Below, piece after piece: positions 1 to 64,000 of a stretch of DNA of 64,000 bases. A model generated the notes under the pieces. That model saw nothing but the letters and a program-made list of their open reading frames with translations, had not been told where the DNA came from and searched no databases. The stretch is from the NCBI RefSeq assembly GCF_042242105.1, contig NC_092035.1:55001-119000 (forward strand), written 5' to 3'. Both the position numbers and the translations under genes were made by a program. The DNA is from Pempheris klunzingeri. Taxonomy: Eukaryota; Chordata; Actinopteri; Acropomatiformes; Pempheridae. How positions within the stretch are numbered: position 1 is the stretch's first letter; every line of letters begins with the position of its first letter.

Positions 1-1164
1 ATGAGATGGCAGCAGGTGGGTCGGTCTACGTACAACCACGGACTAGTTTGAACCCGAACGTTTATCCGTGTCTGGCTGTGAACTTTTGTTCTGATGGAGG
101 AACCAAGAACCAGAGCGGAGATGGTCGTCAGGACTCAGGACCACCTCCACCTGCCCACCAGGGTTAGGGTTAGGCAGACCTGGGCTGGGGGGGTTAGAGA
201 CGTTCACCTGGCTGTCACCATGGTAACTGACGCCGCAGACCAGACCTGGACCAGCTGATTGGACAGAATATCAATCAGTGTATTGGTCACGATCACAGAT
301 CAGTCGGATCAATAACCTCCAACAAGGTGTGATCACAAACATAACCCTAACCCGGCATTCAGGAAGCAAAAGAGGAGTGACATGTAACAACAGCGCCGCC
401 ATCTCGTGGTGTCCCGTCAGCTCAGCGTCAGCAACAAGAACCACCACAGCCAACAGAGAGCGTTCTGATTGGATGGTTTGTGGAGCCAACTAACCCCGCC
501 CCCCCAGACTCAGACAGACAATGACGATGAAGAAGGCCAGAATGGGAACCTTCATATCTCACACTGGGACTCTCTTGCCATGACCAGCCCCGAGGGACGT
601 TGGTGTTCCCTGATCGGTCAAAGACGTGAGCCAATGCAGCACCAGCAGACGCCATCTTTAAAACCGCGAATCAAACGATCGCCGTGTGAACAACCGACAA
701 AATAAACCACAACAACAACAAGTTCCCCTGGAGACGCAGAGCGACTCAGTGTCCAGGCTTCACCAAGTGTGTGTGTCGCCACTGCAGCGCTCTGATTGGC
801 CGGGCAGCCTTTGAAAGTGTGCAGTCCTCTGGGGAAACTGATCCATGACGGCCTCAGAGCCTCATGGTACCTGCAGTGGAGTTTTGTCGATGACCCCCTG
901 ACTGACCTCCCCTCAGCGCCACCATCAGGACAACACCACGTTGCAGGACTACATACATTCCCATCATCCTCAGCTCACTGTGCTGAGCTGCTTGTTATCT
1001 CATGCTAGCATGCTAACAGGCTATGCTAGCATGCTAACAGGCTAACAGATGCTGCAGAGTTCATCGTCCAGCTTTAAGAGCCTGAAACTCCATCAGGAGT
1101 CGTAGTCTTTATATTTTCAACATGTCTGCTGTCTGACTGTGTGTGTGTGTGTGTCTGCTGTCTG

Positions 1165-1202
<38 letters not shown>

Positions 1203-1212
1203 GTGGACGTAC
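1..1212 (-). other. Part of intron 1 of the formin-like gene; no other gene seen
   Basis: This stretch lies downstream of the minus-strand formin exon 1 donor and so should be intron 1. I find no convincing coding exon on either strand; the short open frames lack splice-site support and similarity to anything I know. It holds a palindromic duplication of a GCTAGCATGCTAACAGG-type word at about 1003-1047 and a short doubled GGGTTA near 162-175. A TG dinucleotide tract at 1137-1202 begins a few bases after the donor. Confidence 0.6.
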
Positions 1213-1329
1213 CAGTGCGATGGAGAACCTCTCCTCCAGCTCGGCTGGGTCCGGCATCGGGAGTCGAACCGGGGCGGCTCTGGACCGGATCACTGCCAGC
1301 TGGCTCTCCATGCTCTCAGCGTTCCCCAT
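1213..1329 (-). CDS. fmnl2: Formin-like protein (FMNL2-like), first coding exon
   Basis: FMNL formins nucleate and elongate actin filaments at the leading edge downstream of Rho-family GTPases. Read on the minus strand from the ATG at 1329, this exon gives 39 codons beginning MGNAESMESQ and ending LEERFSIAL, followed by a GTACGT donor at 1212-1207, phase 0. The pattern MGNA-S-(D/E)SQ, then LPMP-P-ELEERF, matches the amino end of FMNL2/FMNL3 and is closest to FMNL2. Gly2 with Ser6 fits the N-myristoylation signal known for FMNL2/3. The GBD/FH3, FH1 and FH2 exons must lie left of the window. A (CA)n tract starts about eight bases into the intron. The paralogue (2a, 2b or 3) cannot be settled from 39 residues. 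Confidence 0.85.
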
Positions 1330-1452
1330 CACACACACTAACACACACACTGAACACACACACGCTGAGTGAACACACCCACCTACAACAACACACACAC
1401 ACACTCAGCAGACACACAGCAGCAGGAACATGTGGTCGGCCATCATGCAGCG

Positions 1453-1492
<40 letters not shown>

Positions 1493-1571
1493 CTCTCAGA
1501 CAGAAGGCCTGTCCCCGTCCTCCTGTCTCTCTCTCTGTCTGTCTGTCTGTGTGTCTCTTTGTCTCTCGTCC

Positions 1572-1616
<45 letters not shown>

Positions 1617-2225
1617 ATGGTGATGGTGATGGTGATGATGATGATGATGCTGCTGCTGATGATGATGATGCTGATCCAGATGAAGCTCTGACGCCGCGTC
1701 GTGTGTCTATATGAAATGTGTGTGTGTGTATGTTGTGTGTGAGCGCGTGTCGCAGATCAGCCGGTTAATCCTCCCCCTCTCCTCCCCCACATGAAGAAAG
1801 AAAGCGAGAGTCGGCCTCCCCCCTCTTTGTCTCTCTCTCCCTCAGCTGCAGTCTGTGTGAAGCTCGCTCGACCCTCCTCCTCCCTCTCTCCCTCGGCCTC
1901 CTCAGACAATGAGCCTTCTGCTTGCACAGGCTCCGCCCACCACACACATGCAGACAGGGGTCGAGAGACATAGACCGACAGTGAGAGAGAGAGAGAGAGG
2001 TGTGTATAATCTGATTCTGCTTTAAAACACACATCTGCTTTTATCAGTGTAGAAAATATAAAAAATAAACATCCACTGTCTTTAAGAATAATCTTAATAT
2101 ATTTCTACATGCTGTACAATTAACAGTAACAACTAGAAATAAAGTAGTAATAATATGTCAAATAGACGAGCAATACATACATTTATCTACACTGTTGCCC
2201 ATAAAGTTGGACTAAAATGTTTAGT
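1330..2225 (-). other. Upstream/5'UTR region of the formin-like gene, rich in microsatellites
   Basis: Upstream of the minus-strand formin start this region carries (AC)n at about 1360-1490, CT/GT-rich sequence, an uninterrupted CTG run of about 13 units near 1576-1615, and GAT/CTG interspersion to about 1676. Further out are CT-rich and GA tracts near 1790-2000. It should contain the formin 5'UTR and promoter, but I cannot place a transcription start. No additional coding exon is visible. Confidence 0.5.
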
Positions 2226-2229
2226 CAAT

Positions 2230-3444
2230 GTGCAATAATACAACAACACAGGAAACAGTCACACATTAGTACAATAATACAACAACACAGGACACAGTCA
2301 CACATTAGTACAATAATACAACAACACAGGACACAGTCACACATTAGTACAATAATACAACAACACAGGACACAGTCACACATTAGTACAATAATACAAC
2401 AACACAGGACACAGTCACACATTAGTACAATAATACAACAACACAGGACACAGTCACACATTAGTACAATAATACAACAACACAGGACACAGTCACACAT
2501 TAGTACAATAATACAACAACACAGGAAACAGTCACACATTAGTACAATAATACAACAACACAGGACACAGTCACACATTAGTACAATAATACAACAACAC
2601 AGGACACAGTCACACATTAGTACAATAATACAACAACACAGGAAACAGTCACACATCAGTACAATAATACAACAACACAGGACACAGTCACACATCAGTA
2701 CAATAATACAACAACACAGGAAACAGTCACACATTAGTACAATAATACAACAACACAGGAAACAGTCACACATCAGTACAATAATACAACAACACAGGAA
2801 ACAGTCACACATCAGTACAATAATACAACAACACAGGACACAGTCACACATTAGTACAATAATACAACAACACAGGACACAGTCACACATTAGTACAATA
2901 ATACAACAACACAGGACACAGTCACACATTAGTACAATAATACAACAACACAGGAAACAGTCACACATCAGTACAATAATACAACAACACAGGAAACAGT
3001 CACACATCAGTACAATAATACAACAACACAGGACACAGTCACACATTAGGACAATAATACAACAACACAGGAAACAGTCACACATTAGGACAATAATACA
3101 ACAACACAGGAAACAGTCACACATTAGGACAATAATACAACAACACAGGAAACAGTCACACATCAGTACAATAATACAACAACACAGGAAACAGTCACAC
3201 ATCAGTACAATAATACAACAACACAGGAAACAGTCACACATCAGTACAATAATACAACAACACAGGAAACAGTCACACATCAGTACAATAATACAACAAC
3301 ACAGGAAACAGTCACACATCAGTACAATAATACAACAACACAGGAAACAGTCAGACATTAGTACAATAATACAACAACACAGGAAACAGTCACACATTAG
3401 TACAATAATACAACAACACAGGAAACAGTCACACATTAGTACAA
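2230..3444. repeat. 39-bp minisatellite, about 31 copies
   Basis: A near-perfect tandem array built on ACAGTCACACATTAGTAC followed by AATAATACAACAACACAGG. Unit variation is limited to a few positions (GGAAACAG versus GGACACAG, ATTAG versus ATCAG). Because 39 is divisible by three and the unit has no in-frame stop, it stays open for about 400 codons on both strands, repeating a 13-residue peptide. This is a by-product of the repeat. It lies between the divergent formin and ackr3 genes. Confidence 0.97.
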
Positions 3445-3608
3445 CATCTGCCTGCTGTTGATTGGTTCAACTTTGCTGCATAGACAGGTGAAACCTCAGG
3501 GAACTTACATTGTTGTGAGTGTTGTAGTTGCTGAATGTAACCAGCAGATGGCGCCACATCACTGTCATTGAAGACGTTGATATTTGTGAACTTTTACCAT
3601 TAAAAGAC

Positions 3609-3705
3609 GAACCAATTCAATTCAATTCAATTTTATTTGTATAGCCCAATATCACAACAGAGTGTCTCATAGTGCTTTACAAAGTTCACTGAAATAAACA
3701 AGACA
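3609..3705 (-). mobile_element. 3' end of an L2-like LINE, reverse orientation
   Basis: The sequence from the (AATTC)n run at about 3611, through TTTTATTTGTATAGCCCA, to GTGCTTTACAAAGTTCACTG is the reverse complement of the 3' terminus of the LINE copy ending at 15119. It is 5'-truncated to under 100 bp, as is usual for LINE insertions. It abuts the 43-bp minisatellite. Confidence 0.85.
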
Positions 3706-4100
3706 GCAGCTCCTGCCTGCAGAGGACGAACCCCTGGATGTTCAGACAGCAGCTCCTGCCTGCAGAGGACGAACCCCTGGATGTTCAGACAGCAGCTCCT
3801 GTCTGCAGAGGACGAACCCCTGGATGTTCAGACAGCAGCTCCTGCCTGCAGAGGACGAACCCCTGGATGTTCAGACAGCAGCTCCTGTCTGCAGAGGACG
3901 AACCCCTGGATGTTCAGACAGCAGCTCCTGCCTGCAGAGGATGAACCCCTGGATGTTCAGACAGCAGCTCCTGTCTGCAGAGGATGAACCCCTGGATGTT
4001 CAGACAGCAGCTCCTGTCTGCAGAGGACGAACCCCTGGATGTTCAGACAGCAGCTCCTGCCTGCAGAGGACGAACCCCTGGATGTTCAGACAGCAGCTAT
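3702..4100. repeat. 43-bp minisatellite, about nine copies
   Basis: A tandem array whose unit starts CAGACAGCAGCTCCTG, followed by YCTGCAGAGGACGAACCCC and TGGATGTT. The period of 43 is visible from identical words at 3738, 3781 and 3824. Units differ mainly at C/T and GAC/GAT positions. It is adjacent to the reverse-oriented LINE tail. No gene function is inferred. Confidence 0.95.
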
Positions 4101-4214
4101 AGCACTATTGATGACGTCATGATGACAGCTCCCAGCTGGAAGATGACGGTAAAAATGACCACCAGAGGCTGCACTGTAAAAAGTCCGAACCATTATATGA
4201 CTCTCCTCAGAGCC

Positions 4215-4360
4215 ACCTAACAGCAGGATTTTACACAGGAGTTGCTGCTCTACTGCTGCCTCCATTTTTGCTGATTTTTGACAATGGAGTTTGGTGTCTG
4301 CTGGCTGAGGTGATCTACTGGACCAGTTCCAACACTTTTACTACCTACCAGTCACTCAGA
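4215..4360 (-). repeat. Partial copy of a dispersed foldback element
   Basis: This has the element's signature words in reverse order: ATTTTACACAGGAGTTGCTG, CTGCTGCCTCCAT, AATGGAGTTTGGTGTC, then GCTGGCTGAGGTGATCTAC and TGGACCAGTTCCAACAC. The last two words are the reverse complement of the unit starts at 17892 and 39374. It links the two repeat types described elsewhere into one family. Confidence 0.65.
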
Positions 4361-4732
4361 CACCAGGATGTGGACACAGAGGACCAGGGGAGAAACAGGG
4401 GAGTCGCCCTTTTATCTGACAGTTGAAAGGAATTCAAACTGTTTGACTTACAGTCGTCTTCTTCGTCATCATCTTCATCGTTTCCTCTTCCATCTTTATT
4501 TTAACTCCCAGAACTTTATTTAAACTTTATTTAAACAGGCTGTTTATTGGCCTTTAGTTTCTCTGTTGTTTCATTTGGTTTAAATAAAGTTAATTTGATG
4601 TTTTATTAAGTGGACTCTTTCTATCAAAATAAAATTAAAGTCTTGAATCACTAAATAAAACCTTCCAGTGTTTTTCCTCTCTGTGAGCGTTTCTTCTTCT
4701 TCTTCCTGCTTCCTGTTGACCCGGGGGGGGGG
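4361..4732. other. ackr3 upstream region; no gene seen
   Basis: AT-rich sequence with TTTATT and AATAAA words leads into a C/T-rich stretch and a G run of about 15 at 4723-4737, immediately before the GC-rich putative first exon of ackr3. I see no TATA box at a convincing distance; the GC jump suggests a CpG-type promoter near 4730. Confidence 0.4.
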
Positions 4733-4737
4733 GGGGG

Positions 4738-4848
4738 CGCTCAGTTCGCCTCCGGGTGTCCGCTGCAGGAGGACTTCAGCCCGCCTCGGGACGCGGATGT
4801 GACCGGCAGGACCCTGTGGAGCTCGGCCTGACCTCTCCGCTGTGCCCC
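4738..4848 (+). other. ackr3: Putative non-coding first exon of ackr3
   Basis: An isolated GC-rich block in AT-rich surroundings, ending in a good donor (CCCC|GTGAGTG at 4849). It lies about 960 bp upstream of the acceptor of the ackr3 coding exon. ACKR3 orthologues typically have a non-coding first exon and a single coding exon. The 5' boundary is a guess. Confidence 0.5.
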
Positions 4849-5810
4849 GTGAGTGTTTTCATTCTATAAACAGTAAAAATCTCAGTGGAGTTTGGTTCCA
4901 TCTGGAATGACTGCAGGTAAACACGATTCGTTCTAATGACTCAAAACCAGACTCCGTGTAGAAATGTCTAATGCTTGAAAGTTTTGAAACGCAGGTGAAA
5001 TTACTCGTATAGAAAGAAAATAAACTAAATGTTGTTAATAACCAGTAATGTGCTCTGATGTATTCGGCGTAGAAATGATAGAACAAACCGTGCGTTTTAT
5101 AAATCAAACGTCACCTTCTACTAATTGATGTATACTCCTCCGGACAAATAAAAAGTGATATTTTATGTATGAAGGTTCTGTGATTGTGTCTGAAATATGA
5201 GCCGAATTAAAGAGAACATCATGTGTGCTGTTTACATGGAAGTTTAGTGTTAAGAAGTGTTTTATAGGCTGTTGACAAGCCTCAGTGCGTTCTTCAGGAG
5301 CAAATGACCGAGAAGTGACATTCGACTCGTTCGGCTTTAAGCCAGATTCCTTTTAAAAATATGTAATTTTTAGGTTTTCACATTTAGGCAAGTGTACGTA
5401 CTTCTGTTGGAAACTGTTAAAGTTCATTAGTAACTACTGATGTCCACCTGTGTGTTCGGCATAAGAATACTTTACTAAAGTCCGCTAAGTCTTTATGAAA
5501 ACTGAACCATGATGTGTGTTTGTTCTTACTTCTCCATCTGCGTGTTGTGACGCGTTTGTGGACGATGAAAGAACCCTTAAATGTAGAGATTTTTCTACGG
5601 GGTTCTGCGTGTCTTCGAAGTGGGGGAGAGAGAGAGAGCTCAACGAGTCTGTCAACACACTCCTCCTCATCCTGCTCCTCCTCCTCCTCCTCCTCCTCCT
5701 CCTCTAGAAGGAGACTTTTCTGACAGGATGTGACACCAGAGCTTCTCTTTAGAACACAGGAAGTGAAGTAACAATGACCTCATTACTGATGATGTCTCTT
5801 CCTGTTCCAG

Positions 5811-6934
5811 GCGTGAAGCCGACTGTCATGAGTCTGAGCGCCACCGACCTGACCGAGCTCATGGAGCTGTGGGCGGAGCTAAACCTGACTGCCGCGGACC
5901 ACCACAACCTGTCCCACGTGGAGACACTGCTGTGTTCAGGGGCCGTCAGCCACGCCGCCTTCCTCCACGTCCTCTCTGTCCTCTACATCTTTATCTTTGT
6001 GGTCGGCGTCGCCGCCAACGCCGCGGTGGTCTGGGTCAACCTTCGCTCCAACAGGAGGTGCTACGAGACGCACCTGTACGTCCTGAACCTGGCCGTGGCC
6101 GACCTGTGCGCCATGGCCACGCTGCCGGTGTGGGTGACCTCGCTGCTGCAGGGCGGGCGCTGGCCGTTTGGAGGTGCCGTCTGCAAACTCGCCCACCTGG
6201 TCTTCAGCGTCAACCTCTTCAGCAGCATCTTCTTCCTCGCCTGCATGAGCATAGACCGCTACCTGTCCGTCACGCTGCTCGCCAACGCCCCGGACAGCCG
6301 CAGGAAGAAGGAGGTGCGACGGCTGACCTGCGTCCTGGTCTGGCTGCTGGCGCTGGCGGCCTCCGTCCCCGAGTCCTACTTCCTGCAGGCGGTCAAGTCA
6401 TCACACTCCGATGGTGCCGTTTGTCGGCCGGTTTACCCGTCCGATAACCCCCGGGGGTGGATGGTGGGCGTCCAGCTGAGCTTCACCGTGCTTGGCTTCG
6501 CCATCCCTTTTCCTGTCATCGCCATCTTCTACCTGCTCCTGGCAGCAGTGATCCCTCCCAGCTCGGACCAGGAGCGCCGCATCAGCCGCCGAATCATTCT
6601 GACCTACATCGTGGTGTTCCTGGCGTGCTGGCTGCCGTTCCACACCGTCCTCCTGCTGGACACACTGTCTCTGCTAAACCTGCTGCCCTTCAGCTGCCGG
6701 CTGGAGAACTTCCTGGACGTGGCGCTGCACCTGACGCAGTGCGTCTCTCTGGTCCACTGCTGCGTCAATCCCGTCCTGTACGGCCTTCTCAACAGGAACT
6801 ACCGCTATGACCTCATGAAGGCCTTCATCTTCAAGTACTCCACCAAGACCGGCCTCGCCAGGCTCATCGACGGCTCGCACGCCTCCGAGGCTGATCGCTC
6901 TGCGGTGGCGACGGACAGCAGCGTCCTGGTGTGA
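5811..6934 (+). CDS. ackr3: Atypical chemokine receptor 3 (ACKR3/CXCR7)
   Basis: A seven-transmembrane receptor that binds CXCL12 (and CXCL11) and recruits arrestin rather than G protein. It scavenges ligand and shapes CXCL12 gradients, for example during primordium migration in fish embryos. The coding exon follows a strong acceptor (TTCCTGTTCCAG at 5810). The preferred start is the ATG at 5828, giving 368 aa; the frame is open back to 5774, but that part is intronic. Visible marks: N-terminal glycosylation sites (NLT, NLS), a Cys before TM1, YIFIFVVG in TM1, LNLAVADL in TM2, DRYLSVT at the end of TM3 (ACKR3-type rather than the classical DRYLAIV), CWLPFH in TM6, HCCVNPVLY in TM7, and a C-terminus with NRNYRYDLMKAFIFKYS and KTGLARLID nearly identical to mammalian ACKR3. 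It is full length. Whether it is the a or b teleost paralogue is not decided. Confidence 0.97.
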
Positions 6935-7500
6935 ACTCCAACATTTCTGCCACCGGCGACCCTCCAACGTCTCCTCAACAGGAAGTACGACCGTGACCTG
7001 CGAACGCCTCTCGTCCTGAGTGGGACCAGGAGGCCACGCCAGCTCACCTTCCTGTTCCGAACACGTCTGCAGACTTCTGATGACTTTCTAGGCCTCAGGA
7101 ACAGGACACGTGCTGGGGACTGCTTGGACTTTCTGTCCTCTGTCACACCACGTTCGGTCTCACGGCTCGTCTTGACAATGAAACTTCGGAGCTCGCGGAC
7201 TGACAGCAAAGCGTCTGTCCTGCGAGTCGCTGTGGATCTGCAGACGTAGAAACGAGCGACTCGGTTCGAAGCTGCTGGACGATGACGTTTCCCAGATGTT
7301 GAACCGGTAATGTGAAGATGAAGACTTGATCTTCATCATCGTTATCCTGTTGTTGCTGCTTCCTTTCACCCAGACAGTCACGTTGTCTTTGTTGTGTTTG
7401 TGTTGTTTTCTGTGCGTTCAGTTTGTCCTACTTTAGCATGAAGGAGCAACAACTTTAATTTCTCTGTCCTGAAAAGACAAATAAATGACCCTTCAGTCTA
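6935..7500 (+). terminator. ackr3: ackr3 3'UTR with polyadenylation signal
   Basis: The untranslated region follows the TGA at 6932-6934. The first clear AATAAA is at 7480-7485, giving a 3'UTR of about 560 nt. No other gene signal was found. Confidence 0.7.
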
Positions 7501-8039
7501 AAACAGCTTTTCGGTGTTCGTGGACCCTCCGCTGAAGCTAACGCTGCGGCTGAAGCTAACGCTAGCTGCTAAACATGATTTAATAGCACAGCAGCAAACG
7601 CTAGCTAGCATAGCATCAGCCAGCTAAATAACACACCATGTTTGTTTGAAAATGGACGCTTCGTACATTTACTGCAGGATAATGTTGTAGTACTTTACTT
7701 AGTTCTTCTGGTGTTAAAGTACAGAACTACATCTACAGGCGTCAGCTCTGAGTACCACGAGTACATTTACAAGTACTTTAGACTAGTCCTTCTTCTACTG
7801 CTGGAACAGAAGTAGGTGGAGAGTCTTTTACTGTCTTTTACTGCTGCGGATCGTCGGCCACCGACTTTTCACTGATATTAGTCCTGTTATTATTATTATT
7901 ATTAACATATTAAGTGTTAACTGATTATTAGTCACATTCCCATTGATCAGTACTGTAGTTACTGTTAGTATGTTGGATGCTGTTTGTTCTCTCTCTCTCT
8001 CTAACCTCCACCCAACATGGACCCCAACAGAACCCCCCC
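7501..8039. other. Intergenic; no gene seen
   Basis: AT-rich intergenic sequence with GCTAGC/GCTAAC-type short words near 7540-7620 and a (TTA)n stretch near 7886. No coding exon or RNA gene was recognised. Confidence 0.5.
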
Positions 8040-8625
8040 CCCTCTGAGCCTGGGTCTGTTCCAGGTTTCTCCCTGTTAAAGGGAAGTCCTCCCCATGAAA
8101 GGGGAGTTCTCCCGTTAAAGGGGAATTCCTCCCGTTAAAGGGGAGTCCTCCCATTAAAGGGAAGTCCTCCCCGTTAAAGGGGAGTTCTCCCGTTGAAGGG
8201 AAGTCCTCTCCGTTAAAGGGGAGTCCTCCCATTAAAGGGAAGTCCTCCCCGTTAAAGGGGAGTTCTCCCATTGAAGGGAAGTCCTCTCCGTTAAAGGGGA
8301 GTTCTCCCGTTAAAGGGAAGTCCTCTCCGTTAAAGGGGAGTTCTCCCGTTAAAGGGGAGTCCTCTCCGTTAAAGGGGAGTCCTCCCCATTAAAAGGGAGT
8401 TCTCCCGTTAAAGGGGAGTCCTCCCATTAAAGGGGAGTTCTTCCTCCCGTTAAAGGGGAGTTCTTCCTCCACTGGGTCCTAATCTAATCTCTGAGCTGCT
8501 CTGTGGGGATTCTTGAATCCTTCCTGTTGAATTCCTGAATCTTTGGTCTCTGAATGAAAGAGTTTGTTCTGAGCTGCTCTTTATGGCAACAGAACGCTGC
8601 TGTGAACTGGAGCTGGAGAGATAAA

Positions 8626-8656
<31 letters not shown>
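8040..8656 (+). mobile_element. L2-like LINE 3'UTR with an internal expanded minisatellite
   Basis: Starting near CTGGGTCTGTTCCAGGTTTC and ending in (ATTG)n at about 8630-8656, this matches the 3' part of fish L2-type LINEs: a stem-like TTAAAGGGGAGT segment, GAGCTGCTCTTTATGG, AGATAAAG, then the (GATT)n tail. The copy at 18945-19102 shares the last 150 bp. Inside, at about 8078-8462, the TTAAAGGGGAGT segment has been amplified into some 20 units of about 20 bp, alternating GGGGAGT and GGGAAGT. No reverse-transcriptase coding sequence remains. Confidence 0.75.
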
Positions 8657-9285
8657 GTGTTTTACTGCACATGTAGGACCTGATCCAGGAATCACTGCTG
8701 TATTTTATGTTTCCAGCTGCTGATATGAATGAGTCACATGACACCGCAGAGGAAGAAGAGGAGGATGAGGAGGAGGATGAAGAGCAGCAGACCAACTGAA
8801 AATAAAAGTTGTTTTTTTCTGTCCAGCGTTTGATTTTCTGTTAAAGTTTGAAGTTTGGACCAAACTGGTGTTAATTCAGTTTTCAGTCCAGAAATATGCA
8901 GACAAAAATATAAAGCTATGAAAATTTAACATAAAATCATGAAATATTCAGTTCTTTCTCTCTGACAGAAAATAAAAGCTCAGTGGACAGAAGGAACGTG
9001 CTGTTAAACAGAATGAAGGCCTGAAGGCTCCACTTACTGTGTTTATGAGTAGCTGAAAGCTCCACCTGTCTGCACCTGTCCACGTCCACGGGAGCTGTTT
9101 ACCTGTGTGAGCTCACACCTGTGTGATCATCAGCTGCAGGTGACACCTCCTCCTCCTTCTCCTCCTCCTCCTCCTCTTCATCACAGAGCCGCAACAACAC
9201 ACAGAAGCAGGATTCAACGAGGATTCAAACCAAACTCCACACAAAAAACATCAATTTTAGTTTTACTCTTCCTGCAGTACGTTTC
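8657..9285. other. Intergenic; no gene seen
   Basis: AT-rich DNA with a GAGGAGGAT run near 8752-8785 and a CTCCTCCTC run near 9146-9178. No splice-supported coding frame was found. Confidence 0.5.
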
Positions 9286-9412
9286 AGACCTGTGGAACAT
9301 ATTCCAGGACCTGTGGAACATATTCCAGGACCTGTGGAACATATTCCAGGACCTGTGGAACATATTCCAGGACCTGTGGAACATATTCCAGGACCTGTGG
9401 TCTAATATCCCA
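9286..9412. repeat. 21-bp tandem repeat, about six copies
   Basis: A perfect or near-perfect repeat made of GACCTGTGGAAC followed by ATATTCCAG. The unit includes the palindrome GGAACATATTCC. Because 21 is divisible by three, it produces a short open frame with a seven-residue repeat, which I do not regard as coding. Confidence 0.95.
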
Positions 9413-9509
9413 TTTTTATAAACATTTTTCTATGTGCATTTATTTCTGCTCACTCTTTTGGGCTCAAACCAAACTGTGTGCAAAAATCACGATTTTTAGT
9501 TCTTTTTTA

Positions 9510-9775
9510 ACTTAAAACAGTCAAACCTGATCAGGATAAAGTATTCAGGATGTGATTATGAGTCAGACACTCAAAGGAAATAGTGTAATAATTAAAGTAC
9601 AGTTTCATAATTAATAATTTCTGTTTTAATTTGAAACAAAGTTCAGAGACAAACCATCTTAAAACAAGCATATTTTGAATGGGGTTCTGTCTGTTGGGAG
9701 ACACACTGAGGCTGCAGGACTTGATGTCTCTGGGACAAAAGGGTCGGTCTGAGCGCGCTCAGTGGCGAGGCTCTG
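9510..9775. repeat. Duplicated segment, copy 1 (partner at 11315-11610)
   Basis: Shared landmarks in the same order as copy 2: TCAAACCTGATCAGGA, GTGTAATAATTAA, TCATAAT-AATAAT, TCTGTTTTAAT, AGCATATTTTGAATGG, GAGACA-ACTGAGGCTG, and GTCTGAGCGCGCTCAGTGGC. Divergence and indels show that it is old. It could be a dispersed non-autonomous element or a local duplication. Confidence 0.75.
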
Positions 9776-9989
9776 CAGCAGGGATTACACTGAGCTAAAA
9801 CACACAGAGACCTCATTCTGGAGGTGTTTCCATGGCGACCAGACCTGCTCCCGGCCTGGAAACAGGCGAGAAAACAAGGAAACAAATTGGAAGGAAAACC
9901 CTGCTCTCTGATTGGCTCTCTGCCGTCTAGTGAAACTAAACTGTGTAACCATAGCAACACAGCTGATGCCTCAAGCTGTAACTCACTCA

Positions 9990-12430
9990 AGGACCCAGCA
10001 CGTCTTCAAGGGTCTCTGAAACATTTCAAGGCATCTCCAAGGACCACATAACCCCCCATAGACCTATTTAACCTTCCCACAGACCTCCTGGCACCATTTC
10101 AAGAAATGCCTGGTTAAAGACCCCTTCAACCTCTTCCTTCTCAAGGCCCTTCATGGAGCTCTTCAAGAACTTCTGGAAAACCTTCAAGATTCATTGGAAC
10201 CCCCTAAACAAGATGAGACTCTTCAAGGACCCCGGAACCACTGTAAGGACCTCTAGTGTCTTCTCAAGAACCTCTTCAGTGATTACCGAAGCATTTTCAA
10301 GGATCCATGGAACCTGTTCAATGACCTGTAGTAACTTCTCAAGGACCAGGTGGTCCACATCAGAGTGTCAGTCCTGTTCATTTATAAACCTTCTTACCAA
10401 ACTCCATTGGAAAAAGTCTGTTTTCTGAACCACTGTGACTCATGCTCTCTGGAGTTCAGCCTTTCTTTCATTCATTATTCTACTTCAGAGCTTCATTGGA
10501 AAAAGGGTGATTTTAAGCTGCAGTTAAAACCTCCAGGTTTTCAACTTTCTCAAAGTAGGAGATGTGAGTGACAGACTGAATGTCTGTGACCCTTCTGCCC
10601 CCTCCCACCCCTGCAGCCCCCCCGTTCAGGCTGAGGAATGAGTGTACACGTCCTCACATGTGTGTCATTATCCCGCTGAGACTCTCACATCCAAACATGT
10701 TCAGCTCACAGCAGGAGATGTTCCTGTTTTTAATCCTGAGGGACTCAAACCAAACTCTGTGCAAAAAACCATGAATTTTAGTTGAAGTTTCACTCTTCGC
10801 ATCTGGTTAAAAACACATCACTGGTTTTCTGTCTGTCGTTCAGCGCTGAGATTTTTCCTCAGCGTTAATGTTTCTGTGAATAGCTTTCCCATCATCCTTT
10901 GCTCTGCATTGATTCATGGTGCTCTGAGGAGCTGATTTGAGATCAAATAAACATCCTGGAACTCCTCAAGGCCCTATGGAACCTTCTTAAGGAACATTTA
11001 ACCCTTGTAACGGGTTACACAGCTGGAGACCCTTGAAATTTCTTCAAGGACTCCTTGGCCAACTCCAGTGATATCTGGAACATCGTCAATGAACCCTGGA
11101 ACCACTCAGTGACCACTCAATGCTCTTCAAGGAACTATTAAGGAACATATTACACTAGAACAACAGAACTACAGAAGAACCCCAGGAACACCTTCCAGGA
11201 CTTTTGGAACCTCTTCAAAAACCTCTGCAAAGCCCTTAAGGACCCTCAGACAGCTCATGGGACGAGTAGGTGAATGTTCTGGGTGCTCTGGTGACTCTTA
11301 TTGGCTTGTTAAAAACGCTCAAACCTGATCAGGAAAAGGATTCAGGATGGGGTACGGATTCAGCCAATCAAAGGAAGTATTGTAATAATTAATGTAACGC
11401 TTCATAATCAATAATAACTCCTGTTTTAATAGGAGTTCAGAGACAGAGCAGCTTAAATCGAGCATATTTTGAATGGAGTTCTGCCTGTAAGGAGACAGAC
11501 TGAGGCTGTAGTTTGTTATTCAAGGACTGAAAGAAAATAAATGAACTTTGGTCCAATAACAAGTGACAAAGTCTGTCTGAGCGCGCTCAGTGGCGAGGAT
11601 GGTCCTCCGAGGCCTCAGCAGCTGATTGGCTGGTAAAGATGTGCTAAAATGAGGAGACGTGACCTCTGACCCCGCTGCTGTTCAGCACCACAGAAGAACA
11701 AACGAACACCTCAGTGTGAACCGTCTGCCGCCTGCTGACCTCTGACCCCGAGTCAGCTCATGTTTACCGTCACCGTGACCAGACCCTCCGTCTCCACGGT
11801 AACCAGGGGCCCGGCGTCTGATTGGCCCAGAGCAGAGCCCCTATCCCTGTTTGTTTCCTTAACACCAGAGAAGAAGAAAACCTGCTGCTCACATTTCACT
11901 TCCTGTTTCCAAAATAAAAGCGTGAGCAGAGTTTCCTCTGAGCGATGCGTTCAGGCGTCCAAAGAGAAATCAGACAGCTCAGCTGTTGATGGTGATGAAG
12001 ACGCCGCCTACTTCTACTCCACTACATCTAGTAGTACTTTTACTGTAGGAACGCAGTATTTGACTGTGTACTTGTAGTACTTTTACTGCTAACAGTTTTT
12101 TACTGTGTACTTTTCTGTGTACTTGTAGTACTTTAATCAGTCAGAATGCAGGCGGGACATCTGTGGCTCCAAAATCAAGGACTTGGGTCTCTCAGGGAGT
12201 CCTGGAACTACCTTGGTGACTCCTGGAGCCTCTTTAAGGACCCCACAGCCTCCTCAAGGACTCCTGGAACTTACTAAAAGACACTGAGACCTCTGGAAAG
12301 ATACCTGGACCATCTTCAAGGACACTCTAGCCTCCAAAAAGACCCTTCGAACATACTGGAGGACTCAATGAACTCCCTCAAGGCCCCTTAATTTACTCAA
12401 GCACCCCTGGAACATCCTCAAGGACCCAGA
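9990..12430. repeat. Diffuse degenerate repeat clusters of a CAAGGACC-CTGGAACC word
   Basis: Three clusters (about 9990-10340, 10955-11240 and 12175-12430) consist of irregular variants of CTCAAGGACCCCTGGAACC spaced roughly 20-35 bp apart. They look like one ancient minisatellite that decayed and was split by insertions, including the duplicated segment at 11315-11610. No coding exon was found here. The short open frame at 11760-12077 has no recognisable similarity. Confidence 0.6.
11315..11610. repeat. Duplicated segment, copy 2 (partner at 9510-9775)
   Basis: The second copy of the segment described at 9510-9775, with the same order of landmarks ending in GTCTGAGCGCGCTCAGTGGC. It contains about 60 extra bases before that last word. 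Confidence 0.75.
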
Positions 12431-13319
12431 CCCTCCCCAGGCCCTGCTGACACAAAGTGGAGAACAGGTGAAGTGCGACACCTGGTGGCCAAATGATGAA
12501 ACTGTGTCTTTTATGTTTTTGTTAAATTTGCATTTACTGCTCCCTTTCAGAACTTCATTGGTAATGTAGCACCTGTGGGAAAATGTATGTAATGTGGGAA
12601 ATGTAGGATCAGTGTTTTTTATCTGTCTCCCCACAACAACGGCTGTCTGTCACCGACTTTTTCTATTAATATAACAAGGAAATGTTGTCATTTGTTTCTC
12701 GTCAAAATAACCGACATGACGATCTTACCGATAACCAACCGATAACCAACTGATAACCAACCGATAACCAACTGATAACCAACCGATAACCACAGGCCGC
12801 AGGCCAGACCCGTCGTGTTTCATTCACTTGAAGAAATATTGTCTGTGAACGTAATCCAGGCAGCAATTATCACCGCAGTCAGAAAAACAGTAATAAAAAG
12901 TTATTTCTAGGAGACACGGTTGCCATGAGAAACCAAAGTCAATGTTCGGAGTTCGAATAACGAGTCCGTTAGTTACATACTGTAAATGTTAACCTGATGT
13001 CACTCACGTTACCTAACTTTTAGCGTAACATCACATACGTCATTTGTAAGCAGACATTACGTACGTAATGTAACTTTGATATCTTTTACGCCACGTGTTA
13101 CGTCATATTCACCTTTAACGTTTAACAGAACTAACGTCACATATGTAACATAACTTGTAACAAAACATCACGTAGGTAACTTTTAACTTAACTTATATCA
13201 CCTGTGTAACGTAACATTTTGGTTGTGGACTCATGTGGACTCTCAGCTGTTGCTGCAGCTGTTTTGTTGAAGCAGCTTCTGTTCACATGACTGTTTACTG
13301 GACACATTGCTGCTGTTGG

Positions 13320-13320
<1 letters not shown>
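12431..13320. other. Intergenic with short tandem repeats
   Basis: No gene seen. At 12727-12792 there is an 11-bp repeat (ACCGATAACCA and ACTGATAACCA variants). At about 12970-13220 there is a loose ACGT/GTAAC-rich stretch resembling a decayed version of the array at 15355-15790. Confidence 0.55.
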
Positions 13321-13371
<51 letters not shown>

Positions 13372-13576
13372 CACACACACACACACAGTAACACACACAC
13401 AGTAACACACACAGTAACACACACACACACACAGTAACACACACACAGTAACACACACACAGTAACACACACAGTAACACACACACACACACAGTAACAC
13501 AGTAACACACACACACACAGTAACACACACACACACACACACACAGTAACACACACACACACACACACAGTAACAC

Positions 13577-13615
<39 letters not shown>

Positions 13616-13778
13616 CACACACACAGTAACACACACACACACACAGTAACACAGTAACACACACACACAGTAACACACAATGTAACACACACACACACAC
13701 ACACAGTAACACACACAGTAACACACACACACACACACACAGTAACACACACAGTAACACACACACACACACACACAC
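13321..13778. repeat. (AC)n / AGTAACAC compound microsatellite
   Basis: A long tract of AC dinucleotides punctuated by AGTAACAC words. Open frames on the minus strand across it are low-complexity by-products. It directly precedes the truncated 5' edge of the LINE copy at 13789. Confidence 0.97.
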
Positions 13779-13788
13779 TCGGGAACAT

Positions 13789-15119
13789 TTGGGATCAAAG
13801 GTCTTATTTGATCAGGATTTGTCCTTTAACTCCCACATTAAACAGATTTCTAGAACTGCCTTTTTCCATCTACGTAATATTGCCAAAATCAGGCCCATCA
13901 TATCCACTGATGATGCAGAAAAATTGGTCCATGCATTTGTCACTTCTAGGTTGGACTATTGTAACTCCTTACTATCAGGCTGCCCCAATAAGTCGTTAAA
14001 GACTCTCCAGTTGGTCCAGAACGCTGCTGCTCGTGTTCTGACGAGAACTAAAAGAAGAGACCACATTTCTCCTGTACTGGCTTCTCTTCATTGGCTTCCA
14101 GTAAAATCTAGAATAGAGTTTAAAATCCTTCTCCTTACCTACAAGGCTCTTAAGGGTCAGGCCCCATCATCTCTTAAAGAGCTCATAGTACCGTACTACC
14201 CCACTAGAGCACTGCGCTCCCAGAATGCAGGTCTACTGGTGGTTCCTAAAGTCTCCAAAAGTAGTTCAGGAGCCAGAGCTTTCAGCTATCAGGCTCCTCT
14301 CCTGTGGAACCTCCTTCCAGTTTGGGTTCGGGGGGCAGACACCCTCTCTACATTTAAGAGTAGACTAAAAACCTTCCTTTTTGACAAAGCATATATTTAA
14401 GGGCTGGATCAGGCCTTAGACCAGCCCCTAGTTATGCTGCTATAGGTTCAGACTGCCGGGGGACTCCTATGGTGCACTGAGCTCCTCTATTCTCTCTCCT
14501 CCTCTTCCTCTCCATCGTTATGTCTCATGTCAGTCAAATGTCTGCCTCTAACTTGCTATCTTCCCCGGAGCGTTTCTGTGCTTTCTCATCTCTCAGGTTC
14601 CTGTGGATCCTGTGGATCCTGGTCCTGGCCCTGCTGATGTGGTTCTCTGGTTCCTGCGGGTCCTGGTCCCGGTCCCGCTGATGTGGTTCTCTGGTTCCTG
14701 TGGATCCTGGTCCTGGTTCTGCTGATGTGGTTCCCTGGTTCGTATGGATCCTGGTCCTGGCCCCGCTGATGTGGTTCTCCACCAGCCAATGGATGTGCGT
14801 CTGTCCAAGGCTACAGCCTGTCCGTCCTTGGGAGCTGGATCTCTCCTTCACTGTGGTGCTCCCGGAGGTTTCTCTTTTCCCACTGGGTTTTTTGAGTTTT
14901 TCCTTCCCGAAGAAGGAGGGTCATAAAGGGCAGGTGATGCCTCGGACTGATCCATCGGACTGATCCACTGGCCTCATCGACTGCTGGACTCTTTATTAGA
15001 TTGCTTGTTTGCTTACACTTGTTTATTTCAGTGAACTTTGTAAAGCACTATGAGACACTCTGTTGTGATATTGGGCTATACAAATAAAATTGAATTGAAT
15101 TGAATTGAATTGAATTGAA
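13789..15119 (+). mobile_element. 5'-truncated L2/CR1-like LINE with the C-terminal reverse transcriptase portion
   Basis: The open frame at 13789-14400 encodes about 200 residues typical of the end of fish non-LTR retrotransposon ORF2. It includes LDYCNSLLSG, LQLVQNAAARVLT, HWLPVKSRIEFKILLLTYKAL, and the closing FKSRLKTFLFDKAY. The 3'UTR follows and ends with CTATACAAATAAAATTG plus (AATTG)n at about 15090-15119, a standard LINE tail. The frame is intact to its stop but lacks the endonuclease and the catalytic RT core, so the copy is dead on arrival. The 3'UTR holds a small minisatellite (14586-14785). Confidence 0.92.
14586..14785. repeat. Minisatellite of about 52 bp within the LINE 3'UTR
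   Basis: Roughly four imperfect units containing GGTTCCTGTGGATCCTGG, CCTGGCC or TCCCGGT, and GCTGATGTGGTTCTC. It lies wholly inside the LINE 3' region, like the amplification at 8078-8462. Confidence 0.85.
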
Positions 15120-15354
15120 AAGGTCGAGTGGTTTAATGTGACTGAAAACACATAAACACATAAACATAAACACGGCAACCAGCACAGCAGGAAGTCAAGT
15201 GACGTCACATAAAGAGCGACTGTTACCAAGGAGACCGCTGCTCTACTATATTTTACCTTTACGTCACGTGTACAACGTCTAACGGTCTTATTTTAACACA
15301 GACATTCACGTTTTCTTCAACTTAACCAAACTGCGATTGTTTCACAGCGTTAAC

Positions 15355-15790
15355 TTACGTAACTTACGCAATATAAGGCAACGCAACTTACACAACGCAA
15401 CGCAACTTATGTAACGTAACGCAACACAACTTATGTAACATAACGCAACGCAACGTAACGTAGTGTAAAGCAACGTAACGCAACACAACGCAACGCAACG
15501 TAACGTAGTGTAAAGCAACGCAACGCAGCGCAACGCAACGCAACGCAACGCAACGTAACGTAGTGTAAAGCAATGTAACGTAACGCAACGTAACGTAACG
15601 TAACGTAACGTAACGTAACGTAACGTAATGCAACACAACTTATGTAACATAACAAAACGCAACGCAACGCAACGCAACGCAACGCAACGCAACGCAACGC
15701 AACGTAACGTAACGCAACATAACGCAACGCAACATAACGTAACGTAGTGTAAAGTAATGTAACGCAACGCAACGTAACGTAACACAATGT
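15355..15790. repeat. AACGC/AACGT five-base satellite
   Basis: A tandem array of five-base words AACGC, AACGT and AACAT with interspersed GTAGTGTAAAGC units. It is rich in CpG. The minus-strand open frames across it are by-products of the 5-bp period. It lies about 370 bp upstream of the MuRF-like gene. Confidence 0.95.
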
Positions 15791-16157
15791 CTTTTTAGTT
15801 TCTGGTTTATCTTTGTTTTTGTTTTGTTGCTTTCCGACAGTTTTTTATATGAAACAGAAAATGTGTCAAACATGAATTTACAGAAACAAACAGTCCGGAG
15901 GGTAAAAACACGTTTGTGAGGACTTCATGTCTGAATCCAGAAACAGGAACCTCGTGCTGTTGGAGGTCAGTGGGGGGGGGGGGCATGTGCCGGGAGTCTA
16001 TTTTCTCCGAATCAGTGTGACAAACAGCCAAAGGGGGGTCGGTGTCCCCCCCCCAGGCTATAAAGGCTGGGCGCTTTGTGGCGGCAGCAGACTGAAATAA
16101 ACCACAGAGGAACAGACACCGAAGCACCAGAAGAGGACGAATAGGACGAAGAGGAGC
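15791..16157 (+). promoter_or_regulatory. Promoter and 5'UTR of the MuRF-like gene, TATA box at 16059
   Basis: TATAAA at 16059-16064 lies about 95 bp upstream of the ATG, with a plausible transcription start near 16090. Upstream there is an E-box-like CATGTG within a G-rich tract at about 15975-15992 and a CTATTTTC word near 15999. These fit a muscle-type TATA promoter but are not proof. Confidence 0.6.
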
Positions 16158-17174
16158 ATGGACATCCAGACGGGTCAGCTGGTGCGTCCTGTCGGCGCCA
16201 TGGAGAGTCTGGAGACGCAGCTCAGCTGCCCCATCTGCCTCGACATGTTCACCAAGCCCGTGGTCATCCTGCCCTGCCAGCACAACCTGTGCCGCGGCTG
16301 CGCCAACGACCTGTACGAGTCCAGGAACCCCTACCGCTACTCCGGGGGCACCTTCCGCTGCCCCACCTGCCGCTTCGAGGTGATCCTGGACCGCCACGGC
16401 GTCTACGGGCTGCAGAGGAACCTGCTGGTGGAGAACATAATTGACATTTACAAGCAGCAGCAGGAGAGCCAGGGGGGCGGCGGCGAGGACCCCCCCCTGA
16501 AGGACAAAGACGCCAAAGAACCGAAGTGTAAGGAGCACGAGGACGAGCGCATCAACATCTACTGCGTCAGCTGCCAGACGCCGACCTGTTCCATGTGCAA
16601 GGTGTTCGGCCAGCACAAAGACTGTGAGGTGTCGCCGCTGCACACTGTCTACCAGAGCCAGAAGAACGAGCTGCGCTCCGCCGTGGAGCTGCTCGCCGTC
16701 GGGAACGACTGCGTCCAGGCCGTCATGGCGCAGATGGACGACACCTGCAAAGTGATCGAGGAGAACGCAGAGGTGCAGCGGCGGCGGCTGGGCGAGAGCT
16801 GCGACCTGCTGCACGCCATCCTGGAGGAGCGGAAAGGCGAGCTGCTGGAGCGGATCGACTGCGAGGAGCAGGAGAAGATGGCGGCGCTGCGGGGCCTCCA
16901 GGACCAGTACCGGCAGCAGCTGCAGCTCAGCACCCAGCTGCAGGACCGGCTGACGCAGAGCCTGCAGGCGGCCGGCGCCGCCAGCTTCCTGCTGAGCGCC
17001 CGCAAGCTGCAGGAAGAGGCCCGACAGGCGGCCCACGACGCCACGCTGCAGCGGCCTGAGCCAGGGTACGAGAGCCTGGAGCACCTGAGCCTGGACACCC
17101 GGGAGGCCGAGGCCCTGCTGGCCCGCATGGACTTTAGACGGGGGGGCGAGGAGGAAGACCATGAGGCCGACTGA
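16158..17174 (+). CDS. Muscle RING-finger (MuRF) E3 ubiquitin ligase, TRIM63/54/101-like, intronless
   Basis: MuRF proteins ubiquitinate sarcomeric proteins and associate with the M-line, titin and microtubules. The 338-aa product has a complete C3HC4 RING (C24, C27, C40, H42, C45, C48, C68, C71). The MuRF family signature DRHGVYGLQRNLLVENIIDIYK follows at about 79-99. A B-box 2 (C124, H127, C136, C139, C144, C147, H153) comes next, then a long coiled coil (about 165-275) and a COS-like end (RPEPGYESLEHL). The first ATG at 16158 is used; the one at 16200 would also keep the RING. The gene is one uninterrupted frame, whereas mammalian TRIM63/54/55 have several exons, so this is either a fish intronless lineage or a retrocopy that kept a promoter. 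Similarity is split between MuRF1 and MuRF3, so I give no paralogue symbol. The acidic tail is short. AATAAA follows at 17377. Confidence 0.94.
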   Translation: MDIQTGQLVRPVGAMESLETQLSCPICLDMFTKPVVILPCQHNLCRGCANDLYESRNPYRYSGGTFRCPTCRFEVILDRHGVYGLQRNLLVENIIDIYKQQQESQGGGGEDPPLKDKDAKEPKCKEHEDERINIYCVSCQTPTCSMCKVFGQHKDCEVSPLHTVYQSQKNELRSAVELLAVGNDCVQAVMAQMDDTCKVIEENAEVQRRRLGESCDLLHAILEERKGELLERIDCEEQEKMAALRGLQDQYRQQLQLSTQLQDRLTQSLQAAGAASFLLSARKLQEEARQAAHDATLQRPEPGYESLEHLSLDTREAEALLARMDFRRGGEEEDHEAD

Positions 17175-17376
17175 GAGCAACGACAGTAAGGACGGACGCT
17201 TGAGGAGGAAAACGGAGACGTGGAAACGTTTTTTATTCGTACAAAATGAAACATTTTGTATTTGACTTTTTATACTTTTCTATTTCTAAATGTTTGCGTC
17301 ATGCAGGTCTGGACAAAGTCCACCGACCGAGTTTCTGTCTGTCTGTGAAACGGTTGAAATGTCTTCTGAAGGTGTG

Positions 17377-17382
17377 AATAAA
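17377..17382 (+). terminator. Polyadenylation signal of the MuRF-like gene
   Basis: AATAAA about 200 nt after the TGA, followed by a T-rich stretch. Confidence 0.75.
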
Positions 17383-17479
17383 GTTTTATTTGACCATCAG
17401 CTGTGTGTGTGTGTGTGAAGGCGTGAGTAAAGTTTTATTTCCGTCTCTGTGCCGACCCGTCAGCTCTCAGGGACTCTCC

Positions 17480-17585
17480 CAGCCTCTATTTAGCGGAGCA
17501 CATGTTTTCCTATATTTACCGGGGCAGTGAACGCCTCCTGGCCTTACTTAGTCGTCTGAGACCGCGGCCTATTTTTACTGAGTGG
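17480..17585. promoter_or_regulatory. Cluster of MEF2-like and E-box words downstream of the MuRF-like gene
   Basis: Within about 100 bp are CTATTTAG (17486), CACATG (about 17499), CTATATTTAC (17510) and CTATTTTTAC (about 17569). The two ten-base words match the MEF2 consensus YTAWWWWTAR at nine of ten positions. The block is more GC-rich than its flanks. Its placement next to a muscle gene makes an enhancer possible. Confidence 0.3.
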
Positions 17586-18672
17586 TGAGAGGACAGGAAT
17601 AACTCTGGGGGGGGGGGGGCATGCTTATGGACTGAGGCATGCTGGGAAACAGACGGAGGCTGTTATCAGGCCTGTTTGGGGAGTCACATGACCCTCCCAG
17701 CCTGATAATAGTTAACAGATACCACCTTAAATCAGCTGACTGATGACTGATCCCAGGACAGCTAGTGTGAGTCACACATGATAAAAACCCAAACTGACAG
17801 CAGCAGTTCTGCTGATTTGACCTCCTGATGCTGAATTCATTCATTCATTCATTCACTCAGTGGTAAAGGGGAACACCACTGTTTCTAACTAAGTGTTGGA
17901 ACTGGTCCAGTAGATCACCTCAGCCAGCAGCCACCAAACGGGCTGCAATGGCTGCAACGTGATCCTTTGGGACAACTGCACCTGATCAGTAACGAAAGTA
18001 ATAAAAAATTCTCTAATAATTCTCTCTCTCATTATTCTGGCATTCACGCAAATAGAAATAATTTTGGTAATCCTAACTCACCTAAAACAAGAAAAGTTTA
18101 GTCTGATTTAATGTCAGACAGTGAGAAAAAAAAGATTATGTGTCTTTTTATACAGTGTATGTAAACTTCACCTCTCTGCAGCGTCGGGGCGCCATCTAGT
18201 GTCCTGATGGTGGAAGTGGAAGTGGAACTGATGGCAGTTTCCTGTCCCTCACTGAGAGCCAATCAGAGGAAGGAGGAGATGATGATGGAGACCAGGATCT
18301 GAGCTCAGGTGGTTCCTCTCCAGGTCAAAGGGTCTAAGCACCATGGAGCACAGGGAGGACTTTGCTGGACCAGGAACAGAACCTGAACCAGGACGAGGTC
18401 AAAGCCTCCTAGAAAATTCTGTAAATGGGATTATTCACCAATAAAGACAGCAGCCCTTAGGAGTGAAGCTGCTGTCTGCAGGACTAGAGAGTCTAAACTG
18501 TAAACTGGAACGTCTCAGGTCAGGATCCATCGACCCATTTTACTCATGGCCATTTAAAATCGGAATCACTTTTGTTGATAAATGTCTGACCTGTGTAGGA
18601 CCGTGTCCGTTGACATCTATTAGTTGAATTAGATGTAGCTCACCTGTCTTTGTTGTTGTTGTGTGTTTGCAG
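17586..18672. other. Intergenic with a dispersed repeat; no gene seen
   Basis: Contains (ATTC)n at about 17832-17855 and one copy of a 95-bp dispersed repeat (17892-17990, partner at 39374-39470). The rest is unassigned AT-rich sequence. Sequence at 18290-18480 may be decayed NLR-gene DNA upstream of the orphan leucine-rich-repeat exon, but I could not establish this. Confidence 0.5.
17892..17990 (+). repeat. Dispersed 95-bp repeat, copy 1
   Basis: GTGTTGGAACTGGTCCAGTA, then GATCACCTCAGCCAGCAG, CCACCAAACGGGCTGCAATG, and CGTGATCCTTTGGGACAACT appear in the same order and almost unchanged at 39374-39470. The first half also occurs, inverted, at about 4300-4340. The terminus resembles those of the foldback elements. 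Confidence 0.85.
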
Positions 18673-18850
18673 GCTGTCAGGCTGTCTGGTCACTGAGGAA
18701 GGCTGTGCTGCTCTGGCCTCAGCTCTGAGCTCCAACCCCTCCCATCTGAGAGAGCTGGACCTGAGCTACAACCATCCAGGAGCCTCAGGAGAGAAGCTGC
18801 TGTCTGCTGGACGGGACGATCCACAGTGGAGTCAAAGCGTCGAGCCGTGT
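18673..18850 (+). pseudogene. Orphan leucine-rich-repeat exon of a fish NLR (NLRC3-like) gene
   Basis: Behind a good acceptor (TTTGCAG at 18672) the frame reads LSGCLVTEEGCAALASALSS, then HLRELDLSYNHPGASG and EKLLSAG. This is the ribonuclease-inhibitor-type LRR exon of the large fish-specific NLR-C family, intracellular pattern-recognition proteins. The exon runs into a TG microsatellite where a donor would be expected. No FISNA, NACHT or further LRR exons are nearby, so it is a stranded fragment. Confidence 0.75.
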
Positions 18851-18944
18851 GCTCAGTGTGTGTGTCTGTGTGTGTGTGTGTGTGTGTGCAGGATAAAGGT
18901 CGGGAGAGGTTCCTTTTAACAAACGACAAAGAAACGCATCCATT

Positions 18945-19102
18945 TTTCTGTTAAAGGGGAGTTTTTTCTCATTCAAGTTTGGATTGTTGAATCTTAAGTC
19001 TGAATCAAAGAGTTTGGTCTGAGCTGCTCTTTATGGAAACAGTCTGAATCATGTTTGCTATGAACAGGTGCTGTATAGATAAAGATTGACTGATTGATTC
19101 GG
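18945..19102 (+). mobile_element. L2-like LINE 3' end
   Basis: CTGTTAAAGGGGAGTTTTTT, then GAGTTTGGTCTGAGCTGC, CTTTATGGAAACAG, and TAGATAAAGATTGACTGATT parallel the 3' end at 8450-8656 and terminate in the same type of tail. It is severely 5'-truncated. Confidence 0.75.
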
Positions 19103-19378
19103 CTTCGTCTTGATGCACACTGGAGCACAATCTGAGATTTATCTTTCATACTGCAGCTGAACTTAGACGAGAGTTTAAAATAAAGTTAGAAACTGGACCT
19201 CCTATTCTGCCCGTCAGAGTAAAACACCTTCAGGCTGAGGATCTGAGCCCCCCCCCCCCCCCCCACTGTAACCTGAGTCTGAGTGAGTGGTCCCCCCCAG
19301 GTGGAAGGACATTCCTGGACCAGCAGCGGCAGGTTTCCATCAGCAGGAATGTTTTAAAGTCTCAGAGACGGTGAAGAC

Positions 19379-22300
19379 ATGAAGCTGCAAACAGTCGTCC
19401 TGCTGCTCTGCTGCTGCTGCTCAGGTAACGTCAGCGCATCCCGGCGAGGCACCGCTTCACTGCATTACTGTTATTCTACATTAAACTACTATTCTACATG
19501 TAAACTACTATTCTACACGTAAACTACTATTCTACATTAAACTACTATTCTACACGTAAACTGTTATTCTACATTAAACTACTATTCTACACGTAAACTA
19601 CTATTCTACATTAAACTACTATTCTACACGTAAACTACTATTCTACATTAAACTACTATTCTACACGTAAACTACTATTCTACACGTAAACTGTTATTCT
19701 ACATTAAACTACTATTCTACACGTAAACTACTATTCTACATTAAACTACTATTCTACACGTAAACTACTATTCTACATTAAACTACTATTCTACATGTAA
19801 ACTGTTATTCTACATTAAACTACTATTCTACACGTAAACTACTATTCTACATTAAACTACTATTCTACACGTAAACTGTTATTCTACATTAAACTACTAT
19901 TCTACACGTAAACTACTATTCTACATTAAACTACTATTCTACACGTAAACTACTATTCTACATTAAACTACTATTCTACACGTAAACTACTATTCTACAC
20001 GTAAACTACTATTCTACATTAAACTACTATTCTACACGTAAACTGTTATTCTACATTAAACTACTATTCTACACGTAAACTACTATTCTACACGTAAACT
20101 ACTATTCTACATGTAAACTGTTATTCTACACGTAAACTGTTATTCTACATGTAAACTACTATTCTACATGTAAACTACACGTAAACTACTATTCTACACG
20201 TAAACTACTATTCTACATGTAAACTACTCTAATTATTCATCTCAAAATGTTCACCTTTGATCTCATGTAATGACCTCATCTTTGTCTTTGCTGAAATGTT
20301 TGACTTTCTCAAAAATGTTTTTATCTGAAAATGTTCTGTAATTTTCTCATTTTGTCTCAGAGAGTCAAAACGTTTCACGTGTTCTTGTTTTAATGACTTA
20401 ATGAATTTGTTCATTTTTAAATAAAAGTGCAGAAACCCAGAGTTCACAGTTCAAACGCCGCTGATGATCCAAACACAGTTAATAGTTTAACAGAGTTAAA
20501 GAGAACGACAGGAAACCGAAAAGTTCCTGCTGGGAAACAGAATTATCAGTAAAACACCAATAAATACACATAAATACACACTAACCCAAGCGAGGAACGA
20601 CTCTGCTGAGTGAAGTACATGGAGTATTTAAAGAAGTACAAATACACAAACACAAGAAATATAGGAAGAAATACACATATATGTGTACAAGTACTAACAT
20701 AATACTACCATATGTAGTAAGAGTATTTAAATGTGTACAAATTTACAAATACGTACACATACGTAGAGATGTACAACATGTATGTGAATGTGGACATGTA
20801 TGTGATAGCGTACATGTATGTGATGGCGTACATGTATGTGATGGCGTACATGTATGTGAATGTAGACATGTATGTGAATGTGGACATGTATGTGATAGCG
20901 TACATGTATGTGAATGTGGACATGTATGTGATGGCGTACATGTATGTGAATGTAGACATGTATGTGAATGTGGACATGTATGTGAATGTGGACATGTATG
21001 TGAATGTGGACATGTATGTGATGGCGTACATGTATGTGAATGTAGACATGTATGTGAATGTGGACATGTATGTGATAGCGTACATGTATGTGAATGTGGA
21101 CATGTATGTGATAGCATACATGTATGTGAATGTGGACGTGTATGTGATGGCGTACATGTATGTGAATGTAGACATGTATGTGAATGTGGACATGTATGTG
21201 AATGTGGACATGTATGTGATAGCGTACATGTATGTGAATGTGGACGTGTATGTGAATGTGGACATGTATGTGAATGTGGACATGTATGTGAATGTAGACA
21301 TGTATGTGAATGTGGACATGTATGTGAATGTGGACATGTATGTGATAGCGTACATGTATGTGAATGTAGACATGTATGTGAATGTGGACATGTATGTGAA
21401 TGTAGACATGTATGTGAATGTGGACATGTATGTGATAGCGTACATGTATGTGAATGTGGACATGTGTGTGATAGCGTACATGTATGTGAATGTGGACGTG
21501 TATGTGATGGCGTACATGTATGTGAATGTAGACATGTATGTGAATGTGGACATGTATGTGAATGTGGACATGTATGTGAATGTAGACATGTATGTGAATG
21601 TAGACATGGATGTGAATGTGGACATGTATGTGATAGCGTACATGTATGTGAATGTGGGCATGTATGTGATAGCGTACATGTATGTGAATGTGGACATGTA
21701 TGTGATGGCGTACGTGTATGTGAATATGGACATGTATATGATAGCGTACATGTATGTGATAGCGTACATGTATGTGATAGTGTACGTGTATGTGATGGCG
21801 TACATGTATGTGATAGCGTACGTGTATGTGAATGTGGACATGTATATGATAGCGTACATGTATGTGATAGCGTACTTGTATGTGATGGCGTACATGTATG
21901 TGATAGCGTACATGTATGTGATAGTGTACGTGTATGTGATGGCGTACATGTATGTGATAGCGTACATGTATGTGAATGTGGACATGTATGTGATAGCGTA
22001 CTTGTATGTGATGGCGTACTTGTATGTGAATGTGGACATGTATGTGATAGCGTACTTGTATGTGAATGTGGACATGTATGTGATGGCGTACGTGTATGTG
22101 AATGTGGACATGTATGTGATAGCGTACTTGTATGTGAATGTGGACATGTATGTGATAGCGTACATGTATATGAATGTGGACATGTATGTGATAGCGTACA
22201 TGTATGTGATAGCGTACATGTATGTGAATGTGGACATGTATGTGATAGCGTACATGTATGTGAATGTGGACATGTATGTGATAGCGTACATGTATGTGAT

Positions 22301-25300
22301 AGCGTACTTGTATGTGATGGCGTACGTGTATGTGAATGTGGACATGTATGTGATAGCGTACATGTATGTGATAGCGTACTTGTATGTGAATGTGGACATG
22401 TATGTGATGGCGTACGTGTATGTGAATGTGGACATGTATGTGATAGCGTACTTGTATGTGAATGTAGACATGTATGTGAATGTGGACATGTATGTGATAG
22501 TGTACATGTATGTGATAGCGTACATGTATGTGAATGTGGACATGTATGTGATAGCGTACATGTATGTGATAGCGTACATGTATGTGATAGCGTACGTGTA
22601 TGTGAACGTGGACATGTATGTGATAGCGTACATGTATGTGATAGCGTACATGTATGTGATAGCGTACGTGTATGTGATGGCGTACATGTATGTGATAGCT
22701 CACGTGTATGTGATAGCGTACTTGTATGTGATGGCGTACGTGTATGTGAATGTGGACATGTATGTGATAGCGTACGTGTATGTGATAGCGTACTTGTATG
22801 TGAATGTGGACATGTATGTGATAGCGTACTTGTATGTGATGGCGTACATGTATGTGATGGCGTACTTGTATGTGATAGCGTACATGTATGTGATAGCGTA
22901 CTTGTATGTGATGGCGTACATGTATGTGATAGCGTACATGTATGTGATAGCGTACTTGTATGTGATGGCGTACATGTATGTGATAGCGTACATGTATGTG
23001 ATAGCGTACTTGTATGTGAATGTGGACATGTATGTGATAGCGTACTTGTATGTGAATGTGGACATGTATGTGATAGCGTACATGTATGTGATAGCGTACA
23101 TGTATGTGATAGTGTACGTGTATGTGATGGCGTACATGTATGTGATAGCGTACGTGTATGTGAATGTGGACATGTATGTGATAGCGTACATGTATGTGAT
23201 AGCGTACTTGTATGTGAATGTGGACGTGTATGTGATGGCGTACGTGTATGTGAATGTGGACATGTATGTGATAGCGTACATGTATGTGATAGCGTACTTG
23301 TATGTGATGGCGTACATGTATGTGATAGCGTACATGTATGTGATAGTGTACGTGTATGTGATGGCGTACATGTATGTGATAGCGTACGTGTATGTGAATG
23401 TGGACATGTATGTGAATGTGGACATGTATGTGAATGTAGACATGTATGTGAATGTAGACATGTATGTGATAGCGTACATGTATGTGAATGTGGGCATGTA
23501 TGTGATAGCGTACATGTATGTGAATGTGGACATGTATGTGATGGCGTACGTGTATGTGAATATGGACATGTATATGATAGCGTACATGTATGTGATAGCG
23601 TACATGTATGTGATAGTGTACGTGTATGTGATGGCGTACATGTATGTGATAGCGTACGTGTATGTGAATGTGGACATGTATGTGATAGCGTACTTGTATG
23701 TGATGGCGTACTTGTATGTGAATGTGGACATGTATGTGATAGCGTACATGTATGTGATAGCGTACTTGTATGTGAATGTGGACATGTATGTGATGGCGTA
23801 CGTGTATGTGAATGTGGACATGTATGTGATAGCGTACTTGTATGTGAATGTGGACATGTATGTGATAGCGTACATGTATGTGAATGTGGACATGTATGTG
23901 ATAGCGTACATGTATGTGATAGCGTACTTGTATGTGATGGCGTACGTGTATGTGAATGTGGACATGTATGTGATAGCGTACATGTATGTGATAGCGTACT
24001 TGTATGTGAATGTGGACATGTATGTGATGGCGTACGTGTATGTGAATGTGGACATGTATGTGATAGCGTACTTGTATGTGAATGTAGACATGTATGTGAA
24101 TGTGGACATGTATGTGATAGTGTACATGTATGTGATAGCGTACATGTATGTGAATGTGGACATGTATGTGATAGCGTACATGTATGTGATAGCGTACATG
24201 TATGTGAATGTGGACATGTATGTGATAGCGTACATGTATGTGATAGCGTACGTGTATGTGAATGTGGACATGTATGTGATAGCGTACATGTATGTGATAG
24301 CGTACATGTATGTGATAGCGTACGTGTATGTGATGGCGTACATGTATGTGATAGCTCACGTGTATGTGATAGCGTACTTGTATGTGATAGCGTACTTGTA
24401 TGTGAATGTGGACATGTATGTGATAGCGTACGTGTATGTGATAGCGTACTTGTATGTGAATGTGGACATGTATGTGATAGCGTACTTGTATGTGATGGCG
24501 TACATGTATGTGATGGCGTACTTGTATGTGATAGCGTACATGTATGTGATAGCATACTTGTATGTGATGGCGTACATGTATGTGATAGCGTACATGTATG
24601 TGATAGCGTACTTGTATGTGAATGTGGACATGTATGTGATAGCGTACTTGTATGTGATGGCGTACATGTATGTGATAGCGTACATGTAAGTGATAGCGTA
24701 CATGTATGTGATAGCGTACTTGTATGTGATGGCGTACATGTATGTGATAGCGTACATGTATGTGATAGCGTACTTGTATGTGATGGCGTACATGTATGTG
24801 ATAGCGTACATGTAAGTGATAGCGTACATGTATGTGATAGCGTACATGTATGTGATAGTGTACGTGTATGTGATGGCGTACATGTATGTGATAGCGTACA
24901 TGTATGTGAATGTGGACATGTATGTGATAGCGTACATGTATGTGATAGCGTACTTGTATGTGAATGTGGACGTGTATGTGATGGCGTACGTGTATGTGAA
25001 TGTGGACATGTATGTGATAGCGTACATGTATGTGATAGCGTACTTGTATGTGATGGCGTACATGTATGTGATAGCGTACGTGTATGTGAATGTGGACATG
25101 TATGTGATAGCGTACATGTATGTGATAGCGTACATGTATGTGAATGTGGACATGTATGTGATAGCGTACATGTATGTGATAGCGTACGTGTATGTGAATG
25201 TGGACATGTATGTGATAGCGTACATGTATGTGATAGCGTACTTGTATGTGAATGTGGACGTGTATGTGATGGCGTACGTGTATGTGAATGTGGACATGTA

Positions 25301-27728
25301 TGTGATAGCGTACATGTATGTGATAGCGTACTTGTATGTGATGGCGTACGTGTATGTGAATGTGGACATGTATGTGATAGCGTACATGTATGTGATAGCG
25401 TACATGTATGTGAATGTGGACATGTATGTGATAGCGTACATGTATGTGATAGCGTACATGTATGTGAATGTGGACATGTATGTGATAGCGTACTTGTATG
25501 TGAATGTGGACGTGTATGTGATGGCGTACATGTATGTGATAGCGTACATGTAAGTGATAGCGTACATGTATGTGATAGCGTACTTGTATGTGATGGCGTA
25601 CATGTATGTGATAGCGTACATGTATGTGATAGCGTACTTGTATGTGATGGCGTACATGTATGTGATAGCGTACATGTAAGTGATAGCGTACATGTATGTG
25701 ATAGCGTACATGTATGTGATAGTGTACGTGTATGTGATGGCGTACATGTATGTGATAGCGTACGTGTATGTGAATGTGGACATGTATGTGATAGCGTACA
25801 TGTATGTGATAGCGTACTTGTATGTGAATGTGGACGTGTATGTGATGGCGTACGTGTATGTGAATGTGGACATGTATGTGATAGCGTACATGTATGTGAT
25901 AGCGTACTTGTATGTGATGGCGTACATGTATGTGATAGCGTACGTGTATGTGAATGTGGACATGTATGTGATAGCGTACATGTATGTGATAGCGTACATG
26001 TATGTGAATGTGGACATGTATGTGATAGCGTACGTGTATGTGAATGTGGACATGTATGTGATAGCGTACATGTATGTGATAGCGTACTTGTATGTGATGG
26101 CGTACGTGTATGTGAATGTGGACATGTATGTGATAGCGTAGCGTACTTGTATGTGATGGCGTACGTGTATGTGAATGTGGACATGTATGTGATAGCGTAC
26201 ATGTATGTGAATGTGGACGTGTATGTGATGGCGTACGTGTATGTGAATGTGGACATGTATGTGATAGCGTACATGTATGTGATAGCGTACTTGTATGTGA
26301 TGGCGTACGTGTATGTGAATGTGGACATGTATGTGATAGCGTAGCGTACTTGTATGTGATGGCGTACGTGTATGTGAATGTGGACATGTATGTGATAGCG
26401 TACATGTATGTGAATGTGGACATGTATGTGATAGCGTACATGTATGTGAATGTGGACATGTATGTGATAGCGTACTTGTATGTGAATGTGGACGTGTATG
26501 TGATGGCGTACGTGTATGTGAATGTGGACATGTATGTGAATGTGGACATGTATGTGATAGCGTACATGTATGTGATGGTGGAGGTGAAAGTGGAGCTGCT
26601 CAGATCTCAGATCAGCCTGCAGGACGATCTCACTTCAGGTTTTCACACTTCCTGTTGAGGCCGATGGCGACGAGCGGCGCCTCAGCTGGCCGACGAAGAC
26701 AACATCTGTATTTAGACCAGTGATGATGATGATGATGATGATGATGATGGTGATGAAGATGATGAAGATGATGGTGAAGATGATGGTGAAGATGATGGTG
26801 ATGAAGATGATGATGGGTGGTGAAGATGATGATGGTTATGATGATGGTGATGAAGATGATGGTGAAGATGATGGTGATGAAGATGATGATGGGTGGTGAA
26901 GATGATGATGATGGTGATGAAGATGATGGTGAAGATGATGGTGATGAAGATGAGTGGTGAAGATGATGATGGTGATGAAGATGATGATGATGGTGATGAT
27001 GATGGTGATGAAGATGATGGTGAAGATGATGGTGATGAAGATGATGATGGGTGGTGAAGATGATGATGGTGATGATGAAGATGATGGTGATGAAGATGAT
27101 GATGGGTGGTGAAGATGATGATGGTGATGATGATGGTGATGATGATGATGGTGGTGATGATGATGAAGCGCTGATGAAGGGCGCTGCCTGACCTTCACAC
27201 TCACTTTGATGGCAGCTTTTATTCTGAAAATCCACACTAATGTTTGCTGTTGTGTCGGTCAGATGCCAAAGGGGCGGGGCCTGAGGCGGGGCACCGTGAT
27301 GTGGCGGCGTCCCGCGATCAGGCTAACAGATTCTTGGACAGACTACGGAGACCCAGGAGGAACATCTGGGACCGCAGCAGGCCAGATGTTCAGCAGTGGA
27401 TCCAGCAGCTGAGGAACATGGGATACGACGAGGCGGTGCGTTTAATACAAAACACGATGACACGATATTTATTACAAATCATCGTCGTTTAAATCTTCAT
27501 GAAGACTTTGTTTCATGGTTGAAAGCTCCAGAAAAAACAACAATTATTTTGAAAGGTCACAAACGCTTCCTGTTTCAGAGGCTGGAGGCGGACCTGTCCT
27601 ACTGGATGGACCAAAGGCGCTCCTCTGATCAGGGGCGTCAGCATCAGTACGACGAGAACGCCGCCGTGGGGCCGCGGGACGCCTCGTCCTACAGACACGG
27701 CGCCGACGTCAACTACGACTATTATTGA
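19379..27728 (+). CDS. ecrg4: Augurin / ECRG4 secreted peptide precursor
   Basis: ECRG4 is a secreted or surface-tethered peptide precursor linked to growth control and neuroendocrine signalling. Exons: 19379-19424 (signal peptide MKLQTVVLLLCCCCS, donor GTAACG), 27263-27435, and 27579-27728. The last two are secure: ANRFLDRLRRPRRNIWDR, PDVQQWIQQLRNMGYDEA, LEADLSYWMDQ and the C-terminus HGADVNYDYY match human augurin, including the dibasic processing site RRPRR before NIWDR. The first exon is inferred from strand, signal peptide and matching phase 1 junction; direct joining gives 122 aa against 148 in human. The missing part corresponds to the segment after the human signal peptide, and I could not find that exon. 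Intron 1 (7.8 kb) is almost all tandem repeat. In human the gene is also near ST6GAL2. Poly(A) signal at 27778-27783. Confidence 0.88.
19470..20226. repeat. 18-19-bp minisatellite in ecrg4 intron 1
   Basis: About 40 units of TACTATTCTACACGTAAAC, TACTATTCTACATTAAAC and TGTTATTCTACATTAAAC. It starts roughly 45 bases after the exon 1 donor. Unit types alternate (ACACG versus ACATT), indicating a two-unit higher-order pattern. Confidence 0.95.
20227..20777. other. Spacer between the two large arrays of ecrg4 intron 1
   Basis: AT-rich, with TTTGTCTCAG-like acceptor words, but no frame resembling the missing ecrg4 exon. Near the end, ACACATACGTAGAGATGTAC looks like decayed array sequence. Confidence 0.4.
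20778..26577. repeat. Giant 18-bp minisatellite, about 320 units (5.8 kb), in ecrg4 intron 1
   Basis: Units share CATGTATGTGA and end in one of three ways: ATGTGGA, TAGCGTA or TGGCGTA; CTTG and CGTG variants replace CATG. The 18-bp period keeps most frames free of stops on both strands, producing hypothetical proteins of up to about 1,900 residues that are only six-residue repeats. Larger duplications are visible: the unique word TAGCTCAC at 22696 recurs at 24352, exactly 92 units (1,656 bp) later. TGGGCATG at 21655 recurs at 23491, 102 units later, so blocks were copied and later changed in length. Four units carry TGTAAGTG. Two near the right end contain a 5-bp GCGTA insertion. Confidence 0.98.
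26720..27170. repeat. GAT/GAA trinucleotide-rich array in ecrg4 intron 1
   Basis: GATGATGGTGATGAAGATGA-type repeats with higher-order copies separated by a GGGTGGTGAAGATGATGATG word that recurs at about 70-130-bp intervals. The array ends about 95 bp before the acceptor of the next ecrg4 exon. Confidence 0.95.
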
Positions 27729-27777
27729 TGTGAAGTTATTGATCGTGATCAGCTGGACGTCACATGACTAAACACTA

Positions 27778-27783
27778 AATAAA
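27778..27783 (+). terminator. ecrg4: ecrg4 polyadenylation signal
   Basis: AATAAA 50 nt after the stop codon at 27726-27728. Confidence 0.8.
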
Positions 27784-27789
27784 GACATC

Positions 27790-28259
27790 AGAATCAGACT
27801 GGTATGTTTGTGTCACTCTGCAGCTTCCTCTCTGGTCAGGATGGTGAAGGTTGTGTTTTCAGACGCTTTAACCCTAACCCTGAACGTCACACGTGGATGA
27901 TTTTTAAACCTTAAACTTTATTTTCTGCTCGCCTGAGATCACCGTCGGTCCTCAGGGACTGTCAGGAGGCGACGTGGAGGGAAAGTGATCCTCAGGACGG
28001 GTCGATAACACGAGGAACCATCTCAACCAGACTTCATTCAGTTTTTGTTCGTTTCAATTCTTCTTCACTAAAGAAACTGACTGAAGTTTTAAAATGTTAC
28101 CTTCAGACAGCCAGCGGCCTCACAGCTACAGCAGCCAATGATGATGATGATGATGAAGATGAAGATGATGAAGCATAAACCTCCTGCTGAGGTTCTGTGG
28201 AGGCAGAAATAAAAATAATCAGTGTGAACATAAATGACAGCATCTGATAGCCAGCAGCT

Positions 28260-28330
<71 letters not shown>

Positions 28331-28429
28331 TAGGCAGGCTGACAGATTGGATTTTAGGAGTAAAAATATTTTTTCCTCCAAATAAAAGGTTTCGAGGGGG
28401 GGTGGCTGGGTCCAGGTCGGGGGGGTCTG
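27790..28429. other. Intergenic with a (CA)n tract
   Basis: No gene seen. A GATGAAGAT run lies near 28138-28172 and an uninterrupted (AC)n tract of about 33 units at 28263-28329. Confidence 0.6.
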
Positions 28430-29427
28430 ATGCTAGAGGCGGAGACAGCTGTGGTCTCCAGATGGAGCTCCTCAGGGACGTCGGCCATCTTGAGTGTCTT
28501 CTCCTTCAGCGACTCCCGAGATCAGAACCCCCTCGGATACTCCAGGGACCCCAAACAGGGTGGGAGTTTTCAGTCTTCAGTCAGTCTTCAGTTTTCAGTC
28601 AGTTTTCAGTTTTCAGTCCAGCAGGAAGTCTGATTCCTGCTACAGAGTCCACTTCAAGCCCTGCTGTCACCATTCAGAACCTCATAGGGAAAACATGCCT
28701 TTTAACAGCAACACATCCTGCAGATATAAAGTGTGGTTTTCATCATGGTTGTGATGACAGGAAGTGACTTGAAGATGATCAGGTGACAAACAGGTGTGTC
28801 TGTCCTCAGGTGAGAAACCTAACATGTACTCACGTCACCGCTTCCTGTAAACTATCAGAGTAAAAGCCCCGGGGAGTTTAGCTAAATCCTGTAACATGTT
28901 TCTGGCCTGAGCTCACACAGATCCGGTGTCACGTGATTCCCACAGAGACGATCCTGTCAGACCTCACTACGGCGACCCGTCGACCTCCCCGAGACGGCGG
29001 CCGCTACAGGCTACAGAGGTTACGGAGCTGGACACACTCCCAGCATGCACTGGGGCCAGGTCCCATCTGAGCTGTGAGCGGAGTTCTCCTGTGAGTGTTC
29101 TCACTTTTCTCTTCAATGTTGAGTTTGTGTTTCAGATTTCACCACTAAGATGGCGCCGATAACCCATCTGTGATTCTGACGGCGGTCAGTTTGGTGTGTG
29201 AAGCGTGTGTCCTCCTCCATCATCTCCCTTTTCTTCTTACTCCTCTTCCTCAGATGACACGTCCGCGGCCAGCAGTCCCATCCTCCCCCTCCTCCGTCTC
29301 CCACGATGCCTTGCGGGTGTTGTGCCGCAGCAGAAGTTACACTCGCCTGCAGCTGCTCACCAACATGATGCATGCTGGGAGTTTTTTACTGTCATGCACG
29401 TGTTTGTTCACACACATTGATCGCTGA
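28430..29427 (+). other. Possible exons of an unrecognised plus-strand gene
   Basis: Three open blocks are bounded by plausible splice sites. The first ends SDSRDQNPLGYSRDPKQ at a CAGG|GTGGGA donor near 28560. The second, about 28950-29091, reads DDPVRPHYGDPSTSPRR and ends at CCT|GTGAGT. The third starts after CTTCCTCAG at 29253, reads HDALRVLCRSRSYTRLQLL, and stops at 29427. The phases can be made to agree if the second block uses the acceptor just before ACGATCC. I recognise no family and cannot find a credible first exon. The ATG at 28430 lacks a supporting promoter. It may equally be non-coding; confidence is low. Confidence 0.2.
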
Positions 29428-29890
29428 GTTTATGACAGGAGCTTTTAATCTGAAGAATGAACCCGCCAGAATAAAAGCATGACGAGGTTTATGTGTTAGA
29501 TTTAACATGTTTATCTTAAATAAATTAAATATTTCATCATTTCTGCTGGTTTTATCATTTGGCAACTTTTATTTTGGATTTATTCTGTTTTCATCAGTAT
29601 TCACTGTTCAAGTTGTAAAAATGTGTCAGAGAGCAGAATCTGCTGAAATAAAACCAGAGCTCAGTTCACTGGATCACCTGGCCCCCCTCTGTGGACCCCC
29701 CCCCCTGCAGTCAGAGCAGGAGGCTTTAAACCCAGAGAAGAAGAGCAAGTGTCTGAACACGCCTCTTCTTATTTCAACTCTTTTTTCAATGGAGTTCTGA
29801 ATTGACGTCACAGACATGAGCTCACCCCCCCCCACCCCCCGTCTCTTCTTACAGTGTGGACGCTATTTAAAGAGCAGCGCATGAAGCTGA
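29428..29890. other. Intergenic; no gene seen
   Basis: AT-rich then C-rich (29691-29706 and 29825-29840) sequence with no splice-supported coding frame. Confidence 0.45.
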
Positions 29891-29899
29891 GCATCACTT

Positions 29900-30180
29900 C
29901 AGCTGCACACAGGGACCACCACAGACCTGCAGGGACCACCACAGACCACCACAGACCTGCAGGGACCACCACAGACCACCACAGACCTGCAGGGACCACC
30001 ACAGACCACCACAGACCTGCAGGGACCACCACAGACCTGCAGGGACCACCACAGACCACCACAGACCTGCAGGGACCACCAGAGACCTACAGAGACCTGC
30101 AGGGACCAACAGGGATCCACAGAGACCTGCAGGGACCAACAGGGACCAACAGGGACCAACAGGGATCCACATAGATCCAC
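29900..30180. repeat. 20-30-bp minisatellite upstream of the TMT opsin
   Basis: Units of GACCACCACAGACCTGCAGG with and without an extra ACCACCACA, changing to GGACCAACAG and GATCCACATA variants towards the right end. It lies 180 bp upstream of the opsin start. The CTGCAG core recurs in each full unit. Confidence 0.93.
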
Positions 30181-30360
30181 ATAGATCCAGACCAGAGCTC
30201 AGGCCAATGGGGAAACTGAGTGGAACCTGATCAGACCGGAATAAAAAGCTTATTGATCATTTTCTTTCGGGATGGAGCGACGCCACAGGTCCACTCTTCT
30301 TCGTCCCTCTTCATCACGCTGACTCCTCCTCGGCACGTCAGCTGGTGGTTCGCTCCAAAG

Positions 30361-33326
30361 ATGACCCCCCCTCTCCTCGCCACGTGGCGTGGTGCCGCCG
30401 TCACGTTCTCCACGCTGAGTGACCTCAACGTGACGTCCAATCTGAGCGAAGCCACGCCCCCTCAGGAGCAGGACTGGAGCGGCCTGCCGCCGGAGCGCCT
30501 GTCACGGGGGGGCCACCGCGCGGTGTCCGCGTTTCTGGGCGCTATCATGGTGTTCGGGTTCCTGAACAACCTGCTGGTTCTGGTTCTGTTCTGCCGCTTC
30601 AAGACTCTGCGGACGCCCGTCAACATGCTGCTGCTGAACATCAGCGTCAGCGACATGCTGGTCTGCGTCTGCGGCACCACGCTCAGCTTCGCCTCCAGCC
30701 TGCGGACGCGCTGGATGTACGGACGCCACGGCTGCATGTGGTACGGCTTCGTCAACTCCTGCTTCGGTGAGTGACCTGTTCCTGTCTGGGTGTTCCAGGT
30801 GTTCCGGGTGTTCCAGGTGTTCCGGGTGCCTGACTTCCTGTTTCCTGCCCCCCCAGGCGTCGTGTCTCTGGTCTCTCTGGCCGCTCTGTCCTACGACCGT
30901 TACAGCACCCTGCTGGTGTACAACAAGCGGGCCGCGGACTACAGGAAGCCCCTGCTGGCGGTGGGGGGGTCGTGGCTGTACTCGGTGGCGTGGACGGTGC
31001 CCCCCCTGCTGGGCTGGAGCAGCTACGGGCTGGAGGGGGCGGGGACCAGCTGCTCGGTCACCTGGACCCAAAGGACGACGGCGTCCCACTCCTACATCAT
31101 CTGTCTGTTCGTCTTCTGCCTCGGCCTCCCCGTCCTCGCCATGGTCTACTGCTACGGCCGCCTGCTGCACGCCGTCCGACAGGTGGTCGCACGGGGGGTC
31201 ACGTGGTCACACGGGTGAGTCAGGCCGTTCTTATAGTTTCACCCTGGGTTTTGTCTGTCAGGTGGGACGTGTCAGGCGGACGGCGGCCCGTCGCAGGGAG
31301 TTCCACATCCTGTTCATGGTCGTCACCACGGTGACGTGCTACCTGCTCTGCTGGATGCCGTACGGCGTCGTCGCCATGATGGCCACCTTCGGCCGGCCGG
31401 GAGCCATCAGCCCCGTCGCCAGCGTCGTCCCGTCGATCCTCGCCAAGAGCAGCACCGTCATCAACCCGCTGATCTACATCCTCATGAACAAACAGGTGGG
31501 GTCACATGAGTCACACGGGGGGGGGGTCACATGACCAAAAACATCAGTGTTTTTTTCAGCTGCATGAACATTAACGAAAAAACGTTTTCCAAATGAACAA
31601 GAAATGAAGAGAAATATGAAAAACACACATTCATTAGAAAATAAAACGGACAAAAGAAAATAAATGAAGACTGAAAAATATTTTCTTGTTTCTAAACTAA
31701 AGACAGAAATGGACCAACAGAGAATCCAGTCAAATGAATTAGCCTAGCTAGCTAGCATCATGCTAAGCTAAACAACCACACACAGGTGTTACAAACAGGA
31801 AGTTTTATTGAAGCAGAAACCACACTAGCGCGACAACAGAGGCGTCACCACGGCAACAACACAGGGACAGATTAAATCTGCCTCGACAACAAAAAACCCC
31901 AAAAATACAATTTATAGAGAATTATGTTAAAGTGGATTTAATCTTCGGTGGAAAGACACAAAAATAAACACGTCTCATTATTATTGTTATATAATAATAT
32001 TATTACTACTGTTAATATTAATATTATTCAAATTATTAATATTAATAATTTTATTAATAATATTATTACTACTGTTAATAATCATATTATTAATATTATT
32101 GCTCATTTTAACATTTTAACAACCAACAGAAATTCACTTTCCCGCTTTTACTTGTGAGACGTTTCAGTTCGTAGTTTTTCACAGTGTCTCGGTGGTTTCA
32201 GCCTCTAATCGTGACGTCCTGGGTGGGGGGACAGCTCGGGGGCGTTCGGGGGTCTGAGGGGTTCACAAATTTAGGGGAGTTTGATTCTGCCTGAAGCCAG
32301 GACAGCCCCCCCTCCGGCTAAACCCAGGTCAGGACCCACAGTGGACCCCCCCCAGCCCTTTCAGAGTGACCTTGCCTTTGGCCGCCAGCTGGTCGCCCCC
32401 CCCCTCATTGATCCTCTGGATCAGCAGCTTCTCGTACAGCAGGGGGTGGTACCCCCCCAGCGTGCAGGCGTCGTCACGGTAACGCTCGTAGTAGTGACAC
32501 AGGTCGGTGCGGCGGATGGACGGGAGAAACTCGTACACGCTGACCTCACGACACAGTGACATCATCAGCACGATACCTGGGGGGGGCAGGAAGTGACAAC
32601 GGAGCAGCTCAGACCATTTTTCAGCTAAAAGTTACAAAAATAAAAAAGTACAATAAAAGAAGAAATAATCTGAATGTTTAAAACAAGTTTAGTTACAGAG
32701 AAGAAACTAACAGAAAATAAAACCAGGACGTTTTTCAGCTTCAGTGTCCACATTACCCAGAATCCTCTCTGTCTGAGTGACTGCTGGGTATTAGAAGTGT
32801 ACTAGAACTGGTCCAGTCGTTCACCTCCACCAGACTCCATTCACAAGAACAGTAATTTTACACAGGAGCTGCTGCCTCCATCAGTTAGTCTGTTTGTGTT
32901 GTTTTGAGACTTTTGTGTTTTAAAGAATTAATTTGGATCCAACTAAATATTCGTTTAACTCACGAACACACTGACTGATGGAGGCAGCAGCAGACCAGGA
33001 GGTCCTGTGTTCTCTGAGCTAAAATTACTGTTTTTGTGAATGGAGTCTGGCATGAGATCCACTGGACCAGTACCTGCCAGTCACTTATCACAGTCACAGA
33101 AACACTTATCGATCATCATTGATTATCATTGATCCTATTTGTTCCTCAGTTCTACCGCTGCTTCCTGATCCTGTTCCACTGTGAACACCAGCTGACAGAG
33201 ACCGCCCCCCCCTCCGTGGTCTCCAGGACCACCGCCCTCAAGCTCCGGCGCCGCCACAGCAGCCCGCTCCATCTGGAGGGGACCAGCGGCGATCAGCTGA
33301 GACCGGACCCGCCCACACCTGTGTGA
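30361..33326 (+). CDS. tmtops: Teleost multiple tissue (TMT) opsin
   Basis: TMT opsins are non-visual photopigments of the encephalopsin group, expressed in brain and many fish tissues and proposed to serve peripheral clocks and deep-brain light sensing. Exons: 30361-30766, 30857-31182, 31262-31495 and 33150-33326, all GT-AG, totalling 380 aa. Seen: N-terminal glycosylation sites (NVT, NLS), [19 protein letters not shown] in TM2, SYDRY at residues 147-151, Glu in [13 protein letters not shown] (counterion position), CWMPYG in TM6, and the retinal-binding K306 in [12 protein letters not shown]. The four-exon layout is typical of TMT opsins. The ATG at 30361 is chosen; the frame extends upstream to 30220 but those residues look non-membrane and unlike the family. 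Introns 1 and 2 are only 90 and 79 bp; intron 3 (1,654 bp) contains the final exon of st6gal2 on the other strand. Which TMT subgroup is not settled. AATAAA lies at 33426-33431. Confidence 0.93.
31804..31809 (-). terminator. st6gal2: Candidate polyadenylation signal of st6gal2
   Basis: AATAAA on the minus strand, about 520 nt past the st6gal2 stop at 32329. It lies inside opsin intron 3. Confidence 0.5.
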
Positions 33327-36300
33327 CTGTGATGTCACTCTAGCTGTGTCCAATCAGCTGTGAACTCAACGATCAGCTGACCTTGTTTATTTACACATGA
33401 TTTATGATGATGATGATTTCAAACCAATAAAATAAATTAAATAAATCTGTTTGTTCAAAAACCACAAACAGAAAAAAGAGACTTTTGAATTTTTTTTTCT
33501 GAATTTTTATTTTAAGCCAAAAACATAAAAACAAAGTGACACTTTTAGTTTCCGAACAAAATAAGGAAAACAAATTCGTCTTTTTCCATTTGGGACGGAC
33601 AGGAAGAGGAAATGAAGTGTCAAAATAAAAGCCCAGAGGACAGAATGGCTTTAATAACTTGACCTAAAGCAAAGAACATAAAACTAAATAAAGATCTTTA
33701 TTTGTGTAGCCTGTGTCTGCATTAGTTAATCTGTCTGTCTGGCTTTAATTTTGACAGTTTAACACCTCACTTCCTCTTCCTGTCTGTCCCAAACGGAAAA
33801 ACAAATTTCCTCGTTTTGTTCGGAAACTAAAAATGTGATTTTACGTTTTCGGTTTAAAAGAAACAAAAATAACTGTTTTTAAACTACTAATAGACTACTA
33901 ATAAACTACTGATGGATGACAGATAAACTACTGATGGATGACAGATAAACTACCGAGGAATGACAGATAAACTACCATAAATTATGATAAATGATGGATA
34001 AACTACTGATGGATGACAAATAAACTACTGATAAATTATGATAAATGACAAATGAACTACCAATGAATGACGGATAAACTACAGATAAATGTCAGATAAA
34101 CTACCGATAAATCATGATAAATGACAAATAAACTACAGATAAATCATCATAAATGACGGATAAACTACTGATGATTGACAGATAAACTACAGATGAATGA
34201 CGGATAAACTACTGATAAATGACGGATAAACTACAGATAAATGACGGATAAACTACCGATAAATGACAGATAAACTACAGATGAATGACATTAACTACAG
34301 ATAAATGACAGATAAACTACAGATAAATGACATATAAACTACAGATAAATGACATAAACTACAGATAAATGACAGATAAACTACAGATAAATGACAGATA
34401 AACGACAGACAAATGACAGATAAACTACAGATAAACTACAGATAAATGACAGATAAACTACAGATAAATGACATATAAACTACAGATAAATGACATTAAC
34501 TACAGATGAATGGCAGATAAACCACAGATAAATGACATATAAACTACAGATAAATGACAAACTACAGATAAATGACATATAAACTACAGATAAATGACAT
34601 AAACTACAGATAAACTACAGGTAAATGACATATAAACTACAGATAAATGACATAAACTACAGATAAATGACATATAAACTACAGATAAACTACAGATAAA
34701 TGACATAAACTACAGATAAATGACATAAACTACAGATAAATGACAGATAAACTACAGATAAATGACATAAACTACAGATAAATGACATATAAACTACAGA
34801 TAAATGACATAAACTACAGATAAATGACATAAACTACAGATAAATGACAGATAAACTACAGATAAATGACATTAACTACAGATAAATGACAAGCTACATA
34901 AATGTACGAATCGTTTAAATGTGTTTTAGAAACAACGTGAGCTTCAGGTTCTTTCTGATAAATAGAATTAATAATTCAGTTATTTATTTAAAGTAAACAT
35001 GTTCAATGTAAAAAGACACATTGACCTTCATCCATTCAGCATAATTAATTTCCTCTTTAGGTTTTAATTCATAAACATATTCATTAGTAAATTATTCAAA
35101 TTAAATCAAGAGGAATTTAAAGTTTTAATTAAAGTTTTGTGTCCAAGGTCAATAATAGTAACCTTTTTATGTTTATTAAAGCTGAATTCAGGAAGGTAAC
35201 ATTTAATCAACATCACACAACATCACATTTACTTATTTTTAGTATAAATGTGAGTATTTTCAGTGTTAATGTGAGTATTTGTAGTGTTTTTGTGTCTTTG
35301 GGGCTTTCGGGAGGTTTAACAGGTGAATTCATATTTTAAAATGTTTTCTGTCACATTAAAACATGATGACTGTTTCTGAGTTTCTACTTTGACAAACTCT
35401 CGTCCTTTTAACTTTTAAACTGGGAAACCTCAGAAACACAAACTGTCGTTTGAATGTTTCAGCCTCAGTTAGTCTCTCAGCTAAAACGTGCTGATTTTTC
35501 TATGGACTCTGGTCTGTCTGCTGCTGCTGTTTAAATAAAGATCAGTCAGCTGATCGCCGTCCTGCGTGTCTTTATTCAATCTGATATTGTGATTGTGGTA
35601 CTCTGTAGTACTGTGTGTAGTAGTCTGCAGTACTCTGTAGTACTCTGCAGTACTCTCTAGTACTGTGTGTAGTACTCTGTAGTACTCTGCAGTACTCTGT
35701 AGTATTCTGTCGTACTGTGTGTAGTACTCTGCAGTACTCTGTAGTACTGTGTGTAGTACTCTGCAGTACTCTGCAGTACTCTGTCGTACTGTGTGTAGTA
35801 CTCTGTAGTACTCTGGACTACTGTGTGTAGTACTCTGCAGTACTCTGGAGTACTATGTGTAGTACTCTGCAGTACTCTGTCATACTGTGTGTAGTACTCT
35901 GCAGTACTCTGTAGTACTCTGCAGTACTGTGTGTAGTACTCTGTAGTACTCTGTCGTACTGTGTGTAGTACTCTGCAGTACTCTGTCGTACTGTGTGTAG
36001 TAGTCTGCAGTACTCTGTAGTACTCTGCAGTACTCTCTAGTATTCTGTCGTACTGTGTGTAGTACTCTGCAGTACTCTGTAGTACTGTGTGTAGTACTCT
36101 GTAGTACTCTGCAGTACTCTGTAGTATTCTGTCGTACTGTGTGTAGTACTCTGCAGTACTCTGCAGTACTCTGTCGTACTGTGTGTAGTACTCTGGACTA
36201 CTGTGTGTAGTACTCTGCAGTACTCTGGAGTACTATGTGTAGTACTCTGCAGTACTCTGCAGTACTCTGGAGTACTGTGTGTAGTACTCTGCAGTACTCT

Positions 36301-38694
36301 GCAGTACTCTGTAGTATTCTGTCATACTGTGTGTAGTACTCTGCAGTACTCTGTAGTACTCTGCAGTACTGTGTGTAGTACTCTGTAGTACTCTGGAGTA
36401 CTGTGTGTAGTACTCTGCAGTACTCTGTCGTACTGTGTGTAGTACTCTGTAGTACTCTGGACTACTGTGTGTAGTACTCTGCAGTACTCTGCAGTACTCT
36501 GGAGTACTATGTGTAGTACTCTGTAGTACTATGGACTACTGTGTGTAGTACTCTGCAGTACTCTGCAGTACTCTGGACTACTGTGTGTAGTACTCTGCAG
36601 TACTCTGCAGTACTCTGGAGTACTATGTGTAGTACTCTGCAGTACTCTACAGTACTCTGGAGTACTGTGTGTAGTACTCTGCAGTACTGTGTGTAGTATT
36701 CTGCAGTACTCTGCAGTACTCTGGACTACTGTGTGTAGTACTCTGCAGTACTCTGCAGGACTCTGGAGTACTGTGTGTAGTACTCTGCAGTACTCTGGAG
36801 TACTCTGGAGTACTGTGTGTAGTACTCTGCAGTACTCTGCAGTACTCTGGACTACTGTGTGTAGTACTCTGCAGTACTCTACAGTACTCTGGAGTACTGT
36901 GTGTAGTACTCTGCAGTACTGTGTGTAGTACTCTGCAGTACTGTGTGTAGTACTCTGCAGTACTCTGGACTACTGTGTGTAGTACTCTGCAGTACTCTGC
37001 AGGACTCTGGAGTACTGTGTGTAGTACTCTGCAGTACTCTGGAGTACTGTGTGTAGTACTCTGCAGTACTCTGGAGTACTCTGGAGTACTGTGTGTACTA
37101 CTCTGCAGTACTGTGTGTAGTACTCTGCAGTACTCTGCAGTACTCTGGAGTACTGTGTGTAGTACTCTGTAGTACTCTGCAGTACTCTGCAGTACTCTGC
37201 AGTACTCTGGACTACTGTGTGTAGTACTCTGCAGTACTCTGCAGTACTCTGCAGTACTCTGGAGTACTCTGCAGTACTCTGCAGTACTCTGCAGTACCTG
37301 TGAACCCTGAGGACGGCGGGTTGGGCTGGATCTGCTCCTCACTGTTGTCCTGGATCAGGTCCCACAGGCTCCAGATGAATTGTGGGTGAAGGATGTAAAA
37401 CGGCTGCTCAGGTCGCCGCCGCCGCCGCTCCAGGTACGGAGAGAACAGGTCGAAGTCTGGCTCCTCCCACCACTGAGGAAGACAGCGACATCTTCATCAC
37501 CATCATCATCACCGACGACAGGCTGTCTGTCGAAGGCGTTTAAATAAAGTTTGGGAGGAAGGTCAGAGGTGGTCGACCTCGGTGAGGTTGGCGGAGTACG
37601 GCGAAGGATCCCAGAGGAGGAGGACGACGTCCTGGTAGAGAGACGAGCTGCTGAAGTGATGCAGGGGGCGGGACACGATCTGGGGGGGGGCAGAGAGGGA
37701 GTTAGGGGGGGGGTCCACATGAACAAACAGCTGATCCAGGTGAGGGGGCGGAGTCACTACCTGGGAGTTGATGATGCGGATCGTGGTCTTGTTGCCGACA
37801 TCTCTCTCGAAGCCTCTGGTCGGGGCGGCGTTGAAACGGAGAACGGCATCATGGGAGTCTGAGTCCAACGGGAGAGGAGCGGGTTAGGTGGTCGCTCATA
37901 AAACTGCACCTGAACGCACCTGACGGGCATTAAAGGTAACGAGGGGGGCAGAAGTTTCAAAGTAAAAGTCTTTATCTATAGTACAAAAACTTTATTGATA
38001 GTAAAATAACTTTTGATCGATTAGATTTGACGTGTTCACTGATCAGAAACCTCTGTTCAAAGGATCAGTTGTGTTTTTACATCAAGACAAAGTATCTCTG
38101 TGAAATGCCCCCCCCCCCCGTGACCCTCAGGTTGGACCCCCCCATCCTGGACTCACCGATCTCAGTCCCCAGCGATGAGTTCAGGACGCCTCCGGCCGAC
38201 GTCACCACAGCGCAGCTCTGGTACTCAGACGTCCGGAGCTCCTGCAGGGGCACTGAAGGCACCAGGTGGGCCCAGCCCAGACCGGAGAACGGCTCCTCAG
38301 TCCCGTCCACGGTCCGGACCCTGGTCCTCCTCTTCAGCTCACAGTACAGCTCCGGGCCGGACCGGCGGCCCCCCCTTGGCCCCCGGTGCATCACCTGGTG
38401 CCTGTTGGAGCTCAGCTGGACCTTCAGAACCCTCTGGAGACGAGGACTCAGCATCCCAGCCGTCAGGGTCCCGGCCCACAGCCTCCGCAGGATCTCCAGA
38501 GACCAGGAGTCAGCTCTGTGGAACCCCCCCTGAAGGGAGGCCAGACGGCGGGTCTCGGTCCAGGTGAGACCGGACTCTGCAGCAGACCTGGACAGCGACG
38601 AGGATCTGAGGTCCAGGAAGTGACAGAGCAGCGACAGGAACAGGAGGAGCCAAGCCAGAAGGACCAGCAGGAGCCACTTCCTGTAAGGCTTCAT
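32329..38694 (-). CDS. st6gal2: Beta-galactoside alpha-2,6-sialyltransferase 2
   Basis: A Golgi type II enzyme that transfers sialic acid in alpha-2,6 linkage to terminal galactose. Exons on the minus strand: 38694-38157, 37858-37761, 37679-37578, 37472-37298 and 32576-32329. Joined frames close exactly to 386 aa. Visible: a short cytosolic tail then a membrane anchor (about 7-28); sialyl motif L from C161 with LNSSLG and [59 protein letters not shown]; motif [20 protein letters not shown] (C313); motif [16 protein letters not shown]; and VS-motif H348 and E353 in HPLLYEK. It is closest to ST6GAL2 (human about 529 aa) but has a much shorter stem. An acceptor just before the ATG implies a 5'UTR exon upstream. 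The last intron (4.7 kb) holds the opsin's last exon, a 1.7-kb minisatellite and a foldback element. The exon 3 donor (GAG|GTCGAC) is weak. Confidence 0.95.
32829..33050. mobile_element. Foldback (inverted-repeat) element, near-complete copy
   Basis: ACCAGACTCCATTCACAAGA at the left is mirrored by TTTTTGTGAATGGAGTCTGG at the right. Inner words AATTTTACACAGGAGCTGCT, GCTGCCTCCATCAGTTAG and GACTGATGGAGGCAGCAGC are likewise paired. The symmetry may extend to CTGGTCCAG at about 32813 and CTGGACCAG at about 33061. It has no coding capacity. Related copies lie at 57325-57545 and 58262-58498. Confidence 0.8.
33426..33431 (+). terminator. tmtops: Candidate polyadenylation signal of the TMT opsin
   Basis: AATAAA about 100 nt after the opsin stop, repeated in overlapping AATAAA/AAATAAAT words to 33446. 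Confidence 0.6.
33432..33890. other. St6gal2 intron sequence; no gene seen
   Basis: AT-rich, with an inverted similarity between about 33535-33600 and 33770-33840 (GTTTCCGAACAAAA / TTTTGTTCGGAAAC), which could form a hairpin about 300 bp long. Confidence 0.45.
33891..34895. repeat. Minisatellite of about 21 bp in the st6gal2 intron
   Basis: Variants of GATAAACTACAGATAAATGA with CA, CGG and CATAT linkers, about 45 copies. The left part is more diverged (CTGATGGATGACAGATAAAC), suggesting directional homogenisation towards the right. Confidence 0.93.
34896..35590. other. St6gal2 intron sequence; no gene seen
   Basis: AT-rich DNA between two tandem arrays with no coding frame of note. Confidence 0.45.
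35595..37296. repeat. st6gal2: AGTACTCTGC minisatellite abutting a st6gal2 splice donor
   Basis: About 1.7 kb of ten-base-like units AGTACTCTGC, AGTACTCTGT, AGTACTCTGG and AGTACTGTGTGT. The units contain the palindromes AGTACT and CTGCAG, so the array is rich in self-complementary sequence. On the minus strand the right edge is the 5' splice site of st6gal2 exon 4: the donor GTACTGCAGAG at 37297 is itself repeat-unit sequence. Open frames of up to 230 codons across it are by-products. Confidence 0.97.
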
Positions 38695-38699
38695 ACTGG

Positions 38700-38735
38700 A
38701 CCTGGGGAGGGGGGGGGGGGGGGGGGGGGGGGGTG
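38700..38735. repeat. G run upstream of the st6gal2 coding start
   Basis: About 25 consecutive G on the plus strand (C on the st6gal2 strand), which forms the pyrimidine tract of the acceptor preceding the start exon. Length is likely to vary and to be error-prone in sequencing. Confidence 0.85.
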
Positions 38736-38739
38736 TCAG

Positions 38740-41188
38740 AGGTCAGAAATCAGGCCTGGATGATAATTAACTGAATAAATAAATAAAAATTGGTTTTACC
38801 TGGTTAGATTTTAATCCTAACCCCTTAAACCAAACTTCATGTAAAATTTGACCATTTTAAGACAATAAAACATGCTGATCTCTGGGTTTGATTGACAGCT
38901 GCTTGGTGTTACCTGTCACAGGTGTGCAGTTTAACGGCTTGTTCTCCAAGGGTCAGTCTGCCGAGTCCACGCTCCGTCTTCCCACAATCCTGTGCTTCAT
39001 GTCACCACCAGTGCTGTACTGGGATGTGAACTGATCCACTGGTTTACTGTTAAAGTTCCTTTTGGGGGGGGGTGAGCTGCATTCTGATTGGCTGCCTCAG
39101 CCTCACTCTTTATTTCAGTCTCACAGCAACACGACACACTGGGATGTTACCATGACGACCGCAGTAATGATGGAGGCCTCCGAGAGTGAGGGGGTAATGC
39201 TGCGTTCATGTCCTGTCACACAGGTCGTAAATATGAGCGTCCCAGTGAAGAACAAACTGTTGGGGCTCAGAGAGGAAAACCAGCGAGGGGTTAACTGGAG
39301 GTCTGAACGTTGGACCTGATCCCAAACAGACTCATGGGAAACCGACTCGGACATGATCCGCATACATAGTAAAAGTGTTGGAACTGGTCCAGTAGATCAC
39401 CTCAGCCAGCAGCCACCAAACGGGCTGCAATGGCTGCAACGTGATCCTTTGGGACAACTGCACCTGATCACAGTAGGTCCACTAAAAGAGCTTGTTTGAT
39501 CCACTGACAGGCTCAGAGTGTTATTCTAAGTGTGTGACAGCATCATGGAAAGGATCCCTACAGAGAGAGACCTGGAAGATCCTTTTTCACATCAAAGAGA
39601 ACAGAGTCAAACTGAGATGTTGCATGAGTTTAATTCAGAGTTTCACACTGATCAATAACCCCACTGTCAGCTCATCTGATTAACCCATATATTGATCCCC
39701 CACATCCTAATCAATAGGACACCATAAAATACATTAAAGTTTTCACCCAATCAGATTCATGTTCACACACCTCACACAAGTGGACACACCGTCACCGTGC
39801 CGACGGCCACCTGAGGATGAGGAGCTGAGCGATGCTCCTCGCCGACTCGTACATTCAGAAACAGACGCGTTATTGCGATACCTCAGTCACGTGATCTTTT
39901 TAGAACGAATGACGAGTTTGATTCCAGGACGACTTCGAAACAAACACCCGCAGACGTGTTTTCTAGGAACCAATGAAACACCTGCAGATGTCAGAGTCCG
40001 CCCACCCTCACACCTGGCCAATCAGTGTGTGGAGTGGGCGTGGTTGCCATGGTGACAGCAGGTTCAGACGTTTGACAGGATCAAACTCTTCATGCGTTCA
40101 CTGATGATTCAGCACAGACACGAACATTCAGACATTTACAAGCTGGTGATTTGACACCCGAGCGCCAGCAAAAGCGTGATGAGCCCGGTGTGGCCACGCC
40201 CCCGCTGTTACCTGAACATAAAGATGTGGCCGGGGGGGGGGGGGGGGGCAGAAAACTTAAAGTGTGAAACGTTGTGCGCTGAATGAAACTTTTTGTCTTC
40301 AGAGTGATTCTACTGAACTGGTCTATCGTCCAGCGCACCAAACCTAATTCTAAAAACAGGCGAAATAAGACGTCAACATGAGCACGGAGAAGAAACAAAA
40401 GCCACCAAGAAACTAAATAAAGTTAAAAACTGATCCGGGTCGATCCGGTCCGATGGTGTCTCTCTGCTGTGGTTGGCCGCCCCCCCGGGTGACACAGATG
40501 TAGGAGCTGAGTGTTGATGAGGCAGACATGGCGTTGGTTTAACTCACCTGGAGGAGCCGGGCGGGTGGAGTTTACCCCCCGAGGACCAGATTCAGCCCCT
40601 GAAGAGGACTGAAGTGACTCTGGGACTGATTCTGTTCTGGTCTGATCTGGACCTCTGAGACCTGCTTCAAGTTAAAACTCATCTCAGTGGATAAAGTCCG
40701 TTAATTTATGTCCAACGTTAATGTGAGATGATTTTAAGTCACCTTGACGAAACAAACCAGATCCACATCAGACCACCTGATCTACATCAGACCACCTGAT
40801 CCTCATCAGACCACCTGATCCACATCAGACCACCTGATCCGAAGTCTCTCTCTATAAGACTGGTTGCCGTGGAGATGTTTGGTTGGTTTAACTCTGCCCA
40901 TGCTGAGGTCGGCACCAGGATTACAGAGCTACATTATGCTCAGACTCCGTCTGTCCTCTGATTGGTTGATCGATTGATCGATTGATCACTGATCACGTTT
41001 AGTTTTTCAGATTCTGTGTTTGGTTTGTTCGGCGCTCAGTCGACTCCACCCGCCCGGTGCTGCACGCAGAGAGAAAACAAGCGCTGATTGTCTGTCAGTC
41101 TGTCAGGCTGGAGAGGGGACCACAACAGTCCACTGGATGACCAGGACCGGGACCGGGACCGGGACCTGGACTGGGACCGGGACCAGGG
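38740..41188. other. Intergenic between st6gal2 and lrrfip1
   Basis: No additional gene recognised. It holds the second copy of the 95-bp dispersed repeat (39374-39470), a G run at 40231-40248, a 20-bp tandem repeat ATCAGACCACCTGATCCAC (about five copies, 40765-40845), (GATT)n near 40970-40988, and a CCGGGA hexamer run at 41145-41185 touching the lrrfip1 stop codon. It should include the st6gal2 5'UTR exon and promoter and the lrrfip1 3'UTR, neither of which I can delimit. Confidence 0.5.
39374..39470 (+). repeat. Dispersed 95-bp repeat, copy 2
   Basis: Near-identical to 17892-17990 in content and orientation, over 21 kb away. This indicates a recent transposition or conversion. Confidence 0.85.
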
Positions 41189-61632
<20,444 letters not shown>

Positions 61633-61639
61633 GGTCCAG

Positions 61640-62300
61640 GAGGGGTTTACCGGGAGCCGGATTATCCACAGAGGTCTCCTGAGGTCTGGATCATACGGAC
61701 CCGGAACTCTGGAGCAAAGCCAGTGATGAATAAAACTGTTTGAGTCTAAAATCTGTGATTTTTCAAGCGCAAATCTGCAGGGTCAGCTTCTCTCTTCTTC
61801 CAGCTGGTGCCTCAGGTCCCCACCGTTGGGGGGGTCATCACCGCGGGCCGAATTATCCACAAAGGTCTCCTGCAGCCCGCAACATCACACATGTGCAGTC
61901 AGGCTGGGAGAAAACACTAAATAAAGCAGTTTGACTTTAGAAACAGATCTTTTTCTGATGCAGTTCGGTCACCTTCTGCCGGCTGGTGATCCTCAGGTCT
62001 CCACCGGTGGGGGGGTCATCACCGGGGCTCCTCAGGTCCGAAACATCCGGAGCCGGAAAAACACCGAACAAACGTGTGTGAGGTCAAACCTTCAGACTCG
62101 GAGGATGACCGGAGCGGCTGCGGGCCGCGCGGCCGCCGCCGTTCATCCCGGTGCAGCTAACGCTAGCTTCCGTTAGCCCGCTGCCGACCGTCACTGCCGG
62201 CAAACCGGAATGGCAGAAACGTTAAAAAGCGCCGGTCGGAGCTCCGGTTGCCTCCGGTCACATGCCTCCGTCACCGCAGCGGCCGGTAACGGCGTTAATC
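61640..62300 (-). promoter_or_regulatory. lrrfip1: lrrfip1 5'UTR and CpG-rich promoter with a repeated motif
   Basis: The sequence before the ATG is GC- and CpG-rich, especially 62100-62300. A block of about 50-60 bp is repeated about three times: ATTATCCACAGAGGTCTCCT (61660), GGGGGGTCATCACCGCGGGC with ATTATCCACAAAGGTCTCCT (about 61827-61872), and CACCGGTGGGGGGGTCATCA (about 62000). The first copy touches the start exon. No TATA box; it is probably a CpG-island promoter. Confidence 0.5.
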
Positions 62301-63838
62301 CACCTCAGCTCCTGAGGGGGAGGAACCGCGGCGCGTCTCCCCGGGACCGTGAAGTAAACACGGGTTAGGCTGCCAGGTGAGCCGCAGGTGGGCTGGTTCC
62401 GGTCCGTGAAGGCATCCCGACCCCACGGCCCGCAGTGTGACGGAGACACAGGAGGGAGGGGGGGGCTTTTACTGTGGAGGGAGGAAGTCCACTCCAATTT
62501 ACACATAATTAGATAGACACCGGAAGTGAATTCAAAATAAAAGCCGTTACCGGTCCAATAATAATTTATTTTCAATGAAAATGAAACGGTCCTAAAACCT
62601 CTTCCCAAATATGTCATCAGGTGTAAGATATATATCAATAACGTCATCGAAACTAAACAATATTCATTCATTCATCAATGAAATTAAATGAAAACTAAAA
62701 TAGAGTAAAATTTATTATAATTAACTAAAATAAAATGAAATTCATGTAAAAGTAATTGATTGAATTTAAAGTAACAACCCCTGACAAAAAACTAAAGTTT
62801 AAAGTATTGATAATGATGAAGATAAAGAGTAGACTGAACACTGCTTCCGGAATACATTTCAAAATAAAAGCACCACGTTGTAGCCTTTTATTTTGAAGGC
62901 AGGATCAATAATCAATAACTGAGCCCAGAGTTTATGGAAGAGTTTATTGATCAGAAAGCCAAAAACTGACACTTATTATTGCGATCAATACAGTATTTCA
63001 TCTCATCTGTAGTCAATAATTCAAACAAACTAAACAACATCAAATCTTATCAATACTGATCAATAACATCCAGTTTACAATCAGCAGTCAGATCAATCAA
63101 TGGAAACAGCTGGACAAGGACATGATTCATTTAGTGGATCTGACACTTATCGATCGTATCAGAAGTGATGAGAAACACCGAATCAATAATCAGATCAATC
63201 AATCAATCAATCAATCAGATCAAACAATAATCAACACACAGCTGATCACAATAAAATAAGGAAGCTCAATGATACCGAGATTTCATTCATTCAGTTTGTT
63301 AATAAATCAAAATAAAGTCCCACTGATTAATTTTCAACTTTGATTAAATTGATTCTCTAATCAATAGAATTTTAATCAAACTTATTAAAACGTTTTCAGT
63401 TATTTTATTTTATTTCAGTTTTCTTCTCACTTTTGTTTTTATTCATTTTGTGATGGTGAATCAAACTTTTAGAATTATTTTAACAACATTTAAATAGACG
63501 TTTACGTTTTATAAACTATGAATCAATTATAGAAATTGATCGATTATCAAAAGTAAAATTTGGGGACTAAACGTTGAATTTGAGGAAAATCAGAAAAATT
63601 TCAGACGACCGTCCGACGTCGGTTTTAACGTCCAAACGCTTCAACGTGGTTTTTTAACGTGGTTTTAATCTCAGTTTGACTTCAAGGAGAAAATTTCTGA
63701 GCAGGTTAAACAGACGAAGACGAAGACGAAGACGAACGTTGCAGCTTTTTGGTTTTGTTCATTTAAATCATTTAAGCAGAAAAACTGAATTTCATCTAAA
63801 CTCCAGCAGGTTCTCCAGGTTCTCCAGGTTCTCCAGGT
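62301..63838. other. Intergenic, AT-rich; likely 3'UTR of the next minus-strand gene at its right end
   Basis: Many ATCAATCAAT-type short repeats (for example 63195-63219) and no coding frame of note. If the exons at 63839-64000 are real, the right part is their 3'UTR; (TCCAGGT)-type repeats lie at about 63805-63838. Confidence 0.45.
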
Positions 63839-64000
63839 TCAGTACATGTTGCTGGACTTCCACTGAGCTCCGTTACTGTTTCCTGTCGGGAAAAAACAAA
63901 AACACGTAAATATAGAAACGACGTTAATGGATGATTAAAAAAAACTGGTTTCTCACTAAAGGGCGTCTTACTGGAAAACTCTTGTGGGGACTTCTTCCTC
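63839..64000 (-). CDS. Last two exons of an unidentified minus-strand gene (partial)
   Basis: On the minus strand an exon entering from beyond the window ends at 63972 (RKKSPQEFS, donor A|GTAAGA). The next acceptor (CCCGACAG at 63883) opens an exon that completes the codon in phase 1 and reads NSNGAQWKSSNMY, then TGA at 63841-63839. Both splice sites are good and phases agree. I do not recognise the family from 23 residues. Confidence 0.45.

Follow-up and report, generated by a model that had tools for sequence, protein, structure and literature searches.

A TMT2-type opsin gene and st6gal2 interlocked through their last exons at two paralogous loci of a fish genome, most likely persisting as a mechanical lock

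Why would two protein-coding genes on opposite strands each keep its last coding exon within its partner's last intron? The question is raised by the window analyzed here, a stretch of 64,000 nucleotides of the Pempheris klunzingeri genome (C24:55001-119000; genome of 646 Mb in 439 contigs, its gene content pointing to a ray-finned fish), in which a reading from the letters alone (hereafter, the sequence-only reading) had proposed that a TMT-type opsin gene on the plus strand and st6gal2 on the minus strand are interlocked in this manner. The mutual arrangement was borne out: opsin coding exon 4 (33150-33326) lies inside the last intron of st6gal2 (32577-37297), and the last coding exon of st6gal2 (32329-32576) lies inside intron 3 of the opsin (31496-33149). 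Both gene models proved to be in frame, and all seven introns, three in the opsin and four in st6gal2, have GT-AG boundaries. The reciprocal nesting is real; how the two genes are transcribed and spliced, and which poly(A) signals they use, we infer from the gene models. The sequence-only reading took neural expression to be common to both genes.

The identities assigned to the two genes were upheld as well, for the opsin by a match to Pfam 7tm_1 and by alignment with rhodopsin, and for st6gal2, as a member of the ST6GAL group, by its GT29 domain and its match to the structure 4js1. On the plus strand, four coding exons (30361-30766, reconstructed in frame with a GT donor; 30857-31182; 31262-31495; and 33150-33326) join into a translation of 380 amino acids with a single terminal stop, and the product matches 7tm_1 with E=3.8e-45. 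The alignment with bovine rhodopsin puts the Glu181 equivalent in exon 2, which also carries a DRY-like motif, and the Lys296 equivalent in exon 3 together with NPLIY; it then runs unbroken from exon 3 through its last residues, NKQ, into exon 4 at the position of helix 8, exon 4 encoding this helix and the C-terminal tail. Read by eye from the same alignment, the equivalents of Lys296, Glu181 and Tyr113 are all present, under a residue numbering that we assume to be the right one. Tyr113 and Glu181 serve as a criterion for TMT opsins (PMC5115664). The opsin also has beside it st6gal2, the neighbor of the TMT2 subgroup, and four coding exons are found both in the window and in the C10 paralog described below; chicken cTMT-L likewise has four, with the same junctions as zebrafish TMT2B (PMC5115664). 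The first AATAAA 3' of the opsin stop codon (33426-33431) is a candidate poly(A) signal. Intron 3, of 1,654 bases, encloses the last exon of st6gal2 entirely, on the opposite strand, and two AATAAA motifs in this intron, upstream of the st6gal2 3' end (31640-31664), are candidates for early polyadenylation of a three-exon form.

On the minus strand, st6gal2 begins with an exon encoding the membrane anchor, the stem and the start of the catalytic domain (38157-38694), followed by in-frame GT-AG exons 2 (37761-37858), 3 (37578-37679) and 4 (37298-37472), of which exon 3 has the weakest-looking donor of all the models (ACCGAG/gtcgac). Two large tandem arrays (33880-34891 and 35594-37302) make up much of the last intron, in which opsin exon 4 is embedded, and beyond it lie exon 5 and a candidate poly(A) signal, AATAAA at 31804-31809. 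Joined, the five exons translate into 386 amino acids with a single terminal stop; the product matches Pfam Glyco_transf_29 (E=8.3e-37), and its best PDB match is ST6GAL1 (4js1, E=1.2e-98), other families following at 3.7e-15 or weaker. Exon 5 alone is recognized as GT29 (E=1.8e-5) and aligns with ST6GAL1 4js1 free of gaps. We take this exon to contain the last part of sialyl motif S as well as motif III and motif VS (HPLLYE), so that a protein stopping ahead of it would have an incomplete catalytic domain. The window gene is nearer to its C10 counterpart than to a third ST6GAL gene, on C32, in three of the four exons compared (94 against 82% in exon 2, 64 against 53% in exon 4, 68 against 59% in exon 5), exon 3 pointing in the opposite direction (50% of 32 residues against C10, 57% of 28 against C32). 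The C32 gene is presumably st6gal1, and the names ST6GAL2 and ST6GAL1 are applied here on the assumption that human sequences and the published adjacency to TMT2 assign them correctly.

When both proteins were searched against the same genome, a further tmt-st6gal2 pair came to light on C10, and it is interlocked likewise. There, st6gal2 exon 4, on the plus strand, extends to 20680148; next come opsin exon 4 on the minus strand (20683236-20682973; tblastn E=3e-11), then st6gal2 exon 5 on the plus strand (20686184-20686431; tblastn E=1e-35), and finally opsin exon 3, which ends at 20690663 on the minus strand. Exon order and relative strands are identical to those in the window, mirrored and more widely spaced: opsin intron 3 spans 7,426 bases and the stop-to-stop overlap 3,459, against 1,654 and 998 in the window, whereas the st6gal2 last exon is 248 bases long in both. 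The acceptor of the C10 opsin exon 4, TTTCTCAG, is clean, and the reading frame of this exon spans 87 residues. Between the copies, pS exceeds pN in opsin exon 4 (0.487 and 0.285 over 35 codons) and in st6gal2 exon 5 (0.708 and 0.230 over 79 codons), the values for opsin exon 3 being 0.644 and 0.100; the two other frames of opsin exon 4 contain stops in both copies. The claim that neither last exon is spurious is thus sustained, given that both carry family sequence and both recur at the paralogous locus in the same topology. When positions 30000-39000 of the window were compared by blastn with the 13.5 kb C10 interval, four matches were obtained, all of them exons. With the low-complexity filter on, this comparison detected no non-coding similarity, a single 19-base match being at chance level (E=0.10). 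Spacing between exons differs severalfold; the topology has been kept and the intervening sequence has not.

The two genes of the window form a convergent pair, on opposite strands and with the 3' parts of both transcription units overlapping. The sequence-only reading had put the overlap of the pre-mRNAs at 1 kb at least, both poly(A) regions included; as modeled this holds, but narrowly, since the overlap counted on coding sequence only (32329-33326) is 998 bp, and that between the nearest AATAAA signals (31804-31809 on the minus strand and 33426 on the plus strand) is about 1.6 kb. Its further suggestion of antisense pairing does not carry over to the mRNAs, which, as modeled, share no complementary exon once mature. 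Opsin exon 4 with its 3' end (to about 33.45 kb) falls wholly within a st6gal2 intron, and the st6gal2 last exon with its 3' end (from about 31.78 kb) wholly within an opsin intron; therefore, neither is predicted to leave a complementary stretch in the mature transcripts. Only unspliced nuclear RNA could possibly pair; collision of polymerases and exclusive expression, both raised by that reading as well, might also take place.

Is the interlock a general feature of these gene families? Seven loci of the genome were taken as TMT or OPN3, and exon 4 could be placed in six of them; C24 and C10 are interlocked, whereas at the other four (C9, C14, C21 and OPN3 on C12) no st6gal exon was found. 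Searches with st6gal exons 4 and 5 at C21, C15, C9, C14 and C12 gave just two matches, both at chance level, one of 13 residues (E=0.28) and one of 15 (E=0.54). Among these four exon 4 placements, that on C21 is the sole one well supported by score (E=4e-4 and 2e-4); those on C9 (E=0.02) and C14 (E=0.01-0.07) are weak matches in the expected place and with splice sites, and that on C12 was read from frame and acceptor, by eye, after a match of E=1.0-1.8. Intron 3 is about 156 bases long on C9, 747 on C14, 0.7 kb on C12 and 6.7 kb on C21. On C15, opsin exon 4 was not found within 3.4 kb around exon 3, and in and near the last intron of the C32 st6gal gene (about 1.26 kb) nothing resembling opsin exon 4 rose above chance. 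On C12, the opsin relative also stands beside an enzyme gene, and there the two genes, which we take to be OPN3 and KMO from their motifs and from their published adjacency, are convergent but not interlocked, the OPN3 gene facing the KMO-like gene with stop codons about 3.2 kb apart. Adjacency of opn3 and kmo in fish is described in PMC5115664, and no mention of an OPN3-KMO overlap was found in the sections consulted of PMC2447278 and PMC6008986 or among the further papers listed by a literature search. A lone opsin-like exon match was also recorded on C5 (L026).

In a tree built exclusively from loci of this genome, the six TMT-like opsins fall into three pairs, C24/C10, C9/C14 (support 0.982) and C15/C21 (0.976), the C24 and C10 opsins being sisters with 75.0% identity over 304 sites and a support of 0.998. 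Three pairs are the pattern expected after a single genome duplication, presumably the teleost one, and the interlock would be older than the C24/C10 duplication, as both copies have it. A figure legend of Kato et al. (2016, PMC5115664) places the fourth exon of chicken TMT2 in an intron of st6gal2, so that, if common descent applies, the topology was present in the bony-vertebrate ancestor; the interlock probably dates to that ancestor, on the thin basis of one paralogous pair and one chicken legend. The same report, in the sections consulted, finds TMT2 flanked by uxs1 and st6gal2 in chicken, in zebrafish (TMT2B) and, as data not shown, in frog; for flycatcher and lizard it has st6gal1 on one side of TMT1 and gpr35 on the other (PMC5115664). 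The position of TMT1 beside st6gal1 leads us to suggest that the TMT-ST6GAL neighborhood may be older than the vertebrate genome duplications.

What, then, has kept the two genes together? Our preferred explanation, to which we give a probability of roughly 60%, is that a real and ancient, reciprocally interlocked convergent pair of a TMT2-type opsin and st6gal2 persists because it is mechanically locked. A polymerase making either full-length mRNA would have to cross the last exon of the partner gene; the crossed exon would be present in the transcript in antisense and would be spliced out with the last intron. As it leaves with that intron, each gene would still yield a normal protein and the mature mRNAs would remain unpaired. 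The last exons would hold parts that neither protein can spare, namely helix 8 and the tail of the opsin and the C-terminal catalytic part of the sialyltransferase, and a breakpoint between the genes would therefore truncate one or both of them. The pair could then be undone mainly through loss of one gene, with which the state of placental mammals, for which the consulted sections of PMC5115664 report no TMT gene, is consistent. Since only exons align between the two fish copies, mechanical locking explains the persistence better than conserved regulatory sequence would. We infer it as the simplest reading, two old duplicates being a weak test: regulatory sequence can turn over and two copies were compared, so that the absence of non-coding similarity is weak evidence against function.

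The live rival is a collision-driven choice of opsin isoform. Transcription of st6gal2 might stall the polymerase on the opsin gene before exon 4 and thereby favor polyadenylation in intron 3, with selection keeping the interlock for this effect; the product would be a three-exon opsin without helix 8 and with a read-through tail, and the full opsin would be made where st6gal2 is silent. We consider such a regulatory switch possible but doubtful. Both three-exon and four-exon forms of chicken TMT2 were recovered by 3'RACE, a light response being reported for the long form and none for the short one (PMC5115664); the three-exon isoform means that chicken sometimes dispenses with the last opsin exon, in line with the switch. 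In both fish copies, the reading frame stays open for a short distance past exon 3, and AATAAA occurs in intron 3 before the st6gal2 end. There is precedent, too, in Trdn, whose proximal polyadenylation is promoted in cis by transcription of Trdn-as (PMC13401598), and in H13, whose intronic polyadenylation is promoted by transcription of Mcts2 (PMC13309782). However, AATAAA is not enriched in opsin intron 3 of the window (two in 31496-31803, against 0.9 expected from shuffling), the signals in C10 intron 3 are uninformative because that intron is so long, and no sequence around the signals is shared between the copies. Moreover, a medaka TMT1A shortened at its C-terminus by 63 residues gave about tenfold better expression and could still serve as a pigment in assays of G-protein activation (PMC4619619), so that, leaving aside how much of helix 8 that construct retained, an opsin need not be inactivated simply by losing its tail. 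A bolder version, in which the interlock has been conserved as a transcriptional switch for over 400 million years, with st6gal2 setting in each neuron whether the helix-8-bearing or the truncated opsin is made, and in which the two genes were hooked together perhaps before the two vertebrate genome duplications, appears improbable to us.

Against mechanical locking one may also set a duplex of the two transcripts leading to mutual silencing, for which the predicted pre-mRNA overlaps, in the window and, stop to stop, on C10, offer the material; but the spliced mRNAs are modeled without a common complementary exon at either locus, and for a duplex to form the RNA would have to be unspliced or the 3' UTRs far longer, which makes this idea quite unlikely. 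Separate origins of the interlock in chicken and at each fish locus, conceivable in that convergent genes often overrun each other and that gene overlaps, taken as a class, show poor conservation among Metazoa (PMC2330155), would demand that, for each gene of the pair, the same exon had come to lie in the same intron at both fish loci, and that the opsin half had arisen again in chicken; at the four other TMT/OPN3 loci with a placed exon 4, no st6gal exon was found. We regard separate origins as very improbable. Least credible of all is an error of the assembly or a wrong choice of last exons. Assemblies are prone to fail in large tandem arrays such as those of the interval, and the two loci belong to a single assembly, but the C10 copy repeats the topology with unrelated sequence between the exons, a strong argument against a local fault of the assembly or of the gene models, and both terminal exons combine family sequence with clean acceptors. 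The objection that the sequence-only reading had raised against itself, that of misassembly, is in this way largely answered by a separate interlocked copy within the same assembly.

One half of the topology is already in print. The chicken TMT2 (cTMT-L) and st6gal2 genes resemble the fish pair in the location of opsin exon 4, within an intron of st6gal2; the consulted sections of that report give this half only, the reciprocal half being implied, and neither build a conclusion on it nor turn to paralogs (PMC5115664). Among the papers listed by our searches, no other links TMT opsins with st6gal2, and none was of use on a named class of interlocked genes. Within the same limits, what is new here is the explicit reciprocal interlock and its presence in both paralogous fish loci, the fact that it was not found at the other located TMT/OPN3 loci or at the st6gal gene on C32, and the finding that the copies have no detectable non-coding sequence in common.

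The pair belongs with the convergent (3'-3') overlapping genes, being on opposite strands with a partial 3' overlap, although the classes set up for such genes, in the sections consulted, do not set reciprocal nesting of coding exons apart (PMC2330155, PMC2335118). Of the 328 human partial convergent pairs, 153 (46.65%) are conserved in mouse (PMC2330155, PMC2335118); unlike that class, the tmt-st6gal2 overlap persists between old paralogs and, by half, in chicken. Trdn and Trdn-as are alike in that transcription of a neighbor in cis sets the gene end and the protein form, but there the partner is a non-coding RNA and the mechanism is shown (PMC13401598), whereas for the opsin and st6gal2 it is hypothetical. 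In H13/Mcts2, transcription within the host gene drives intronic polyadenylation in a similar way, the difference being that Mcts2 is a nested gene and no reciprocal interlock exists (PMC13309782).

Gene overlaps are reported to be poorly conserved across animals and to be kept in a non-random manner (PMC2330155), and the tmt-st6gal2 pair offers a clean case for separating two ideas, namely that overlaps last by regulating or by being impossible to undo. Two paralogous loci with very different spacing, together with placental mammals lacking TMT, constitute a natural experiment, and there is now a specific reason to seek a three-exon TMT2 isoform and its control in fish brain. If the switch were true, a glycosylation gene would gate light sensitivity in cis. 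Elsewhere in the window, a further gene, at 41-54 kb, may resemble LRRFIP; one patched peptide from it had no match in Pfam.

The intron that precedes opsin exon 4 (intron 3) varies widely in length among the TMT opsin loci on three other contigs of the Pempheris klunzingeri genome, measuring ~156 bases on C9, 747 bases on C14 and ~6.7 kb on C21. Space for an interlock therefore exists at other loci, and a search for an st6gal exon at the TMT opsin loci on C9, C14 and C21 found none. Interlocking is also absent, in this species, between a further opsin gene and its neighbor on contig C12 (C12:26503000-26514496), which we take to be OPN3 and a KMO-like gene on the basis of sequence motifs and published adjacency; these two genes are convergent, with stop codons lying ~3.2 kb apart.

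The last intron of the window st6gal2 gene carries two tandem arrays. The array at 35594-37302, composed of GTACTCTGCAG-like units of 32-74 bases, reaches and overruns the splice donor of st6gal2 exon 4 (37297/37298), and the donor GTACTG is thus the array's own edge. The second array (33880-34891), which is AT-rich and built of a 42-base unit beginning ATAAACTACAGATAAATGAC, is located shortly past the opsin 3′ end. Exon 1 of this st6gal2 copy (38157-38694) encodes ~180 aa, compared to ~335 aa in the paralogue from the other interlocked pair, on contig C10. The stem of the window protein is accordingly far shorter.

Elsewhere in the window, a single-exon class A GPCR gene (5753-6934; Pfam 7tm_1, E=2.5e-60) is presumably ACKR3/CXCR7-like, and an open frame with matches to RING and B-box domains (16101-17174) is assumed to be MuRF/TRIM63-like. 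A probable multi-exon coiled-coil gene on the minus strand (~41000-54000), which may be LRRFIP1-like, yielded no Pfam matches for either its long reading frame (45043-47232) or a patched peptide. A long satellite of VCDSVHVCECGH-type repeats (20585-26634), in which several frames on both strands are open for up to 1,963 codons, is likely to give rise to spurious gene models.
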